NCBI RefSeq assembly: GCF_030848565.1 | Contig: NZ_JAVDDV010000001.1 | Location: forward strand, 186,001-250,000 | From: Natronolimnohabitans sp. A-GB9 | GTDB lineage: Archaea; Halobacteriota; Halobacteria; Halobacteriales; Natrialbaceae | Direction: 5' to 3' | Length of the DNA: 64,000 nucleotides | In this document: in pieces, positions 1 through 64,000 of the stretch | Layout: each line of letters begins with the position of its first letter | Position numbering within the stretch: position 1 is the stretch's first letter | Position numbers and translations under genes: made by a program | Notes under the pieces: model-generated | What the model was told of the DNA's origin: nothing | Databases searched by the model: none | Seen by the model: the letters and a program-made list of their open reading frames with translations, nothing else

Positions 1-1013
1 GACGGTTCGCTGTCGGTCACGCCCGACGGGGGATTCACGAACACGTCCTCGTAGGCGTCGTCCGGCTCCGGCTCGGGCTGTTCTGTGGCCCACTCGATCG
101 CCTCCTCGACGCGCTCGCGGGCCCGGTCGCGCAGCTCCTCGATCGTCTCGTCGTCGACGCCGTGGGCACGCAGCTCCGACTCGAGGCGTTCGATCGAATC
201 CCGTTGTTCGGCCGCTTCCTGATCTTCCGCCGGACGGTACGCCTCGGGGTCGCCCATGAAATGGCCCATTCGCCGGTGGACCTGTACCTCGAGCAGCGAG
301 GGGCCGTTCCTGTCTCGAGCACGACCGATGGCCTCTCTTGCGGCCTCGTAGACGGCGACGGCGTCGTCGGCGTCGACGCGCGTTCCCGGCATGTCGAACC
401 CGTCGGCACGCCGTGCACCGTTCTCGACGTCCGTGATACGGTCTTTGGGCATGCTGATCGCCCAGTCGTTGTCCTCGACGACGAAGACGACGGGCAGGTT
501 CTGGACGGCCGCCAGGTTCAGCGACTCGAGGAACGCGCCCTGGTCGATCGCGCCCTCTCCGAGGAACGCCACTGCGACGCTGTCGGTGTTTTGTTTTTTC
601 GCGGCCAGTCCGGCACCGACTGCGGGCGGACAGCCCTCGGCGATGATCCCGCTACACGCGAAGTTGACGTCGGGATCGAAGAGGTGCATGTGGCCGCCTT
701 TCCCCTTGCTGGGTCCGCTCTCACGGCCGAAGATCTCGGCGGTCATCCGCTTCAGGTCGACGCCTTTCGCGATGGCGATGTGGTGGGGTCGGTGTGGCGC
801 CGTCACCGTATCGTCATCGCGCAGGTGTTGACAGACGCCCGCGCCGGAGGCCTCGTGGCCCGCTGCGAGGTGTAACTCGCCCGGAATCGGGCCAGCGGAG
901 ATATCGAAGGCGGGCTGTTTCCCGACCAGATACTCCTCTTGCAGTCGCTCTTCGTAGTGACGGGCCGTCACCATCGTCTCGTACATTTCCTGTAACTCGT
1001 TACCAGATACCAT
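1..1013 (-). CDS. 2-oxoacid (pyruvate/acetoin-type) dehydrogenase E1 component, alpha subunit (partial, 3' end outside window)
   Basis: This encodes a thiamine-diphosphate-dependent E1 alpha subunit, which decarboxylates a 2-oxoacid and passes the acyl group to lipoyl E2. About 337 residues are visible from an ATG at 1013 and the frame is still open at base 1. The start reads MVSGNELQEMYETMVTARHY. The ThDP-binding stretch is clear: FLGEGAIDQG, then ESLNLAAVQNLPVVFVVEDN about 30 residues later, matching the family GDG-x-N motif with GEG in place of GDG. Family members are usually 340-370 residues, so little is missing. The E1 beta and E2 genes would be expected just downstream, beyond the left edge. 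The substrate (pyruvate, acetoin or a branched-chain oxoacid) cannot be decided from this fragment. Confidence 0.85.
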   Translation of the reverse strand, partial: MVSGNELQEMYETMVTARHYEERLQEEYLVGKQPAFDISAGPIPGELHLAAGHEASGAGVCQHLRDDDTVTAPHRPHHIAIAKGVDLKRMTAEIFGRESGPSKGKGGHMHLFDPDVNFACSGIIAEGCPPAVGAGLAAKKQNTDSVAVAFLGEGAIDQGAFLESLNLAAVQNLPVVFVVEDNDWAISMPKDRITDVENGARRADGFDMPGTRVDADDAVAVYEAAREAIGRARDRNGPSLLEVQVHRRMGHFMGDPEAYRPAEDQEAAEQRDSIERLESELRAHGVDDETIEELRDRARERVEEAIEWATEQPEPEPDDAYEDVFVNPPSGVTDSEP

Positions 1014-1214
1014 ACTATGCCTGTAAGGCTGATGCGACGAACGGCAAAATAGCTACGCCCCATGGCAGTAGAGCTGAGACGGGCTACTGTAGCGATGCCC
1101 CGACGCGAACGCGACCCGTCCGACTCGCATCAGAACCGACGGACAGCAGCCCGAATGAAGCCACGATAGTAGGCCTCGAGGCTATATACGTTCGTGCTCC
1201 TAACGTTCGATAGA

Positions 1215-1841
1215 ATGTATCTGGACGTGCTCGTTCCGACGGACGGGAGCGACGGGACGCGACGATCGATCAGTCACGGGCTGGCGATCGCCGAGCAGTT
1301 CGATGCGACGATCCACGCGCTGTCGGTCGTCCCGGAAGGCCCACTCGGAACGCTTCAAAGCGACGCGGCGATCGACGCCGCCCACCGTGCAGTCGAGCGA
1401 ATCGAAACCGAAGCCGCGCAGAACGGCGTCGACTCCGAAACGGCGATCGAACAGGGCATCCCCCACGAGGAGATCCTCGCGTACGCCGACGACCACGACG
1501 TCGATATGATCGTCATGGGGACACAGGGCCGGACCGGCCTCGACCGCGTGCTGGTCGGCAGCGTCACCGAACGCGTCGTCCGCATGGCCGACACGCCGGT
1601 CGTGACCGTTCGACTGACCGAGGACGTTCGGATCGGGGACGCCGACGAGGCCGAACGGATCGCTCGCGAGGCAGTCGCCGCCGAGGAGAAGTCGATTACG
1701 GCGGACGAGCCCACCGTCCTCGAGGCCCCACATCGGACCAGCGCGTCCTGGATCGTTCCCCTCGAGACCGAGTCGGGATCCGTCCACGTCCACGTCGATG
1801 CGCTCTCCGGCGAGGCACGGATCGCGAGACGGAACGAGTAG
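1215..1841 (+). CDS. Universal stress protein (UspA family) with C-terminal extension
   Basis: A 208-residue cytosolic UspA-fold protein. The N-terminal 140 residues form one Usp domain: it starts MYLDVLVPTDGSDGT and carries the ATP-binding signature G-x2-G-x9-G-S/T (GTQGRTGLDRVLVGS). About 65 acidic residues follow the domain and match no motif I know. I chose the ATG at 1215 because the beta-1 strand of the fold begins immediately there; an in-frame upstream start at 1194 would add seven residues that are not Usp-like. It stands alone in the + orientation, divergent from the E1 alpha gene. Usp proteins bind nucleotides and respond to stress; the client of this one is unknown. Confidence 0.85.
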   Translation: MYLDVLVPTDGSDGTRRSISHGLAIAEQFDATIHALSVVPEGPLGTLQSDAAIDAAHRAVERIETEAAQNGVDSETAIEQGIPHEEILAYADDHDVDMIVMGTQGRTGLDRVLVGSVTERVVRMADTPVVTVRLTEDVRIGDADEAERIAREAVAAEEKSITADEPTVLEAPHRTSASWIVPLETESGSVHVHVDALSGEARIARRNE

Positions 1842-2009
1842 CTCTGACGTCATAACGCCGGCAAGCGGCCGCGTGACGGCTCGTATCCGTAGCCTACCGG
1901 TCGTGTATCGTGTCCGTTCGATCCGTAACGACACCCATCCGATCTGCATCAGCAAACGAATAGTTTCAATATCAAATTTGGTCGAGCAACGGTAGGGTAA
2001 CTTTTTGCT

Positions 2010-3182
2010 GTGAGTTCGGGTCGAAACCAGGAGGAGGCCAGACGCGTGAACAGACGATCGATTCTGAAAGGGGCTGCTGTTGGAGGTATCGTCCCGGCGA
2101 CGTACGTCGGTACAAGGCGGTTCGGGAGCGAGGAGACCGCCGCCGAAGCGACCACCGAACGGACGACGTCCGCGAAACCCGACGCCGAGGAAACGGACGC
2201 CGACGAAGACAAAACGGCGGTATCGATCCGGATCGTCGACGTTCCCGACGCGATCCCCGGCGGCGCGTTCCTCGAGTGGAGCGTCGAAGTCACGAACCCG
2301 ACCGATCAGCCAGTCCGCCCGACTCTCGAGTACGCCGTCGACGGCGAGTCGGCCGGAAGCGTCACGCTGACCGTCGATCCCGGCGAGACGGAGCGGCCGT
2401 TCCCGGTAAGCGTCCCGACTGAACCCGTCGCCGAGGACCGTCCGCTCGAGATCCACGTCGAGACCGAGACCGACGTCGACACGGCGACGGTCACGCTGCT
2501 TGGCGTCGACGAGTTGGCTCCCGATCTGCTGTTTCCCGATCGAGAGCTTCGAGTCCGGCCCGGAACCACGGTTCACTTCGAGGTCGGCGCCGTCGACCCC
2601 GAGACACCGCAGACGACGAGTTGGTGGGTCGACAGCGAGAACGTCGGCGACTCGCTCGGGGCGTGGCAGGCGACGTACTTCGCCGATCAGGGCGCCCACT
2701 ACTGGCAGGAGACGTTCGACGAGCCGGGGACCTACGAGGTCGCCGCTTCCGTCGCTGTCGACGACGAACGGTACCGGGCGAGTTGGACCGTCGAGGTCGC
2801 CGAGACGCGACCAGAGGGGCTCGCCGATCCCGTCATCGAGGCCGGACGCCCGGCGCCGGGCGTCCTCGAGGTCGGCCCTGACGAAGCGGTCGACCTCGAG
2901 ATCGACGTCGCTGATCCGGACGGGAACCTCGACCGGGTCGTCTGGTGGCTCACGCAGGCCGATACGATCCTCGGGGTGAGCGAGGTTTCCGGCGAGTGGG
3001 ATACGGCCACGCTATCGGTCGACGGTGGGCTCTGTCACACCTGTGCGATCATCCCCTGGGTGATCACGGGCGACGGCACGTTCACCGACGCGCCGGTGTG
3101 GGTCGTCGACCACCCCGGTCTCGAGTCGCCCGAACTCGGTGACGACATCGGTCTCGGAGACGAGCACGGCTTCGGACGGTAG
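2010..3182 (+). CDS. Tat-exported protein with Ig/CARDB-like repeats, function unknown
   Basis: A 390-residue acidic protein. An N-terminal twin-arginine signal (VNRRSILKGAAVGG, then a hydrophobic stretch) predicts folded export. Translation may start at the GTG at 2010 or at the GTG at 2046, directly before the RR motif. After an acidic, Thr-rich linker (about residues 40-65) come two or three beta-rich modules of roughly 90 residues, with phrases such as WSVEVTNPTDQPV and DEPGTYEVAASV that resemble CARDB or PKD-like folds. A CHTC pair lies about 45 residues from the end. There is no catalytic motif and no C-terminal anchor. The gene stands alone, so context does not suggest a role. Confidence 0.7.
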   Translation: MSSGRNQEEARRVNRRSILKGAAVGGIVPATYVGTRRFGSEETAAEATTERTTSAKPDAEETDADEDKTAVSIRIVDVPDAIPGGAFLEWSVEVTNPTDQPVRPTLEYAVDGESAGSVTLTVDPGETERPFPVSVPTEPVAEDRPLEIHVETETDVDTATVTLLGVDELAPDLLFPDRELRVRPGTTVHFEVGAVDPETPQTTSWWVDSENVGDSLGAWQATYFADQGAHYWQETFDEPGTYEVAASVAVDDERYRASWTVEVAETRPEGLADPVIEAGRPAPGVLEVGPDEAVDLEIDVADPDGNLDRVVWWLTQADTILGVSEVSGEWDTATLSVDGGLCHTCAIIPWVITGDGTFTDAPVWVVDHPGLESPELGDDIGLGDEHGFGR

Positions 3183-3337
3183 GTCGCAGTCGCGGTCGAC
3201 GGTCGTCTGGTCTCTGCCGACGTTGCCCCCCCTCGCACTCGTGAACGTATCGGTGTTCGCTATAGGAGTCACTGAACGTCACTGCATACCCGTCACGTAG
3301 TCGTCGTGCGATCGGTGTGTCAATCGTTCCAGTTGTT

Positions 3338-3446
3338 ATACTGTTGGACAGCACGATTCACCGTCGGTTGCACGACTGCGGCCGTCTCCGACGAGGACGG
3401 CCATGAATCCGCGACCGACGGGTCATTGACTGCTGTCCGACAGTAT
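3338..3446. repeat. MITE-like palindromic element, family A, copy 1
   Basis: A ~109 bp imperfect palindrome. It begins ATACTGTTGGACAGCA and ends TGCTGTCCGACAGTAT, so the 16-bp ends are inverted copies with one mismatch. The inside is also partly palindromic (GACTGCGGCCGTC facing GACGGCCATG). A near-identical copy lies at 16011-16120. No frame is open across it and I could not find a convincing target-site duplication. The form fits a non-autonomous transposable element. Confidence 0.75.
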
Positions 3447-3490
3447 TACTGTAGTCGACCGCCACTCGAGAGGGAGTTACTCTCTGCCAA

Positions 3491-3727
3491 CATGATTGGC
3501 CAACAAACATATCTGGACTAACGACGTTCGTTCGAACGACGAGGGTGGAACACCAGTCGTTGCCAGAGGGGGTTCCGGCTCTGAGACAGCAACCTCGTCG
3601 TTCCAACGTCGGCCGGTTTCGGCTGACCGTTCGATACTTGTGACACCGTCCGCTGTTCACGGACACTGTTGTGTTCATCGGACTCGGGATCGAAACACGT
3701 CGTGTGATACGGTCTCCTGTAGTCAGT
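3491..3727. repeat. ~236 bp direct repeat, copy 1
   Basis: This segment is about 85-90% identical to 6202-6437 in the same orientation, beginning CATGATTGG and running to ATACGGTCTCC. A one-base indel (AACCTCGTCG versus AACCCTCGTCG) plus other changes shift every reading frame between copies, so it is probably non-coding. Its right end resembles the terminus of the palindromic family B elements elsewhere in the window. The two copies bracket an AT-rich accessory segment. Confidence 0.75.
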
Positions 3728-3774
3728 TACCGCCACCACTAGTGTCAGTCGATGTGATCGACTGAGCCTTCATT

Positions 3775-4199
3775 TCAGTCGTCGTGTTCATCGAATTGGA
3801 CATGAGAGGTGCGATTGGTTGCACTGTCGGCGTCAGGGTGACGACCGCAATGAGGACAGGGCTTCCCTGACCGGGCTTCGTCGATGAACCCGGACGCAAG
3901 AATCGAGGCGGGGAGCGCAAACATCCCGATTCCGAGGATGGCTGTTAGGCCGCCGAATAGCTGTCCGACCGCGGTCACAGGGTATATATCACCGTATCCG
4001 ACAGTCGTGAGGGTGATGATGCCCCACCAGAGCGTCTGCGGGATGGATGTGAACGTTTCCAGCTGGGCCTGGTGTTCGACGAGGTAGACGAGACTAAACG
4101 TAGTGACGAGCAGTACACTGTTGACGACTGTCACGACCATCAGATCACGCTTTTTCCAGTCAAGGACGCGAACGAAGATTGTAAGCGACGTCGAATACG
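3775..4199 (-). pseudogene. Truncated voltage-gated-type K+ channel (S4/S5, pore and S6 only)
   Basis: This is the C-terminal half of a six-helix potassium channel. From an internal ATG at 4140 it reads about 121 residues: a hydrophobic S5 helix (VVNSVLLVTTFSLVYLV), the pore helix and selectivity filter TLTTVGYGDIYP, the S6 helix (GLTAILGIGMFALPASI), and a short tail with CPHCGRH. In frame upstream, residues such as YSTSLTIFVRV look like the end of S4, and homology stops near 4199. At that point the sequence changes to an Orc1/Cdc6 fragment in another frame. Segments S1-S3 and most of S4 are missing, so a voltage-sensing channel cannot be made. A short two-helix pore protein from the internal ATG is conceivable. 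Confidence 0.7.
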
Positions 4200-4440
4200 T
4201 TGCGGGTCTTCCCGGAGCACTCGAGTAGCGACCACTCGAGTCCGAAGCGTTGGCGGAGATAGCGAAGGATGTATCGCGCTGAGGCTGTCTTCCCGACGCC
4301 GCTGGGGCCGTAGATGAGGATGTCCTCGGCGCGCTGGCCGTGCTCTGTCGGGGCGAGGAGCCTCGAGAGCGACTGGAGTTCGTCGTGCCGATGGAGGATG
4401 TCGGCTTCGTACTCGTCGTCGAAGATCCACCGATTCTTAC
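4200..4440 (-). pseudogene. Orc1/Cdc6-family replication initiator, N-terminal fragment
   Basis: Read on the minus strand from about 4440, this stretch translates as IFDDEYEADILHRHDE, then LQSLSRLLAPTEHGQRAEDI, the Walker A GPSGVGKTASAR, and FGLEWSLLECSGKTR. That order is typical of the first ~90 residues of haloarchaeal Orc1/Cdc6 AAA+ proteins. Homology ends close to 4200, where the K+ channel fragment begins in a different frame. No in-frame start codon is seen: a TAA lies a few codons upstream. Walker B, the sensors and the winged-helix domain are absent. It is a broken fragment, probably left by recombination, and not a working initiator. Confidence 0.7.
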
Positions 4441-4472
4441 TTATAGACGACTGTTTTGGTTACTGTCATAAT

Positions 4473-4667
4473 ATGGGTGGCGGGCATCGTTTCGAAACAG
4501 TTGTCGAAGCGTACACCAGTCAGTCGACAAGAGTCTTCTATGAGGCTGCTCTCTATGCAGATTCTGCACTCCTCGCGATTTTCACACTCTTAGTGTGTTA
4601 TCGCTGCTGGGAATTCATCAAATACGAACTCAAGATGCCAGATCAAGCAGATTGGCCTCAAAACTAG
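4473..4667 (+). CDS. Small single-helix membrane protein, unknown
   Basis: A possible 64-residue protein starting MGGGHRFETVVEAYTSQSTR. One strongly hydrophobic helix (ALLAIFTLLVCYRCWEFI) is followed by a short polar tail. The start lies just after the Orc1/Cdc6 fragment on the other strand. Codon use is less GC-biased than in neighbouring core genes, in keeping with the accessory island. I recognise no family. The frame could be fortuitous, so confidence is low. Confidence 0.35.
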   Translation: MGGGHRFETVVEAYTSQSTRVFYEAALYADSALLAIFTLLVCYRCWEFIKYELKMPDQADWPQN

Positions 4668-4821
4668 CGTTGGCGGTGAGTCATCCCAGTCGTTGATCTC
4701 TTCACCGAAATCCTGAATATGCGACCTCATTGAGTGGATATCATCGCCAATTCTGATTTACAGTGTTCGCTTGCATATCTTAGTACCTTGAACAAATTAT
4801 TTTGATTACTCATTATAATAG

Positions 4822-4852
<31 letters not shown>

Positions 4853-4872
4853 TGTATTTAGAACCAAAATGT

Positions 4873-5799
4873 ATGGAGAGAAGAAAAATCCTCCAAGCGA
4901 TTGGCGTATCCAGTGCACTGTCCGCGAGTATCGGAACTGCCTCAGCGAAAGATTCCGACGGTGACGATTTCAAGCAGGATATGCGTCATGCCCTAAAGAT
5001 TGGGCATTCAAGGGGTAAGGAAGCCAGAGAAAAGTTCTTTGAAGAGAATGGGTATTCATACACTTCAAAGACTATTGAGAAATCGATTTCACTCGGATCT
5101 GATGACAGTCAAACTGAGGATGAGGTGTCCACAGAGGCTATCAACGATCCGAAGGATGGTGGAATACGAGTAACAATCGGTGCCACTGAAGGTAGAGATC
5201 CTCCAGAGTCAGCAGACCTATTTGCTTGGGTGTCTGTTGACTACAAGTTCTCAGCAACGTGTGCTGGTCAGGAGTTCATTGGTGATAGTTCCGGAGAGGA
5301 TCCAAAGGATGCACTCGGTATCGCATGGAACTCTCGACAAAATGAATACTTCAGACTAGCCGATGATGGTGGGGAAAGTGCGATGGAAGCAATTGGCAGT
5401 AATGTATCTTGGTACGAGGATATGCACGAGCCAGTAGTTGGGAGAACTGTATTTAGATTCAACGATAGCGATAGCTACTCTGACTGGGTGTCAGACAATG
5501 TAGATAATACTGACTGTGGATTACTTAATGCTGGAGAGAAAGTAGTTGGACCTTATCCTGGTGGAACGTGTGGCGTTTATCTCACTACTTATGGAGACCA
5601 TGATCCTGACGAACGTGTTGTACGTGCCTCGTATACGCACGCTCATGCAACAGTCGATGTTGCAACGTCGTTGAGCTTTACTTCATCAGGTCCAGGAATC
5701 GAAGTTACTCCAGAATATCGTACTGATTATGATAGGATTGCTACGGATCCAGATGGTGATGATCTTGAAGTCTACCAATCAGAGCTAATATCGTTCTAA
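4873..5799 (+). CDS. Low-GC exported protein, unknown function
   Basis: A 308-residue protein starting MERRKILQAIGVSSALSASI and followed by GTASA, an export signal of Tat type with a likely cleavage site after ASA. An upstream in-frame ATG at 4852 would add seven residues, but the RR motif argues for 4873. The mature part is acidic, with four cysteines (ATCAG, DCGLL, TCGVY) that could form disulphides outside the cell, and a His-rich phrase ASYTHAHATVDV. Codon use is AT-rich compared with the core genes in the window, which suggests recent acquisition. It lies between the two 236 bp direct repeats. I do not recognise a family. Confidence 0.65.
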   Translation: MERRKILQAIGVSSALSASIGTASAKDSDGDDFKQDMRHALKIGHSRGKEAREKFFEENGYSYTSKTIEKSISLGSDDSQTEDEVSTEAINDPKDGGIRVTIGATEGRDPPESADLFAWVSVDYKFSATCAGQEFIGDSSGEDPKDALGIAWNSRQNEYFRLADDGGESAMEAIGSNVSWYEDMHEPVVGRTVFRFNDSDSYSDWVSDNVDNTDCGLLNAGEKVVGPYPGGTCGVYLTTYGDHDPDERVVRASYTHAHATVDVATSLSFTSSGPGIEVTPEYRTDYDRIATDPDGDDLEVYQSELISF

Positions 5800-5925
5800 C
5801 CGTCAACTGATGGGTGAAATCAGACGCAAGCGATTTCACCCTGCAGTTCAGACTTTGACCACCACTAGTATAGAATATTATGATATATAGGAGAATTTAT
5901 TATATTAGACTATATATGATATTGT

Positions 5926-6102
5926 ATGGTATTCGAAAATAATCAAACTGGAATGCTTTTTGGTATTCAGATAACAATAGTAGGATTGGCATTTTTACAA
6001 ATCGTTGCACTTGAAGATGCTTTTTTTAACCTGTTCCTTTTCGGAGTCGCATGTATCGTCGGCGGGACTGCACTGACGGTTGCTGAGGTGGTGCGGTCAT
6101 GA
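5926..6102 (+). CDS. Small two-helix membrane protein, unknown
   Basis: A 58-residue protein from ATG 5926 to TGA 6102, starting MVFENNQTGMLFGIQ. It has two hydrophobic helices: one around ITIVGLAFLQIVAL and one around FFNLFLFGVACIVGGTALTV. The pattern of a short polar start, two helices and a VVRS end is common among small haloarchaeal membrane proteins. Codon use is AT-rich like the gene upstream, and the sequence before it is very AT-rich and could hold its promoter. No function can be proposed. Confidence 0.5.
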   Translation: MVFENNQTGMLFGIQITIVGLAFLQIVALEDAFFNLFLFGVACIVGGTALTVAEVVRS

Positions 6103-6201
6103 AAGACGAGAACGTACCGATCGTGGCGCCGATAGCGCCGGTACAACCGTTCGATTGCCGGTAAATAGCTACAGCAGTCCGTATCAGTCGCACTCCACCA
6201 C

Positions 6202-6437
6202 CATGATTGGGCGATAAACATATCAGTAGTAACGATGTTCATTCGAACGACGAGGGTGGAACACCAGTCGTTGCCAGAGGGGGTTCCGGCTCTGAGACAG
6301 CAACCCTCGTCGTTCCAACGTCGGCCGTTTTCGGCGGACGTTTCGATGGTTGTGACACCGTCCGATGTCTACGGACACTGTCGTCTGTCATCGGACTCGG
6401 TACCGCAACACGTCGTGTGATACGGTCTCCCGCAATC
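6202..6437. repeat. ~236 bp direct repeat, copy 2
   Basis: The partner of 3491-3727 in the same orientation. The best-conserved core covers TTCGAACGACGAGGGTGGAA through the CCAGAGGGGGTTCCGGCTCT stretch, then CACGTCGTGTGATACGGTCT near the right end. The copies differ by scattered substitutions and at least one indel. Together they bracket about 2.5 kb holding the channel/Orc1 chimera and two low-GC genes. Confidence 0.75.
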
Positions 6438-6782
6438 CATTGCTCGAAGCCCACCGTCGAGAGCGGCAAGCGCTCTCCAACTCAGCGTGGTCTTCGAGAA
6501 ATGCGCCACTATCCTTATTCTTGGGCAGTAACAACCGTCAAACGGCGGGGCGGGGAGACAGATTGTCGTTGTCTCCAGCCACCCCACAGTTGACACACCA
6601 CCTCGCCACCGCGACCGGGGATTGCCACATCCCCTTCGCCTGACTCAGCACAATACGTTCCACCGCCACAGGGGCATCGGTTCCCCAAGCGGTGGGTTCG
6701 TGCCATCCGTTGAACTGTTGGTTCGGCTTACTGGAGCAGTGTATCTCCCAAAAGTCGGGATGCCAGCAGGTAGAGAATTCAA
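6438..6782. other. Intergenic region with a possible zinc-ribbon gene remnant
   Basis: No complete gene is convincing here. On the minus strand an ATG at 6706 opens a frame starting MARTHRLGNRCPCGGGTYC. One frame over, near the 3' part, the sequence reads RWCVNCGVAGDN and then ends after about ten residues. The two halves together resemble a small CPxCG zinc-ribbon protein broken by a frameshift, but I cannot confirm a family. Confidence 0.3.
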
Positions 6783-6855
6783 GCCAGGGGTGGGATTTGA
6801 ACCCACGAAGTCTCGATTACAAGTCGAGTGCATGAACCGCCCATGCTCCCCTGGC
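6783..6855 (-). tRNA. tRNA-Thr (anticodon TGT)
   Basis: Minus-strand cloverleaf. The acceptor stem is GCCAGGG with CCCTGGC. The D stem is GCAT/ATGC. The anticodon stem CTCGA/TCGAG encloses the loop CTTGTAA, giving anticodon TGT. The T arm is GTGGG-TTCAAAT-CCCAC. CCA is not encoded and no intron is seen. It marks the right border of the accessory island. Confidence 0.95.
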
Positions 6856-6866
6856 GCAGTTCGTCC

Positions 6867-7394
6867 TTATTCGTCCTCCTTTGAGTGTGTATCGTTTTCG
6901 GATCGGCCGCCCTCGGCCGTTATGTCCCGCGTCATCGCGACGCGATACGTCTCGTACCCCCGATGCTCGTAGAAGCGGCGTGCGGCCTCGTTTTCGGCCA
7001 TCACCTCGAGAACGACGGCGTCAGCGCCCTGATCGGCGAGTTCGGCCTCGGCGGCCTCGAGCAACGCCGCACCCAGCCCCTGATCACGGTAGGCGGCTTC
7101 GACGTAGATGTTCGAGAGCAGTCCGCGGGTCGTATCGAGCTCGAGCGAGCCGCGCTCGAGGGAAAACGACGCGAAGCCGACGATCCGGCCGGCGTCGCGG
7201 GCGACGAGCAGCCCGTCGTTGACCTGGTGGGCCGCGAGCGTCTCCCGCATCGTCTCGCGGTTGGCATCGGCGCGGATCACCGAGTCGTGGCTCCGCTGGT
7301 CGCGGGCGAGGCGGACCCACAGCTCCGTAACCGCCTCGAGATCGCTCGGTCTCGCGAGTTCAATCGTCGGCCGGCTGTTGCTGTTTGGGTCCAT
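6867..7394 (-). CDS. GNAT-family N-acetyltransferase
   Basis: A 175-residue acetyl-CoA-dependent N-acetyltransferase of the GNAT fold. The acetyl-CoA loop is visible as YRDQGLGAALLEAAE, which fits the family R/Q-x-x-G-x-G/A motif. The beta-4/beta-5 region (SNIYVEAAYRD) and the typical end ARRFYEHRGYETYRVAM are also present. It starts 35 bases inside the 3' end of pgk, in the same direction, so the two are probably cotranscribed and translationally coupled. The substrate is unknown. Confidence 0.85.
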   Translation of the reverse strand: MDPNSNSRPTIELARPSDLEAVTELWVRLARDQRSHDSVIRADANRETMRETLAAHQVNDGLLVARDAGRIVGFASFSLERGSLELDTTRGLLSNIYVEAAYRDQGLGAALLEAAEAELADQGADAVVLEVMAENEAARRFYEHRGYETYRVAMTRDITAEGGRSENDTHSKEDE

Positions 7395-8586
7395 CCTCGA
7401 GTGCGGTCACGGCGGGCAGCGGTTCCGCGGTGAGCATCCGCAAGGCGGCACCGCCGCCGGTACTGACGTGGGAAAAGCCCTCGACGCCGAGTCGCCGCAA
7501 CGCGGAAGCGGTGTCGCCGCCGCCGACGATGCTGGTATCGACGTCGGTCGCGGCGCCGTAGAGCTGTCGAGTGCCTTTCTCGAAGGCCTCGTCCTCGAAG
7601 ACGCCGGCGGGACCGTTCAGGATGACCGTTCCCGCGTCCTCGAGGAGGCGCTGGTAGTAGGTAAGCGTCGAGTCGCCGATGTCCATGGCGGCCTCCCCGT
7701 CTTCCGGCGGCAAGGCGTTGACGCCGATCTCGTAGCGCTCTCCGTCGCGTTCGACTGCGACGTCACGCGGGAGCGCGATACTGTCGCCGTAGGCATCGAG
7801 GAGATCGCGGGCCCGGTCGATCTCGTCCCAGTAGCCCTGATCGTAGATGAAGTCGGTACTGTCGTCGCCGAGGTCGACGCCGTCAGCGACGAGGAAGACG
7901 TTGCCGACGACGCCGGCGGTGAGGACGTGATCGGCCAGCCCCTTCTCTAGAACCGACCAGGCGACGTCGATCGAGTCGGGTACCTTCGCGCCGCCCAGGA
8001 CGTAGATCCGGGGCTCGGGGGTCTCCTCGATCGATCCGAGGACGTCCAGTTCCGACTCCATCACCCGGCCCGCATAGCCCGGTAGGACGGTCGGAAAGCC
8101 GACCAGCGAGGGCTGTGAACGGTGAGCCGCAGCGAAGGCGTCGTTGACGTAGACGTCGAGTGCCGGTGCCAGCCCCTCGACGAGGTGGGTGCACGCGGCA
8201 CGTTCGGGTTCGAACTCCATGTACTCCTCGCTGTAGAAGCGAGTGTTCTCGAGGACGACGCAGTCGCCGTTTTCGAGGGCGCCGACGGCCTCACAGGCGG
8301 CGTCGCTGAACGTCGCATCCACGTAGTCGACCGGTCGGTCGAGCAGTTCCGAGAGCCGTTCGGCGTGGGGTTTCAGAGAGACGAAATCGTCACCGCCAGG
8401 TCGACCCTGGTGTGCGAGGACGGCGACTCGACCGCCGCGCTCGAGCAGTTCCGAGAGAGTATCGACGTGGGCACGCAGTCGGGCGTCGTCGGCGAGAGCA
8501 CCGTCGTCGCCGATCGGACTGTTGATATCGATTCGGACGCCGACGGTGGTCCCTTCGACGTCGAGGTCGTCGAGGGTATCGGTCAT
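7360..8586 (-). CDS. pgk: Phosphoglycerate kinase
   Basis: A 408-residue glycolytic and gluconeogenic enzyme that transfers phosphate between 1,3-bisphosphoglycerate and ADP. Expected features are VRIDINSPI near the N terminus (the family RxDxNVP-type substrate motif), GRPGG in the first domain, the nucleotide-loop stretch VLGGAKVPDS, and the late glycine-rich motif SIVGGGDTASAL followed by HVSTGGGAAL. I chose the ATG at 8586 (MTDTLDDLDVEG); a start five codons earlier is less likely because homology begins here. The protein has the shortened loops usual for haloarchaeal Pgk. A GNAT gene overlaps its end. Confidence 0.93.
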   Translation of the reverse strand: MTDTLDDLDVEGTTVGVRIDINSPIGDDGALADDARLRAHVDTLSELLERGGRVAVLAHQGRPGGDDFVSLKPHAERLSELLDRPVDYVDATFSDAACEAVGALENGDCVVLENTRFYSEEYMEFEPERAACTHLVEGLAPALDVYVNDAFAAAHRSQPSLVGFPTVLPGYAGRVMESELDVLGSIEETPEPRIYVLGGAKVPDSIDVAWSVLEKGLADHVLTAGVVGNVFLVADGVDLGDDSTDFIYDQGYWDEIDRARDLLDAYGDSIALPRDVAVERDGERYEIGVNALPPEDGEAAMDIGDSTLTYYQRLLEDAGTVILNGPAGVFEDEAFEKGTRQLYGAATDVDTSIVGGGDTASALRRLGVEGFSHVSTGGGAALRMLTAEPLPAVTALEDGPKQQQPADD

Positions 8587-8717
8587 TATCCACAGGTGCA
8601 TCGTGGCCCCCGAAAGGTCTTTCTATCGGAGACATCACTGTCGGTGGCTGTTGACACGGCACATTACGGTCGTGCATCACTGATGACGGACGAGAAGGCC
8701 GCGGCGCTTGAGTCCCA

Positions 8718-9332
8718 TCAGACTGTCCGACAGTCCGTACAGACGAGCTGGCCGTTGGCGTCCCACAGCGAGTCGGCCAGCGAGCCACAGGCCTCACAGA
8801 CCCCCTGCGTCGAGTACTCGTCGCCGCCGTTGGTGACCGCCCGCGACTCGAGTTCGTCGCCGGACGTGGTGGTCGACTGTGTGATCGGCTCGTCGGCCGG
8901 GTTCCCCTCGAGAGGGGGTTCGCTCGAGCGCGTCGGAGTCATCGTCGCCTGGAAGGATCCCGCGGCGGCGATGACGTCCCGTTGGGTCACGAGCCCCAAC
9001 ACGCCGTCGTCGTCCTCGACCACGACGTTGCGAATGTTCTCGCGGGTCATCGCGTTGGCGGCGTCGGTGAGCGAGCGGTCCGGCCCGAAAGAGATGACTG
9101 GTGCGGTCATCACGTCACCGACGGTCGTCTCGGCGGGGTCGCGGTCGTCGCTGACGACGCCGAGTACGTCCCACTCGGTCATGATGCCGACCGGCTCCGA
9201 ACCCCGCACGACGAGGACACAACTCGCCCGTTCCTCACGCATCAGTTCCACTGCACCGCGAACGGTGTCTGACTCGCTGACGCCGACGTATTCGTTCGTC
9301 AGGACGTCCCTGACCGACAGTTCTGATTCCAT
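8718..9332 (-). CDS. Two-CBS-domain protein with C-terminal zinc ribbon
   Basis: A 204-residue cytosolic protein. Residues 1-125 form a CBS pair, with VRDVLTNEYVGVSESDTV and the second repeat VGDVMTAPVISFGPDRSL, each closing with an xTxxDV phrase (MTEWDVLGVV, VTQRDVIAAA). Such pairs bind adenosine nucleotides and act as energy or ligand sensors. A disordered Ser/Thr/Glu-rich linker follows. The end is a zinc ribbon, CEACGSLADS with CTDC about 20 residues later, which could bind a partner or nucleic acid. It precedes pgk in the same direction, separated by about 130 bp. Confidence 0.85.
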   Translation of the reverse strand: MESELSVRDVLTNEYVGVSESDTVRGAVELMREERASCVLVVRGSEPVGIMTEWDVLGVVSDDRDPAETTVGDVMTAPVISFGPDRSLTDAANAMTRENIRNVVVEDDDGVLGLVTQRDVIAAAGSFQATMTPTRSSEPPLEGNPADEPITQSTTTSGDELESRAVTNGGDEYSTQGVCEACGSLADSLWDANGQLVCTDCRTV

Positions 9333-9461
9333 GTAGGGATGTTACTCCCTAACAGGCTAAAAGCTACCCCCGCCACGCTTAAGCGAATTCGAGACGAAGG
9401 TCGAAATTCGGAGACTCGAGTCCCAACTGCGGATGTTCTATGGGACCGAACCCGCCGACGG

Positions 9462-9537
9462 TACGGACTACTGTAACGAATCAGTGGATATCCATTCGTC
9501 CGACAGCTACGCCGGACGATCGGTACAGTATTCGGTA
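9462..9537. repeat. MITE-like palindrome, family C, copy 1
   Basis: A ~76 bp imperfect palindrome starting TACGGACTACTGTAAC and ending GGTACAGTATTCGGTA. The ends are inverted copies with about three mismatches in 16. The same terminus (ACGGACTACTGTA) opens the element at 39835. It lies upstream of the CBS gene and past the 3' end of the GTP cyclohydrolase gene. Confidence 0.5.
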
Positions 9538-9551
9538 TCAGCTGTCTCTTG

Positions 9552-10313
9552 CTACCACTCGAGTTCGACTCTGGTTCCGTCGGCTCGACAGGTCTCGAGG
9601 GCATGTTTCGCGGCGAAGCCGGCGTCGTGAGCGTTCTCGCCACGGCCGACACCGACCTGGAGGTCGACGTCGACGGCCTCCGAGACGTGCTGGATGGCTT
9701 CCTCGTAGTCGGCGGCCTCGAGGTCCGGACAGACGACGATGATGTTGTCTCCGCCGACGAAAAACGAGAGGCTGTCGTGGGCGTACCGCATGTGACGCAT
9801 CAGTTCGGCGTACCCCTGCTCGATCTCGATGAAGGTATCGAAGGCGTTGAGCTCGTCGGTGTAGTTGCCGGTTGCGTTGATCACGTCGAAGTGGGCGATC
9901 TGGACGTCGTCGTCGGTCCGGTGGACGTCCTCGATGACCCGTCCCTCGAGACACTCGCGTCGATCTTCGTCCTGGGCACTGCCGGCCTCCTGGATGCGCT
10001 CGGTCGCGTCGGCGAGTGCCTGCACTGGGTCGGTACCGGTCGCGACGCCCAGACTGAGCGTCACTGGGTAGCGGTTGCCGACTGACTCCTGCAAAAGCGC
10101 GTGATCGTCGCGATCGAGCCCGTTCGTGACGGCGATCATGTTGTCGAAGCGAGTGAAGAAGGTGTAGCCGCCGCGGTTGCCGACGAACTGGGAGATGTCG
10201 GCGTAGAGCCGGGACTGCATCGTCTGGAGGTCGGCCTCCCGACGCGGCTCCGGCGTCACGGTCCAGGGCCCGTAGTTGTCGATCTGAACGAGCGTAACCT
10301 GCGTATTAGTCAC
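9552..10313 (-). CDS. gch3: GTP cyclohydrolase III (archaeal ArfA type)
   Basis: A 253-residue protein of the archaeal GTP cyclohydrolase III/IIa family. The enzyme opens GTP to 2-amino-5-formylamino-6-ribosylaminopyrimidinone phosphate, the first step towards riboflavin and coenzyme F420 in archaea. It begins MTNTQVTLVQIDNYGPWTVT, typical for the family. Two cyclase-like halves are visible: GNRGGYTFFTRFDNMIAVTN in the first, and the metal-binding SFFVGGDNIIVV in the second. The length matches homologues (about 250-260). It is a single gene. Confidence 0.92.
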   Translation of the reverse strand: MTNTQVTLVQIDNYGPWTVTPEPRREADLQTMQSRLYADISQFVGNRGGYTFFTRFDNMIAVTNGLDRDDHALLQESVGNRYPVTLSLGVATGTDPVQALADATERIQEAGSAQDEDRRECLEGRVIEDVHRTDDDVQIAHFDVINATGNYTDELNAFDTFIEIEQGYAELMRHMRYAHDSLSFFVGGDNIIVVCPDLEAADYEEAIQHVSEAVDVDLQVGVGRGENAHDAGFAAKHALETCRADGTRVELEW

Positions 10314-10411
10314 GGTGCCCGATTCTTTCGAACGCCATCATATAAGTGATACGCAATCCAGATTCGTGATGAGGGCTCGAGCACCGACACTCGAGCGCGG
10401 TATGACAGAAC

Positions 10412-10732
10412 TCAGGCGTGTTTCTTCTCGGGGTTGGCGCCTTTCGGATGGTAGTCCCAGAAGTCACCGGCGCGCATCGCTTTCCCGACTGCCTTGTGCA
10501 TGTCGAGGATCGTCTCGAACTCCTCCTCGTCGATGTACTCGAAGATGTCGCGCATCGCGACGACTTTCTGGTGGTTGATCCGGATCGGGTCGTCGCCGTG
10601 TTCTTCGACGAACTCGTCGCGGTCCAGCGGGAAGTCCTCTTGTTCGTCGACCTTGTCGGCGATGATTCGCATGTCGAACTTGCGCATTCCTTCGCTCCCT
10701 TGCTCGCCGTCGGGATCGTGTGGCCAGTCCAT
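10412..10732 (-). CDS. Conserved haloarchaeal protein, DUF5785-like
   Basis: A 106-residue acidic cytosolic protein starting MDWPHDPDGEQGSEGMRKFD. It has a lysine- and acid-rich body (ADKVDEQEDFPLDRDEFVEE) and ends WDYHPKGANPEKKHA. I recognise this as the small haloarchaeal family labelled DUF5785, from memory. An upstream in-frame ATG exists, but the conserved family start MDWPHDPDG fixes the start at 10732. No signal peptide, membrane helix or metal motif is present. Function is unknown. Confidence 0.7.
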   Translation of the reverse strand: MDWPHDPDGEQGSEGMRKFDMRIIADKVDEQEDFPLDRDEFVEEHGDDPIRINHQKVVAMRDIFEYIDEEEFETILDMHKAVGKAMRAGDFWDYHPKGANPEKKHA

Positions 10733-10859
10733 ACGGGAACGTGTGTAGGGGTCCCGCAAAAGGGTTACTCTCCGCCGCCGGGCGTGACGTCGGACGGCCC
10801 TGTCCTGGCACACCCATGGATTGGTCGCAGTCGTGTCGGGGCCGGCGGACCGCGGCGTC

Positions 10860-11984
10860 TTAGTCGATTCGTGCGCGTTGCTCGGCCTCGAGTTCGGGTT
10901 CGGCCGGCTGCGTCGCTCGTCCGAGCTCGCTCGAGCGGTAGATGGCGTCGATGACGCGCTGGACGGTCAGTGCCTCCTCGATGGTGTTCGTCCCGGGAGC
11001 CGTCCCCGACGCGACGGCACGAAGGAACTGCTCGTCCTGGGCCGTGTATCCGGTCAGTGACTCGTCGCCATCCAGGTAGACGTCCGCGTAGTGATCGCCG
11101 CCGGCGGTGCCGGTCTCGAGGATCTCGAGGCTCGTATCGCCGATGTCGAACTGGGCACCGCCGTCGGTTCCGCGGATGCGAAAGTCCATGCTCTCCTCGC
11201 GATTGGTCGCCCAGGCGGCCTCGAGCGAGATCGTCCGTCCGTCGGTCGTCCGGATGAAGGCGCTGACGGAGTCGTCGACGTCGTAGGCTTCGCTTTCGGC
11301 GTCCCAGTTGTCGCCGAATCCGTCGGGATCGGCGTACTCCTCGTCGTCACCGAACGTCGTCCGGGTGACGCCGGAGACCTCGGCGATCTCTGGGAAGCCC
11401 ATGGCATAGAGGGCGAGATCGAGCGCGTGGACGCCGATGTCGAGTAGGGCGCCGCCACCGGCGAGTTCAGGATCGGTAAACCACGAGCCGGGACCGGGCA
11501 CGCCGCGTCGCCGCACGTAGTTGGCTTCGATGTGGGTAAGTTTGCCAAACCGGCCCCGCGCGTGTTGTTCGTCGAACATGGCCATCGACGCGGCGTGGCG
11601 GTTGTGAAAGCCGACCATACAGACGGCGTCGCTTCTCGCCGCTGCCGCCGCGATCCGTTCTGCACTCTCTAGGTTGTGTGCGAGGGGCTTCTCGACGAGC
11701 ACGTGTCGGCCGCCCTCGAGTGCGTCGACCGTGATCGGCTCGTGGAATCGGTTCGGCGTCGTGACGATAACGGCGTCGACGGCGTCGTCCGCGACGAGCC
11801 CTTCGTGGGTCTCGTAGGTCCGTGCGTCGAACTCGTCGGCAAAGCGCTGGCGCTGTGCCTCGACGAGGTCGGCCCCGGCGACGACCTCGGCGCCGAGTTC
11901 CGTCACTGATCGCGCATGGAGGGTCCCCATCCCTCCGAGTCCGACGATGCCGACACCGATCCCGTCGCCGATCATCGTGTACAC
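10860..11984 (-). CDS. Gfo/Idh/MocA-family NAD(P)-dependent oxidoreductase
   Basis: A 374-residue oxidoreductase. The N-terminal Rossmann domain starts with the dinucleotide fingerprint VGIVGLGGMGTLHA. The family motif EKPLAHNLESAERI is present (the Lys of EKP is the usual catalytic/nucleotide contact). The C-terminal half is the alpha/beta substrate domain, with GGGALLDIGVHALDLALYAM giving the usual D-x-G-x-H motif. The likely substrate is a sugar or inositol-type polyol. It is divergent from a ThuA-domain gene about 270 bp away; ThuA proteins are often neighbours of such dehydrogenases in sugar metabolism. Confidence 0.88.
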   Translation of the reverse strand: MYTMIGDGIGVGIVGLGGMGTLHARSVTELGAEVVAGADLVEAQRQRFADEFDARTYETHEGLVADDAVDAVIVTTPNRFHEPITVDALEGGRHVLVEKPLAHNLESAERIAAAAARSDAVCMVGFHNRHAASMAMFDEQHARGRFGKLTHIEANYVRRRGVPGPGSWFTDPELAGGGALLDIGVHALDLALYAMGFPEIAEVSGVTRTTFGDDEEYADPDGFGDNWDAESEAYDVDDSVSAFIRTTDGRTISLEAAWATNREESMDFRIRGTDGGAQFDIGDTSLEILETGTAGGDHYADVYLDGDESLTGYTAQDEQFLRAVASGTAPGTNTIEEALTVQRVIDAIYRSSELGRATQPAEPELEAEQRARID

Positions 11985-12251
11985 CCCGCCTGTCGTTCGA
12001 TCGAGCCAGAAATCCTGTAAGAAACGAGCCCATACGTCGTTTGCGTGCGATCCCGATCCATAGAGAGAGACAGTGGGCGATCGAAATAAGGGTTATGACC
12101 GATTAATCTGTACGGCCGTCGTTCTTTCAGAACTCACTAGTATATTACGCCAAAGTACGATACTATTGTCTCGATAAATTTCATATTTTTCGACGAATGT
12201 TAGGTATAGTTATCAACCAACTGAAGAGGCGGTAGCGCCGATGACAGAGCG

Positions 12252-12968
12252 ATGGCTACGGTCACGATCTGGAACGAGTTCCGCCACGAACGCGAGGACG
12301 AGGACGTCGCTGCCGTCTATCCCGATGGCATGCACGAGACGATCGCTGCGGGCCTCGCCGAACACACAGACGGGAGCGCGACCGACCACGAGATCCACAC
12401 CGCCACCCTAGACGAGCCCGAGCACGGACTCACCACGGATGTCCTCGAGCGGACGGACGTCCTGTTGTGGTGGGGTCACGAAGCTCACGACGAGGTCGAC
12501 GACGGGATCGTCGATCGCGTCCAGCAACGCGTTCTCGAGGGGATGGGACTGATCGTCCTCCACTCCGGACACTACTCGAAACCGTTCAAACGGCTCCTCG
12601 GTACCTCCTGTAGTCTCCAGTATCGCGAGGACGGTGGGACCGAACGGCTCTGGGTCGTCGATCCGGGTCACCCGATCGCCGACGGCCTCGAGGAATCGAT
12701 CGAACTCCCGCAGACGGAGATGTACGGCGAACCGTTCGACGTCCCCGAGCCCGACCGGCTGGTGTTCGTCAGCTGGTTCGAGGGTGGCGAGGTGTTTCGC
12801 AGTGGCTGTTGTTACCGTCGTGGCAGCGGTCGAATCTTCTACTTTCGGCCGGGCCACGAGACGTACCCGATCTACGAACACGACGCCGTCCGGCGTGTGC
12901 TCCGCAACGCCGTCGAGTGGGCTACTCCGACTGACGGATCACCGCGGACGTTCGGCGAACGGGACTGA
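12252..12968 (+). CDS. ThuA-domain protein (trehalose-utilization-like)
   Basis: A 238-residue cytosolic protein with the glutamine-amidotransferase-like ThuA fold. Visible family phrases are [10 protein letters not shown] at the start, the [15 protein letters not shown] strand-loop, [20 protein letters not shown], and near the end [20 protein letters not shown] with the conserved GHE-x-x-P. ThuA proteins act in trehalose or other sugar-derivative breakdown, probably in oxidation of 3-keto sugars. The divergent Gfo/Idh/MocA gene fits that pathway. The AT-rich gap between the two genes (about 12125-12220) probably contains both promoters. Confidence 0.85.
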
Positions 12969-12977
12969 TACCAAAGA

Positions 12978-13829
12978 CTACAGCTCCTGTCGACCTTCGT
13001 CGGTAATGACGCTCTCGAGTAACTCGATCGGCGTCGCGTCGTAGTTGGGGTTCTCGATGTCGAAGCCCTCGGCGGGCTCTAACATGACCTCGCTGCCGGA
13101 CCGGAACTCGTTTTCGAAGACGAACCCCTCGCTGACGAGCTTCGAGGCCGAGCCGAGGACGGTCACCGGGACGTCCAGTCGTGCGGCCGTCGAGGCGATC
13201 GGGAACGTGCCCACTCGGTTGTACAGCGTGTCGTCGACGATACAGTCCATGCCGACGACGACGCGGTCACACTCCTCCAAGTAGATGCCGTGTGCACTGT
13301 CGGTGATCAGGGTCGTCTCGACGCCCTCGAGGTCGGCGAGTGCACGTGCCGTCTTGCGGCCAATGTAGCGGGGTCGCGCTTCTGTGACGTACACCTCGAA
13401 CGTCTTGCTGTCGTCGACTGCCTGCTCGAGGGCTTCGATCACCGTCGACGAGTAATCGTGGGTCAGCAGCGTCGCGCCGTCCTCGAGGTGAGAGGCGGCG
13501 TTTTCGGCTGCCAGTCGCTTTCCAGACTCGACACGGGAGACGACGGCGTCGATCTTCTCTTCGGTGAGCCGCTTTGCGTCCTCGACGCTGTCGGGTTCGG
13601 CGTCGGTGACGTCGGCGACGACTTCACGAACCGCGTTCTGCAGGGAGGCGTGTGAGGAGTTCGCCCGCCGAAGCACCGTTCCATTACGTTCTAACGCGCG
13701 TGTATACTCCTCGACGGTGGCAAACTCCCGCTCGACGAGTTCCTCGAGCGCTTGCGTCGCGTTTACTGCCACTACCGAGGAGCTGTGAGTCTGCATCTCC
13801 TGGATCTCCTCGACCGTCTCGTCGATCAT
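12978..13829 (-). CDS. eIF2B/ribose-1,5-bisphosphate isomerase superfamily protein
   Basis: A 283-residue protein of the eIF2B alpha/beta/delta and MtnA/R15P-isomerase superfamily. It starts MIDETVEEIQEMQTHSSSVV. The Rossmann-like half carries VYVTEARPRYIGRK and then RVVVGMDCIVDDTLYNRVGT. In the catalytic relatives (MtnA, R15P isomerase) a Cys sits in an LTHC motif; here the same place reads LLTHDYSST, so the Cys is Asp. The second catalytic Asp (in GMDCI) is kept. The catalytic change makes isomerase activity doubtful and points to a regulatory or otherwise diverged role. The ATG at 13829 is preferred over one nine codons upstream because homology begins here. Confidence 0.75.
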   Translation of the reverse strand: MIDETVEEIQEMQTHSSSVVAVNATQALEELVEREFATVEEYTRALERNGTVLRRANSSHASLQNAVREVVADVTDAEPDSVEDAKRLTEEKIDAVVSRVESGKRLAAENAASHLEDGATLLTHDYSSTVIEALEQAVDDSKTFEVYVTEARPRYIGRKTARALADLEGVETTLITDSAHGIYLEECDRVVVGMDCIVDDTLYNRVGTFPIASTAARLDVPVTVLGSASKLVSEGFVFENEFRSGSEVMLEPAEGFDIENPNYDATPIELLESVITDEGRQEL

Positions 13830-14303
13830 ACACGGACAGATTCCCGTCAGCGGCAAAGGTGTTCGGGTCGGGTTCGGTGATGAGACCGTAATACCGTGGC
13901 CAGTGATAGCATTCGACGACCGTCAGAATGGGACAATAGTCTACGGATAATGAGACAGGGAGACTGACGGTCAGTGATCGGTGGCGGTCAAAGGCTTCAG
14001 ATACTACGTTAGGGAACGAAATCCGCGGGCGATGGATATCGTTGCTCGATGGACAACGACGATCGATGGGGGCTCCCCAACACGCATCTCCGTCGATACG
14101 AACCCGACGGCAGCGTTCTCGGTGGACTCGTTCACGACGTCGATAGGAGACAAGCGACACCACGACCGTAGGAGTCACCAATCCAGCGATGGGACTCGCG
14201 TTCGGTCCGCTTACCCGAGACTCCAACGAGAGTGATAATCGTCTCTCCCAACCTATACCCCCTATAACAATTCAGTCTCTCGGCATCGAATCGGGACGCA
14301 CCG
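13830..14303. other. Divergent intergenic region
   Basis: 474 bp between two divergent genes. I see no credible reading frame or RNA gene. A TATA-like CCTATAACA around 14261-14269 lies about 35-40 bp before the deacetylase start, consistent with a promoter giving a short leader. Confidence 0.5.
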
Positions 14304-15584
14304 ATGGATCGACGAACATATCTCGCGACGGGTCTCACAGCAGGCGCGGCGGCGTTTGCCGGCTGTGCAGATCTCGGAAGCTCCGAGGATACGGAGACGG
14401 ACGAGCCGTCCGACGACCAGACCGACGACGACAACGACCAACCTGACGACACCGAATCCGACGATTCGGAGCCGGAGCCATCCGGACTGACCGGGACCTT
14501 CGACGACTTCGAGGATCTCGATCTGTGGTTCGCCCACGAGGACCTGGGTTCGGTCGAAGCGGATACCGAACGCTACTACGAAGGATCTCAATCGGCGGTG
14601 TTCGACCCCGAAGACGACGGCCAGGCACGCATTCGCCGCAGCCTGGACGAACCGATCGACATTCGAGACGTCGTCCCCGGAATCGCGATGACCGCCGAGA
14701 CCGACAGCATCGTCCGGATTCAGCTCCAGGACGAGGACGGGGACTACGTCGAGTACAGCCAGCGGGTGACCGACGACATGGACCTCGAGCGACACAACTT
14801 CGGTCTCACTCGGATCCGCGGCGATCCGGATCTAAGCGAGATCATCGTCTTGCAGGTCATCCACTGGTCCGAGGACGCGCGGCTGTGGGTCGACGACTTC
14901 CACTTCGTTCCGGCTGCCGACCAACCGGGCAAGGTCATGCTCCAGTTCAACGGCGGGTACGAGACCCACTACACGGAAGCGCTTCCGGTCCTCCAGGAAC
15001 ACGGGCTCACGGCGTCCGCGTTCGTCCCGACCAACCGGATCGGCCCCGACGCTGCGGCTGCGGGCGACCGTCTCACCTACGACCAGATCGAGGAACTCTC
15101 CAGCGCCGGCTGGACGATCGGCAGTTTCTCGGCACAGGGAACCCAGCTCAGCGACGTCGACTCGGCCGGCGACGACGACCTGGAGACGAACATCACCGAC
15201 CCGATCGAGTGGCTCGAGGAAGAGGGGTACGAGGAGGGCGCACGCTTTTTCGCCTTCCCGGGTTCGGAGTACACCCAGGCGTCGTACGATCTCGTCCAGG
15301 AACACTACGACCTCGCGTTCGCAGGGCGGGCCCCAGCTCAGGGGTACGCCGGCAACCCACACCTCTGCTCGGTGACCGATTCGCCGGAGCCCGGCGAAGG
15401 ACCCGAACTGCTGGAGTGGACGGCCGAACACGGCGGTATCACGACGATCCCGTTCTACCGGCTCGAGGAGTCGGATACGATCACCGCGTTCCAGGAGACG
15501 GCCGCTCGGCTCGAGGAACTCGTCGACGAGGGTGAACTCGAAGTGATCACACCCGCGGAGATGGCGGATCAGTACGTCTTCTAG
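14304..15584 (+). CDS. Polysaccharide-deacetylase-like lipoprotein
   Basis: A 426-residue exported lipoprotein. The N terminus reads MDRRTYLATGLTAGAAAFAG followed by the lipobox Cys, so it should be anchored to the outer face of the membrane. An acidic Asp/Thr-rich linker (about residues 27-60) is followed by a beta-sandwich carbohydrate-binding-like module (FDDFEDLDLWFAHEDLG to WVDDFHFVP). The C-terminal NodB-like barrel starts KVMLQFNGGYETHYTEALPV, with GLTASAFVPTNRIG. The family metal triad D-x-D/H-x3-H is not conserved: the first Asp position reads FNGGYETH. It may therefore bind polysaccharide without deacetylating it, or use altered residues. Confidence 0.72.
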   Translation: MDRRTYLATGLTAGAAAFAGCADLGSSEDTETDEPSDDQTDDDNDQPDDTESDDSEPEPSGLTGTFDDFEDLDLWFAHEDLGSVEADTERYYEGSQSAVFDPEDDGQARIRRSLDEPIDIRDVVPGIAMTAETDSIVRIQLQDEDGDYVEYSQRVTDDMDLERHNFGLTRIRGDPDLSEIIVLQVIHWSEDARLWVDDFHFVPAADQPGKVMLQFNGGYETHYTEALPVLQEHGLTASAFVPTNRIGPDAAAAGDRLTYDQIEELSSAGWTIGSFSAQGTQLSDVDSAGDDDLETNITDPIEWLEEEGYEEGARFFAFPGSEYTQASYDLVQEHYDLAFAGRAPAQGYAGNPHLCSVTDSPEPGEGPELLEWTAEHGGITTIPFYRLEESDTITAFQETAARLEELVDEGELEVITPAEMADQYVF

Positions 15585-15599
15585 ACCGGGGCGTTTCGA

Positions 15600-15923
15600 T
15601 CACTCGTCGGCGTCGAACTCGAAGATTTGCCGTAACTCGCGCTCGATTCGATCGACGAGTTCCTCGAGGACCGGTTCGAACTGCTCGTGGTCAGCGACTG
15701 CACCGACGCGGTCTCGGACGTCGTCGGGGAGTTCGACGCGGAACGCTCCGTCTCCCTCGTAGAACGGCTCGCTCTCGCTTAGCACCTGCCGATCGATCGC
15801 TCGGAGCACCTCCGAGTCGTATCGTCCGTGTAGCTGGTTGTAGGCGTTCGAGTAGGCCTCTTCGAGTTCCTCGAAGTAGTGGACGTACTTCTCGTCGAAC
15901 TTCTCGGGGTCGAAGTCGGTCAT
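15600..15923 (-). CDS. Conserved haloarchaeal protein, DUF5783-like
   Basis: A 107-residue acidic, mostly helical protein starting MTDFDPEKFDEKYVHYFEEL. It contains LSESEPFYEGDGAFRVELPD, the most recognisable part of a small haloarchaeal family I know as DUF5783 (from memory). The ATG at 15923 matches that start; the longer in-frame extension upstream would run through the palindromic element at 16011-16120 and is not real. There is no signal or membrane segment. It is divergent from the zinc-finger gene at 16149. Function is unknown. Confidence 0.7.
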   Translation of the reverse strand: MTDFDPEKFDEKYVHYFEELEEAYSNAYNQLHGRYDSEVLRAIDRQVLSESEPFYEGDGAFRVELPDDVRDRVGAVADHEQFEPVLEELVDRIERELRQIFEFDADE

Positions 15924-16010
15924 AGCAGGCACTGCGTAGGCCAGCGAGTAAACGGTTCGGTCCGATGCGACGCTATCGCCTCGCGCCCGGTTTCGCGCGC
16001 CCGCAGCCTT

Positions 16011-16120
16011 ATACTGTCGGACAGCACGATTCACCGGTCGGTCGCACGACTGCGGCCGTTGCCGACGGTGACGGCCGCGAGTTCGCGACCGACGGTTCAC
16101 TGACTGCTGTCCGACAGTAT
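16011..16120. repeat. MITE-like palindromic element, family A, copy 2
   Basis: A 110 bp element with the same ends and interior as 3338-3446. It begins ATACTGTCGGACAGCA and ends TGCTGTCCGACAGTAT, here perfect inverted repeats. The interior ACTGCGGCCGTTGCCGACGG folds back on GACGGCCGCGAGTTC. It lies exactly between two divergent genes (starts at 15923 and 16149), so it probably affects or carries their promoter region. No target-site duplication is obvious. Confidence 0.8.
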
Positions 16121-16148
16121 GACGTACGCGACACACCTAGCGTCGTCG

Positions 16149-16472
16149 ATGAGCGTCACCGTCCGATACACCTGTCCCCACTGTAACGCCGTCGTGAGCC
16201 TCGAGCGTCCCCCGGACCTGGCAGATCGGTCGGTTACGAAACTCCGTCAGCCGGGCTGGGAGTACGCGCAACCGGACGATCCGGACCGCGAATCGGCCGA
16301 CGGGATCGAGTTCGTCTGTGGCGAGGACGACCCCGTCACCGACTTCGAGGGCGAGCCCGTCGAGGGCTGTGGCCGCCCGTTCTACCTGAACTTCGTCCGG
16401 TACGAACGCGGAGTCGAACTCGAGCCGGAGCCGCCGACCTACGGCGGACCGCGCTTCGATTTCGACGCGTAG
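16149..16472 (+). CDS. Small zinc-finger protein, haloarchaeal
   Basis: A 107-residue protein starting MSVTVRYTCPHCNAVVSLER. It has one CPHC knuckle at residues 9-12 and two later cysteines (FVCGEDD and EGCGRPF) that could complete a zinc site. The C-terminal part is acidic with YERGVELEPEPPTYGGPRFD. The start is taken at the ATG before the conserved CPHC; an upstream in-frame start at 16119 would fall in the palindromic element. It is followed 60 bp later by the mrp gene and may be cotranscribed with it. Function is unknown. Confidence 0.65.
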   Translation: MSVTVRYTCPHCNAVVSLERPPDLADRSVTKLRQPGWEYAQPDDPDRESADGIEFVCGEDDPVTDFEGEPVEGCGRPFYLNFVRYERGVELEPEPPTYGGPRFDFDA

Positions 16473-16532
16473 CGGTTCCGACCGACATCCGACGAACACA
16501 ACGCTTTTCGACCGCCGACCCTACCTTCGGGC

Positions 16533-17609
16533 ATGGACGAAGCCGCCGTTCGCGACCGCCTCCGAACGGTCGAGGATCCGGAACTGGGCGACGATATCGT
16601 CTCGCTGGGACTCGTCAACGACATCACCGTCGACGGCGAGCAGGTCGATATCGATCTCGCGCTCGGGGCACCGTACTCGCCGACTGAGACCGACATCGCC
16701 GGCGAGGTCCGCGAACTGCTCGTCGAAGAGGGACTCGAGCCCGGCCTCTCGGCGAGTGTCCCCGACCGAGACGATCTCGCCAGCGAGGACCAGGTGTTAC
16801 CGAACGTCAAGAACGTCATCGCCGTCGCCTCCGGCAAGGGCGGCGTCGGCAAGTCGACGGTCTCGGTCAACCTCGCGGCCGGTCTCTCCAGGCTGGGCGC
16901 AAACGTCGGCCTGTTCGACGCCGACGTCTACGGCCCGAACGTCCCGCGGATGTTCGAGGCCGACGAGCCGCCGACGACGACCGAAGACGAGACGCTCGTC
17001 CCGCCGGAGAAACACGGCGTGAAACTGATGAGTATGGCCTTTCTCACCGGCGAGGACGACCCCGTCATCTGGCGCGGTCCGATGGTCCACAAGGTCATCA
17101 CGCAGCTGACCGAGGACGTCGAGTGGGGCCACCTCGATTACCTCGTCGTCGACCTCCCACCGGGGACCGGCGACACCCAGTTGACGATGCTCCAGACGAT
17201 GCCCGTCACGGGTGCGGTGATCGTTACGACTCCACAGGACGTCGCCTTAGACGACGCCCGCAAAGGCCTCGAGATGTTCGGCAAACACGACACCGTCGTG
17301 CTCGGGATCGCCGAGAACATGTCGACGTTTGCCTGTCCGGACTGTGGCAGCGAACACGACATCTTCGGCTCCGGCGGCGGCCGGGAGTTCGCCGACGAAC
17401 ACGAGATGCCGTTTTTGGGATCGATCCCCCTCGATCCCTCCGTCCGTGAAGGCGGTGACACCGGGAAGCCGATCGTCCTCGAGGACGACAGCGAGACCGC
17501 AGACGCCTTCCGGACGATCACCGAAAACGTCGCGAACAACACGGGGATCGTTCACCGACGCGACGTCTCTCAATCACGCCAAAGCGGTGCGGTTTCGCCC
17601 GATCGGTAA
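16533..17609 (+). CDS. Mrp/NBP35-family iron-sulfur carrier ATPase
   Basis: A 358-residue P-loop ATPase that carries and delivers Fe-S clusters to apoproteins (ApbC/Mrp/Nbp35 group). Residues 1-85 are a MIP18 (DUF59) domain with VEDPELGDDIVSLGLVNDI. The deviant Walker A is ASGKGGVGKSTVSVNLA, followed by NVGLFDADVYGPNVPRMF and VVDLPPGTGDTQLTM. The Fe-S/zinc-binding CPDC pair sits in STFACPDCGSEHDIFG. Length and order match haloarchaeal homologues. The short C-terminal tail past the domain is variable. Confidence 0.92.
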   Translation: MDEAAVRDRLRTVEDPELGDDIVSLGLVNDITVDGEQVDIDLALGAPYSPTETDIAGEVRELLVEEGLEPGLSASVPDRDDLASEDQVLPNVKNVIAVASGKGGVGKSTVSVNLAAGLSRLGANVGLFDADVYGPNVPRMFEADEPPTTTEDETLVPPEKHGVKLMSMAFLTGEDDPVIWRGPMVHKVITQLTEDVEWGHLDYLVVDLPPGTGDTQLTMLQTMPVTGAVIVTTPQDVALDDARKGLEMFGKHDTVVLGIAENMSTFACPDCGSEHDIFGSGGGREFADEHEMPFLGSIPLDPSVREGGDTGKPIVLEDDSETADAFRTITENVANNTGIVHRRDVSQSRQSGAVSPDR

Positions 17610-17680
17610 CCGTCGACGACCACGGAACGGGCCAACCGACCAGCCGCGTCGTTTTTGCGTGTCTACCCCAAGGGTCGAGT

Positions 17681-18361
17681 GTGGACGCGAATCAGCGATC
17701 TCGAGCGAACCCCTACGGGATGGACGAGGACTGTGAAAATTGCCCGGCGCTCTGTGAGACGCGCACACAGGTCGTACACGGGTACGGCGACGTCGCCGCA
17801 GACTTTTTGTTCGTCGGCGAGCGTCCGACCGCGAGCGCCGACGAACTGGGCGTGCCGTTTGCGCCACCCGGCGGATCGACCGACGATGTACCGTCGAGTG
17901 ACGAGCCAGAAGACGCAGCGTCGGGAACGACGCTTCGGCGAATGCTCGAGCGCCTTGGCCTCTGTGACGCGACGTCGCCGGCCGACGCTCCCGGCCTCGA
18001 GAACGTCTACCTGACGAGTCTCACGCGGTGTCGTGATCCCGACCGGCGGCCGACCGACGAGGAAATCGCAAACTGCGATCCCTATCTTACCGCCGAGATC
18101 CGGATGATCAACCCCGAGATTCTGGTTCCGGTCGGCAAACGAGCGCTGCGAGAACTCGGCGTCGAGTACACGACGACGCCGGCCGAGAATCTCTCGTTGC
18201 CGGCCGACCACGGCTCTCGGATCCGGGGTCGAGGGTTCGAACTCGTCCCGATGATCGATCCGTGGGACCAATCCGACGCCCAGACCCAGGCGTGGCTCGA
18301 GGCCTTTGTCGAACTGATGTCGTCGGACTATCGGCAGACGAAAGGACAGCGGGATCGATAA
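17681..18361 (+). CDS. Uracil-DNA glycosylase family protein (Fe-S, family 4/5-like)
   Basis: A 226-residue DNA-repair protein that removes uracil from DNA. The N terminus has the Fe-S ligands CENCPALCETRTQVVHGYG. Next comes the active-site strand ADFLFVGERPTASADELGVP, the family GE-x-PG motif in the variant GERP. Further on, VYLTSLTRCRDPDRRPTDEE holds another conserved Cys. The C-terminal motif is altered (FELVPMIDPWDQ, where family 4 has a His-Pro loop), so activity or specificity may differ. Translation probably starts at the GTG at 17681; an ATG at 17720 just before the Cys cluster is an alternative. Confidence 0.78.
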   Translation: MDANQRSRANPYGMDEDCENCPALCETRTQVVHGYGDVAADFLFVGERPTASADELGVPFAPPGGSTDDVPSSDEPEDAASGTTLRRMLERLGLCDATSPADAPGLENVYLTSLTRCRDPDRRPTDEEIANCDPYLTAEIRMINPEILVPVGKRALRELGVEYTTTPAENLSLPADHGSRIRGRGFELVPMIDPWDQSDAQTQAWLEAFVELMSSDYRQTKGQRDR

Positions 18362-18387
18362 TCGCAACGTTTCGAGTCGCGACGGCG

Positions 18388-18624
18388 TTACCAGTACGGC
18401 CCCTCGAGCCACCGTCCCGATCGAGCACCGAGAGCGGCCAGAACGGCGACGACGAACACTGTCACGGCGAGGGCGCCAAGCGTCGGCGCGAGGTAGGTAC
18501 CGGCCTCGAGGAACTGGCCGTCGACGAATCCCCACACGCCGAGCACTGCAAGCGCGACGATCACTAGCGTCCCGAACAGTCCAACCGAACCGGGTATCGA
18601 TCGCGTTACCGTTTGGTCGTCCAT
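18388..18624 (-). CDS. Small two-helix membrane protein
   Basis: A 78-residue protein starting MDDQTVTRSIPGSVGLFGTL. It has two hydrophobic helices, around GLFGTLVIVALAVLGVWGFV and LGALAVTVFVVAVLAALGA, and a short tail ending LEGPYW. I chose the ATG at 18624; an upstream in-frame start at 18648 is possible. This type is common in haloarchaea and I cannot give it a role. It is convergent with the uracil-DNA glycosylase gene. Confidence 0.65.
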   Translation of the reverse strand: MDDQTVTRSIPGSVGLFGTLVIVALAVLGVWGFVDGQFLEAGTYLAPTLGALAVTVFVVAVLAALGARSGRWLEGPYW

Positions 18625-18756
18625 ACCGGGGTACTCGAGTCCAGACACAATAATTCACACGGGACCCATACGATAGTTGACTCTCCCGCGACTGACAGCC
18701 CAGCGACGAGTGCCGGAAGCGCCGCGTTCAAGGGTCGGGCCGGCAGAACTTCGAGT

Positions 18757-19527
18757 ATGATCGTCGTCGTTCCGGTCGATCCACCCCGGGAGGGGCTCGT
18801 TCTGTCGTCGCTCGTCGAGGAAACACCGCTGTCGGCCGCCGACGCCGTCGAACTCTACGAGGCCGCCGTCGCCGACGTCCTCCACGCCGTCACACGGAGC
18901 GGCGGTGACCTGCTGGTCAACTACCGCGACGCGGAGACGCTCCCGGACGCGTACGCCGACGGCGATCCCGAGGCCGAGGTGTACGCGGTAGCCGAAGACG
19001 TCCTCGGTGATGCCGTAAACGCGAGCGACGACAGCGACGGCGGTGGGGCCGTCCGGTTCGAACGCCAGGTCGGCTCGAGTCGCAGCGCCAGGATCGGCAA
19101 CACCGTTGCCCACCTTCTCGAGCGCGAGGGAGCCACCGGCGTCGGCGTCCTCGAGCCGACGGTGCCACTGATTCGGCGGACTGAAATCGACAGCGTCGCG
19201 ATGTCGATCCGGCAACACGACGTCGTGATAGGACCGTCACAGGACGGCCGGACGTACATCACCGGCTTTGCGGAGCCGATCGATTTCACCGATGCGTACA
19301 CGATGCCCGAAGTGGCCACCGTGGCCGACCGCGCGGTCGAAGCGGGACTCGACGTCGGGTTCGCATCGATGCTCCCGACCGTGGCGACGCCGGCCGGGCT
19401 CCGGACGACGATCGCGACTCTCGAGGCTCGAACCGCCGCCGAGACACCAGGCGGTGCGGTAACGGCGGCCGTCGTAGACGAACTGGGACTTTCCGTCGGG
19501 GACGACGGGGGGCTTGAGTCGCCGTAA
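18757..19527 (+). CDS. GT-A-fold protein, DUF2064-like (possible nucleotidyl/glycosyltransferase)
   Basis: A 256-residue cytosolic protein starting MIVVVPVDPPREGLVLSSLV. The layout (strand, Lys/Arg loop, helix with LYEAAVADVLHAVTRSGGD, later VLEPTVPLIRRTEIDSVAMS and HDVVIGPSQDGRTYITGF) matches the DUF2064/CofC-like GT-A fold, where the last phrase corresponds to the VLGP-x-x-DGGYYLIG motif. That suggests nucleotide-sugar or phospholactate-type chemistry, but the canonical metal-binding Asp pair is not clear. The start is fixed by the first beta strand. It lies about 50 bp upstream of tRNA-Ser in the same direction. Confidence 0.6.
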   Translation: MIVVVPVDPPREGLVLSSLVEETPLSAADAVELYEAAVADVLHAVTRSGGDLLVNYRDAETLPDAYADGDPEAEVYAVAEDVLGDAVNASDDSDGGGAVRFERQVGSSRSARIGNTVAHLLEREGATGVGVLEPTVPLIRRTEIDSVAMSIRQHDVVIGPSQDGRTYITGFAEPIDFTDAYTMPEVATVADRAVEAGLDVGFASMLPTVATPAGLRTTIATLEARTAAETPGGAVTAAVVDELGLSVGDDGGLESP

Positions 19528-19578
19528 CTCGAGAGAGACCGATAACCCTTTTTAGACGGATCGGATAGGGGGTAGTGA

Positions 19579-19662
19579 GGTGGGGTAGCGAAGCGGCCCA
19601 ACGCGCCTGCCTTGAGAGCAGGTGGCTGTCAAGCCTCATGGGTTCAAATCCCATCCCCACCG
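19579..19662 (+). tRNA. tRNA-Ser (anticodon TGA)
   Basis: A class II tRNA of about 84 nt including the discriminator base. The acceptor stem is GGTGGGG with CCCCACC and the discriminator is G. The anticodon stem CCTGC/GCAGG encloses CTTGAGA, giving TGA. The long variable arm GGCTGTCAAGCC identifies it as serine. The T arm is ATGGG-TTCAAAT-CCCAT. CCA is not encoded. Confidence 0.95.
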
Positions 19663-19664
19663 TT

Positions 19665-19712
19665 GCTGTCGCGAACAAATCCATGAGCGACAGCAGCGTC
19701 GATGGGATTTGA
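19665..19712. repeat. Hairpin plus inverted copy of the tRNA-Ser T-arm
   Basis: Directly 3' of tRNA-Ser is a 9-bp hairpin (TGCTGTCGC ... GCGACAGCA) with a 14-nt loop. It is followed by GATGGGATTTGAAC, the exact reverse complement of GTTCAAATCCCATC in the tRNA's T arm. This could be an attachment-site remnant or a structure able to pair with the tRNA 3' half. Confidence 0.5.
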
Positions 19713-19854
19713 ACGAGATTCGACTGTCTGATACCGCTCAGCTCCCGCAAATACTGTCCGCGTCCGTGGGGGCGCCATCGACAACGGCGCCGGCTGGCCG
19801 TAGCGCCGACGAGACAGCAGGAACAGAAACGCCGGGACCGGTGGCCGCGGCCGG

Positions 19855-20898
19855 CTACTGGTAGGAGAGTTCGAGGTCGCGAGCGCGCTCGAGCAGCTCC
19901 TCGTCGTAGTACTCTTCGGTCTGTTCGGGGCGGGTCTCGTCGATCGCACGGACCTGCTGGACCGTGTTCCGGAAGACCTTGAACGTCGCCTCGTCGACCA
20001 TCTGGCCGTCGAGCGTAACTGCGCCGGTCCCCTCGCGTTTGGCCTCGTTGAACCGTTCGATCTTGCTCACGTCGCGCTCGAGTTCCTCCTCGCTTGGCAT
20101 GTGGATCGTGTTCGCCTGGATCGTCTGTTTCGGGTACAGCGACCAGGAGCCGTCGAGACCGAGGTGGGCTTCGTGTTCGACCTGGTCGGCGTAGGCGTCG
20201 GCGTTGTAGTAGGTCAGGCCAGCACGTTCTTTGAACAGGTCGTCGAACGGTCCACCGATCGAGAGCAGACCGCCGGCGCTTGCCTCGTTCGAGAGCTCCT
20301 CTAAGAGGGCGTCCCAGCGCGGACGGCCGTCACCGAGGTCGCGGGCGCCCAGTTCGGCGGCGTAGTCGACCGGACCGAAGACCAGGGCGGTGAGCCGGGA
20401 GTCCTCGCCGAACTTCGAGATCTCGCGTAGATCCGAGCGGGCGCGACCGGTCTCGACGATGATCGAGAGCTTGATCGAGCCCTCGTCGTAGCCGTGTTCG
20501 GCCTCGGCCTCGGCGACGACCTCGGCGGCTCGTTTCACGTCCTCGACGCGGCCGACCTTGGGGACGACGACACCTTCGATCTCGTCGCCGATCTCGGCGA
20601 CGAGCTGGTCGATCTGTTCGCGACCGCGATCGCGGAAGGATGCGTCCTCGTAGCTCCACTCGACGCGGGGCCAGATCTCCCCCGGGAACTCGTAGTCGGG
20701 GATGAGTTCGATCGTGTTCTCGAGACCCTCGTCTTTCATGTTCGGCGCGGTGCCGTCTTCCATGTCGGGGACGAGCCAGTCGGGGGCCTGGAACCCCTCG
20801 GCCTCGAGGCCCGAGCGCAGGTACTTCGCCGAGTCGTCTTTCGGAACGGCTGCCGGTGCAGTCTGGAAGGTTCGACAGAGTCGGATATCGTCGGTCAT
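19855..20898 (-). CDS. citE1: Beta-methylmalyl-CoA lyase / CitE-like (HpcH/HpaI superfamily)
   Basis: A 347-residue CitE-type lyase. In the methylaspartate cycle the enzyme splits beta-methylmalyl-CoA to glyoxylate and propionyl-CoA. The start is MTDDIRLCRTFQTAPAAVPK. Family features are the metal-site stretch LVPDMEDGTAPNMKDEGLEN, the strand GEIWPRVEWSYEDASF, VVVPKVGRVEDVKRAAEVV, and IVETGRARSDLREISKFG with the conserved metal-binding Glu. It is the last gene of the minus-strand cluster: mutase subunits, ammonia-lyase, hydratase, lyase. The gap to the hydratase is about 55 bp. Assignment to this reaction rests on context as well as family, since malyl-CoA lyases look alike. Confidence 0.85.
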   Translation of the reverse strand: MTDDIRLCRTFQTAPAAVPKDDSAKYLRSGLEAEGFQAPDWLVPDMEDGTAPNMKDEGLENTIELIPDYEFPGEIWPRVEWSYEDASFRDRGREQIDQLVAEIGDEIEGVVVPKVGRVEDVKRAAEVVAEAEAEHGYDEGSIKLSIIVETGRARSDLREISKFGEDSRLTALVFGPVDYAAELGARDLGDGRPRWDALLEELSNEASAGGLLSIGGPFDDLFKERAGLTYYNADAYADQVEHEAHLGLDGSWSLYPKQTIQANTIHMPSEEELERDVSKIERFNEAKREGTGAVTLDGQMVDEATFKVFRNTVQQVRAIDETRPEQTEEYYDEELLERARDLELSYQ

Positions 20899-20952
20899 GT
20901 GTTCGTGTTTGCGTTCGTATTTGTCCGCCACTATTTATAATATTCGATAATA

Positions 20953-22011
20953 CTAGTTCGACCGTTTCCGAATTTCGGCCGTTCGGGTCCCCGAGTAGAC
21001 GGGTTCGTCGTCCTGATTGAACGCGATATGCTGGAACCGGACGGTCCCCGCCTCGTCGCTCGAGGCGTCGTCTTCTGCCTCGAGAACGCGCGTGAAGGCG
21101 TAGACGGTGTCGCCGACGGCGACGAAGGTATGGAAGGACTCGTCGTCGAAGCCGACCTCGCGCCAGGTCTGTTCGTCCGAGCGGGCGTGACCGAGCGCGG
21201 TCGAACGGGTGACGTCGCCGTAGGTGACGATGTCGCCCGACGGCGAGTCGCTCATGACGTCGACGTTGTGGTGCTGTTTGGCCGTGTTCAGCGTCGACAG
21301 CGGCAGGGAGGCGACGGTGACGTCGTCCTGCGTGCGACCGCGCTCGTGGCGGTAGGCAACGGCGCCGTTTCGTTCGTCGGCCTTCTCGAGGGCCTCGACG
21401 AAGTCCTCGAAGTAGCCGCCCTCGGGCGTGACGAACTCCTCGGGGAGGTCAGGGGTGTCGTCCTCCTCGGCGGCCGCGGCACCACCGTCGGTGGCGACGG
21501 GCTCTCTGCGCGGGATCATGTTCGTGCGCTCGTAGGAACAGAGCACTTCGCCCGTCTCTGCGTCCTTGCCGCGGGTTCGCCAGGAGACGATGCCGTACTC
21601 AGGCCGGGAGCTCGAGGTCGCCGTGTTAACGACTTCGCTCTCGACGTGGAGTTCAGTTCCCGTATAAACGGGCGTCCCGGGGAACCGCACGTCAGTTCTG
21701 CCGAGGAAGTAACCTCCCTTCTCACTGAGATCCTCGACGGTGATGCCGAGCGTCGCGGCAGTGAGGTAGTCCGGATGGACCGGTGGCTCCTCGAAACCGC
21801 GATCCGCGGCCGCGTCGGACCGCCAGTAGGCGGGGTCGTGGTTCAAGGTCTGGCTCATCCACTGTTCGTTGCCGAACTGCGTGAGCGTGAGCCCGGGGTC
21901 GTGTTCGATAACGTCCCCCTCCTCGAAGTCCTCGAAGCAGTTGCCTTTCTCCTTCGTATCGACCTGTTCGAGTGCCTGTGCGAACGTATCGGGATCGGTC
22001 CAGTCAGTCAT
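20953..22011 (-). CDS. mch: Mesaconyl-CoA hydratase (MaoC-like)
   Basis: A 352-residue double-MaoC (R-hydratase) protein that hydrates mesaconyl-CoA to beta-methylmalyl-CoA. The N terminus carries GNCFEDFEEGDVIEHDPGLT and the hot-dog-fold phrase QWMSQTLNHDPAYW. The second half repeats the fold, with YFEDFVEALEKADERNGAVA and GDIVTYGDVTRSTALGHARS. Its start lies inside the last codons of the ammonia-lyase gene (8-base overlap), so translation is probably coupled. Length matches the known haloarchaeal enzyme of the methylaspartate cycle. Confidence 0.9.
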   Translation of the reverse strand: MTDWTDPDTFAQALEQVDTKEKGNCFEDFEEGDVIEHDPGLTLTQFGNEQWMSQTLNHDPAYWRSDAAADRGFEEPPVHPDYLTAATLGITVEDLSEKGGYFLGRTDVRFPGTPVYTGTELHVESEVVNTATSSSRPEYGIVSWRTRGKDAETGEVLCSYERTNMIPRREPVATDGGAAAAEEDDTPDLPEEFVTPEGGYFEDFVEALEKADERNGAVAYRHERGRTQDDVTVASLPLSTLNTAKQHHNVDVMSDSPSGDIVTYGDVTRSTALGHARSDEQTWREVGFDDESFHTFVAVGDTVYAFTRVLEAEDDASSDEAGTVRFQHIAFNQDDEPVYSGTRTAEIRKRSN

Positions 22012-23281
22012 CTGCAGTCACCTCGTCAGTTGTCGCTTGCTGTTGTCGTCGTGCTCGTCGTGCGATCGTTCGTCGCATCTCGTTTTCGACGATCATATAG
22101 CCCTCGTCGAAGCCCATCCCGGGCTTTGCGAGTACCTGTGCCGCGTTCGTCGCGAGCGCGACGTGTGCACAGGCACGCGCGGAGGTTTCCGTTTCGTTGC
22201 AGGTGCCGCCGAGATAGGCGCGGGTCTCGGTCCCCTCACAGTAACGGACCGCCTGTCCGCTGCGGTGAATGCCACCCAGATCGGGCGTCTTGACCTGCAC
22301 GAGATCGGCCGCCTCGGCGTCGACGAAGGCTTGGACGTCCTCGAAAGTGTTACACCATTCGTCGGCGACGATGTCGACGTCGACGCCTGCGTCGGCCAGT
22401 CCCTCGCGGAGTTCGACCATCGCCTCGATCTGGTCGGCACGGTTGCCGACGTCCATCGGTCCCTCGATCTGGATCGGGTACGGGGCGGCCGCTTCCTCGA
22501 GGTCGGCGAAGTAGTCGACGACCTCCTCGCGGTCGTAGGGCGCGCCGAAGATCTCACCGATCATCCCGTAGACGTCGATGTGGAACCGTGGCTCGTAGTC
22601 GTCGGGCCCGAGTTCCTGTGACCGCTCGACGAGCCACTCGACGTACTCGAGTAGGGTCTCGCCGTTTTCACCGATCTTCTCGACGCTGTTTATCAGCGCG
22701 TGCGGGAGCACGGGCACGCCCTTGACGAACATCTTCTCGGTATTGATATAGCGGTCGTCGCCGGACTGCCCGAAGACGGGCACGGGCTCGGTCGCCGGCT
22801 CGGTGCCCAAGGCGTCGGCCATGACGTCCGTGCGCGTGGTGTGTTGCGCTCGGGCCGCGGCGGCCAGCAGCGCCTGGGAGACGCCGTAACGGATCGCGGT
22901 GTGGAGGCGATCGCCGTCGACCTGCATTTCCTCTAGAGTCTCGGCGTTGTCGAGGAAGGCGGTCGCGTCGCGACCGACGAGTTCCTCCGCGACAGGGCCC
23001 TCGACGACGGGGGCGTACTCCTCGGCTTTGAACAGCGGGTCGCGCCCACCGGCACCGGAGTACTGCACTGCGGCGCAGTCGCCGCGGGCGACGGTGCCGT
23101 CCTCGAGTTCGACGTCGACGATGAGCGTCTCGCCGGCCTGGCGGATCTCGTCGAAACCGTCGGTGACGGGCTCGCCGTCGTAGGTGAATCCGTCCTGCTG
23201 TGCTCCCTGCTTGATCGCGCGCTGGTCGTCGAAGAAGAACCCGGAGAACCCGGGCGTTGCGTACACTCCTGTGATCTTCAT
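22004..23281 (-). CDS. mal: Methylaspartate ammonia-lyase
   Basis: A 425-residue enolase-superfamily lyase that converts threo-3-methylaspartate to mesaconate and ammonia. It begins MKITGVYATPGFSGFFFDDQ. The late barrel strand ADLVQVKTPDLGGIHRSGQA holds the catalytic Lys position of the family, and metal-binding acids are visible in IQIEGPMDVGN and VDIVADEWCNT. The start overlaps the end of the mutase epsilon gene by four bases (ATGA). Homologues are 410-430 residues, so it is complete. Confidence 0.93.
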   Translation of the reverse strand: MKITGVYATPGFSGFFFDDQRAIKQGAQQDGFTYDGEPVTDGFDEIRQAGETLIVDVELEDGTVARGDCAAVQYSGAGGRDPLFKAEEYAPVVEGPVAEELVGRDATAFLDNAETLEEMQVDGDRLHTAIRYGVSQALLAAAARAQHTTRTDVMADALGTEPATEPVPVFGQSGDDRYINTEKMFVKGVPVLPHALINSVEKIGENGETLLEYVEWLVERSQELGPDDYEPRFHIDVYGMIGEIFGAPYDREEVVDYFADLEEAAAPYPIQIEGPMDVGNRADQIEAMVELREGLADAGVDVDIVADEWCNTFEDVQAFVDAEAADLVQVKTPDLGGIHRSGQAVRYCEGTETRAYLGGTCNETETSARACAHVALATNAAQVLAKPGMGFDEGYMIVENEMRRTIARRARRQQQATTDEVTADD

Positions 23282-24717
23282 GGTTTGACGTTCCCCTGTG
23301 GTCGGCCGATGAGCTTTCCGTCGCTAATCGCGTCGACGTCGTCCGCGACCATCCGGAACGATTGGTCGCGGCCTTCGGTGTCGGCGCGTCGCGAGAGCCG
23401 TGCCTTGTGGATCTCCTTGATGTCGTCGTCCATCGCGAGGTCGGCCCACTCGAAGATGCGGACTCGACCGTCGTCGTCCCGTGCCGGGAGGACGGCCCCC
23501 CTCGCGCTGTCGCTGGGGGCGAAGGGCACGTCGAGCGCGCCCGAATCGAAAGCCTTGATCGTCCCCTGAACGACGTCGCCGTCACCGTGTTCGAAGATGG
23601 TGTCCATCAGACACCGGGTCTCGCGCTCGATGAGTTCCTGTTCTTCCTCGATGCCGTCGATGTCGATCTTCTGCTCGATCGCCATGTCGATGACCTGCCG
23701 TGTCGTGCGCAGGCCGGAGGCGTTTGCCTCCTTGGTCGGCACGCCCTGGAACTCCTGTGGGGACTTGGTGATGACCTTGTCGGGCTGGGCGATGGCGGCG
23801 GTCATGCCGCCAAGGCTGATCACGCCGTTAGCGCGGGCCTCGTCCGGCGGGAAGCCACCCATCCACTCGTGGAAGACGGTGGTGACGACGACCTCGTCGG
23901 GGAGGTACTCGTTGCCCAACTTCTTGAGGGCGTTCAGGGCGGCGACGTCCTGGACGACGTTGCCGACCTGCCCGTAGCCGAGCGTGATCGAGCGCACGCC
24001 TTGAGTCGCGGCGAGTTGGCCTTCGACGATCATGATCGCGATCGCGATCGACGGCGGGACGAGTGTCCCCGTCAGCGGACCGAAGGGCTCGCGGTTGATC
24101 CGCACGCCGCGTTCGGTGTAGGCGCCGGCCAGTCGATCGACGAACTGCCACTTCTCGATGGTTTCCTCGAGGCCGTGGCGTTTCGTGTAGGGGATGTTGT
24201 AGGAGATCGGACCGCCCTCGAAGCTCTGGAAGCCGCCGGCGAAGGTGATCGCCGCCAACAGCCGGGCGTCGGGCGTCCCGTGACGGACCTCGATAGGGGC
24301 GTCGATCGAGTCGATCAGCTCCCGGCAGCCGTCGACACCGTGGTTGACGGCCGGGAAACCGTTCAGCGTGTCGTCGCCCGTCTCGCGGGCCTTCTCTAAG
24401 CCCTGCTGGGCTTTCTCGTACTCGTTGTCACGAGTGTAGGAGTCGATGGTGGTCGGCAGGAGGTCGGCCTGCCCCTCACTGTGGAGGTACTCGAGGAGCT
24501 CGACCTGGTCGTCGAGCCGGGGGACGCCGGCTCGGGGTTGGAGGAGCGGCTTGTCGGCCGACTCGAGGACGTCCGCGAATCGCTTGTGGTCGGGTAGCGA
24601 TTCGTGGTAAGCGATAGCGTCCTCGAAGTCGACGTCCGCTCCCGTCGGCCAGTTGGATCGAATCTCCTCGTCGATACGCCGTAGCTCGTCGGAGGGAATA
24701 CGTTCGTCTCGTATCAT
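23278..24717 (-). CDS. mamB: Methylaspartate (glutamate) mutase, epsilon subunit
   Basis: A 479-residue barrel subunit of the B12-dependent glutamate mutase, which rearranges L-glutamate to threo-3-methylaspartate. Family phrases include RAGVPRLDDQVELLEYLHSE, GGFQSFEGGPISYNIPYTKR, GVRSITLGYGQVGNVVQDVA and WMGGFPPDEARANGVISLGG. The length is normal (about 480). Its ATG follows the sigma subunit's stop without a gap. No activator gene (MutL type) is seen in the window. Confidence 0.93.
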   Translation of the reverse strand: MIRDERIPSDELRRIDEEIRSNWPTGADVDFEDAIAYHESLPDHKRFADVLESADKPLLQPRAGVPRLDDQVELLEYLHSEGQADLLPTTIDSYTRDNEYEKAQQGLEKARETGDDTLNGFPAVNHGVDGCRELIDSIDAPIEVRHGTPDARLLAAITFAGGFQSFEGGPISYNIPYTKRHGLEETIEKWQFVDRLAGAYTERGVRINREPFGPLTGTLVPPSIAIAIMIVEGQLAATQGVRSITLGYGQVGNVVQDVAALNALKKLGNEYLPDEVVVTTVFHEWMGGFPPDEARANGVISLGGMTAAIAQPDKVITKSPQEFQGVPTKEANASGLRTTRQVIDMAIEQKIDIDGIEEEQELIERETRCLMDTIFEHGDGDVVQGTIKAFDSGALDVPFAPSDSARGAVLPARDDDGRVRIFEWADLAMDDDIKEIHKARLSRRADTEGRDQSFRMVADDVDAISDGKLIGRPQGNVKP

Positions 24718-25158
24718 CTAGGAACTGATAGTAGCACGTTCCGACTCGGTCGGTCTGATCTGGAGGTCCTCTCGTAGCGCTTCGATCGCGTCTTCGGGGT
24801 CGGTCTCGGAGTCGAAGACGCGGTCGAAGCCGAGCTCGCGGAACGTCCGTCGGGTCCGCTCGAAGTCGTCCTGTCCGACGGCGAGGTTGCCACCGATGTA
24901 GGTGACGGCGTCGACCTCCGCCTCCTCGAGGACCTCGTGGAATCCCTGACAGTCCTGCTCGGCGTGGCCGTAGAGCGAGGAGACCAGTACGGCCTCGGCG
25001 TCGTGGGCTACCGCTGCCTCGGCGAACTCCTCTTGGGAGGTCTGGACACCGAGGTTGATGACGTCGAAGCCTGCTGCGCTGAAGGCCTGCTCTAGGATTG
25101 TGATTCCAACGACGTGGGCATCCGAGCCGATCACGCCGAGGACGACCGTTTGGGACAT
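24718..25158 (-). CDS. mamA: Methylaspartate (glutamate) mutase, sigma subunit
   Basis: A 146-residue B12-binding subunit of glutamate mutase. The base-off cobalamin motif D-x-H-x-x-G is visible in GSDAHVVGITILEQAFSAAG; the downstream SLYGHAEQDCQG and TYIGGNLAVGQDD complete the nucleotide-tail site. The ATG at 25158 (MSQTVVLG) is chosen over one five codons earlier: the TATA-like GTTTATAG at 25185-25192 would place the transcription start a few bases before it. This is the first gene of the minus-strand methylaspartate-cycle operon. Confidence 0.92.
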   Translation of the reverse strand: MSQTVVLGVIGSDAHVVGITILEQAFSAAGFDVINLGVQTSQEEFAEAAVAHDAEAVLVSSLYGHAEQDCQGFHEVLEEAEVDAVTYIGGNLAVGQDDFERTRRTFRELGFDRVFDSETDPEDAIEALREDLQIRPTESERATISS

Positions 25159-25184
25159 CGTATGCAGAACCATGAGGAACCACC

Positions 25185-25192
25185 CTATAAAC
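25185..25192 (-). promoter_or_regulatory. Probable TATA box for the methylaspartate-cycle operon
   Basis: GTTTATAG on the minus strand, about 27-34 bp before the mamA ATG. With the usual archaeal spacing, transcription would begin within about five bases of the start codon, giving a leaderless mRNA. The AT-rich gap to the divergent CoA-transferase gene (25195-25311) probably holds that gene's promoter too. Confidence 0.55.
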
Positions 25193-25311
25193 CTAATGAT
25201 CTTCCATGATAATATGCCTTAATGAAAATTATACTATTACTGTGTCACTATTACACAAACTACATGATCGATAGTAAAGGTTTTGGCAGTGGTCTCTGAA
25301 CTATGTGACAC

Positions 25312-26484
25312 ATGGGAGCGCTTTCGAACCTGCGTGTGCTCGACTTGACCCAGGTGCTGGCTGGGCCGTACTGTACGATGTTGCTCGCGGACATGGGCGC
25401 GGACGTCGTCAAAATCGAGCGCCCGGGTGGTGATATGATCCGATCGAACCCGCCGTTCGTCGACGATCCCGAGGAGGAAGCCTACGGCGGCTACTTCCAG
25501 AGTGTCAACCGCGGGAAAAAGAGCATCGAGCTGAACCTGGGTGACGAAGACGACCGAGCGGATCTCCTCTCGCTGGTCGAAGAAGCCGACATCGTCGTCG
25601 AGAACTACCGCTCGGGGACGATGGAGAAGTACGACCTCGGCTACGAGACGCTCAAAGAGCACAACCCACAGCTCATCTACTCCTCGATTCGGGGCTTCGG
25701 TGACCCACGGACGGGCGAAACGTACCGTCAGGGACAGCCCTCCTTCGATCTCATCGCACAGGCGCTTGGCGGCGTCATGGAGACGACCGGCCAACCCGAC
25801 GGGCCACCGACGAAGACCGGCCCCGGCGTCGGCGACCTCTTTACGGCGACGCTGAACTGTATCGGGATCCTCGCCGCAGTCAACCACCGCGAACAGACCG
25901 GTGAGGGTCAGTACGTCGACACCGCCATGTACGATTCGATGATCAGCTTCACCGAGCGTGCCATCTACCAGCAGTCGTACACGGGCGAGGCCCCCACCCG
26001 CCGGGGCAACTCCCACCCCACGCTGTTCCCCTACAACGCGTTCGAGACCGGCGACGGCTACGCCGTCATCGCCGCGTTCAACAACAACCACTGGGCGGAA
26101 CTGTGTGACGTGATGGACCGCGAGGACCTAGCCGAGGAGTATCCGACCACCGCACAGCGACTCGAGAACCGCGATCTGCTTCGTGAGGAGATCGCCGACT
26201 GGACCGTCGAGCAGACCAACGAAGAACTCGTCGAGAAACTCGAGGGGCGGGTCCCAGCAGCCAAGGTCCAGACCACTGAGGAAATCTTCGAGGACGAGCA
26301 CGTGCACACGCGCGACATGCTCGTGCCGGTCGAACAGCCCGGCGCCGACACCGAGGTCGAGATCGCCGGCAATCCGATCAAGATGAGCGAGACGACACCC
26401 CAGCCCCGTGGCCGTGCACCCCTGCTGGACGAACACCGCGAGGAGATCTTGGGCGAGAAACCCGAGACGACGGCCAACGACTGA
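25312..26484 (+). CDS. mct: Succinyl-CoA:mesaconate CoA-transferase (class III)
   Basis: A 390-residue class III CoA-transferase. It starts MGALSNLRVLDLTQVLAGPY, with the family beta strand and GPYCTMLLADMGADVVKIER. The catalytic Asp is expected in DTAMYDSMISFTERAIYQQS. In the cycle the enzyme activates mesaconate to mesaconyl-CoA using succinyl-CoA. It is divergent from the operon encoding the other five enzyme subunits, 150 bp away, which supports this substrate over formyl or carnitine relatives. Confidence 0.87.
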   Translation: MGALSNLRVLDLTQVLAGPYCTMLLADMGADVVKIERPGGDMIRSNPPFVDDPEEEAYGGYFQSVNRGKKSIELNLGDEDDRADLLSLVEEADIVVENYRSGTMEKYDLGYETLKEHNPQLIYSSIRGFGDPRTGETYRQGQPSFDLIAQALGGVMETTGQPDGPPTKTGPGVGDLFTATLNCIGILAAVNHREQTGEGQYVDTAMYDSMISFTERAIYQQSYTGEAPTRRGNSHPTLFPYNAFETGDGYAVIAAFNNNHWAELCDVMDREDLAEEYPTTAQRLENRDLLREEIADWTVEQTNEELVEKLEGRVPAAKVQTTEEIFEDEHVHTRDMLVPVEQPGADTEVEIAGNPIKMSETTPQPRGRAPLLDEHREEILGEKPETTAND

Positions 26485-26952
26485 TACTACAAAACGAGTC
26501 AGGGGTTTTCGACTGAACGGGGGTCAAAATCTGTACTGACTTTTGTCCGGTAGTGTGAGGAGCCCCGTACCGGTATCTCGGCGCCCCGCAGACGGATCGC
26601 GGGTGTACTGGAACTGATGGATAGCAGACCGTATGGGGAGCCACTTTCTTGGGCAAATCGTAGTTCGGCTGGCACTGCGACGTCGCCCATACAACCGACT
26701 CGTCGTTCCGTTTTCCAACGGCAGTTCGGGACGTTTCGATCGTCGCTATCGTCGTCCGTCTGTGCTGGGCCCATAGATGATAACGCATAACATGTGCCGG
26801 GAAGAAAACGGGCATATGGATCTCCGAGACGGACAGCCACACCGACAGCTCATCTATCGATCCACCGCGGTCCGGGCGACGACAGTGAGTCAGTAACTAT
26901 GTCTGGAATCGGTCGACGACCGTCCACCGATCACCACACGAGGGAGTAAGCG
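26485..26952. other. Intergenic region without a recognisable gene
   Basis: 468 bp between the CoA-transferase and the regulator at 26953. I find no credible frame on either strand and no RNA gene. The right end (about 26780-26950) should contain the regulator's promoter. Confidence 0.4.
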
Positions 26953-27612
26953 ATGAGTTTCATCGCGGAGTATACGTTGTCGAACCCGATCCTCGAGGAG
27001 ACTCGACGGGCAGTGCCTACGGTCACGGTCGAAGTCGAAGACGAACAGCCGGCACAGGGCGAGCAGTCACAACTGATCTTCTGGGCGAGTGGAGAGGAAG
27101 ACGCCCTCGAACGGTTCTTTCGGGAACTCCCGAACGATCCGTCGATTACGTCGTTCGAACTGCTCTCGATCCTCGACGAACGACGTCTCTTCCGAGTCAC
27201 GCTGACCGATTCGGGTGAACGAGGCCTGACGTATACGGACGCGATAGCGCTCGATATCACGTTTCTCGATATCGAAGCGAGGGGGATCGGAATGCAGTAC
27301 CGCGCTCAGGTTCCAAACCGTGACGTACTGTTCGAATACCGCAAGCGGTGTGAAGAGCGCGATCTCTCGTTCGAGCTTCGGCGACTCTACCGGAGCGAGG
27401 CAGCGACGACGGAAAAATACGATCTGACTCCCCGCCAACGGGACGTGTTACGCCGTGCGCTAGCGGAAGGATACTTCGAAGTCCCACGCGAGATATCGAC
27501 GGCAGAACTGGCCGAGGAGTTCGATATCTCGAGTCAAGCGATATCCGCCCTCCTTCGACGCGGCCAAAAGGCGATCCTCCAGAGCACGCTCGATGACGGG
27601 GATAGTATATAA
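26953..27612 (+). CDS. Bacterio-opsin-activator-type HTH regulator
   Basis: A 219-residue transcription regulator of the Bat-type HTH-10 group. The first ~150 residues form the alpha/beta sensor-like domain typical of the family (MSFIAEYTLSNPILEETRRA, then FFRELPNDPSITSFELLSIL). The C-terminal HTH begins LTPRQRDVLRRALAEGYFEV, followed by ISTAELAEEFDISSQAISAL, a hallmark of the group. The signal is unknown. It lies next to the methylaspartate-cycle genes and could regulate them, but proximity is the only evidence. The HalOD1 protein gene follows in the same direction. Confidence 0.85.
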   Translation: MSFIAEYTLSNPILEETRRAVPTVTVEVEDEQPAQGEQSQLIFWASGEEDALERFFRELPNDPSITSFELLSILDERRLFRVTLTDSGERGLTYTDAIALDITFLDIEARGIGMQYRAQVPNRDVLFEYRKRCEERDLSFELRRLYRSEAATTEKYDLTPRQRDVLRRALAEGYFEVPREISTAELAEEFDISSQAISALLRRGQKAILQSTLDDGDSI

Positions 27613-27671
27613 AGCGTTGGTCGATCAACCCGGAAAAACTCCCCTCGATACCACCTCACCTACTCGTAGCG

Positions 27672-27995
27672 ATGTCCACGAGCCGCGATCAGCCACGAGG
27701 GGAACCTTGCCAGGAGTGTATCACGTACACTGCATCGGACGATGAGAGTCTCTTCGACGCCGTCATCACGGCGTTACAGAAGGCTGCAGCCGAGACGCCA
27801 TCGAGTGACGACGTCGAGACGCCGTCGGTCGGTGGGCTCTCTCCGCTCTTCGAATCGATCGATCCCGACGCACTCGACCGACTCTTCAGTTCCACAGGCA
27901 GCGGTGCGACGAGATCCGGCTCCGTCTCCTTTACGCACGACGGGTACGAGGTAACTGCGACGGCCGCGGGCGAGGTCGTCGTCTCGAGCGAATAG
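27672..27995 (+). CDS. HalOD1-domain protein
   Basis: A 107-residue haloarchaeal output-domain protein. It starts MSTSRDQPRGEPCQECITYT, with the HalOD1-typical phrases DESLFDAVITALQKAA, LSPLFESIDPDALDRLF and the closing VSFTHDGYEVTATAAGEVVV. HalOD1 domains often occur alone or at the end of sensor proteins in haloarchaea; their output is not known. It lies 60 bp after the HTH regulator in the same direction and is probably cotranscribed. Confidence 0.8.
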   Translation: MSTSRDQPRGEPCQECITYTASDDESLFDAVITALQKAAAETPSSDDVETPSVGGLSPLFESIDPDALDRLFSSTGSGATRSGSVSFTHDGYEVTATAAGEVVVSSE

Positions 27996-28148
27996 GGAAT
28001 ACAGTATCCGGTCTCGAGTACTCCTTCTTCGACGAGCGACTCCGTCGAGCGACGCCTGAGCGAGCGCACCTCGTTCGTGATCGACGGCCCGACGTTCTAT
28101 TCGAACAGCTGGTTCGGTAGCCGTCTCGATGGACGTCGGACTCGGACG

Positions 28149-28325
28149 CTACTCGGACTCGAGTGCGTCGGGAGCGATCCGACAGCCACAGGGAGCCACG
28201 ACGCCGTCAGTCGGGCCGAGAACAGTCATCGAGGCGACCGACGAGCCACAGGATGGACAGTCGGGAACCGACGACATCGATGGCGAGTCGTCGGCCGCGA
28301 GGGTCTCGTTTACCTCCACTGGCAC
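28149..28325 (-). CDS. Small CPxCG zinc-finger protein
   Basis: A 58-residue protein from a GTG at 28325 to TAG at 28149. The N-terminal 20 residues are acidic; the rest is PDCPSCGSSVASMTVLGPTD and then GVVAPCGCRIAPDALESE. The two Cys pairs (CPSC and CGC) can bind one zinc ion. The GTG is just after an in-frame stop, so the protein cannot be much longer. An internal ATG before SSVPDC is an alternative start. Small single-zinc proteins of this kind are widespread in haloarchaea, often with regulatory effects. The specific function is unknown. Confidence 0.65.
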   Translation of the reverse strand: MPVEVNETLAADDSPSMSSVPDCPSCGSSVASMTVLGPTDGVVAPCGCRIAPDALESE

Positions 28326-28871
28326 CACCCACCGCTAGTCGTGATTCGAAACGGCGTCACTCGACGTCGTGGGTGGTTCGACGGCCGTGCGGGACGGTCG
28401 AGTCCCGGAGGGGTACGTACACTCATAGCTTCGACTCGCGCGAGGCGAACACCGTGTATTCGACACGGGTCCTTCTCGAGAATCGTGCGAGTGCTATTAT
28501 TAAATTCTGCCTACATTAACTTATATCTGTTGAACAAAAATGAAAGGTAGATGGTGTCGAAAATCGGTGATCGGAACCCAGTAACTACCGATCGCTATAA
28601 TCGATTTCGATCCCCCAACCAATAGCTATTACGGTCAATTCAGACGGTCTCCTGTCGTCACGTCTCGTCGATCGCCGACCTCGTGCCGGCGATCGGCGGG
28701 AGATCGGGACAGCAGTCCGTAGCAGGAAGCGCTGCCCGACGACCGTGGCAGGAACGCTCCCGTGAGATCTCGAGTGACACGCTCACGATCAGTGCGACGA
28801 CTGCAGGCCGTCGGAAACGGAGCTATCGCTGGGGGAGAGACGGTCGAGAAAAACGCGGTCGGTGGGCGGCC
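28326..28871. other. Intergenic region with a palindromic element
   Basis: 546 bp between psmB and the small zinc-finger gene, both on the minus strand. It includes an AT-rich stretch at about 28495-28550 and the family B palindrome at 28642-28721. No credible reading frame is seen. Confidence 0.45.
28642..28721. repeat. MITE-like palindrome, family B, copy 1
   Basis: An 80 bp element beginning AGACGGTCTCCTGTCGTCAC and ending GGGACAGCAGTCCGTA. The ends are imperfect inverted copies, and the centre GATCGCCGACC faces GGCGATCGGCG. The same ends and order recur inverted at 37318-37386. Confidence 0.65.
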
Positions 28872-29603
28872 TTACAGGACCTCGTCGAAGTCGTGGTGGC
28901 CGTGGATGTCGACGCCCTCGTCGGTGATCTCACAGAGGAACACACCGTTACCGGAGCCGGTGTCACGTTCGACGGCGGATTTGATACCGCGGGTGGCGAC
29001 CGTCTTGGCCTCCTCGTTGGACATGTCCTCTTCGTACGCCTGCTCTAAGTGACCGTAGGCGAGTTGCATCCCGGAGCCGGTGACGGTGTAGTCGTCTTCC
29101 ATGACGCCGCCGGCGGGGTCGATGCTGTAGACGTGACTTCCTTCCTCGTCGACGCCGCCCAGGATCGGGTGGATCGCGAAGAACGGGCCGCCGCGGGCGA
29201 AGTTCCCTGCCAGCGTCGCCAGCGCGTCGATGCTCATGTCCTCACCGCGTCGAGCCTCATAGAGGTTGACCTCCGCGCGGAGACTCGAGATGAACGACTG
29301 GGCGCCGCCAACGCTCCCGACCAGCGTAAGCGCGCCGGTGGGGTGGATCTGTTCGACCTTCTGGACGTTCTTGTTCGAGACGAAGCGGCCGCCGAGGCTG
29401 GCGCGCATGTCCGTCGCGATGACGACGCCGTCGGCCGTCGAGATACCGATCGTCGTCGTCCCGGTCTTGTTGACGTTGTCGAGGTCGGCCCGCGAGAGGT
29501 CGTTTTCGGGCATCGACCCGATCTCCGGCCCGTAGGGGTTGGGCTCGTCGGTCAACTGGTCGACCGTCCGGGAGAAGTCCGAATTATGTTGGGGTGCTCG
29601 CAT
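28872..29603 (-). CDS. psmB: Proteasome subunit beta
   Basis: A 243-residue beta subunit of the archaeal 20S proteasome. The start is MRAPQHNSDFSRTVDQLTDE. A 48-residue propeptide ends in NKTG, and autocleavage exposes the catalytic Thr at TTTIGISTADGVVIATDMRA. The Lys in ASLGGRFVSNKNVQKVEQIH and the Asp in IATDMRAS complete the active site. The last residues form the usual HDFDEVL tail. Longer in-frame starts upstream have no family support. A small membrane protein gene lies about 130 bp upstream on the same strand. Confidence 0.94.
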   Translation of the reverse strand: MRAPQHNSDFSRTVDQLTDEPNPYGPEIGSMPENDLSRADLDNVNKTGTTTIGISTADGVVIATDMRASLGGRFVSNKNVQKVEQIHPTGALTLVGSVGGAQSFISSLRAEVNLYEARRGEDMSIDALATLAGNFARGGPFFAIHPILGGVDEEGSHVYSIDPAGGVMEDDYTVTGSGMQLAYGHLEQAYEEDMSNEEAKTVATRGIKSAVERDTGSGNGVFLCEITDEGVDIHGHHDFDEVL

Positions 29604-29732
29604 TGACCGAACGTTACGACCGGCACGATATAAAACACCGGCGGTCACCGCCGTGGTTTCCGCTTCTCGAGCCGACGACTCTCGATTCTCGACTCGAGTC
29701 ATCAGAAATCAGCACGATACAGTGTGAACCGA

Positions 29733-29912
29733 TCAGGCGTCCCCAGACTGGCTGGCCTCGTAGGCGTCCTCGACGTTGGCGAGGAGCCGGTGGATCGGGA
29801 GAGTGATTCCGGCCTGACGGGCGGCGATTGCGAGAGGCATCGCGACGATCCCGATCACGATGCACAGTTGGTACAGTGCGAACAGGGTCGCGCGGTACAC
29901 GCGGGATATCAT
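29733..29912 (-). CDS. Small membrane protein, haloarchaeal
   Basis: A 59-residue protein starting MISRVYRATLFALYQLCIVI, with one hydrophobic helix running to about residue 30 (ALYQLCIVIGIVAMPLAIAA). The C-terminal half is amphipathic (LPIHRLLANVEDAYEASQSG). A TATA-like GTTTATATATCA at 29942-29953 on the minus strand fits a nearly leaderless transcript and supports the start. I recall similar small genes near psmB in other haloarchaea but cannot confirm this. The role is unknown. Confidence 0.6.
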   Translation of the reverse strand: MISRVYRATLFALYQLCIVIGIVAMPLAIAARQAGITLPIHRLLANVEDAYEASQSGDA

Positions 29913-30219
29913 CAGCGTTCAGCCGTGGCTCAGACGGAGGTGATATATAAACTTTCTTGAAACGCGAGATCGATAACGATCGATAATTGTAGAACGGGTC
30001 GACGCAGTCATGCGATTCAAATCAAGGTTCAGTATAGACAACTCAAGGTGTACTCGAGACGATGTACGGCTATGCAGGCGGGAATCGATCCGCCTCATCT
30101 TCGTAACTTATGCGAATCATTCGGCTCACGTGCGCACCGTCGACGCGCCGGCGTGAGTGTGTCACGAACGGTCGGCGACGAACCGCAAGACAAGAAACCC
30201 CCCGGAACGACTACTGCAT
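29913..30219. other. Divergent intergenic region
   Basis: 307 bp between the small membrane protein gene and the DUF555 gene. It contains the TATA-like box at 29942-29953 for the minus-strand gene. Nothing else is recognised. Confidence 0.45.
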
Positions 30220-30573
30220 ATGAGCAATTATCTCGTCGCGATGGAAGCGGCGTGGCTAGTTCGCGACGTCGAGGAGATCGACGACGCGATCGGCGTCGCC
30301 GTCAGCGAAGCCGGGAAGCGACTCAACAACGAAGACATGGACTACGTCGAGGTCGAAGTCGGCGCGACGGGTTGTCCCGCGTGTGGCGAACCGTTCGACT
30401 CCGCCTTCATCGCGGCCGATACCGCCCTCGTCGGGCTCGCACTCGAGATGGAAGTGTTCAACGCCGACGGCGAGGAACACGCCTCTCGAATCGCCAAAAG
30501 CGAGGTCGGCGGCGCGCTGCGTGACGTCCCGCTGTCGGTCGTCGAAGTGATCGAAGCGCCCGACGAAGACTAA
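30220..30573 (+). CDS. DUF555 / UPF0212 family protein
   Basis: A 117-residue cytosolic protein of the archaeal UPF0212 family. It begins MSNYLVAMEAAWLVRDVEEI, and the conserved middle is DYVEVEVGATGCPACGEPFD, with a CPAC pair that may bind metal, followed by SAFIAADTALVGLALEME. The end SRIAKSEVGGALRDVPLSVV is also typical. The ATG at 30220 matches the family start; the longer frame upstream is not conserved. The biochemical role is unknown. Confidence 0.88.
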   Translation: MSNYLVAMEAAWLVRDVEEIDDAIGVAVSEAGKRLNNEDMDYVEVEVGATGCPACGEPFDSAFIAADTALVGLALEMEVFNADGEEHASRIAKSEVGGALRDVPLSVVEVIEAPDED

Positions 30574-30668
30574 TACTGTCGTCATCGGTCGGCCGAACCG
30601 TCGACCGACGGCTGGCGAAATCAGTACTGACCCAAAGTATTTTTGATAACCCGCAGTTATTGGTCCGT

Positions 30669-31208
30669 ATGGAACTCCCGACGCCCGCGGACCTGCGCCA
30701 GCGCCGTACCGATCTCGGGCTGACCCAGAGCGAACTCGCGGAGAAGGCCGACGTCTCCCAGCCGTTGATCGCCCGGATCGAGGGCGGAGACGTCGATCCG
30801 CGCCTCTCGACGCTCCGGCGGATCGTCAACGCCCTAGAGAAGGCCGAAAGCGACGTCGTCCGCGCCGAGGACCTGATGAACGAGGCGGTCGTCAGCGTCT
30901 CACCGGACGACGCCGTCACGGAGGCCGCCCGCAAGATGGAAGAGGAGGCCTACTCCCAGCTTGCGGTTATCCAGGACGGAATTCCGGTCGGCTCGATCAG
31001 CCAGAGCGACCTCGTCCACCTCGATTCCGAGGCTCGAGACGAATCCGTCGAGGAGCACATGAGCGAGAGCTTCCCGACGGTCTCGAAAGACGCGACGCTG
31101 GACGAGATCAGCAACCTACTCGAGCACTACAAGGCCGTGATGATCACCGAGGCCGGTGAGACGGTCGGGATCATCACCGAAGCCGACATCGCGTCGCGGT
31201 TCTCCTGA
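30669..31208 (+). CDS. XRE-type HTH protein with CBS pair
   Basis: A 179-residue regulator. The N terminus is an XRE helix-turn-helix (LRQRRTDLGLTQSELAEKAD, then VSQPLIARIEGGDVDPRLST). Residues 65-179 are two CBS motifs (DLMNEAVVSVSPDDAVTEAA and VEEHMSESFPTVSKDATLDE) ending GIITEADIASRF. Such proteins are typical for euryarchaea and probably couple ligand sensing to DNA binding. The start at 30669 (MELPTPADL) is preferred; two codons upstream is another ATG-class start. It is convergent with urtE. Confidence 0.9.
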   Translation: MELPTPADLRQRRTDLGLTQSELAEKADVSQPLIARIEGGDVDPRLSTLRRIVNALEKAESDVVRAEDLMNEAVVSVSPDDAVTEAARKMEEEAYSQLAVIQDGIPVGSISQSDLVHLDSEARDESVEEHMSESFPTVSKDATLDEISNLLEHYKAVMITEAGETVGIITEADIASRFS

Positions 31209-31226
31209 TCGCGACCACGGTCCGTC

Positions 31227-31925
31227 TCAGACCGCGAGATACTCCGTCACCGCGTCGCGTGACTCGAGGCGCTCCGGGCCGAGTTCGTCGACGATAGCGC
31301 CCTTGTCGATGGCATAACAGCGCTCGCCGAGCCGTTGGACGACGTGGAGGTTCTGCTCGACGAACAGGATCGTCGTTCCCAGTTCCTCGTTGACCCGCCG
31401 CAGGTCACGCGTGATATCCTGGACGATCGACGGCTGGACGCCCTCGGATGGCTCGTCGAGTACCAACAGCTCCGGGTTGCCGATCAACGCGCGGCCGATC
31501 GCGAGCAGCTGTTGTTGGCCGCCGCTCATCGTCCCCGCCTCTTGGTCGCGGCGCTCCTCGAGGATGGGGAAGTAGTCGTAGACGGCATCGTACTGCAGGT
31601 CGTCGGTGCCGTCGTTGATCGTCTCACCCATTCGCAGGTTCTCCTCGACGGTCAACTCCGGGAAGACGTCCCGGCCCTGCGGAATGTATCCCATCCCGTG
31701 GCGTGCCCGAACGTCTGCCGGCTCGTCGGTAACGTCCTCGCCGTCGAAGACGATCCGGCCCTCGTCGGCCTCGAGCAGCCCCATGACGGTCTTGACGAGT
31801 GTCGTCTTACCGACGCCGTTTTTCCCCATGATACCGACGATCTCTCCGGTCTCGACGCTGACGTCGATGCCGCGGAGAATCGGTGTCTTGCTGTACGACG
31901 CGTGTACGTTCGTGATTTCGAGCAT
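31227..31925 (-). CDS. urtE: Urea ABC transporter ATP-binding protein UrtE
   Basis: A 232-residue ABC ATPase of the LivF/UrtE type that energises import. Walker A is GIMGKNGVGKTTLVKTVMGL, the signature is MSGGQQQLLAIGRAL, and Walker B is LLVLDEPSEGVQPSIV. The PSEG(V/I)QPS phrase is a mark of UrtE, where amino-acid transporters usually have PSxGLAP. It ends the five-gene minus-strand urt operon and its ATG shares a base with the end of urtD. Confidence 0.9.
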   Translation of the reverse strand: MLEITNVHASYSKTPILRGIDVSVETGEIVGIMGKNGVGKTTLVKTVMGLLEADEGRIVFDGEDVTDEPADVRARHGMGYIPQGRDVFPELTVEENLRMGETINDGTDDLQYDAVYDYFPILEERRDQEAGTMSGGQQQLLAIGRALIGNPELLVLDEPSEGVQPSIVQDITRDLRRVNEELGTTILFVEQNLHVVQRLGERCYAIDKGAIVDELGPERLESRDAVTEYLAV

Positions 31926-32701
31926 CAGTGATCTTCCCCCAGGTAAATCCGCTTGACTTCGGGATCCGCTTTGATTTCCTCGATGGAGCCTTCGCGGAAG
32001 ATCGTCCCCTGGTCGAGGACAGTGACACGGTCCGCGATCGATTCGACGAAGTCGATATCGTGTTCGATGACGATCAGGGCGACGCCGTCGTCGGCTGCGA
32101 TCTCACACAAGAGGTCGGCGATTTCGGCGGTCTCCTCGACCGAGAGGCCAGCGACTGGCTCGTCGAGCAACAGGAGCTTCGGCTCCAGGGCCATTGCCAT
32201 CCCGATCTCCAGACGTTGTTGCTGGCCGTGTGAGAGGTCCGAGGCGGTCGTCTCGCGTTCGGCGAGCAGATCGAACCGTTCGAGGATCTCGCGTGTGCGC
32301 ACAGCGAAGTCGTCGTCGACGACCTGCTGCAGCGGGACCCGCAGGTTCTGGGCGACGGTCAACCCCTCGTAGATGCTGGGGACCTGGAACTTCATGCTGA
32401 TCCCGCGTTCGACGCGTTCGTGTGACGGCATCGCCGTAATGTCGTGACCGTCGTAGTAGATCGAACCGGCCGTCGGCTCGAGCTGGCCCGTAAGCAGGTT
32501 GAGGAACGTGCTCTTGCCGGCGCCGTTGGGCCCGATGAGACAGCGCAGTTCGCCCTCCTCGAGGGCGAAGTCGACGTCGTCGGTCGCCGTGAGGCCGCCG
32601 AACTCCTTTCGAAGATCCCGCGTCTGCAGGACCCGGGACGATTTCCTGCCGGTCTCGTCGACTGCCGGTTTCGTCTTGATTGTCGGATCGCTTACTGCCA
32701 T
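31925..32701 (-). CDS. urtD: Urea ABC transporter ATP-binding protein UrtD
   Basis: A 258-residue ABC ATPase of the LivG/UrtD type. Walker A is LIGPNGAGKSTFLNLLTGQL, the signature is LSHGQQQRLEIGMAMALEPK (typical UrtD/LivG LSHGQ), and Walker B is LLLLDEPVAGLSVEETAEIA. The C-terminal phrase ALIVIEHDIDFVESIADRVT is the H-loop region. The first ~25 residues are an extra N-terminal tail. The start overlaps the urtC stop. Confidence 0.9.
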   Translation of the reverse strand: MAVSDPTIKTKPAVDETGRKSSRVLQTRDLRKEFGGLTATDDVDFALEEGELRCLIGPNGAGKSTFLNLLTGQLEPTAGSIYYDGHDITAMPSHERVERGISMKFQVPSIYEGLTVAQNLRVPLQQVVDDDFAVRTREILERFDLLAERETTASDLSHGQQQRLEIGMAMALEPKLLLLDEPVAGLSVEETAEIADLLCEIAADDGVALIVIEHDIDFVESIADRVTVLDQGTIFREGSIEEIKADPEVKRIYLGEDH

Positions 32702-33816
32702 CAATCGTCACCTCCGGGGTAATCGGTCGCTGCGGGCGTCTCTGCCGGCTCCGGATCGTTCGGCTCGCGGTACTCGGCCACGTGGTCGTGTAACCGCGGC
32801 GCGACCCCTTCCGGCATCACCAGGACGACGAACACGAGCAACGATCCGATAAAGACCAGCGCCCACTCGCTGCCCGAGATCGCGAGCTGGTAGTCGACGA
32901 ACTGGATCGCGAGCGCGGCGCCGACGGTGCCAAGCAGGGACGTCCGGCCGCCGACGCTGGCCCAGACGACCGGCAGCGCGGCTGCAGTGATCCCGAAGAC
33001 GCTCGGATCGATGTAGTTGTTCTGGGTCGTAAACAGGACGCCGCCGAGGCCGGCGATAGCGCCGCCGATCGTGAACACGGCGAACTTGATAAACGTCGTG
33101 TCGTAGCCGAACATCTCGGTCCGGGTCTCGTCCTCACGGGTTGCGACCATCGCGTAGCCAAACTGGCTGTTGACCAGCGCGCGCAGGCCAAGATACGTCG
33201 CCACGACCGTACCGAGCGTCACGTAGTAGTGACCGACGAGTCCGACCTCGAGACCGACGGAGCCGACACCGATCCCGAGATCCGGGACGCCGCTCATGCC
33301 GTTGAACCCGCCGAGGCGAGCGTCGCCGATCGCCCACTCGCCGCCGGCGGTCTGCCCCATGAACGTAAACAACACGAGCGCCACGACGAGCGTGAGGATC
33401 GTCACGTAGACGTCCCGGACGCCGCCGTAGAACATGAAGTAGCCGAGCACTGCGGCGAAGGCCGTCGAGACGGCGACCGCTGCGAGCAGACCGAGCGTCG
33501 CTCCGGTCAGCGTCGAGACGTTGATCGCGACGATCCCGAAGGCGTAGCCGGCGACGCCGAAGAAGGCGACCTGGCCGAAACTCAGGATGCCACAGTAGCC
33601 CCAGATGAACGCGAGGCTCATCCCGAGCAACGCGTACGCGAGGAACACGGCCCCGACCTCCGCGGCGTAGTAGCCGAAGACGACGGGCATCGCCGCGAGA
33701 AGCGCCACAGCGACGGCCAGGCCGGCCCAGAACGCCGACGAGTTACCGAGCGTGTTCGGTCCCTCGAAGGGTCGACGGAGCTGGGCGAGATGTCCGTCGC
33801 TCGAGTCGACGCTCAT
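32701..33816 (-). CDS. urtC: Urea ABC transporter permease UrtC
   Basis: A 371-residue LivM/UrtC permease with about ten transmembrane helices. Recognisable are GMSLAFIWGYCGILSFGQVA (the family SLGQ-type loop), AGYAFGIVAINVSTLTG, and the cytosolic EAA-like loop VATREDETRTEMFGYDTTFI. It forms the translocation path with UrtB. Its ATG overlaps the end of urtB by four bases. The tail is acidic and Pro-rich, as is common in haloarchaea. Confidence 0.9.
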   Translation of the reverse strand: MSVDSSDGHLAQLRRPFEGPNTLGNSSAFWAGLAVAVALLAAMPVVFGYYAAEVGAVFLAYALLGMSLAFIWGYCGILSFGQVAFFGVAGYAFGIVAINVSTLTGATLGLLAAVAVSTAFAAVLGYFMFYGGVRDVYVTILTLVVALVLFTFMGQTAGGEWAIGDARLGGFNGMSGVPDLGIGVGSVGLEVGLVGHYYVTLGTVVATYLGLRALVNSQFGYAMVATREDETRTEMFGYDTTFIKFAVFTIGGAIAGLGGVLFTTQNNYIDPSVFGITAAALPVVWASVGGRTSLLGTVGAALAIQFVDYQLAISGSEWALVFIGSLLVFVVLVMPEGVAPRLHDHVAEYREPNDPEPAETPAATDYPGGDD

Positions 33817-34694
33817 TCGCTCTCACCCCGTTTCTCGCGGAGGTCCGCGAGCAGGCCGGTGATCCCCTCGGGTAGCAGTCGGATGGCGACGATCGCGGCG
33901 ATCAACATCGCGACCTGGCCCATGAACGTCCCGGCAACGTTCGTGACTGCTGCGTTGACGGTCCCGAGGAAGCCACTGGCGAGGACGGTGCCGACGATGA
34001 CCGAGGCACCACCGACGACGACGGCGACGAAGGCCTCGACGAGAAAGCCCGTCCCGTACTCGGGAGTGATCGGCATCACGGGCGCGTACAGCGCGCCGGT
34101 CAGTCCCGCAAGCGCCGAGCCGATGGCGAACGTCGAGGCGTACATCCGATCGGTGTCGATTCCCATGCTGCGAGCCGTCTCCTCGTCTTGCATCGTCGCA
34201 CGGGCGCGGACGCCGAAGTCCGTCCACATGAACAGCGCGTAGAGGCCGCCGAGCAGTCCGACGGCGATCACCGCGAGGACGAGGTAGTAGACGGGACCGT
34301 CGACGATCGGCAGCTGTCCAAACGGAATCCCGATCCCGGGCGCGGAGTTACCGAAGACGATCCGGACGAGCTGGATCATCACGAGGCTGATCCCCCAGGT
34401 GACGACCATCGAGTCGAGCAGTCGGCCGTAGAGGTGGCGGATGATCAGTCGCTCGAGAACGACGCCGAAGACGGCCGTGATCACGACGCCTGCAAGCATC
34501 GCGAGGGGCAAGGGCAGACCCGCGGCGAAGCTAAACGTCGTCGCGTAGGCCCCGACGAGGATGAACTCGCCGTGGGCGAGGTTGATGATTCCCATCATGC
34601 CGAAGATCACCGCGAGGCCGACCGTCGCCAACACGACGAAGGCAAAGATCTCGACGAACTCGAAGCCGAAGTCGAGCAGTCCGAGTCCCGCCAT
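33813..34694 (-). CDS. urtB: Urea ABC transporter permease UrtB
   Basis: A 293-residue LivH/UrtB permease. Family phrases are GMMGIINLAHGEFILVGAYA (the N-LAHGE motif) near the N terminus and ARATMQDEETARSMGIDTDR in the cytosolic loop, with about eight hydrophobic helices. The ATG at 34694 (MAGLGLLDFGFEFV) lies just beyond the urtA stop. The length equals that of permease-only UrtB and lacks the long N-terminal domain of some bacterial forms. Confidence 0.9.
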   Translation of the reverse strand: MAGLGLLDFGFEFVEIFAFVVLATVGLAVIFGMMGIINLAHGEFILVGAYATTFSFAAGLPLPLAMLAGVVITAVFGVVLERLIIRHLYGRLLDSMVVTWGISLVMIQLVRIVFGNSAPGIGIPFGQLPIVDGPVYYLVLAVIAVGLLGGLYALFMWTDFGVRARATMQDEETARSMGIDTDRMYASTFAIGSALAGLTGALYAPVMPITPEYGTGFLVEAFVAVVVGGASVIVGTVLASGFLGTVNAAVTNVAGTFMGQVAMLIAAIVAIRLLPEGITGLLADLREKRGESE

Positions 34695-34695
34695 C

Positions 34696-35964
34696 TCAGG
34701 CCACCTCGTAGAACGCATCCGGTTCGTACTGGGTCTGTTCGGCCTCGCTCGTCAGATCGCAGCCGACCTCCTCTAAGAAGGCCGGCCCGATCGTCTCCGA
34801 TTCCGTGAACGTGATCTCGTGGTTCTCGTCTGCGTGTGCGACGCGCATGTTGTGTTCCATGTGGTGGGTCGCCGGATCGAGGGCGATGTCGCCTTCCGGC
34901 GCCTCGACTTCGAGTCCGGACTCGAGTTGTTCGAGTACGGCGTCGGTCTCGAACGTGCCCGCGCGCTCGACCGCTTCCTTGTAGAGGTAGACCGAGAAGT
35001 AGTTGTTCTGTGCCTCCTGGTTGATGTACTCGGCGTCGTCCCAGCGCTCGTCGTAGCGCTCGACGAAGGCCTCGTTGCGGTCGGTCGGGAGCTCCTCCAT
35101 GTAGTTGACGCCGGCGTAGACGTCCTGGAGTGCGGGCGGATCGATCCGGAGGTGTTCGTACTCCTGTGCCATGTTCGTCGACGTCCCGATCGGCACGTCG
35201 GTGAGTCCGCTGGCCAGTCGCTGCTCGTAGAACGAGGAGTGATCCTGCCCGACGAGCATCGACATCACGAAGTCGGGATCGGCCGACTGGATGTTGTTGA
35301 TCGTCGAGCCAAACTGTGATTCGTCTAGTGGAATGTACTCCTCGCCGACGACCTCCGCGCCGTGTTCCTCGGCGATGATCCGCACCCAGTCGCCCGACAG
35401 CTGCCCGAAGTTGTAGTCGGCGGCGATCGTGTAGATCTCGTCGCCGTACTCGTCGATCATGTAGGGAACGACTGCCCCGAGTTGCTGGCGGGCAGTCGCA
35501 CCCAGCGGGAACACCGTCTTATCGCAGACGCCGCCCTCGTACTGGGTCGTATAGAAGTACAGCTGCTCGTGATCGTTGACGATCGGACGAATCGCCTCTC
35601 GCGTCGCACTCGAGTAGCCAGCCCACATGGCGTCGACGTCCTCTCGGTAGATCGCGTGCCGGGTGAGATCCTGGTAGCGCATGTTGTCCGACTGCGGGTC
35701 GGGCGCGAAGACGTCGATCTCCTCGCCCAAGATCCCGCCGTCGCGGTTGATCTCCTCGATCGCCAGCATCGTCGTTCGGTACTTCGGTGTCCCCGTCAGT
35801 GCGAAGTCCCGCGAACGGTCCTCGAGGACGGCGAGAGTGGGACCGTCGGAGCCGGACTCGAAGCCGACCATACCGCCTTCCGCGACGCAGCCGGCGAGTC
35901 CGGTGAGTGCGGTGGCCACACTGCCGGCGAGAACGTCACGGCGAGCGACGCCGCGACCCGTCAC
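34696..35964 (-). CDS. urtA: Urea ABC transporter substrate-binding lipoprotein UrtA
   Basis: A 422-residue periplasmic-type binding protein with a twin-arginine signal (ARRDVLAGSVATALTG) and lipobox LAGC, so it is exported folded and lipid-anchored. The mature part is the type I binding fold: IEEINRDGGILGEEIDVFAP, LYFYTTQYEGGVCDKTVFPL, then GDEIYTIAADYNFGQLSGDW and EVVGEEYIPLDESQFGSTIN. These are the UrtA/AmiC-like stretches. Urea is the best guess because the operon diverges from ureE-ureF; short-chain amides are the alternative. Confidence 0.87.
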   Translation of the reverse strand: MTGRGVARRDVLAGSVATALTGLAGCVAEGGMVGFESGSDGPTLAVLEDRSRDFALTGTPKYRTTMLAIEEINRDGGILGEEIDVFAPDPQSDNMRYQDLTRHAIYREDVDAMWAGYSSATREAIRPIVNDHEQLYFYTTQYEGGVCDKTVFPLGATARQQLGAVVPYMIDEYGDEIYTIAADYNFGQLSGDWVRIIAEEHGAEVVGEEYIPLDESQFGSTINNIQSADPDFVMSMLVGQDHSSFYEQRLASGLTDVPIGTSTNMAQEYEHLRIDPPALQDVYAGVNYMEELPTDRNEAFVERYDERWDDAEYINQEAQNNYFSVYLYKEAVERAGTFETDAVLEQLESGLEVEAPEGDIALDPATHHMEHNMRVAHADENHEITFTESETIGPAFLEEVGCDLTSEAEQTQYEPDAFYEVA

Positions 35965-36104
35965 GCGAGATCACCGGCGACGGATACTCCCACGTGAACC
36001 GAACGCAGTCTCATAGCGCGACCCTCCCGCAACCGACCACGACATTTACTTCTCCATTCGAACACCGAAACCACGTATCCGTCCTGTTGTGCGAGGACGA
36101 TCGA

Positions 36105-36518
36105 ATGATCGTCGTCGCGTTCGAGCCCCGCGATGCGCTCGCGATCGCCCTCCCCGCGGCGACCGACGACCGTCTCGAGGCAGCGGTCGAACTCGGTCAC
36201 CGGATCGGCAACCAACACTGGGACCTGGCGGTCGAAGACGGCGTCGTCTACGTCCCCCTCGAGGCCGACCGCCACATCGTTGAGCGTGTCGTCGCCGACG
36301 TCGTTCCAGGCTCGGAACTCCGGGAGACGACCGTCAAAGCGGATCTGTTCGTGACCGATGTCGACGCCGACGCTCACGGCCACGGCGGCGATTCCGAACA
36401 CGGACACGCTCGTGCTATCGACCACCACGACCATGGTCACGCTGACCACAGTCACGACCACGCCGGCGGCCACGAGCACGACCAGACTGACCACGAACAC
36501 GACCACCATGACTATTGA
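36105..36518 (+). CDS. ureE: Urease accessory protein UreE, N-terminally truncated
   Basis: A 137-residue remainder of the nickel chaperone UreE. The metal-binding C-terminal domain is present: VELGHRIGNQHWDLAVEDGV with the conserved H and GN-x-HW, then YVPLEADRHIVERVVADVVP, and a very His-rich tail (HGHADHSHDHAGGHEHDQTD). The N-terminal peptide-binding domain of about 55-60 residues is missing. In frame upstream, VLLCEDDRMIVV still looks like the end of that domain, but before it the sequence is unrelated and runs into the urtA promoter. The tail suggests nickel binding persists. It overlaps ureF by 11 bases. Confidence 0.8.
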   Translation: MIVVAFEPRDALAIALPAATDDRLEAAVELGHRIGNQHWDLAVEDGVVYVPLEADRHIVERVVADVVPGSELRETTVKADLFVTDVDADAHGHGGDSEHGHARAIDHHDHGHADHSHDHAGGHEHDQTDHEHDHHDY

Positions 36519-37260
36519 TTCGAGTGTGGAACCGGACATCGGCGCGGACTCGGACTCGAGTGAGGGTGTGTTCCTGACCGCACTCCGGCTCTCGGACTCG
36601 TTTCTCCCCGTCGGTGGCTACACAGCCTCCTACGGCCTCGAGCAGTACATCAACGAGGATCGGATCGAAGATGGCGACGACCTCCGGGCGCTGATCGCGG
36701 CCTACCTCCGGCGGGTAGTCGGTCCCTGCGAGACCGTCGCGCTGGCCAACGCCCACGCCGCGAGCGCGGCGGGCGATCTCGAGGCCCTACTCGCGGTCGA
36801 CGAGCGCCTCCACGCGGTGACGATGCCCCGCGAGTTCCGTGAGAGTTCGACGAAAGCGGGGGCAAAGCTCTGTGAACTGTTCGCCGAGACGGCTGCCGAC
36901 GACGATGTGCCAAGCGGCCTCGAGGCCGACTTTGCCGACGCCGTCGCGGCCGACGAAACACCTGGTCACTATTCGGTCGCCTTCGGCGTCGTCGCCGAGA
37001 CGCGAGGGCTGTCGCGACTCGAGGCCTGCCTGGCACACGCCTACTCTTTCGTTACGGGGCTTTTGGGTGCAGCCCAGCGGCTCGGGCGGTTCGGCCACAC
37101 GGAGATCCAGTCGGTGCTCTCGAAGCTAGAGGCCGTCGTAGCCGACGTCTGTAAACGGCACGTCGACGACGATGCGACGGCGATGGCCTCCTTCGCACCG
37201 CTGGCGGAGATCATGGGGATGCGCCACGAACGAGCCGGCAGACGGCTGTTCATGAGCTAG
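36508..37260 (+). CDS. ureF: Urease accessory protein UreF
   Basis: A 250-residue helical accessory protein that works with UreD/UreG in nickel insertion into urease. Typical phrases are LRLSDSFLPVGGYTASYGLE near the start, PCETVALANAHAASAAGDLE, and near the end LAEIMGMRHERAGRRLFMS. The ATG overlaps the ureE stop (ATGACTATTGA). The length is normal. UreF is useless without UreABC, UreD and UreG, none of which are in the window, so these must lie elsewhere or be lost. Confidence 0.9.
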   Translation: MTIDSSVEPDIGADSDSSEGVFLTALRLSDSFLPVGGYTASYGLEQYINEDRIEDGDDLRALIAAYLRRVVGPCETVALANAHAASAAGDLEALLAVDERLHAVTMPREFRESSTKAGAKLCELFAETAADDDVPSGLEADFADAVAADETPGHYSVAFGVVAETRGLSRLEACLAHAYSFVTGLLGAAQRLGRFGHTEIQSVLSKLEAVVADVCKRHVDDDATAMASFAPLAEIMGMRHERAGRRLFMS

Positions 37261-37317
37261 CTCGCGATCGACGTCGCCGGTCGAGACGCGGCGACGCGAG
37301 CGGTGTTGCGGTGCTCA

Positions 37318-37386
37318 TACGGACTGCTGTCCCGCCGATCGACACGGGGTCGGGGACCGGCGGGCAGTGACGACAGGAGACCGTCT
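37318..37386. repeat. MITE-like palindrome, family B, copy 2 (inverted)
   Basis: A ~69 bp element reading TACGGACTGCTGTCCC at the left and GACGACAGGAGACCGTCT at the right, which is the family B element of 28642-28721 in the opposite orientation. It fills most of the gap between ureF and the TFB gene and touches the TFB stop codon. Confidence 0.65.
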
Positions 37387-38396
37387 CACTCAGCGGTCGT
37401 CGACTCGGGAGACCCGAGTTCGTGCTCGAGCAGTTCCTGATACCGGTTGCGGATCGTCACCGTACTGACGTCGGTGGCGTCCGAGACGGCGTCCTGTGTG
37501 AGTTCGTCGTCCGTCAGCCGGTCGGCCGCGTAGATCGCCGCCGCAGCGAGACCGACCGGATGTTTGCCGCTGTGGATTCCCGACTCGATCGCGCCCTCGA
37601 GTAGTTCGTGGGCACGCCGTTCCGTCTCCGAGGAGACCCCGAGCGTCGAGGCATACCGTGGCAGGTACTCGAGCGGGTCCGGCGGCGCCATCGGAAGTTC
37701 GAGTTCCCGAACGAGATACCGGTACGATCGAGCCGTCTCGAGGTAGTCGATCCGGCTAACGGTCGCGAGTTCGTCGATCGACCTCGGGATGCCCGCCTGC
37801 CGGACCGCGGCGTGTAACGCGGCCGTCGCCATCCCCTCGATCGATCGACCGGGCAACAGCTCCTCCTCGAGTGCCCGTCGATAGATGACACTCGCCGTCT
37901 CACAGGCGGCGTCGGGGATGCCGAGTGCGCTCGCCATGCGGTCGATCTCGCCGAGGGCGTGTTTGAGGTTCCGATCGCTTGCATCGCGCGTCCGGAAGCG
38001 TTCGTCCCAGGTTCGAAGGCGCTGCATCTGCCGGCGCTTTCGGGCCGAGAGGGTGGCACCGTACCCGTCTTTGTCCCGCCAGTCGATCGTCGTCGACAGC
38101 CCCCGATCGTGCAGCATGTTCGTGGTCGGGGAGCCGACGCGGGACTTCTCGTCGTTCTCGGCGGCGTCGAACGCACGCCATTCGGGGCCGCGGTCGATAC
38201 GGTCCTCGTCGACGACGAGGCCACAGTCCGCACAGTGTGTCTGGTCGTCGCGAGCGAGCAATCGGCCATCACACTCGGGACAGGTCGTAGACGCAGTGGA
38301 ATCGGTCGTCGACTGGTCTGCTGCCCGTTCGGACGAGGGCTGTTCGCGCGTACGCTCCGGGGTCGTCGATGACGAATCGAATCTCGTGTGTGGCAT
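37386..38396 (-). CDS. tfb: Transcription initiation factor B (TFB)
   Basis: A 336-residue archaeal general transcription factor that bridges TBP-TATA and RNA polymerase. After a Ser/Thr-rich N-terminal tail comes the zinc ribbon CPECDGRLLARDDQTHCADC. The B-reader/linker region is GPEWRAFDAAENDEKSRVGS. Two cyclin repeats follow, with SIEGMATAALHAAVRQAGIP in the first and SGKHPVGLAAAAIYAADRLT in the second, ending in the DNA-contact helix VSTVTIRNRYQELLEHE. Haloarchaea have several TFBs; the long N-terminal extension marks this as one of the divergent copies. Confidence 0.93.
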   Translation of the reverse strand: MPHTRFDSSSTTPERTREQPSSERAADQSTTDSTASTTCPECDGRLLARDDQTHCADCGLVVDEDRIDRGPEWRAFDAAENDEKSRVGSPTTNMLHDRGLSTTIDWRDKDGYGATLSARKRRQMQRLRTWDERFRTRDASDRNLKHALGEIDRMASALGIPDAACETASVIYRRALEEELLPGRSIEGMATAALHAAVRQAGIPRSIDELATVSRIDYLETARSYRYLVRELELPMAPPDPLEYLPRYASTLGVSSETERRAHELLEGAIESGIHSGKHPVGLAAAAIYAADRLTDDELTQDAVSDATDVSTVTIRNRYQELLEHELGSPESTTAE

Positions 38397-38630
38397 TATC
38401 CTGAGTTCGGTCGCCGAAACGCCGGTGTCGCGATCGAACGGCGGCTTCGGCAGTCAGTGCTCAGACGTCGTAAACGAACTCTAATTACTCTTGCCCCATA
38501 TTAGGTTATACAGAAACCATATTTGGTTTACTAACGGCAAATATTGTATCGGTCGATCGAAACGGCTCCCATGCTCGAGCGCCACCGATCGCTTCCCGTC
38601 GGTCCGATCGGTCAGAACAGACGTCTGTCG

Positions 38631-39605
38631 CTACTCGTGTCCCGACACCGGTACCGGCTCGTAGGGCTCCTCGAGATACGCCAGCTCCGAGGCCGACAGT
38701 GAGATGTCGAGGGCTTCGACGGCCTGTTCCAGGTGTTCGACGCTGGTCGTCCCGATGATCGGCGCGTCGACCCACTCCTTGTGGAGCAACCAGGCGAGGG
38801 CGATCTGTGCCATCGTCACGCCCTTGTCGGCAGCGATCTCGGCGACGCGTTCGTTGATCTCTCGGCCACCTCCCTCGCGGTACGGATGTTCGTACATGTG
38901 TTCTTCGGCCTCCCCGCGGGCCGTCGCATCGATCTCCTCGTGTGGGCGCGTGAGATAGCCGCGGGCCAGTGGCGACCACGGCAACACGCCGATCTCCTCC
39001 TTTTCACAGAGGGGTAACATCTCGCGTTCCTCCTCGCGGTAGACGAGATTGTAGTGGTTCTGCATCGTCTGGAATCGCTCGAGACCCGACGCATCGCTCG
39101 TATAGAGCGATTCGGCAAACTGGTGGGCCCACATCGAGGAGGCGCCGATATGGCGGACCTCGCCGCGCCGAACCGCGTCGTCGAGCGCTCGCAGCGTCGT
39201 CTCGATCGGCGTCTCCTCGTCCCAGCGGTGGATCTGGTAGAGATCGATGGTCTCCATCCCCAGTCGCTCGCGGCTGGCCGCCAGTTCCTGCTCGATCGCC
39301 TTCCGGGAGAGCCCACCCGAGTTCGGATCGTCCTCGCGCATCTGGAAGTAGCCCTTCGTGGCGACGACGGATCGCTCGCGGTGACCCTCGAGAGCCTCGC
39401 CGAGGATCCGTTCGGACTCGCCTTTCGAGTAACTGTTCGCCGTATCGAAGAAGTTGATTCCGAGGTCGATGGCACGGTCGATGATCGCTTTGCTCTCTTC
39501 CTCCTCGAGAACCCACTCGCGCCAGTCGCTCGAGCCGAAACTCATACAGCCGAGACAGAGTCGACTGACCTCCATTCCGGTCGAACCAAGCGTCGTGTAC
39601 TCCAT
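38631..39605 (-). CDS. Aldo/keto reductase
   Basis: A 324-residue NADPH-dependent oxidoreductase of the aldo/keto reductase fold. The start MEYTTLGSTGMEVSRLCLGC is typical. The catalytic tetrad is visible: Asp in INFFDTANSYSKGESERILG with the Tyr of NSYS, Lys in RSVVATKGYFQM, and His in LYQIHRWDEETPIETTLRAL. The cofactor end reads WVDAPIIGTTSVEHLEQAVE. It stands alone; the substrate is unknown. Confidence 0.92.
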   Translation of the reverse strand: MEYTTLGSTGMEVSRLCLGCMSFGSSDWREWVLEEEESKAIIDRAIDLGINFFDTANSYSKGESERILGEALEGHRERSVVATKGYFQMREDDPNSGGLSRKAIEQELAASRERLGMETIDLYQIHRWDEETPIETTLRALDDAVRRGEVRHIGASSMWAHQFAESLYTSDASGLERFQTMQNHYNLVYREEEREMLPLCEKEEIGVLPWSPLARGYLTRPHEEIDATARGEAEEHMYEHPYREGGGREINERVAEIAADKGVTMAQIALAWLLHKEWVDAPIIGTTSVEHLEQAVEALDISLSASELAYLEEPYEPVPVSGHE

Positions 39606-39743
39606 ACCGGCCAGAGGCAGGCAACGGGGAAAACAGTACGTGAGTCGGCAGTCTGTATCAGTCCCACACTTCGTTGAATCAACGGCGAAGAGGGCAAATA
39701 TCCATTACGTTTTAGTCGATCGTGCTGCTAGTATCACGTGTCT

Positions 39744-39833
39744 ATGGCGGACGAACACACCGACCGAGACGCGGATCGCAACGACGACAGCGGTATCGTC
39801 TCGCGAATCAAGAGCGTCTTCAGTCGTGACTGA
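39744..39833 (+). CDS. Very small charged peptide (29 aa)
   Basis: Reads MADEHTDRDADRNDDSGIVS and then RIKSVFSRD before TGA. It is acidic at the start with a short amphipathic basic helix at the end, a form seen in small haloarchaeal peptides. It is short enough to arise by chance. It lies between the aldo/keto reductase promoter and a pair of palindromes. Confidence 0.3.
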   Translation: MADEHTDRDADRNDDSGIVSRIKSVFSRD

Positions 39834-39834
39834 G

Positions 39835-39912
39835 ACGGACTACTGTACGTCGGTACCGGCGCAACCGCGACCCGGGCTGCGGCTGCGCCGGTACATCGGT
39901 ACAGCAATCCGT
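39835..39912. repeat. MITE-like palindrome, family C, copy 2
   Basis: A 78 bp near-perfect palindrome. The left arm ACGGACTACTGTACGTCGGT is followed by ACCGGCGCA; the right arm is TGCGCCGGTACATCGG followed by TACAGCAATCCGT. The loop is short and GC-rich. It shares its terminus with the element at 9462. Confidence 0.7.
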
Positions 39913-39915
39913 ATG

Positions 39916-39996
39916 AGACGGTCTGCTGTCCGCCAGGTCCGGTGTGACCGCAGGGCGGTCGCGGGTACACCGGGAGAGCGATACGGCAGACCGTCT
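39916..39996. repeat. MITE-like palindrome adjoining family C copy
   Basis: An 81 bp palindrome starting AGACGGTCTGCTGTCCG and ending ACGGCAGACCGTCT, with inner arms CCGGTGTGACCGC and GCGGTCGCGGGTACACCGG. Its termini resemble family B. It begins four bases after the previous palindrome, so two elements are in tandem. Confidence 0.6.
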
Positions 39997-40233
39997 ACCC
40001 GCCGCCAGCGGCCGTTTCGTTCGATATCGCCTTTTTCGCGCGCTGTGCCGGTGTCACTCGCCCCGAGCCTCGAGTCTCTCTCGTCGACCGCGAAGGGGTG
40101 TTTCGAGTATCGGCGGCCGATCGCGACAGCGTCGACGACCTCGGCGTCGACACACCACCGACCGACGAGACAACGTCTTCGAGTATCGATGGCGGTACAA
40201 ACCACCATATCCGATGCGACCGTACTGACGACC

Positions 40234-40644
40234 ATGACTCGTCTCCGGACGACGGAAACGCACGACGGTCGCCGACTCGAGGCCTCCCACGTGATCGCGG
40301 CCGATGCTGCCGACGCCTGGGAACTGCTCGTCGACACCACCCGCTGGCCGACGTGGTCGCCGATCGTCTCGGGCGTCGAAGCGACCGACCGTCGGATTCG
40401 GCTGGGGACGACCGGCCGCGTTCGGGCCCTCGGGACGTGGGTTCCGTTTCGGATCACGGCGTACGTCCCCGCCGAACGGCGCTGGAACTGGCGGCTCCTC
40501 GGACTTCCCGGAGCCGGCCACCGCGTCGACGACCTCCGCGAGGGGCGCTGTCGAGTCGCCTTCGAACTCCCGCCGACGGCAACCGGGTACGCGCCCGTCT
40601 GTCTGCGCGCACTCGAGGCACTCGAGGACAGTCTCACCGAGTAG
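40234..40644 (+). CDS. SRPBCC (START-like) domain protein
   Basis: A 136-residue protein of the SRPBCC ligand-binding fold. It begins MTRLRTTETHDGRRLEASHV. The opening strand SHVIAADAADAWELLVDTTR and WPTWSPIVSGVEATDRRIRL form the family signature (DV-x-x-W-P-W). The barrel continues with LGTWVPFRITAYVPAERRWN and ends in a long helix. A start at 40189 would add 15 residues without fold support. Such proteins bind hydrophobic ligands; which one is unknown. It lies 130 bp upstream of the HxlR regulator in the same direction. Confidence 0.75.
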   Translation: MTRLRTTETHDGRRLEASHVIAADAADAWELLVDTTRWPTWSPIVSGVEATDRRIRLGTTGRVRALGTWVPFRITAYVPAERRWNWRLLGLPGAGHRVDDLREGRCRVAFELPPTATGYAPVCLRALEALEDSLTE

Positions 40645-40777
40645 GGCAGCGACCCCGAATCTCATCGCTCGTACTGTCGTCCGACGGCGATCGCTCCCGT
40701 GACAGCTATCGTCGTGTTAGCTGATTCGAAACCGAACTGGTAAAGCCGGCCGAGACGTAGCCGAACCAACTACGACG

Positions 40778-41137
40778 ATGTCATCCCACCAGCCCGATCC
40801 CCGCGACGAAGAGATCGACTCGGTCGACGCCTGCCCGGTCATCGCCTCGCTCGAGCAGATCGGCTCCCAGTGGCGGCTGGCGGTCCTCCACGAACTCCTC
40901 GCCGGTGAACAACGGTTCAACGAGCTCAAACGGTCGACCGGCGCGAACGCCCGCACCCTCTCGCGGGTGCTCGACGACCTCGGCGAGATGGGCTTCGTCG
41001 AACGACGCATTGAGGAAGACGCCCCGATCGCGACCTACTACAGCCTGACCGAGAAAGGCGAGTCACTCGAGCCCGTCTTCGACGAGATCGAGTGTTGGGC
41101 CGGCTCGTGGCTCGAGGACGACGCCCTCGAGGCCTGA
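40778..41137 (+). CDS. HxlR-family winged-helix regulator
   Basis: A 119-residue DNA-binding regulator. The HxlR hallmark Cys is at residue 19 (SVDACPVIASLEQIGSQWRL), followed by AVLHELLAGEQRFNELKRST and the recognition region ARTLSRVLDDLGEMGFVERR, then the wing YYSLTEKGESL. HxlR proteins often sense thiol-reactive compounds through that Cys. It ends 48 bp before the first CRISPR repeat; nothing shows it is functionally tied to the CRISPR locus. Confidence 0.88.
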   Translation: MSSHQPDPRDEEIDSVDACPVIASLEQIGSQWRLAVLHELLAGEQRFNELKRSTGANARTLSRVLDDLGEMGFVERRIEEDAPIATYYSLTEKGESLEPVFDEIECWAGSWLEDDALEA

Positions 41138-41184
41138 GACGGCCTGAGTATGTCAGTTTAGGCGCAAGCGAAGAAGTACACCGT

Positions 41185-44100
41185 GTTTCAACCCCACAAG
41201 GGTTCGTCTGAAACCACGTCCGCGCCGAATTGCACTCGGAGGACAACGGAGTAGCTTCAACCCCACAAGGGTTCGTCTGAAACGAGATCGTCATGGTCGA
41301 CGACCTCGACCGGTGTGCGGCTTCAACCCCACAAGGGTTCGTCTGAAACCGGACAATTGCTACAGGTCCAAGTAGTCGCCGAGTGCTTCAACCCCACAAG
41401 GGTTCGTCTGAAACCGCGCTTGCGGGTCGGTCTGCCGAGTACGCCAGTGAAGCTTCAACCCCACAAGGGTTCGTCTGAAACTCTTGGTTCGGGCGAACGG
41501 CGGCCACGTAATCCTAGATGCTTCAACCCCACAAGGGTTCGTCTGAAACACCCGGTTGATACTGTTCTCAATAGAGCGACCAAGGCTTCAACCCCACAAG
41601 GGTTCGTCTGAAACCGTCGCCCTTGGTGTACTGTCTGAGTTTCTTACTTCGCTTCAACCCCACAAGGGTTCGTCTGAAACAACATCCACCCCGACGAGTT
41701 AGACACACTCGAGCTTCAACCCCACAAGGGTTCGTCTGAAACTTCGTCCACGACTGTCTCGAGCGCCAGAGTGGGGCGCTTCAACCCCACAAGGGTTCGT
41801 CTGAAACGATCAGTGCATCCGTGTCCACGTTCCCGAGGGACGGGCTTCAACCCCACAAGGGTTCGTCTGAAACGCGTCTTGAAGTCGCGTTTCACCGCTG
41901 TCAGATGTTCGCTTCAACCCCACAAGGGTTCGTCTGAAACATGCGTTCATGAAACACTGTTCGCACATTGTGGATGCTTCAACCCCACAAGGGTTCGTCT
42001 GAAACCCCGAGGAGAGCGACGAGCGCGGTCGCAAGCAAGACGCTTCAACCCCACAAGGGTTCGTCTGAAACCGGTCGGCCGGCAGCGGGCGACGGATCTC
42101 CTTGAGGCTTCAACCCCACAAGGGTTCGTCTGAAACGCCGACAGCCGGGCTTCCGTCGATGACGACCAGGCGCTTCAACCCCACAAGGGTTCGTCTGAAA
42201 CGCCGTCATTTCCGGCATCATGGGCAAAAACCCAGACGCTTCAACCCCACAAGGGTTCGTCTGAAACACGACGCCGTCGAAGTGAACCTGGACACCGAAG
42301 GCGCTTCAACCCCACAAGGGTTCGTCTGAAACGCTTCCCGCGCCAGGCGGTTCGCTGGAAGGTTCGCTGGCTTCAACCCCACAAGGGTTCGTCTGAAACG
42401 ACACCGTCGTCGCTTGCGCCCGTGACGCGGATGTCGCTTCAACCCCACAAGGGTTCGTCTGAAACCGGCATCACGACTGAGGACATTGACTTCCCGAACC
42501 CGCTTCAACCCCACAAGGGTTCGTCTGAAACGAGTTCGCGCTTGCGCCAGGTGGCCGTGTTGACGATGCTTCAACCCCACAAGGGTTCGTCTGAAACGCA
42601 CGGATCCGCTCTATCCCCACCTGATCGTCGAGGGCTTCAACCCCACAAGGGTTCGTCTGAAACACTCCGAGCAGCAGCTGGTCGAGATGGGGTACCGAGA
42701 GCTTCAACCCCACAAGGGTTCGTCTGAAACGCGGGCCGAATGATCAAAGATACCATCCTGCCGTTGATGGAGGCTTCAACCCCACAAGGGTTCGTCTGAA
42801 ACACGCTCAGGAAACGATTCTCGAGAACGCTTTCGGTGCTTCAACCCCACAAGGGTTCGTCTGAAACACGGCTGGATGGGGCACACAATCCAGACACAAC
42901 CCGCTTCAACCCCACAAGGGTTCGTCTGAAACTGTCTTAAGGCATTATTCCCACTTGGGACAACGTCGCTTCAACCCCACAAGGGTTCGTCTGAAACCTG
43001 TCGTCTCGAAGGATTATCTTTTGTCATAGTACTGCTTCAACCCCACAAGGGTTCGTCTGAAACCGCGCACCGTCGACGAAGAGCCTCGGCACTGTCCACG
43101 AGCTTCAACCCCACAAGGGTTCGTCTGAAACTCGTAGCGCGGGACGCCCTGCTGTGGCGTAAACTGGCTTCAACCCCACAAGGGTTCGTCTGAAACTCGT
43201 CCACACGACTACTGAGACCGATGACTAACGAGCTTCAACCCCACAAGGGTTCGTCTGAAACGTTGCTCGTTGCCGCTCGAGTCCTCGAGTTCGAGGAGCT
43301 TCAACCCCACAAGGGTTCGTCTGAAACGTTGCTCGTTGCCGCTCGAGTCCTCGAGTTCGAGGAGCTTCAACCCCACAAGGGTTCGTCTGAAACGGTCCTC
43401 GAGGACGTCGTAGTGCCAGTCCTCGTCGCTTCAACCCCACAAGGGTTCGTCTGAAACCGATCGTCGTTCCACCGCCACCGCCGCCATCCGACGCTTCAAC
43501 CCCACAAGGGTTCGTCTGAAACCCGACAACCGAGACGCCTATGCCAACGCTGGAGCGGCTTCAACCCCACAAGGGTTCGTCTGAAACGTACAGATCGGGT
43601 TTCTCGTCGGCACCTTCGTCGATGCTTCAACCCCACAAGGGTTCGTCTGAAACAAGGTTGCCCAGTTGTGGCGGACTATCGACGATGATGCTTCAACCCC
43701 ACAAGGGTTCGTCTGAAACTGTCGGCCTCGGCGGGGGAGACCTTTCTCCAAGTCACGCTTCAACCCCACAAGGGTTCGTCTGAAACCTCCTCAAAACCGT
43801 CAAAGATGTCCGAGGACTTCCAGCTTCAACCCCACAAGGGTTCGTCTGAAACTCGCTGACTAAGCCTATTGCCGTCTGGATGTGTCGCTTCAACCCCACA
43901 AGGGTTCGTCTGAAACGAGCAGCGTGTAGAGGAGTTTGCCGACAACATTGCTTCAACCCCACAAGGGTTCGTCTGAAACTTTCGGGCGTTTCGGGTTCGG
44001 ATTCTGGATGGTATCGCTTCAACCCCACAAGGGTTCGTCTGAAACGCTATCCAGCCGAACCCCGACGAGGAGATCGACGAGCTTCAACCCCACAAGGGTT

Positions 44101-47100
44101 CGTCTGAAACTCCATGCCCCGGTAAGTTTCACAATCCGCGAGTCAATGGCTTCAACCCCACAAGGGTTCGTCTGAAACTGGGATTCAGGCAAGACGCTAA
44201 AAGACCTTGCTGATGCTTCAACCCCACAAGGGTTCGTCTGAAACTCGAGTTCACTCGCGATCAGGTCGTCCTCCTCGAGCGGCTTCAACCCCACAAGGGT
44301 TCGTCTGAAACGCGGGTTCGAGCCAGCGCCGAAACGGATCGTCGACGGGCTTCAACCCCACAAGGGTTCGTCTGAAACACTGGCATCGGCAAAAGTGCCG
44401 CACACAGCGTGACGCTTCAACCCCACAAGGGTTCGTCTGAAACTCGGATCTCGGTTTTCGACCACTCCGCGGCGTGTGGCTTCAACCCCACAAGGGTTCG
44501 TCTGAAACCAGACGCGCCAAGACGCCGGCAATTGGTCTGAGGTCGCTTCAACCCCACAAGGGTTCGTCTGAAACTGTGAAAGCTCACTTCGTCGGGGTCG
44601 ACTCGCTCCGTGCTTCAACCCCACAAGGGTTCGTCTGAAACCGATGAAACCCGACACGGTTTGCTTCGAGTGCGGGCTTCAACCCCACAAGGGTTCGTCT
44701 GAAACTAGTCGACCGGGATTTGACCTAAGTCGTTGTCGCTCGAGCTTCAACCCCACAAGGGTTCGTCTGAAACTCGACGTCGTCCTCCGGGGTATCGTCG
44801 CCGCTGGCGCTTCAACCCCACAAGGGTTCGTCTGAAACGCTTGTATGAGCGACGGTTACGAGTGTCCTGACTGTGGCTTCAACCCCACAAGGGTTCGTCT
44901 GAAACACTGCTCGAGGGCGCGGACTGAGACGGTGCGGGCGCTTCAACCCCACAAGGGTTCGTCTGAAACTCGGAGACGACGATCCAACCGCCGATGGTGG
45001 GACGGCTTCAACCCCACAAGGGTTCGTCTGAAACCCCAACGATCACCTTAGACCCATCATCTAACCCTAGAGCTTCAACCCCACAAGGGTTCGTCTGAAA
45101 CCTTCGCCACCGGCCACGTCGTACATCACAACTCCAATGCTTCAACCCCACAAGGGTTCGTCTGAAACGCGCCGCAACCGTTCGGGATTGCTCCGCGCGT
45201 CGGGCTTCAACCCCACAAGGGTTCGTCTGAAACGAGCGCGTTCGCAACACAGCGTTCCAAAATAAAGCTTCAACCCCACAAGGGTTCGTCTGAAACGTAG
45301 ACGCGCTCGAGGTTCTGCTGTTGCATATCCTCGCTTCAACCCCACAAGGGTTCGTCTGAAACTCGGCGAGCGTCAGCTCGCTTGCGTCAGCCTGGCGGCT
45401 TCAACCCCACAAGGGTTCGTCTGAAACGGCTCGCAGCAGTGGTCGTCGCCGGTATCGTCGGGCTTCAACCCCACAAGGGTTCGTCTGAAACCTGTATAGG
45501 AACAAAGCCAATACCCATCTAACTGTTCGCTTCAACCCCACAAGGGTTCGTCTGAAACACCTAATCGTGCTCACTGGCGACGGTACGGACGCTTCAACCC
45601 CACAAGGGTTCGTCTGAAACGATCATCTCGACCTTTTCGCTGGTGTCGGCGTAGATGCTTCAACCCCACAAGGGTTCGTCTGAAACCGAGGACGTCGTTG
45701 ACGATCGTGTCTGCGAACAGGCTGCTTCAACCCCACAAGGGTTCGTCTGAAACACGGTCTTTGTAGGCATCACCGCCGGGTTCAGGCTTCAACCCCACAA
45801 GGGTTCGTCTGAAACCAGGCCCGCTTTGTTCGTCTCGAGGAGTTCTGGGTGCTTCAACCCCACAAGGGTTCGTCTGAAACCGTCTTGCTGGTCGACGTCG
45901 CCCGGCATGTACTGCCGCTTCAACCCCACAAGGGTTCGTCTGAAACTGTCAGCCCAGCGCGGATCTCGCGCTCGGTGGGTTTGCTTCAACCCCACAAGGG
46001 TTCGTCTGAAACATCTCGAGGAAGAGATGGAGATCGTCTTGGACGAGACGCTTCAACCCCACAAGGGTTCGTCTGAAACCACTGACCGGCACGGCGATGT
46101 CGTGGTCGTCGAGGCTTCAACCCCACAAGGGTTCGTCTGAAACACGCGAGAGCACGAGGCGTTCGTCCGCATCAACCTGCTTCAACCCCACAAGGGTTCG
46201 TCTGAAACGCGGCACTTTTGCCGATGCCACTCACCCAGTCGCGGCTTCAACCCCACAAGGGTTCGTCTGAAACGACGCTCTCCAGGTCGACGGCGAGAAC
46301 GTGTGCCTGCGGCTTCAACCCCACAAGGGTTCGTCTGAAACTGAGCGTCACTGAACTCCGGACGCCAGAAGATGGTGCTTCAACCCCACAAGGGTTCGTC
46401 TGAAACCTTGGCAAACCGATACGAAACTAAAATAAGAGTTAGCTTCAACCCCACAAGGGTTCGTCTGAAACGATCTAACCCAGGTGCCCTGGGATGAGTA
46501 ACAAGCTTCAACCCCACAAGGGTTCGTCTGAAACCAGCGCTTTTACCGTGTCGTCGCTCGAGCCACTGCTTCAACCCCACAAGGGTTCGTCTGAAACTGG
46601 AGTCGCGGGCTCGAGAATCGATTGTAGCTGGTGCTTCAACCCCACAAGGGTTCGTCTGAAACCGCCACACAGCATGGCAGAGTACGTCCCCGAGTGGGGC
46701 TTCAACCCCACAAGGGTTCGTCTGAAACCCGAGTCTAAGACGGTCCGTAGCGCCTCATCTGACGCTTCAACCCCACAAGGGTTCGTCTGAAACTTTCACC
46801 ACAGACCACACACTCCTTATCGTGGTTCTCGCTTCAACCCCACAAGGGTTCGTCTGAAACCGTAGCGTCTTCGCCCATCTCCAAGACTAATAGATCGCTT
46901 CAACCCCACAAGGGTTCGTCTGAAACTAATCAAAGTAACCGAAAGGACAGGGGGTGGCAGTTGGCTTCAACCCCACAAGGGTTCGTCTGAAACTGGCGAA
47001 CAAGAGGCCGATGACTGCCATGATGACGAGGCTTCAACCCCACAAGGGTTCGTCTGAAACAACACGCAACCGCCGAGTACGACGGGGAGTATGGGGCTTC

Positions 47101-47522
47101 AACCCCACAAGGGTTCGTCTGAAACCACATCAGGTCAACGAGAGCGCGGACAAGATCGTCTTGCTTCAACCCCACAAGGGTTCGTCTGAAACTGCCGTCG
47201 CTTCCGATACCGCCGGGTCGCTGTGGCTGCTTCAACCCCACAAGGGTTCGTCTGAAACCAGTTTATCGCTGTTCAGGATCGAAACGTAGTCGCGGCTTCA
47301 ACCCCACAAGGGTTCGTCTGAAACTCGAGACGGTCCTCGAAGAGGGGGACGAAATTGAGGGCTTCAACCCCACAAGGGTTCGTCTGAAACTAACGCGGTG
47401 GGCCGACTCGCTCGTCGACTCGATCGGCTTCAACCCCACAAGGGTTCGTCTGAAACCCGCAGCCAGCGGCGGCTACTCCGCCGATATCCCAGGCTTCAAC
47501 CCCACAAGGGTTCGTCTGAAAC
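41185..47522 (-). CRISPR. CRISPR array 1 (type I-B; 97 repeats, 96 spacers by eye)
   Basis: The 30-bp repeat on the + strand reads GCTTCAACCCCACAAGG followed by GTTCGTCTGAAAC, at a period of about 66 bp (spacers of about 34-38 bp). In the crRNA sense (minus strand) it begins GTTTCAGACGAACCC and ends GGGGTTGAAGC, which matches the haloarchaeal type I-B repeat whose processing leaves an 8-nt 5' handle (here GTTGAAGC). The leader should therefore be at the right end, next to cas2. Counting repeat by repeat gives 97. The repeat is almost invariant; the leftmost (leader-distal) copy at 41185 starts GTTTCAACC. One spacer is present twice in a row (43261-43296 and 43327-43362). Confidence 0.98.
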
Positions 47523-47623
47523 CATGCTCTATTCTTGAGCTACAGTCTCTGTATTGGGCGGCTACGATAAAGAACTTCCGTCGACCCGCAATACTAGCTC
47601 AGCCCACCGGGGTCGACGGAAGT
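47523..47623 (-). promoter_or_regulatory. Leader/promoter of CRISPR array 1
   Basis: 101 bp between the last repeat of array 1 and the cas2 stop codon. It contains a perfect 12-bp inverted repeat, CTTCCGTCGACC at 47575-47586 and its complement at 47611-47622. The inner arm is 52 nt from the first repeat and the arms are 24 nt apart. In the transcription sense the inner arm is followed at once by TTCTTTATCG (possible TATA), then ACTGTAGC about 20 nt before the repeat, and finally CATG. The geometry is the same in leader 2. Confidence 0.75.
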
Positions 47624-47884
47624 TCACAAAAATCGCTGCTCTTCCGTGGGATCTTCACCGTAGACTGTTCGATCGAGAATGGTGTCCGACGAAAGTTCGT
47701 AAATGATAGTCGATTCGCCGGGCTTGAGTAGGTCATCGATCTCATTTCGTAGTTTCTCGAGGTCTCCTTTGGAGATTTCACCCTCGAGGACGGAGTTCTG
47801 GACGTGGGTGAGGTACCGGCGACCGATCTTTAGAGCCTTGTGGGTTCGGTCGGCCTGGAGGTCGTAGACCATGATGACGTACAT
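47624..47884 (-). CDS. cas2: CRISPR-associated endoribonuclease/integrase subunit Cas2
   Basis: An 86-residue Cas2 with a ferredoxin-like fold. It starts MYVIMVYDLQADRTHKALKI, where the VYDL Asp is the conserved acidic position, then RRYLTHVQNSVLEGEISKGD. Cas2 dimers bridge two Cas1 dimers during spacer integration. It is the last gene of the cas operon: its ATG is one base after the cas1 stop, and its own stop is one base from the leader inverted repeat. Confidence 0.95.
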   Translation of the reverse strand: MYVIMVYDLQADRTHKALKIGRRYLTHVQNSVLEGEISKGDLEKLRNEIDDLLKPGESTIIYELSSDTILDRTVYGEDPTEEQRFL

Positions 47885-47885
47885 C

Positions 47886-48878
47886 TCACCACCACCGTTC
47901 GAACGGATCGTACGGCTCGCCCGTCAGGAGGTGCTTTTTGAGTTTGTATGCCTCGAGTCGCAGCAGGTACTGGTAGCTGACCTTTCGGTTGAGGTCGGGG
48001 TGGTCGACGGTGCGCTCAAGGGTTTCCTCGAACGCCTTCGAGTAGGTCTGGCGGCCCCCCTCGGTCAGCAGACACGACCCGAGATCGGTCTCGAAGTCGT
48101 CGTGAGTGATCTGCCCGCGGTTGACCAGGCGAAACAGGACGCGGTCGGCGAGGACGGGTTTGAACAGGTCGGCGAGATCGAGCGATAGCGAGTAGCGCCG
48201 TTCGCCGGGTTCGTGGAGATAGCTGATCGTCGGGTCGAGTGCGGTCGCCCGGATCGCGGAGACGCAGTTGGCGTAGACCAGCGAGTTGCCAAACGAGATC
48301 AAGCTGTTGACCTCATTCGGTGGCGGGTTGTACTCCCGTCTCGAGAGCCGGAACTCCTCGGGGAGGATCTCGTTGAACGTCCGGTAGTAGATCTTTCGTG
48401 CGGTCGCCTCGATCCCCATGAGTTCGTCGACGGGAAGGTCGTCAGCGACACGGTCGGCTGCCGCCTCGAGGTCAGCGATTTCAGTCTCGATATCGCGGCC
48501 GCGACCGTCGTAATAGACGGCGTTGGTTCGCATGTTGTGGATGCTTCCGGAGACGATCGATGCGGCGAGTCGTCGCCGGTGGTCCTTGTCCTCGTAGGCG
48601 GTGACCTGCGAGACGACGGTTTGTCCTGAGGTCTGGCCCCGCTCCGGCATGATCGACCCAGTGTAATAGTCCCCCCAGCCAAACACGTGCATGGCGACGC
48701 CTTCTTGGTTCAGAAACGACATCAAGCGAGTATTGAAGTCGATCTGGCCGTGGAGGAACAGCGCCTCGGCGTTCTCGATCGGGATGTACTTTTTCTCGTC
48801 GTCGTCGGTGACGATCCGGACCGTGTCGTCTTTGCGTTCGATGCGACCGTCTGAAAACACGTGGTAGTTTCTGTCCAT
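47886..48878 (-). CDS. cas1: CRISPR-associated integrase Cas1
   Basis: A 330-residue type I-B Cas1, the metal-dependent integrase that inserts new spacers at the leader end. It starts MDRNYHVFSDGRIERKDDTV. The catalytic residues are visible as the Glu in the IEATARKIYYRTFNEILPEE region, His in SYLHEPGERRYSLSLDLADL, and the acidic group DLADLFKP just after. An upstream start five codons earlier lacks family support. The start overlaps the last few bases of cas4's region, in keeping with a tight operon. Confidence 0.95.
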   Translation of the reverse strand: MDRNYHVFSDGRIERKDDTVRIVTDDDEKKYIPIENAEALFLHGQIDFNTRLMSFLNQEGVAMHVFGWGDYYTGSIMPERGQTSGQTVVSQVTAYEDKDHRRRLAASIVSGSIHNMRTNAVYYDGRGRDIETEIADLEAAADRVADDLPVDELMGIEATARKIYYRTFNEILPEEFRLSRREYNPPPNEVNSLISFGNSLVYANCVSAIRATALDPTISYLHEPGERRYSLSLDLADLFKPVLADRVLFRLVNRGQITHDDFETDLGSCLLTEGGRQTYSKAFEETLERTVDHPDLNRKVSYQYLLRLEAYKLKKHLLTGEPYDPFERWW

Positions 48879-48880
48879 GA

Positions 48881-49429
48881 TCAACACCAGCAAAAGTCGT
48901 GGTACGCACAGGCCTCACAGAATGGCTTTTCCTCCGCAGACGGTGGCGATTCTCGAGTCACCACATCGTAGATTCCGCGGATGGCGGCCTCGACTTTCTC
49001 TGTGCGTTCCTCAGTGAGTTCGACCGGTTCCCGCTTGCGTTCACGGGGGTGAGCGAGCACGCCGTTCCGCTCGACGTCGGCGACGTGCTCGAGATACCAG
49101 AGGTAGTACGATAGCTGCATCCGCGCCGGTTCGGTCAGCGCCGAGGATGGTTTGACCTCGAGAATTCGGCCGTCCTCTAAGACGTCGAGCGAGATCATCC
49201 CGAGGTGGAGGTTGCGGCGGTTCTCGCTGTAGGCGGTATCGTCGACTCGAGTGCCGCGGACGACCGTGGGGTTTTCGCGATCGATCTCGAGATTGCGCGA
49301 TTCGAACCAGAGCTCACGCGTACAGACGTGGTAGTACTGCATCATCACGCCGGTGACGCGAAACGGCTCGTCGGTTGGGTTTCCGCGGGCAGTCTCGAGG
49401 AGACGTGAGACGGGATCTGGCTCGGTCAC
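48881..49429 (-). CDS. cas4: CRISPR-associated exonuclease Cas4
   Basis: A 182-residue RecB-like nuclease that trims prespacers and helps choose PAM and orientation. The first Fe-S Cys is in VTGVMMQYYHVCTRELWFES, and the last three are in FCEACAYHDFCWC at the C terminus. The nuclease motifs are DVLEDGRILEVKPSSAL (D and E-x-K) and the following Gln helix RMQLSYYLWYLEH. The start overlaps the cas3 stop by four bases. All key residues are present. Confidence 0.94.
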   Translation of the reverse strand: MTEPDPVSRLLETARGNPTDEPFRVTGVMMQYYHVCTRELWFESRNLEIDRENPTVVRGTRVDDTAYSENRRNLHLGMISLDVLEDGRILEVKPSSALTEPARMQLSYYLWYLEHVADVERNGVLAHPRERKREPVELTEERTEKVEAAIRGIYDVVTRESPPSAEEKPFCEACAYHDFCWC

Positions 49430-52047
49430 AGGAACCTCCGCTCGACGGTGTTGTCCGGAACGACGAAGCCGGTCGTTGGATCGAAGAAGTCAGCGAACTC
49501 CGGCCTCGAGGGGTCGACGTACCGGACATCCGCCTCGGGATGAATCGGTGGGAGGTCCCCAAGTTCTCGTGCTTCCTTCGAATCGGCACTGTAAAACGGA
49601 ACCGACACCTGTCTCGTTCGGAGGTCGTCCATTCGCCGGTTGACTTCGTCGAACTCGTAGCGGTCCACTGCATTCTCAATAGCGTCCACGGCCGCCCGTT
49701 CTTCGTCCGTTCGACAGACGACGACATCGATGGCGTTGCGCTGGTCGATCAGCGAGAGGTTCTCGAGTTCGTCGGCCCGGGCCTCGTCGACATAGCTCGC
49801 GTACGTCTCTTTCCCGACGTTTTTCTCCCGGTGAAGGGCCTCGTAGTATTTTTCGACGGCGTCCTTTGCGACCGCGGTTTCCTCGAGGAACTCCCCGTCG
49901 CCACGGACGGACTCGAGGGTCCGCGCAGCGACTGGCAAGAGAGAGACGCCGCGATTGTACACCGCTTCTGCAGGGGTCCTCTCTTGTTCTTCGGGTGCCT
50001 CGAGCCACCAGACGGTGACCTCGCCCCGATCTCGTTCGAACGAGCGGTTGCACCTTCCGGCAGCCTGGACGATGCTGTCGATCGGCGCGAGATCACGATA
50101 GACGCGGTCGAAGCTGATGTCGACACCAGCTTCGACGAGCTGGGTCGAGATCGTGAGAAACGGGTGTCCGCGTCCGGTCAGTTCCTTCGCTGTCTCGATC
50201 AGGGTGAGCCGATCGACGGGACGAAGCCGGGTCGAGAGATGTAGAATAGACAGATCTCCAGCGGCTTCGGCCCGCTTGGCAACCGCCGCTGGATCGACAG
50301 CCTCTGGATCGCCCACGGCCTCGAGTTCGTCGGCGTAGATTTCTCCGATATCTACCAGCCCAGGGGACCGTTGTGCCACGAGTTCGGTCAGCTTTCTCGC
50401 GCTGTCGATCGTGTTACAGACCGCGAGCGTGGCGTCGCCACCCTCGAGGGTCTCGAGTAGTTCCGTTACCGCATCGTCGTATGACTTCGCGCCGTCTTGT
50501 TCGTCGATGTACCGTTCCGTCGACTGATCGAGACGGTACCGGACGCGTTCGGTCGCCTCGAAGTACGCAGTCGGCTCGTCGACGAGTTCAACTGCGCTGT
50601 CGAACAGTTGCGGCTGTGTCGCGGTCATCGCGATAACCGTCGCGTCGTATCGTTCCGTTAGCATCGTCACGAGACGAGGAACGAGTTTCCACCAGTCGAG
50701 CGGAAGGCTCTGTGGCTCGTCGAGGACGATAACGCTGTTTCGGAGCGCAGGAACCTTCATCGACTGCTTGTTCGCCGGGCCTGCCAGACTCTCGAACAGC
50801 TGGACGAACGTCGTCACAGTCAGGCCGGCCCGCCAGCTCTCGGCGAGCATTCCGGCGACGTCGTCGTGTAAGTCCGCTTTGTCGACGTCACCCTCGTTTA
50901 CGTCGCGGATCGTGGTCTCCGCGAGATGGTGGTGAGCGGTGAGCAGACGGCCCGCAGTATCGGTCTCGTAGATGTCTTGGGCTTCGTCGACCACCTGATC
51001 GATGATGCTGGTAAACGGGAGTGCGTAGACGATCCGTTCGCCGCCGGTTCGGTTCCGGATGGAGAGTGCCGCTGACAGTCCGGCGAGAGTCTTGCCCATT
51101 CCCGTTGGCAACGTAATCGTCGCGACACCACCGCCGTCGTCGGCGAACGACTCCGCGTTCTCGAGGACGGTCGACTGTGCCCGCGAACGGTAGTGGTTCA
51201 GCCGTTCACTCCGGGTTCCCTCCGGGTCGGCACACGCATCAGCCTCGAGGTCGCCGATGTACTCGTCAAGTCGCTCGAGGCTCGGTTGCTCGGCCGCATA
51301 GGCGTCCTCGGAGAGTTCCGATGCTCTCGAAGCCGAGGCAGCACTCGTCTTGTCCGCGAGCACGAGCGATCCCCAGCATTCCAGAACGAGTGCGTAACAC
51401 GACGCAGACAGCGACCCCCGGTCGACGCCAGGGCCGGTTCCTGTCGCCGCGACGGTCGATTCAATTTCTCCGAGTAACTCGAGGAACCCCTCGCAGAACG
51501 CCTCCCACGATCCGTTTCCAGCCGTCGCTTTCTGGATGATTTCACTTGCGAGGTCAGGGACGTGATCGTCGATGTTCTCAAGTTGCTTTGCGACAATTAC
51601 CTGCCTCTTTTCATCGGTGTTCCAATCACTCGGAGAGACGTTCTCGCGACGGTGGGAACGATCGAACACGTACTTCGCGATGTCCGGCAGGGCTCCGTGG
51701 TGTTTCCCAACGGCGACAAAGCCCGCGAGACAGGTCTCGGCGTCGTACCCGCGGGCGTCTAGCGCGTAGTAGGCGGTGAACGCTCCGACTGGTGCGTGGT
51801 ACCGATACCGTTCGTCCGGCGGCGTTCCTGACTGCACCCCGAGATACTGCTGAAAGTGCGTTGTCGCCTTCCCGAAGTCGTGGACGTACGCGAGTGTCTC
51901 GACAACGTCCCTCATAGGCTCTCCCGCAGGCGTCCGGGCGTCTGACGGCACCACGTATCGGACGCGTTCGGTCACGTCCTCGAGGTGGTCCCACAGGAAG
52001 ACGCCGTCGTGTCCCTCATCGGGTGGATGTGAGTACCGAGTCGCCAT
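49426..52047 (-). CDS. cas3: CRISPR-associated helicase-nuclease Cas3
   Basis: An 873-residue Cas3 that unwinds and degrades DNA marked by Cascade. The N-terminal HD nuclease domain shows YVHDFGKATTHFQQYLG (HD at about residues 56-57) and VAVGKHHGALPDIAKYVFD. The helicase follows with Walker A TLPTGMGKTLAGLSAALSIR, Walker B-type VIVLDEPQSLPLDWWKLVPR, and motif SAT-like VIAMTATQPQLFDS; the second RecA domain has LTISTQLVEAGVDISFDRVY and QAAGRCNRSFERDRGEV. I set the start at MATRYSHPPDEGHDG (52047), next to the cas5 stop. No motif is lost. Confidence 0.95.
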   Translation of the reverse strand: MATRYSHPPDEGHDGVFLWDHLEDVTERVRYVVPSDARTPAGEPMRDVVETLAYVHDFGKATTHFQQYLGVQSGTPPDERYRYHAPVGAFTAYYALDARGYDAETCLAGFVAVGKHHGALPDIAKYVFDRSHRRENVSPSDWNTDEKRQVIVAKQLENIDDHVPDLASEIIQKATAGNGSWEAFCEGFLELLGEIESTVAATGTGPGVDRGSLSASCYALVLECWGSLVLADKTSAASASRASELSEDAYAAEQPSLERLDEYIGDLEADACADPEGTRSERLNHYRSRAQSTVLENAESFADDGGGVATITLPTGMGKTLAGLSAALSIRNRTGGERIVYALPFTSIIDQVVDEAQDIYETDTAGRLLTAHHHLAETTIRDVNEGDVDKADLHDDVAGMLAESWRAGLTVTTFVQLFESLAGPANKQSMKVPALRNSVIVLDEPQSLPLDWWKLVPRLVTMLTERYDATVIAMTATQPQLFDSAVELVDEPTAYFEATERVRYRLDQSTERYIDEQDGAKSYDDAVTELLETLEGGDATLAVCNTIDSARKLTELVAQRSPGLVDIGEIYADELEAVGDPEAVDPAAVAKRAEAAGDLSILHLSTRLRPVDRLTLIETAKELTGRGHPFLTISTQLVEAGVDISFDRVYRDLAPIDSIVQAAGRCNRSFERDRGEVTVWWLEAPEEQERTPAEAVYNRGVSLLPVAARTLESVRGDGEFLEETAVAKDAVEKYYEALHREKNVGKETYASYVDEARADELENLSLIDQRNAIDVVVCRTDEERAAVDAIENAVDRYEFDEVNRRMDDLRTRQVSVPFYSADSKEARELGDLPPIHPEADVRYVDPSRPEFADFFDPTTGFVVPDNTVERRFL

Positions 52048-52048
52048 C

Positions 52049-52867
52049 TCAGACGAACACCACGGTTCGCCCGTCGACGCAGCACAGCTCCACATTTTTG
52101 ACTTTGAGCGAACCGGCGTCGGGATTGTACGTGTAGGCCGTGAAGCCGGCAGTCGTCCGCCCGCCGGCGTCGGTCGTCATGAACGCGGGCGACTCCTCGA
52201 CTTGACACCGCGTGCCGGGCTCTAAGACGACGTCCTCGACGGCATCGGGGACTGCCGAGTCTATCTCGACTTTCTCACCGCTCGGCCCGGGTTCGACCTC
52301 GAACTCGCCGTGGTACTCGAGTTCCGCGAGGTGTTCCGAGAGACCGAGACTGGGGACGTAGTGGCTCTTGCCGGCCTCGAGCGTTTCCCGGAGTTCCCGA
52401 TACCGCTCTTCGTCAGCCAGCCAGAGGTCGATCCGATACGCTGGCTCGACGAGGACCTCGTAGTTGTGCTGTTGACGAAGCGTCGTCGGGTCTGGGAGTT
52501 TCACGCTAAGCTTTCCCCGGCCGTTGAGCGACTGGAGGTTCCCGTCGGCTGTCGAGAGCGTGTTCATCGGCATGTTGATCGTCCGAATCTCGCTGACGGG
52601 CTCGATCGCCACCGCGGACTCACCGGGTGCGAACAGGTCGTAGTAGCCATCGCGTTCGATGCCGAGGACGGCGGCGAATAGCCCGGCGACGGTGGTCCGC
52701 GGGATGATCCGGTAGGTCTGCTTGACGACGTTCCCCTCGATCCGCCGGAAGTGTCCCCACGGGCCACGAACGGTGACGGAGAGACAGCGCTCGGGTGAGA
52801 CGGTGTCGCCACTATTAGTGTCGCTCTCGTCGTCTCCTGCCCACTGTTCGAGCGATTCCTGTTCCAT
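52049..52867 (-). CDS. cas5: Cascade subunit Cas5 (type I-B)
   Basis: A 272-residue Cas5h protein that caps the 5' handle of the crRNA in Cascade. The N-terminal RAMP strand is CLSVTVRGPWGHFRRIEGNV, followed by TYRIIPRTTVAGLFAAVLGI, the typical Cas5 phrase. The C-terminal part has the glycine-poor RAMP ending AYTYNPDAGSLKVKNVELC. The ATG at 52867 lies at the cas7 stop; a GTG two codons earlier is possible. Confidence 0.92.
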   Translation of the reverse strand: MEQESLEQWAGDDESDTNSGDTVSPERCLSVTVRGPWGHFRRIEGNVVKQTYRIIPRTTVAGLFAAVLGIERDGYYDLFAPGESAVAIEPVSEIRTINMPMNTLSTADGNLQSLNGRGKLSVKLPDPTTLRQQHNYEVLVEPAYRIDLWLADEERYRELRETLEAGKSHYVPSLGLSEHLAELEYHGEFEVEPGPSGEKVEIDSAVPDAVEDVVLEPGTRCQVEESPAFMTTDAGGRTTAGFTAYTYNPDAGSLKVKNVELCCVDGRTVVFV

Positions 52868-52869
52868 CG

Positions 52870-53946
52870 TCACTCGGCGGCGTCCGGCAGCGTCGTGGTG
52901 TGTTCCTCGTAAACGTCGACGACCTCGACGGCCTCCGAACCGAGTGCGTCCTCGAGTGCGTCGTACAGCACCTCGGGACCGCCGACCTCGTCGTCGTAGG
53001 ACAACTCGAGGACGTCACTCGCGACCACGCGCACGCGCTCGACCCGCCCACTCGCGTTCGCCAGCCGATCGACGAAGCCGTCGACCTCGAGGGTCAGATC
53101 CCGGACCGTCCGGAGTTCCTCTTCGGGTTCCGAGCGTTCCTGGTCGAGCTCGAGGTCCCGATCGAGGCCGCCGAGGTGGAAACTCTCCTCGGCGTACTCG
53201 ACGCGACAGTACAGCCGCGGTTCCTGGCCGACCTTGCTCCGGGAGATCGTCTGGTTCTTGATCGCCCGCCAGCAGAGCGTATCGAGTCGCTCGATGTCGT
53301 CCGTGGTGAGTTTCGTATCCTCGGCTCCGTGTTCGTCCACGAGCCCGTGGAAGCGAATGAGTCCGTACTGAATGCGATGATCGTCCAAATCGAAGCCACC
53401 CTGTTCTTTCCCCTCCTGGGTCGCGATCACGCTCGTCAGGCTGTCGTACTCCTCGTTTTCGTTGACGGCGTGGATCGACTTCCCTGGTGAGAACTGGACG
53501 GGCCCGGTGAAGTGATCCGGCAGGTGTTTCGCGTACTCGTCGTCGGTGTCGACCGACATCGTCGCACCGAAGTACCGGACGTCGACACTGTTGTCGAGGA
53601 ACTCGCCGAAGACGTCCTCGCGGAACTGTTGAGCCTCTTCGTCGTCCTCGAGGTCGTAGTCGTCGTAGTCGACGGCTTTCAGTCGGTCCTCGAGGAGTTC
53701 CCCGCGGGTATACTGAGTCCCCTCTTCGTTGACGTTCCGGATGTAGACGCCGTGACCGTCGTCGTCGAGCTGGTCACGGAGGTATCGTTTCAGGCGGACG
53801 TCGGTGACGATCGCCTGCTGGGTCTGGGGGTCGATCCGCGGGCGGTTCGCCCCGCTAAGGGGGTTACCGTTCGGGTTCGCGTCGACGGCGTCGTACAGGA
53901 AGACGATTTCGGAGCGGTTCTCTACGGTGTCAGCTGTGTCTGTCAT
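52870..53946 (-). CDS. cas7: Cascade backbone subunit Cas7 (Csh2 type)
   Basis: A 358-residue Cas7/Csh2 protein, the repeating subunit that holds the crRNA spacer. It begins with the family stretch SEIVFLYDAVDANPNGNPLS and RIDPQTQQAIVTDVRLKRYL. The middle contains DVRYFGATMSV, HFTGPVQFSPGKSIHAVNEN and HRIQYGLIRFHGLVDEHGAE, all typical of Csh2. It directly follows cas8b. Confidence 0.94.
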   Translation of the reverse strand: MTDTADTVENRSEIVFLYDAVDANPNGNPLSGANRPRIDPQTQQAIVTDVRLKRYLRDQLDDDGHGVYIRNVNEEGTQYTRGELLEDRLKAVDYDDYDLEDDEEAQQFREDVFGEFLDNSVDVRYFGATMSVDTDDEYAKHLPDHFTGPVQFSPGKSIHAVNENEEYDSLTSVIATQEGKEQGGFDLDDHRIQYGLIRFHGLVDEHGAEDTKLTTDDIERLDTLCWRAIKNQTISRSKVGQEPRLYCRVEYAEESFHLGGLDRDLELDQERSEPEEELRTVRDLTLEVDGFVDRLANASGRVERVRVVASDVLELSYDDEVGGPEVLYDALEDALGSEAVEVVDVYEEHTTTLPDAAE

Positions 53947-53947
53947 C

Positions 53948-56122
53948 TCAGTGTTCCTCCTCGAGGTCGGGTTGGTCGTCGGACTCTACGTTCTCCCAGT
54001 CTGGGTGGTCGTTCATGCCGTAGGTAATCCCGAGCGCGTAGTAGAAGCGGAGGTCGTCGGTATCGATCTCCCACTCGTCTGGGTCGGGATCGAGGATCGT
54101 CTCCCGGAGCCGGTCGACGATGTAGTCCGCCTTGGTGCCAGGATAGGACTTGCCCTCTTTCTTTTCTTGACGTGTGTAGGTGAGCGTCTTCGCGATTGTC
54201 TCCTGGGTTACCTTCTTGATCCGCGACCGGGTGATCGACTTCACGGGATACTGATCGACCAGCGTCGTCGATCGGTCCTCACTGTACTCCTGGTAGCTCG
54301 CGATGTCACCGACGAGCGCGCCGAGTAAGAACGCACCACGGCGTTCGTCGGTGATCGATGGCCCGTCGGGATCGGGCGCGAGTGCAGGCGTGTCTTGGAT
54401 AAACGATTCGAGTTTCGCGTCTGCGGGGTGGCCCCCGTCAGTGGCTAGTATGTCCGGAATTTCCATCGTGTATTCCTCATAGGTCGGTTCGCGCGTGATC
54501 GGTTCTTTCTCCGTATCGGACGTGGTGAGCAACTCGAGGTCGCCGTCGGCGAGTGCACACAGCTGGGCGAACTGGCTCGCAACCAGAAACGACGGGAAGC
54601 CGTCGTACTCGTCGTCGGTTTCCTCACTGATGATGCGGGAGACGAACTCCTCGAGTAGCACGTCGACGGTGATCGGCTCACCGCTCAGGACGTTGACCAG
54701 CGCCTGAATGCGTGGGTCGTCCGCGTCGGCGTCAGTGTCGTCGCGTTCGGCGAACGTCTGGTAGAAATACCAGCCCGTCGAGACCGCGTGAAGCCGGTTG
54801 TCATCACCCGCGAGCAGTTCCCACTTCTCGTTTGTCGGCATCGGTGCCGTCCAATCGTCTCCCTCGTCGGTGACAAACGCCGAGGTGTTCTGAACCAGCC
54901 GATTGTGCCTAAAGGCGAGTTCCTTCGGGTAGTGCAACTGGCCGTTCAGCGTCTCACCGAAAACGTCGTAGCGAGACATCTGGTGGGGCATCACCGCTGA
55001 GACGTAGAATCGAAGGGACGTCTCATCGAGGTCACGTTCCCTGTGCTCTTCGTAGGCATCCTCGATCGGGGTCGTATCCCCGTCGTCTGCTGCCCGATAA
55101 AGAAGCCCGTACAGATCGCGGGCCTTCTCGGACGTCGGTCGCCCGAAGAAGTACGGCAGGTAGTAGACCTTGGCACCAAACGTTCGGTACGTACAGGCCT
55201 CGACGAACGCCTCCGCGTTCATTACCGTCACGGCGGCGTCTTCGGAAATCGGGTGGGATCGCCACGCCTCCTCGATGTCCAGCCCCGGGAACTTTTCGAG
55301 TTGCTTGCCGAGGAAGTAGTTCTGTGGGTCTTCTGAGGTCCCCACCGTCCGGGACGGCTCTCGTGTGACGAGGTCCGTCGCGTCCCCTGAGGAGTCGTCG
55401 GCCTTGTTCTTGGTGACGAGCTTCGAGAGCTTCCGTCGCCGCATCGCCTCGAGGAAGACGTCGACCTCACCGGGCCAGCGATACTCGCCGTCTGTCTCGG
55501 TCTTCACCTGAACTGTCAGAAGTGCAGTCGCGGATTCGCCACCGAGGCTCGTCTTCACGCCGTCTTCAATGGCCTCGAGAACATCCTCGTCCTCGCTGAG
55601 TTCGGCGAGTTTCTCGACGATCCAGCCGTCTTCGTGGGCGTCGGCGGCTGTTTCTACTACATCATCGGTTGCCCACTTGGTGAGGCGCTCTTTCGCGTAT
55701 CGAGCGAGCTTCTCCGGATCGCTGTCGCGTCCGGCCTGATGGGTGACGCTGTGGTCGATCCCGCGTGCAGCCGGATACTTACAGTGGCTAACCTGCTGGA
55801 CCAGCCCCTCTGTATACCGTGTCAGCCAGACTGCGCCGAGGTGATCGTCGGCGAGCCGTGGCTCCGTACCCGAAACGTCGACGCGAACGACGAGCAGGCT
55901 GTCGTCCGTGTCGATCAGATCGTCCGCGGCGTCGGGCGTCAGGTATGGCGCATACTCCCCGCCACCGGTAGTGGCGAGCGTGTAGAGTTTCCCGTAGAGG
56001 TACTGCAAGTCCCGAAGCGACCCGATGGGGGAGTCCGGCAACTCCTCGGCTAACTCCTCGTCGTCGTAGGCGTCGCGGAACGCTTCAGGCGAAAGCATCC
56101 TCTCCCTCGAGTTCGGTTTCAC
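53948..56122 (-). CDS. cas8b: Cascade large subunit Cas8b (Csh1 type)
   Basis: A 724-residue large subunit that recognises the PAM and recruits Cas3. The N-terminal part reads LRDLQYLYGKLYTLATTGGG and later LLVVRVDVSGTEPRLADDHL. Middle phrases YFLGKQLEKFPGLDIEEAWR and the C-terminal AFLLGALVGDIASYQEYSED with RFYYALGITYGMNDHPDW match haloarchaeal Csh1 proteins. No zinc knuckle is seen. It starts at MKPNSRERMLSPEAF or at the internal MLSPEAF (56098); both overlap the end of cas6. Confidence 0.92.
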   Translation of the reverse strand: MKPNSRERMLSPEAFRDAYDDEELAEELPDSPIGSLRDLQYLYGKLYTLATTGGGEYAPYLTPDAADDLIDTDDSLLVVRVDVSGTEPRLADDHLGAVWLTRYTEGLVQQVSHCKYPAARGIDHSVTHQAGRDSDPEKLARYAKERLTKWATDDVVETAADAHEDGWIVEKLAELSEDEDVLEAIEDGVKTSLGGESATALLTVQVKTETDGEYRWPGEVDVFLEAMRRRKLSKLVTKNKADDSSGDATDLVTREPSRTVGTSEDPQNYFLGKQLEKFPGLDIEEAWRSHPISEDAAVTVMNAEAFVEACTYRTFGAKVYYLPYFFGRPTSEKARDLYGLLYRAADDGDTTPIEDAYEEHRERDLDETSLRFYVSAVMPHQMSRYDVFGETLNGQLHYPKELAFRHNRLVQNTSAFVTDEGDDWTAPMPTNEKWELLAGDDNRLHAVSTGWYFYQTFAERDDTDADADDPRIQALVNVLSGEPITVDVLLEEFVSRIISEETDDEYDGFPSFLVASQFAQLCALADGDLELLTTSDTEKEPITREPTYEEYTMEIPDILATDGGHPADAKLESFIQDTPALAPDPDGPSITDERRGAFLLGALVGDIASYQEYSEDRSTTLVDQYPVKSITRSRIKKVTQETIAKTLTYTRQEKKEGKSYPGTKADYIVDRLRETILDPDPDEWEIDTDDLRFYYALGITYGMNDHPDWENVESDDQPDLEEEH

Positions 56123-56906
56123 CCGGCCGGGTTCGATCCGTGACGTTCACGAACCCCAGCCCGAGCGAGTTTCGTTCTCCGAGACCGACGTCCAGCGCGA
56201 GGTTGAGGTGTCTGCGGTGGTTGTCGTCCCGGACAGTATACTCGAACTTCCACTTGCTCAACACGTAAGTCATCTCCTGGCCCTCGGTTACCGTCACCGG
56301 CACTGCGAACGTCTTGAGCAGCTCGTAGCCGTCGAACAGGTCGCCGTCGACCTCGCTCGGTCCTGGCAGATACTCGGGTGCGAACAGCCGATGTTTCTTA
56401 TCGAGGTTGGCCTCGAGCTGTTCCATCAGTGGCTTAGTGCTATGTGAAGGCCGCCAGAAGACTGCCGTATCACCGCCAGGATGGTCGATCCCGTACTCGT
56501 CGCACTGCCACGGCGGGATTCGAACGAGCAACCCGGTCCCCGTCTCGAGTGTTCCCCGCGTGCCCGGTTCGCCGACGTCAGGCTCGAGAGAGCTCACGTC
56601 CTCGACGTGAAACGGCATCTCGCCGACGTTCAGCTCTCGGTCTGCGAGCAAATCCTTGGCGACATGTGCAAGGACCTCCTCATCGTGTGAGGCGACGAGA
56701 AGTTTCCGCTCGTCACCCTCGCGCATGTCGCCTGGTGGGAACGGATTCGACATCACGAATCCTGGTGGTTCGTCCGTATCGTGGGCTGCGTCGTAGTCAG
56801 TCCCCTCGAGCGCCTGCCAGATTCGCCCACGGAGCTTGTGGTGGTAGGCGTTGTCGTAGGCAGCGTCCGCTCGAGCGGACAGGTGTGCCATGAGGCGCAC
56901 CGTCAA
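56085..56906 (-). CDS. cas6: CRISPR RNA endoribonuclease Cas6
   Basis: A 273-residue RAMP endoribonuclease that cuts the pre-crRNA within the repeat and leaves the 8-nt 5' handle. It starts RLMAHLSARADAAYDNAYHH with the N-terminal Tyr/His-rich helix, and the C-terminal glycine-rich loop LNLALDVGLGERNSLGLGFV is the family signature. A GGAGGT ribosome-binding site lies 5 nt before a TTG at 56906; a GTG at 56900 and an ATG at 56891 are alternatives. It is the first gene of the cas operon. Confidence 0.92.
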   Translation of the reverse strand: MTVRLMAHLSARADAAYDNAYHHKLRGRIWQALEGTDYDAAHDTDEPPGFVMSNPFPPGDMREGDERKLLVASHDEEVLAHVAKDLLADRELNVGEMPFHVEDVSSLEPDVGEPGTRGTLETGTGLLVRIPPWQCDEYGIDHPGGDTAVFWRPSHSTKPLMEQLEANLDKKHRLFAPEYLPGPSEVDGDLFDGYELLKTFAVPVTVTEGQEMTYVLSKWKFEYTVRDDNHRRHLNLALDVGLGERNSLGLGFVNVTDRTRPGETELEGEDAFA

Positions 56907-56956
56907 TGGTAACCTCCATTTCTAATATACATAATGCCTGAAACTAGTTAGAGATA

Positions 56957-56966
56957 GGTTATAAAG
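56957..56966 (-). promoter_or_regulatory. Probable promoter (TATA) of the cas operon
   Basis: CTTTATAACC on the minus strand, about 50 bp before the cas6 start. The expected transcription start near 56935 would give a leader of about 30 nt that carries the GGAGGT ribosome-binding site. The region lies between cas6 and the leader-distal end of array 2. Confidence 0.5.
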
Positions 56967-57041
56967 GTGGTGTTCAACTACCATGCGGTTAGAATCAAAC
57001 AAAAGGCCAGCGGAGCGGTCGAGCCAGTTCACCAACCAAGT

Positions 57042-59705
57042 GCTTCAACCCCACAAGGGTTCGTCTGAAACTCGAAGCACCCGACCGTGACGCGTTCCTC
57101 GTAGCTGGCTTCAACCCCACAAGGGTTCGTCTGAAACTTGCTCCGTCCGCTGGCGGGACACCAGCATTTCGTACTTCAACCCCACAAGGGTTCGTCTGAA
57201 ACTCTCCGGACGGTACTGAACAACTCCCGAACCAGCGACTTCAACCCCACAAGGGTTCGTCTGAAACTGGTGCCCACACTTTCCATCGGGATACTTCGCC
57301 TTGCTTCAACCCCACAAGGGTTCGTCTGAAACCTCGGCGACGGTGAGAGTGTAACCGTCCCCCAGGACGCTTCAACCCCACAAGGGTTCGTCTGAAACCG
57401 GATATGACGCTATCCAAAAGTGGTTGGAGATTGACGCTTCAACCCCACAAGGGTTCGTCTGAAACGGTCTGCCGAGTTGTCGGGATACCGCCAATCCAGA
57501 GGCTTCAACCCCACAAGGGTTCGTCTGAAACAATGTTGACCCTGAAACACTTGAAACGAACTGGGAGGCTTCAACCCCACAAGGGTTCGTCTGAAACCGC
57601 CGTCAGTCGCTGCAACTAAGGACGTTTGAGGGGCTTCAACCCCACAAGGGTTCGTCTGAAACCGGCAGTACCGCCCGCGACGTCCGTCGAGAAGTCGACG
57701 CTTCAACCCCACAAGGGTTCGTCTGAAACCTCGTCGAGCGGCGGCCGGTCGCCCGAATCGCGGAAGCTTCAACCCCACAAGGGTTCGTCTGAAACCAATC
57801 ATCACCACAAATCGGGCACTCTTCTGTAGGGCTTCAACCCCACAAGGGTTCGTCTGAAACTCGCAGACGATGATGTCCGAGTGGTGTGACCGATGCTTCA
57901 ACCCCACAAGGGTTCGTCTGAAACCGCTCGCTTTTTCAAGTCCCTTATCACCCCACTTCGCTTCAACCCCACAAGGGTTCGTCTGAAACCATCCCCGCCC
58001 GAAACCGCTTCGGAGGCTTCTAGGCGCTTCAACCCCACAAGGGTTCGTCTGAAACCATATCTTACAGTCCATGTCGGAAGCCTCGAAAGAGGCTTCAACC
58101 CCACAAGGGTTCGTCTGAAACCGGGCTTGCGTGCCCCTCGAGCAATCACTCTATTTGGCTTCAACCCCACAAGGGTTCGTCTGAAACCCGTGGTAGCGGG
58201 AGTGACCTATACATTGACGGGAAGCTTCAACCCCACAAGGGTTCGTCTGAAACTCTGATGCACGGGACAAGGCGCGTGAAATCCTCGAGCGGCTTCAACC
58301 CCACAAGGGTTCGTCTGAAACGAGTGCTCCCGCGACTAATCCTAGTACACCTATCAGTGCTTCAACCCCACAAGGGTTCGTCTGAAACCGTAGAGTGCAG
58401 CCCGTGTCTTCTCGTCACGAATCGCTTCAACCCCACAAGGGTTCGTCTGAAACGAGTACAAAGACTTCGTGCTCATTATCTTCTGGCCCGCTTCAACCCC
58501 ACAAGGGTTCGTCTGAAACGCCGAAAACACAACCGAACTCGAGGCTAACTTTGCTGCTTCAACCCCACAAGGGTTCGTCTGAAACGCGAGTCGCTGTTCG
58601 AGTTTGACCCGTCCTGGGACGCTTCAACCCCACAAGGGTTCGTCTGAAACAAGCGACCGCTGACAGTATCTTAGACATTATCGAAGAGGCTTCAACCCCA
58701 CAAGGGTTCGTCTGAAACCAGAAGATTTCGATGGCGTTGGTATCCGCCTCAGCTTCAACCCCACAAGGGTTCGTCTGAAACGATCTCCGATGGGAGGCTG
58801 TAGTCGAAGATGAAGACGCTTCAACCCCACAAGGGTTCGTCTGAAACCGGCGGACGCTCTCAAGGCTCCGTCTACGCGGGTACGGCTTCAACCCCACAAG
58901 GGTTCGTCTGAAACGATCTCGTCGAAGACGTGGTATCTGTCGTCGAGAGCTTCAACCCCACAAGGGTTCGTCTGAAACGCCGACCACGATCAACGCGACG
59001 CCGACTTTACCGAGGCTTCAACCCCACAAGGGTTCGTCTGAAACCCGTAGGCGATATCGTCGCGGACGGACTTGACGCGGCTTCAACCCCACAAGGGTTC
59101 GTCTGAAACGCCAGATGAGGCCGAGACGATCGAGGCGGAGGTGGTGCTTCAACCCCACAAGGGTTCGTCTGAAACTGTCCCTCGACCGCGAGACCGCCGA
59201 GTCCCTATACGAGCTTCAACCCCACAAGGGTTCGTCTGAAACCGTCCTCGCCACCTGCGCCTCGAGCAACGACGTGGGCTTCAACCCCACAAGGGTTCGT
59301 CTGAAACGGCCTGTACGAACTGGTCGACGATCCACGCGAGAGCCGCTTCAACCCCACAAGGGTTCGTCTGAAACTGGCCAGACGTGTCAACATCGCCAAC
59401 AACGCCCTTGCTTCAACCCCACAAGGGTTCGTCTGAAACCGCGAGCCTGTCCGATTTCGGAGGGAACGCGGATGAGTGCTTCAACCCCACAAGGGTTCGT
59501 CTGAAACGGCCGCTGTGGCGGCCTGGCGACGGCGCGAGCCGAGGCTTCAACCCCACAAGGGTTCGTCTGAAACATTTCGCGCTTGGTGCTGTCTCGCCAT
59601 ATCCCAAGTGCTTCAACCCCACAAGGGTTCGTCTGAAACTGGAACGAGTGGTTCGATGAGCTTTGTTCTCGGACCGCTTCAACCCCACAAGGGTTCGTCT
59701 GAAAC
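57042..59705 (-). CRISPR. CRISPR array 2 (type I-B; 41 repeats, 40 spacers by eye)
   Basis: Same 30-bp repeat and same orientation as array 1, with a period of about 66 bp. Counting gives 41 repeats. The leader is at the right end (59706 onwards), and the leader-distal end abuts the cas6 promoter region. Two leader-distal repeats, at 57173 and 57238, begin ACTTCAACC in place of GCTTCAACC, which changes the last base of the 5' handle to T in the crRNA sense. No spacer appears repeated within this array by eye. Confidence 0.98.
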
Positions 59706-59805
59706 CATGGCCGGAAACGACGCCACAGTATCCTCATCGTGAGAAACAGACATATGTCTTCCGTCGACCTCGAGTATGCGATAAACAGCAGGGGGTCGAC
59801 GGAAC
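59706..59805 (-). promoter_or_regulatory. Leader/promoter of CRISPR array 2
   Basis: This holds the same architecture as leader 1. An inverted repeat CTTCCGTCGACC (59758-59769) and GGTCGACGGAA (59794-59804) has arms 24 nt apart and its inner arm 52 nt from the first repeat, matching 11 of 12 bases. In the transcription sense it is followed by ACATATGTCT (TATA-like), ACTGTGGC and CATG at the same positions as in leader 1. Outside these motifs the leaders differ. Confidence 0.75.
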
Positions 59806-59926
59806 GCAACCGCGAACGTCGATACAACGTTCCGTATGACGCCCCGGTTTCTCCTCACCCGCTCGAGCCATACACGAACGTGCATATAGAAACCCATTTA
59901 CCCGCCGACTTTCACCACCTAGATGA

Positions 59927-62080
59927 ATGAGTCTTGCCGATTCGGACCGCGAACTCGTCGTCGAGGAACTGGACCGGGAGCCGACCCCGGCCGAGGCGGC
60001 GCTGTTCGAGAACCTCTGGAGCGAGCACTGTGCGTACCGCTCCTCGAGACCGCTGCTGTCGGCCTTCGACAGCGAGGGCGACCAGGTCGTGATCGGGCCG
60101 GGCGACGACGCGGCGGTCGTCGCACTGGACGATGACACGTACATCACGATGGGGATCGAGAGTCACAACCACCCTTCCTACGTCGACCCCTTCGACGGGG
60201 CCGCGACAGGCGTCGGTGGGATCGTCCGGGACACCCTCTCGATGGGTGCCTACCCGATCGCGCTGGCCGACTCGCTGTACTTCGGTGAGTTCGAGCGCGA
60301 ACACTCGAAGTATCTGTTCGAAGGCGTCGTCGAGGGGATCAGCCACTACGGCAACTGTATCGGCGTTCCCACCGTCGCGGGCAGCGTCGATTTCCACCCC
60401 GACTACGAAGGGAATCCGCTGGTCAACGTCGCCTGTGTCGGCCTGACGAGCGAGGATCGACTCGTCACTGCCGAGGCCCAAGAGCCCGGCAACAAACTCG
60501 TGCTCGTGGGGAACGCGACCGGCCGGGACGGGCTCGGCGGCGCGAGTTTCGCGAGCGAGGACCTGGCCGAGGACGCCGAGACCGAGGACCGCCCCGCGGT
60601 CCAGGTCGGCGACCCCTACGCCGAGAAGCTGCTGATCGAGGCCAACGAGCAGCTGATCGAGGAGAACTTGATCGAGTCGGCCCGCGACCTCGGTGCCGCC
60701 GGCCTCGGCGGCGCCTCGAGCGAGATGGTCGCCAAAGGTGGGCTGGGTGCCGAGATCGAACTCGAGCGCGTCCATCAACGCGAGCCGAACATGAACGCCT
60801 TAGAGATCTTACTCGCCGAGTCCCAGGAGCGAATGTGTTACGAGGTCGAACCCGAGAACGTCGACCGCGTCCGTGAGATCGCCGAGCGGTTCGATCTCGG
60901 CTGTTCGGTCATCGGCGAGGTCACCGAAGGGAACTACACCTGCACGTTCGAGGGCGAGACGGTCGTCGACGTCGACGCCTACTTCCTCGGCGAGGGCGCA
61001 CCGATGAACGACTTAGCGAGTGAAGACCCCGAGCCGCCCGAGACCGACCTCCCCGAGGTCGACCTCGAGGAGGCGTTCGACGCCGTCGTCTCGAGTCCGA
61101 ACACGGCCTCGAAGCGGTGGGTCTACCGGCAGTACGACCACGAGGTCGGCGTCCGAACGAGCGTCGGCCCCGGCGACGACGCGGCGATCATCGCGGTCCG
61201 GGAAGCCGAACAGGGGCTTGCGATTTCGGCGGGTGCTGCACCGAACTGGACCGCAGCCACCCCGCGGACCGGTGCCCGTGCCGTCGCCCTCGAGAACGCG
61301 ACGAACATCGCAGCCAAGGGTGCGACGCCGCTGGCTGCCGTCGACTGTCTCAACGGCGGTAATCCCGAGAAGCCGGACGTCTACGGCGGCTTCGAGGGAA
61401 TCGTCGACGGGCTCGCCGAGATGTGTGAGACGCTGTCGACGCCGGTCGTCGGCGGGAACGTCTCGCTGTACAACGACTCCGTCGAGGGACCGATCCCGCC
61501 GACGCCGACGCTCGCGATGGTCGGAACCAAAGACGGCTACGATGCGCCGCCGCTGTCGGTCGAACCCGCGACCGACAGCACGATCCTGCTGGTTGGCGAC
61601 CACGGCCTCGAGGACGGCGACGCGTCGCTCGGTGGCTCCGAGTACATCGCGCAGTTCGACGGCAGCGACGCCTTCCCCGAACTGCCCGCCGATCCGGCCG
61701 CCGTCGTCGAGACGCTGGCCGACGTCGCCGACGAGGAGTCGACGCTTGCGGTCCACGACGTCAGCCACGGCGGTCTGGCGGTCGCCCTGGCCGAGATGGT
61801 CTCCGACGACGCCGGGCTCGAGGTCTCGGTTCCGGCCGCCGAGTCGGCGGCCGATCCGGTCGCTGCGGCGCTGTTCCACGAACAGCCCGGTCGCGCACTG
61901 ATCCAGACCGAGTCGCCCGACGCCGTCCGCGAGGCGTTCGACGGCGTCGCGCCGGTCGTCGAACTCGGATCCGCGACCGACGACGGTCGTCTCGAGGTGT
62001 CCGTCGCCGATCGAACGATCGAAACCGACGCGGCCGAGATCGCCAAGCGACGCGAGACGATCGAGCGCGGCCTCGAGTAA
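59927..62080 (+). CDS. purL: Phosphoribosylformylglycinamidine synthase subunit PurL
   Basis: A 717-residue ATP-dependent ligase of purine biosynthesis that converts FGAR to FGAM with ammonia from PurQ. It begins [20 protein letters not shown]. Family phrases: [20 protein letters not shown], then [20 protein letters not shown] (the substrate loop), [20 protein letters not shown], and in the second half [14 protein letters not shown] and [20 protein letters not shown]. The length is that of the small archaeal PurL. The gene is divergent from CRISPR array 2, about 120 bp beyond the leader repeat. Confidence 0.95.
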
Positions 62081-62203
62081 CCGACCGCGTCGAGTTGCGG
62101 TTTCGAGACCGACTCGAGACGCCTCGGATCGAATTCCCGGTATATTGATATACCCAGAATACGAGTCTTTCGACGAACCGAAACTTCGGGTGCACACCGT
62201 TCG

Positions 62204-62797
62204 ATGGCTACTGACACGTCGTCCGTACTGATCGTCGAAGACGAGCCGGAGCTGGCAGACCTGTATGCCTCTTGGCTCGAGGACGCCTACGCCGTCGAGA
62301 CGGCCGTCGACGGCGTAGGCGCCCTCGAGACGATCGACGACACCGTCGATGTCGTGCTCCTCGATCGACGGATGCCGGAGCTGTCCGGCGAGACGATTCT
62401 CGGGGCGATCCGGGATCGGGGCGTCGACTGTCGAGTCGCGATGGTGACGGCGGTCGAACCCGACTTCGATATCGCCGAGTTAGGGATCGACGACTACCTC
62501 GTCAAGCCGATCTCGAAAGCCGAGTTGTCGGAACTCGTCGAGCAGTTGCTGTTGCGCTCGAGTTACGACGAGCAGCTCCGGGAGTTCTTCTCGCTCGCCT
62601 CGAAAAAGGCCGTGTTAGACGCCGAAAAGTCCGAAGCCGAACGCAAGTCGAGCGAAGAGTACGCCCGACTACAGGATCGACTGGCGGTGCTTCGGGCCCG
62701 GGCCGACGAGACGATGTCGACACTGCTCGAACAGGACGGCTATCGGCGGCTCTGTCAAGACCTCGAGCGCGAACCGGGCGACCGGGGCGAGAAGTAA
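62204..62797 (+). CDS. Response regulator with HalX domain
   Basis: A 197-residue two-component regulator. The receiver domain has the acidic pair in VLIVEDEPELADLYASWLED, the phospho-acceptor Asp in VVLLDRRMPELSGETILGAI, the Thr in MVTAVEPDFD, and the Lys in DYLVKPISKAEL; all are intact. The C-terminal ~75 residues are a HalX domain (LREFFSLASKKAVLDAEKSE and DRLAVLRARADETMSTLL), a helical module restricted to haloarchaea. It has no DNA-binding domain. It is convergent with the kinase-like gene, but the two need not be partners. Confidence 0.92.
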   Translation: MATDTSSVLIVEDEPELADLYASWLEDAYAVETAVDGVGALETIDDTVDVVLLDRRMPELSGETILGAIRDRGVDCRVAMVTAVEPDFDIAELGIDDYLVKPISKAELSELVEQLLLRSSYDEQLREFFSLASKKAVLDAEKSEAERKSSEEYARLQDRLAVLRARADETMSTLLEQDGYRRLCQDLEREPGDRGEK

Positions 62798-62843
62798 CAG
62801 CACCACGGCCGCCACGCCTACCCACCCTTCCCACGTCTCGTTC

Positions 62844-64000
62844 TCATCCCGATCGCTCGAGGGTCGTCACGTCCCGTATCTCGAGTCGCGTCCCGCCGTG
62901 GTCGCCGTTGTCGACGGACAGCCGCCAGCCGTGGGCTTCGGCGATGGCTCTGACGAGTGCGAGTCCCAGTCCGTCGGTGGTGAGATCGTCCGGATCGGCC
63001 GTTGGATCGAGGACCCGCTCGTGGGCCGCCGGCGGGATCTCGGCGGCGTCGTCGAGCAAGAAAAACCCCCGCGCCCCCTCTCGATCGTCGAGCCCGACGA
63101 GTCCGACCTGAATCGTCACCGTTCCGTCGGCGCGGGCCGCAGCATCGTCGAACGCCGTCTCGAGGAGGTGGACGAACCGGTCGGTGTCGGCCCGCAACGT
63201 CGCGTCCGTCTCGACGACGATACAGTCGCCGTCGAGCCGTGACCGTTCGCGGGCGTCGTCGATCGCGTCGGCGAGGTCGAGACGACTGCGCGGGCCGACC
63301 GTCGAGGCGTTCCGGGCGAACTCCCGAACGTCGTCGACGAGGCGCTCGGCCCGGTCTAACGTCTCGTCGACGGAATCCTCCTCGAGGGGAAACTCCCACT
63401 CGTCGACGGCGGCATCACCATCCCCCTCGAGGGCGTTTGCGACGTCAGAGAGCTGTGCCTTCAGATCGTTCGAGAGGACCTCCGCGACAGCCTCGAGGCG
63501 TTCAGTCTGGCGCTCGAGTTCGGCGGTCCGGTCCCGAAGGACTTGCTCGCGGTCGGCCCGATCCAGCGCCGCGCGGGTGTTCTCGACGAGCATCGAGACG
63601 AGTTCGACGTCGGTCTCGTCGAACTGATGGGGCTCGAGCGAGCCGGTCATAAGGATCCCGTGGGTGCCGATCGGCGCGATGATCTCCGAACGAATCGGCG
63701 TCGCCTGGTTGTAGATCCCATCGACGGTCTGCAAATCGTCGAACCGCTCGATCTCGCCGGATTCGAAGACGTCCCAGACCAGTCCCTCGCCGGGGTTGAA
63801 TCGGGGGAGACCACCGAACTCGTCGTAGGCGCCAGCGGTTCCGGCGACGGGCTCGAGATACCCTCGTTCGTCATCGAGCAGCCAGACGCCGCTGATCGGA
63901 AGCTCGAGCAGGTCACCGCCGGCGTGGACCGCGATCGCACAGATCTCCTCCGGATCGTCCGACTCGAGGAGCCAGCGCGTGATCTCGTGTAACGACGTAA
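62844..64000 (-). CDS. GAF-domain histidine-kinase-like protein, 5' end outside window
   Basis: About 385 residues of a sensor protein, open at the right edge. The visible part begins with a GAF domain (LHEITRWLLESDDPEEICAI, then VWLLDDERGYLEPVAGTAGA and QATPIRSEIIAPIGTHGILM). A coiled-coil and dimerisation helix reads LEAVAEVLSNDLKAQLSDVA, where the usual phospho-acceptor His (SHDL) is Asn. The ATPase region ends in a good G2 motif (DGLGLALVRAIAEAHGWRLS), but the N and G1 boxes are poor (DDAAEIPPAAHERV in place of DDGPGIP). It may therefore be a degenerate sensor lacking autophosphorylation. Confidence 0.75.
   Translation of the reverse strand, partial: TSLHEITRWLLESDDPEEICAIAVHAGGDLLELPISGVWLLDDERGYLEPVAGTAGAYDEFGGLPRFNPGEGLVWDVFESGEIERFDDLQTVDGIYNQATPIRSEIIAPIGTHGILMTGSLEPHQFDETDVELVSMLVENTRAALDRADREQVLRDRTAELERQTERLEAVAEVLSNDLKAQLSDVANALEGDGDAAVDEWEFPLEEDSVDETLDRAERLVDDVREFARNASTVGPRSRLDLADAIDDARERSRLDGDCIVVETDATLRADTDRFVHLLETAFDDAAARADGTVTIQVGLVGLDDREGARGFFLLDDAAEIPPAAHERVLDPTADPDDLTTDGLGLALVRAIAEAHGWRLSVDNGDHGGTRLEIRDVTTLERSG

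Follow-up and report, generated by a model that had tools for sequence, protein, structure and literature searches.

Two CRISPR arrays and a type I-B cas operon lie together in the window, the whole 64,000-nt stretch of Natronolimnohabitans sp. A-GB9 DNA that was analysed. The leaders of both arrays carry one and the same inverted repeat. This raises the question of what the palindrome is, how widely it occurs and what it does.

Leaders in the window

The operon was assigned to type I-B by cas8b/Csh1, cas7/Csh2, cas5h and cas1_HMARI, together with the array. Each leader immediately precedes the first repeat of its array when the repeats are read in the GTTNCAG... orientation, and direct reading of the sequence gave TTCCGTCGACC-N24-GGTCGACGGAA in each (Table 1). 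A preliminary description of this DNA had given the arms as 12 bp. This was exact for leader 1, where the 12-mer CTTCCGTCGACC at 47575-47586 (+) has its exact complement at 47611-47622. The 12-mers of leader 2 are at 59758-59769 (+) and 59794-59805, but the outer arm there, GTTCCGTCGACC, is mismatched at 1 of 12 positions, so the arm common to both window leaders is 11 bp. The identical geometry described before was confirmed: the arms are 24 nt apart, and the inner arm is 52 nt from the first repeat when counted from the 12-mer, or 53 nt from the 11-bp core. The leaders are also largely different outside the arms, as had been stated, agreeing at 74 of 160 positions over 160 nt and at 23 of 52 over the last 52 nt before the repeat. 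CATG adjoins the repeat in both. The shared ACTGTnGC of the preliminary description coincides with the predicted start and stem-loop region near -21, but it is not a separate conserved element.

Single arms in the window were at chance level in a loose scan with 2 mismatches (23 found, 24 expected). The signal is therefore pairing and position, not the arms alone.

Table 1. Positions of the arrays, the cas operon and the leader elements in the window
Feature	Position	Strand	Remarks
CRISPR array 1	41185..47522	(-)	97 repeats of GTTTCAGACGAACCCTTGTGGGGTTGAAGC; leader end at 47522
Leader 1, short inverted repeat GCTC...GAGC near the junction	47526..47540	(-)	
Leader 1, putative TATA box TTTAT	47567..47571	(-)	preceded by the BRE-like end of the inner arm; haloarchaeal promoter motifs as in PMC4983044
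Leader 1, inner arm GGTCGACGGAA	47576..47586	(-)	leader positions -64..-54
Leader 1, palindrome interior, 24 nt	47587..47610	(-)	CCCCGG.GGG on the far side; TATTG (47589-47593) adjoins the inner arm
Leader 1, outer arm TTCCGTCGACC	47611..47621	(-)	-99..-89; few nt past the cas2 stop codon
Type I-B operon cas6-cas8b-cas7-cas5-cas3-cas4-cas1-cas2	47624..56906	(-)	
CRISPR array 2	57042..59705	(-)	41 repeats; leader end at 59705
Leader 2, putative TATA box ATAT	59752..59755	(-)	
Leader 2, inner arm GGTCGACGGAA	59759..59769	(-)	-64..-54
Leader 2, palindrome interior, 24 nt	59770..59793	(-)	class consensus matched more weakly
Leader 2, outer arm TTCCGTCGACC	59794..59804	(-)	-99..-89

Other copies in the genome

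The 4.3-Mb genome contained 16 exact copies of the 11-mer. Six of them formed three inverted pairs with an identical 35-nt offset, and all three pairs stand before CRISPR arrays. The earlier concern that the palindrome might be a dispersed element was not borne out, since the genome-wide scan gave exact pairs before arrays only. Two additional arrays (L031), whose repeats and proximal leaders differ from those of the window, are preceded at an unchanged distance by the third exact pair and by a weaker fourth. The palindrome is common to four arrays of three repeat types in this one genome. No cas4-1-2 was found beside the L031 I-B operon among the proteins scanned, so its two arrays presumably depend on the Cas4-1-2 encoded in the window.

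Distribution of the palindrome

The position of the arms was investigated in about 54 haloarchaeal leaders, collected by anchoring on Cas1 and blind to the motif. The inner arm started at exactly -64 in 52 of these leaders, and the outer arm was at -99 or -100. The preliminary description had suggested looking for an N24 spacing at a fixed distance from the repeat in other haloarchaeal leaders. The distance held, but the interior measured 24 or 25 nt, and occasionally 26 nt, in the class.

A 100-nt leader model matched 174 of 391 haloarchaeal genomes (67 of 86 genera) and 99 of the 101 genomes with haloarchaeal cas1b. A repeat followed at the expected distance at 90 of 90 best-match loci checked (88 automatically, 2 by eye). 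The strong matches stood before arrays or before solitary or decayed repeats, and no copies unconnected with CRISPR were found among them. One tandem second array (L080) was without the palindrome. The palindrome is not missing from relatives: close and distant ones have it. It is present in Haloarcula hispanica, for which leader-end spacer acquisition was demonstrated by experiment (PMC3936756). The leader model had no match in about 180 genomes scanned outside Halobacteriales, the palindrome was absent from the fetched methanogen leaders, and one exact pattern, TCGACCCCC-N16-22-GGTCGACGGAA, had no match in viral contigs.

The palindrome belongs to a type I-B leader module, some 100 nt long, that extends over the haloarchaeal class and was confined to haloarchaea in the samples searched. 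Its fixed position and its distribution strongly support, across the class, the predicted protein-binding site that had been proposed from the conserved spacing of the two window leaders.

Architecture of the leader module

TC is invariant in the arms and ACC nearly so, and the neighbouring positions vary across 67 genera. Three leaders, from two genomes in which Cas1 has an identity of only 55-56%, have both half-sites changed to CAGTCGAC/GTCGACTG. Between the arms, the sequence is conserved and oriented in haloarchaeal leaders, with C5G5 followed by TATTG. This conserved interior was missed by the preliminary description.

A plausible promoter lies between the palindrome and the repeat, followed by a varying stem-loop that adjoins the repeat. 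Haloferax promoters consist of BRE CGAAA, TATA TTWT about 27 nt before the start, and a -10 WW (PMC4983044). The inner arm ends in BRE-like CGGAAA/CGAAA. The promoter-like positions, assigned by eye, were a T-rich TATA-like stretch at about -50 to -44, TA at -31/-30, and CTGTG/CTATG near -21; the TATA was weak in several leader groups. These motifs were phased to the palindrome as well.

Function of the palindrome

The preliminary description had proposed two roles, control of pre-crRNA transcription and docking for leader-end integration, and both are still plausible. The favoured reading, to which we give about an even chance, is that the palindrome docks a class-conserved accessory protein or Cas1-Cas2-Cas4 and guides leader-end integration, in a module built around the promoter. 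The distal part (-100 to -54) would be a bipartite DNA-binding site, in which the half-sites TCGACC/GGTCGA, about 35 bp apart, enclose the oriented core (C5G5, then TATTG). The accessory protein, or Cas1-Cas2-Cas4 themselves, would bind the half-sites and mark the leader end, and new spacers would then be inserted at the first repeat. The pre-crRNA promoter would lie within the same module: the inner half-site would supply BRE at its outer end, TATA would follow at about -50 to -44, and transcription would begin near -21. An effect of the bound protein on transcription is therefore possible as well. A more specific version is offered tentatively, with the balance somewhat against it: a dedicated class-conserved haloarchaeal protein, unrelated to IHF, could bridge or bend the half-sites about 35 bp apart, so that Cas1-Cas2-Cas4 meet the leader-repeat junction and integration is coupled to the pre-crRNA promoter.

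Docking is favoured because the palindrome is rigidly phased to the integration site and shows weak co-evolution with Cas1-2-4 in preference to Cascade. The motif-to-junction distance is constant (52 of about 54 leaders; 90 of 90 loci), as in phased integration-guiding leader motifs, and the repeat distance must be constant for integration, not for transcription. With species phylogeny not controlled, palindrome distance correlated with that of the adaptation proteins at partial r 0.15 (p 0.018), or 0.13 (p 0.046) once the two CAGTCGAC/GTCGACTG genomes were removed, and with that of the interference proteins at partial r 0.10 (p 0.11). These values weakly suggest that arm distances track Cas1-2-4 slightly better than the Cascade proteins.

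A purely transcriptional role is possible but rather unlikely. The palindrome would then lie just ahead of BRE/TATA as the binding site of a haloarchaeal activator or repressor of transcription and would set the pre-crRNA level, with no part in integration. The BRE-like end of the inner arm, the TATA-like stretch, TA at -31/-30 and the putative start region near -21 resemble the Haloferax motifs when compared by eye, and transcription start sites exist for all three CRISPR RNAs of H. volcanii (PMC4983044). The palindrome was also kept beside arrays in 15 of 18 genomes with cas7 and no detected cas1, at loci picked by the element itself; this persistence counts against docking, as does the phasing of the promoter motifs to the palindrome. 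The element scored lower in such genomes (median -log10 E 13.4 versus 16.3, p 0.012), and lower again, at 11.9 (p 6e-6), in genomes without either cas1 or cas7, both in the element-selected sample. No extra decay of the palindrome parts relative to the promoter was seen in the no-cas1 genomes of that sample. However, a transcriptional role accounts neither for a distance to the first repeat that varies by no more than a nucleotide nor for the slightly closer agreement of arm distance with Cas1-2-4 than with Cascade.

Arrays and leaders are mobile, and near-identical leaders can recur within one genome. Leader and array might accordingly move or duplicate as a unit, the palindrome being kept by common descent and recent exchange and not by selection on geometry. 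This is very improbable, since the window leaders kept arms and spacing while agreeing at only 23 of 52 proximal positions, repeats and proximal leaders are different at the L031 arrays, and the TC and ACC of the arms stand out from varying neighbours in 67 genera. An RNA hairpin, acting as a terminator or insulator after cas2 or as a folded 5' end of pre-crRNA, has an equally slight probability. Pairing is possible in leader 1, close to the cas2 stop, but paired outer positions occur in only 31-34 of 52 leaders, and the outer-arm G/A change mostly lacks a compensating partner (A-C in 10 of 52). Some of the arrays that the palindrome precedes are not placed after cas2, among them that of window leader 2 and the two L031 arrays, and the predicted transcript start is downstream of the palindrome. 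The hairpin was rejected on pairing: compensatory changes do not keep the arms paired.

Locus C of Haloferax volcanii acquires no spacers, and leader identity of 95% versus 75% was reported (PMC7521656). The palindrome was intact in the presumed chromosomal Haloferax leaders (L302 and L293), which weakly suggests that palindrome loss is probably not the cause of locus C inactivity.

The docking reading bears on leader-end targeting of new spacers in archaea without IHF. The palindrome, which is short, nearly constant in its distance and present in 99 of 101 cas1b haloarchaeal genomes, offers a bait for fishing the binding factor and a precise mutational target in genetically tractable hosts. 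It is also a practical marker for orienting arrays and for finding leaders, solitary and decaying arrays included.

Comparison with known systems

The leader of Sulfolobus islandicus type I-A likewise has a distal protein-bound motif (Csa3a) and a stem-loop beside the repeat, and Csa3a is active in CRISPR transcription and Cas1 integration (PMC9456107). The likeness is one of layout, and the window operon has no identified csa3 gene. Leaders in Sulfolobus measure 200-400 bp or more (PMC4390879, PMC5815122), whereas the haloarchaeal module is about 100 nt; integration in Sulfolobus required at least 400 bp of leader together with a host factor (PMC5815122). MM_0565 binds the type I-B leader of Methanosarcina mazei, whereas the haloarchaeal model was without a match in the about 180 non-Halobacteriales genomes. 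Conserved leader motifs control acquisition in type I-D. For the integration step, the mid-repeat AACCC/GTGGG motifs of the Haloarcula hispanica repeat reportedly matter, a finding attributed to Wang et al. 2016. Those motifs are inside the repeat, whereas the palindrome is in the leader, in the same organism group and putatively for the same step. The leader has been reported to be important for adaptation (cited in PMC7521656).

The leader-anchoring sequence of type II-A is also a conserved leader motif controlling acquisition, but in the type II-A systems cited it is the stretch of about 10 bp next to the junction that matters (PMC9456107). The IHF site and upstream Cas1 motif of types I-E and I-F resemble the proposed docking site in phased leader motifs, specific leader-end integration and a host protein acting with Cas1-Cas2 (PMC5815122, PMC8616872). 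No relation to a known IHF site was shown, and the haloarchaeal palindrome differs in its C5G5/TATTG core and in its pair of palindromic half-sites, spaced by about 35 bp. Its role would parallel that of IHF with the upstream motif and of Csa3a with the distal motif, and a dedicated bridging or bending protein, if real, would be the missing euryarchaeal counterpart of IHF.

Arrays and Palindrome of the Window

A complete type I-B operon, cas6-8b-7-5-3-4-1-2, is flanked by two CRISPR arrays in the window (see table). Read on the array strand and counted backwards from the first repeat, both leaders had an outer arm TTCCGTCGACC at −99 to −89 and an inner arm GGTCGACGGAA at −64 to −54. The 12-bp arm of the preliminary description was exact in leader 1, but the outer arm of leader 2 agreed at only 11 of 12 positions. 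Single arms were no commoner in the window than chance predicts (23 seen against 24 expected, two mismatches allowed). The signal is in the pairing and position of the arms, not in single arms.

Features of the window and of L031 (contig C32 of the source genome, outside the window)
Feature	Sequence	Coordinates	Strand	Remark
CRISPR array 1	Window	41185-47522	Minus	97 repeats
Inverted repeat before array 1	Window	47523-47545		
CRISPR array 2	Window	57042-59705	Minus	41 repeats
Inverted repeat before array 2	Window	59706-59728		
Fourth array	L031	3845-7038		Repeat GTTCCAGAACTACCCTTGTGGGCTCGAAGC

Geometry and Conservation of the Leader Element

Loci were picked by Cas1 similarity without using the motif, arrays were located via the periodicity of their repeats, and a gap-free alignment of the leaders was anchored at the repeat. 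The set comprised about 54 haloarchaeal leaders, with two Haloarcula/Haloferax plasmid loci and the source genome added; the second array of locus L080 was left out, as were methanogen and bacterial loci. The inner arm started exactly at −64 in 52 of the approximately 54 leaders. The outer arm of these 52 was at −99 in half and at −100 in half, so the interior was 24 or 25 nt; by eye, it was 26 nt in some Haloferax leaders. The 24-nt arm spacing proposed earlier was not invariable across the class.

The interior was conserved and oriented, with a C5G5 run adjoining the outer arm and TATTG adjoining the inner arm. The half-site core was near-invariant, with TC at positions 6-7 and ACC at the inner end; among the outward flanks, TTCC of the outer arm was poorly conserved and GGAA of the inner arm was well conserved. 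In two loci of one presumed Haloferax genome (L296 and L303, G112), the interior CTACTTAAACRAACCC replaced the C5G5 run with arms unchanged, and the repeat had AAGCTGGT mid-way. At L080, a second tandem array of 8 repeats (16799-17296) without the leader element directly followed a 76-repeat array carrying it.

Distribution of the Element

A pattern search allowing up to three mismatches matched 84 of 391 haloarchaeal genomes; the reversed control gave a handful. Absence from the leaders of close relatives with active arrays would contradict the preliminary description; close and distant relatives have the element, and the sequence-only 100-nt leader model matched 174 of the 391 genomes, in 67 of 86 genera. 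The element was present in 99 of 101 genomes with cas1_HMARI above the curated cut-off and in 59 of 259 without detected cas1 of this family (E 1e-20). A dispersed element unconnected with CRISPR was at odds with the data: a CRISPR repeat followed at the expected distance at all 90 best-match loci (88 automatically, L125 and L205 by eye). Because some loci were fetched twice, the 90 do not stand for as many independent genomes. A further 64 loci came from genomes in which no cas1 was detected; 48 of them had an array by the same test, and most of the others showed one repeat, or a decayed one, at that position. Repeats that stand alone, in pairs or in decayed form followed the element at L039, L053, L227 and L263; mini-CRISPRs or CreTA-like antitoxin genes might be among such sites.

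Across 217 genomes sampled from the whole phylum, matches fell only within Halobacteriales, with none in about 180 genomes outside. The element was not found in Methanobrevibacter-type I-B leaders fetched via Cas1 similarity, and one exact pattern searched in viral contigs gave no match.

Other Copies in the Source Genome

The 4.3-Mb source genome contained 16 exact 11-mer copies. Exact inverted pairs with equal offset numbered three: leaders 1 and 2, and L031, where the pair sits 53 nt ahead of a third array whose repeat GTTCCAGATCTACCCTTGTAGGCTCGAAGC differs from the window repeats. Before the fourth array, the inner arm was intact at the same distance and the outer arm had two mismatches. 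The L031 arrays had at least 49 and at least 59 repeats, both types unlike those of the window. Together with these arrays, the region 3845-18527 has a further I-B effector operon, cas6-8b-7-5-3, the second of the genome. No Cas4, Cas1 or Cas2 was among the nine proteins scanned at L031, and the cas1 of the window was the only one of its family found in the source genome, so the L031 arrays are presumably served in trans by the window-encoded Cas4-1-2. Two neighbouring L031 spacers (14746-14779 and 14815-14848) were perfect reverse complements of each other across 34 nt, which would fit two acquisitions of one protospacer in opposite orientations.

Half-Sites, Putative Promoter and Junction Stem

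An RNA stem was rejected as the nature of the palindrome. The outer three arm positions paired in just 31-34 of 52 leaders. At the G position, the most frequent substitution was an A in the outer arm, which the inner arm mostly did not compensate. This pattern would be expected for two degenerate protein-bound half-sites, not for a stem. In three leaders of two genomes (L102 and L103), both half-sites were jointly changed to CAGTCGAC/GTCGACTG, as would be expected if both track one changing DNA-binding partner; among the haloarchaeal Cas1 proteins compared, those of these two genomes diverge most (55-56% identity).

In the leader alignment, the inner arm ended in CGGAAA or CGAAA, followed by TATA-like positions at about −50 to −44 (weak in several leader groups), a TA pair at −31/−30 and CTGTG/CTATG at about −22 to −18. 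The Haloferax promoter comprises a BRE (CGAAA), TATA (TTWT), −10 (WW) and start site (PMC4983044). By order and approximate spacing, we infer a putative promoter with these parts in the leaders.

Immediately ahead of the first repeat, there is a short inverted repeat whose stem varies in sequence. Of 111 unique leader ends, 53 (about half) had a perfect stem of 5 bp or more; when the 3′ part was swapped between leaders 200 times, the count averaged 22 and never exceeded 30. Adjacent segments showed no stem excess over swapped controls. As the swaps ignore relatedness, the excess at the junction is suggestive.

Integration Docking or Transcription

Both models of the preliminary description, Cas1-Cas2-Cas4 docking and transcription control, were weighed. 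We consider it an even prospect that the palindrome is a docking site for integration, possibly with a transcriptional side effect. Integration is favoured because the distance to the leader-repeat junction is near-fixed despite very different proximal sequences, because arrays with different repeats share the element, and because palindrome distance tracks adaptation proteins given interference proteins, not the reverse. In partial Mantel tests on 36 loci, adaptation given interference gave 0.15 (p 0.018), or 0.13 (p 0.046) without L102/L103; interference given adaptation gave 0.10 (p 0.11), with a second figure of 0.08 (p 0.17). The first single-gene version gave 0.18 (p 0.002) for cas1 given cas7 and 0.06 (p 0.26) for cas7 given cas1; cas6 was about equal to cas1 as a predictor. 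All these effects are small, with species phylogeny uncontrolled. For a purely transcriptional palindrome speak the putative promoter, also phased to it, and the fact that 15 of the 18 genomes having cas7 without a detected cas1 keep the element; the co-variation counts against this reading, which seems less likely than docking. A comparison of decay among sub-elements used loci picked through the element itself and favoured neither role.

The leader is reported to matter in Haloarcula hispanica, and leader differences may explain the inactive locus C of H. volcanii (PMC7521656). Host factors of unknown identity are reported for Sulfolobus integration (PMC5815122). In Sulfolobus islandicus, Cas1 prefers a leader-proximal stem-loop; a distal leader motif is bound by Csa3a, which influences transcription as well as integration (PMC9456107). 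The literature searched, which lacked several key papers, gives leader motifs for other CRISPR types and contained no description of this palindrome; a prior description is possible. We regard the palindrome as a phased leader motif with a putative partner.
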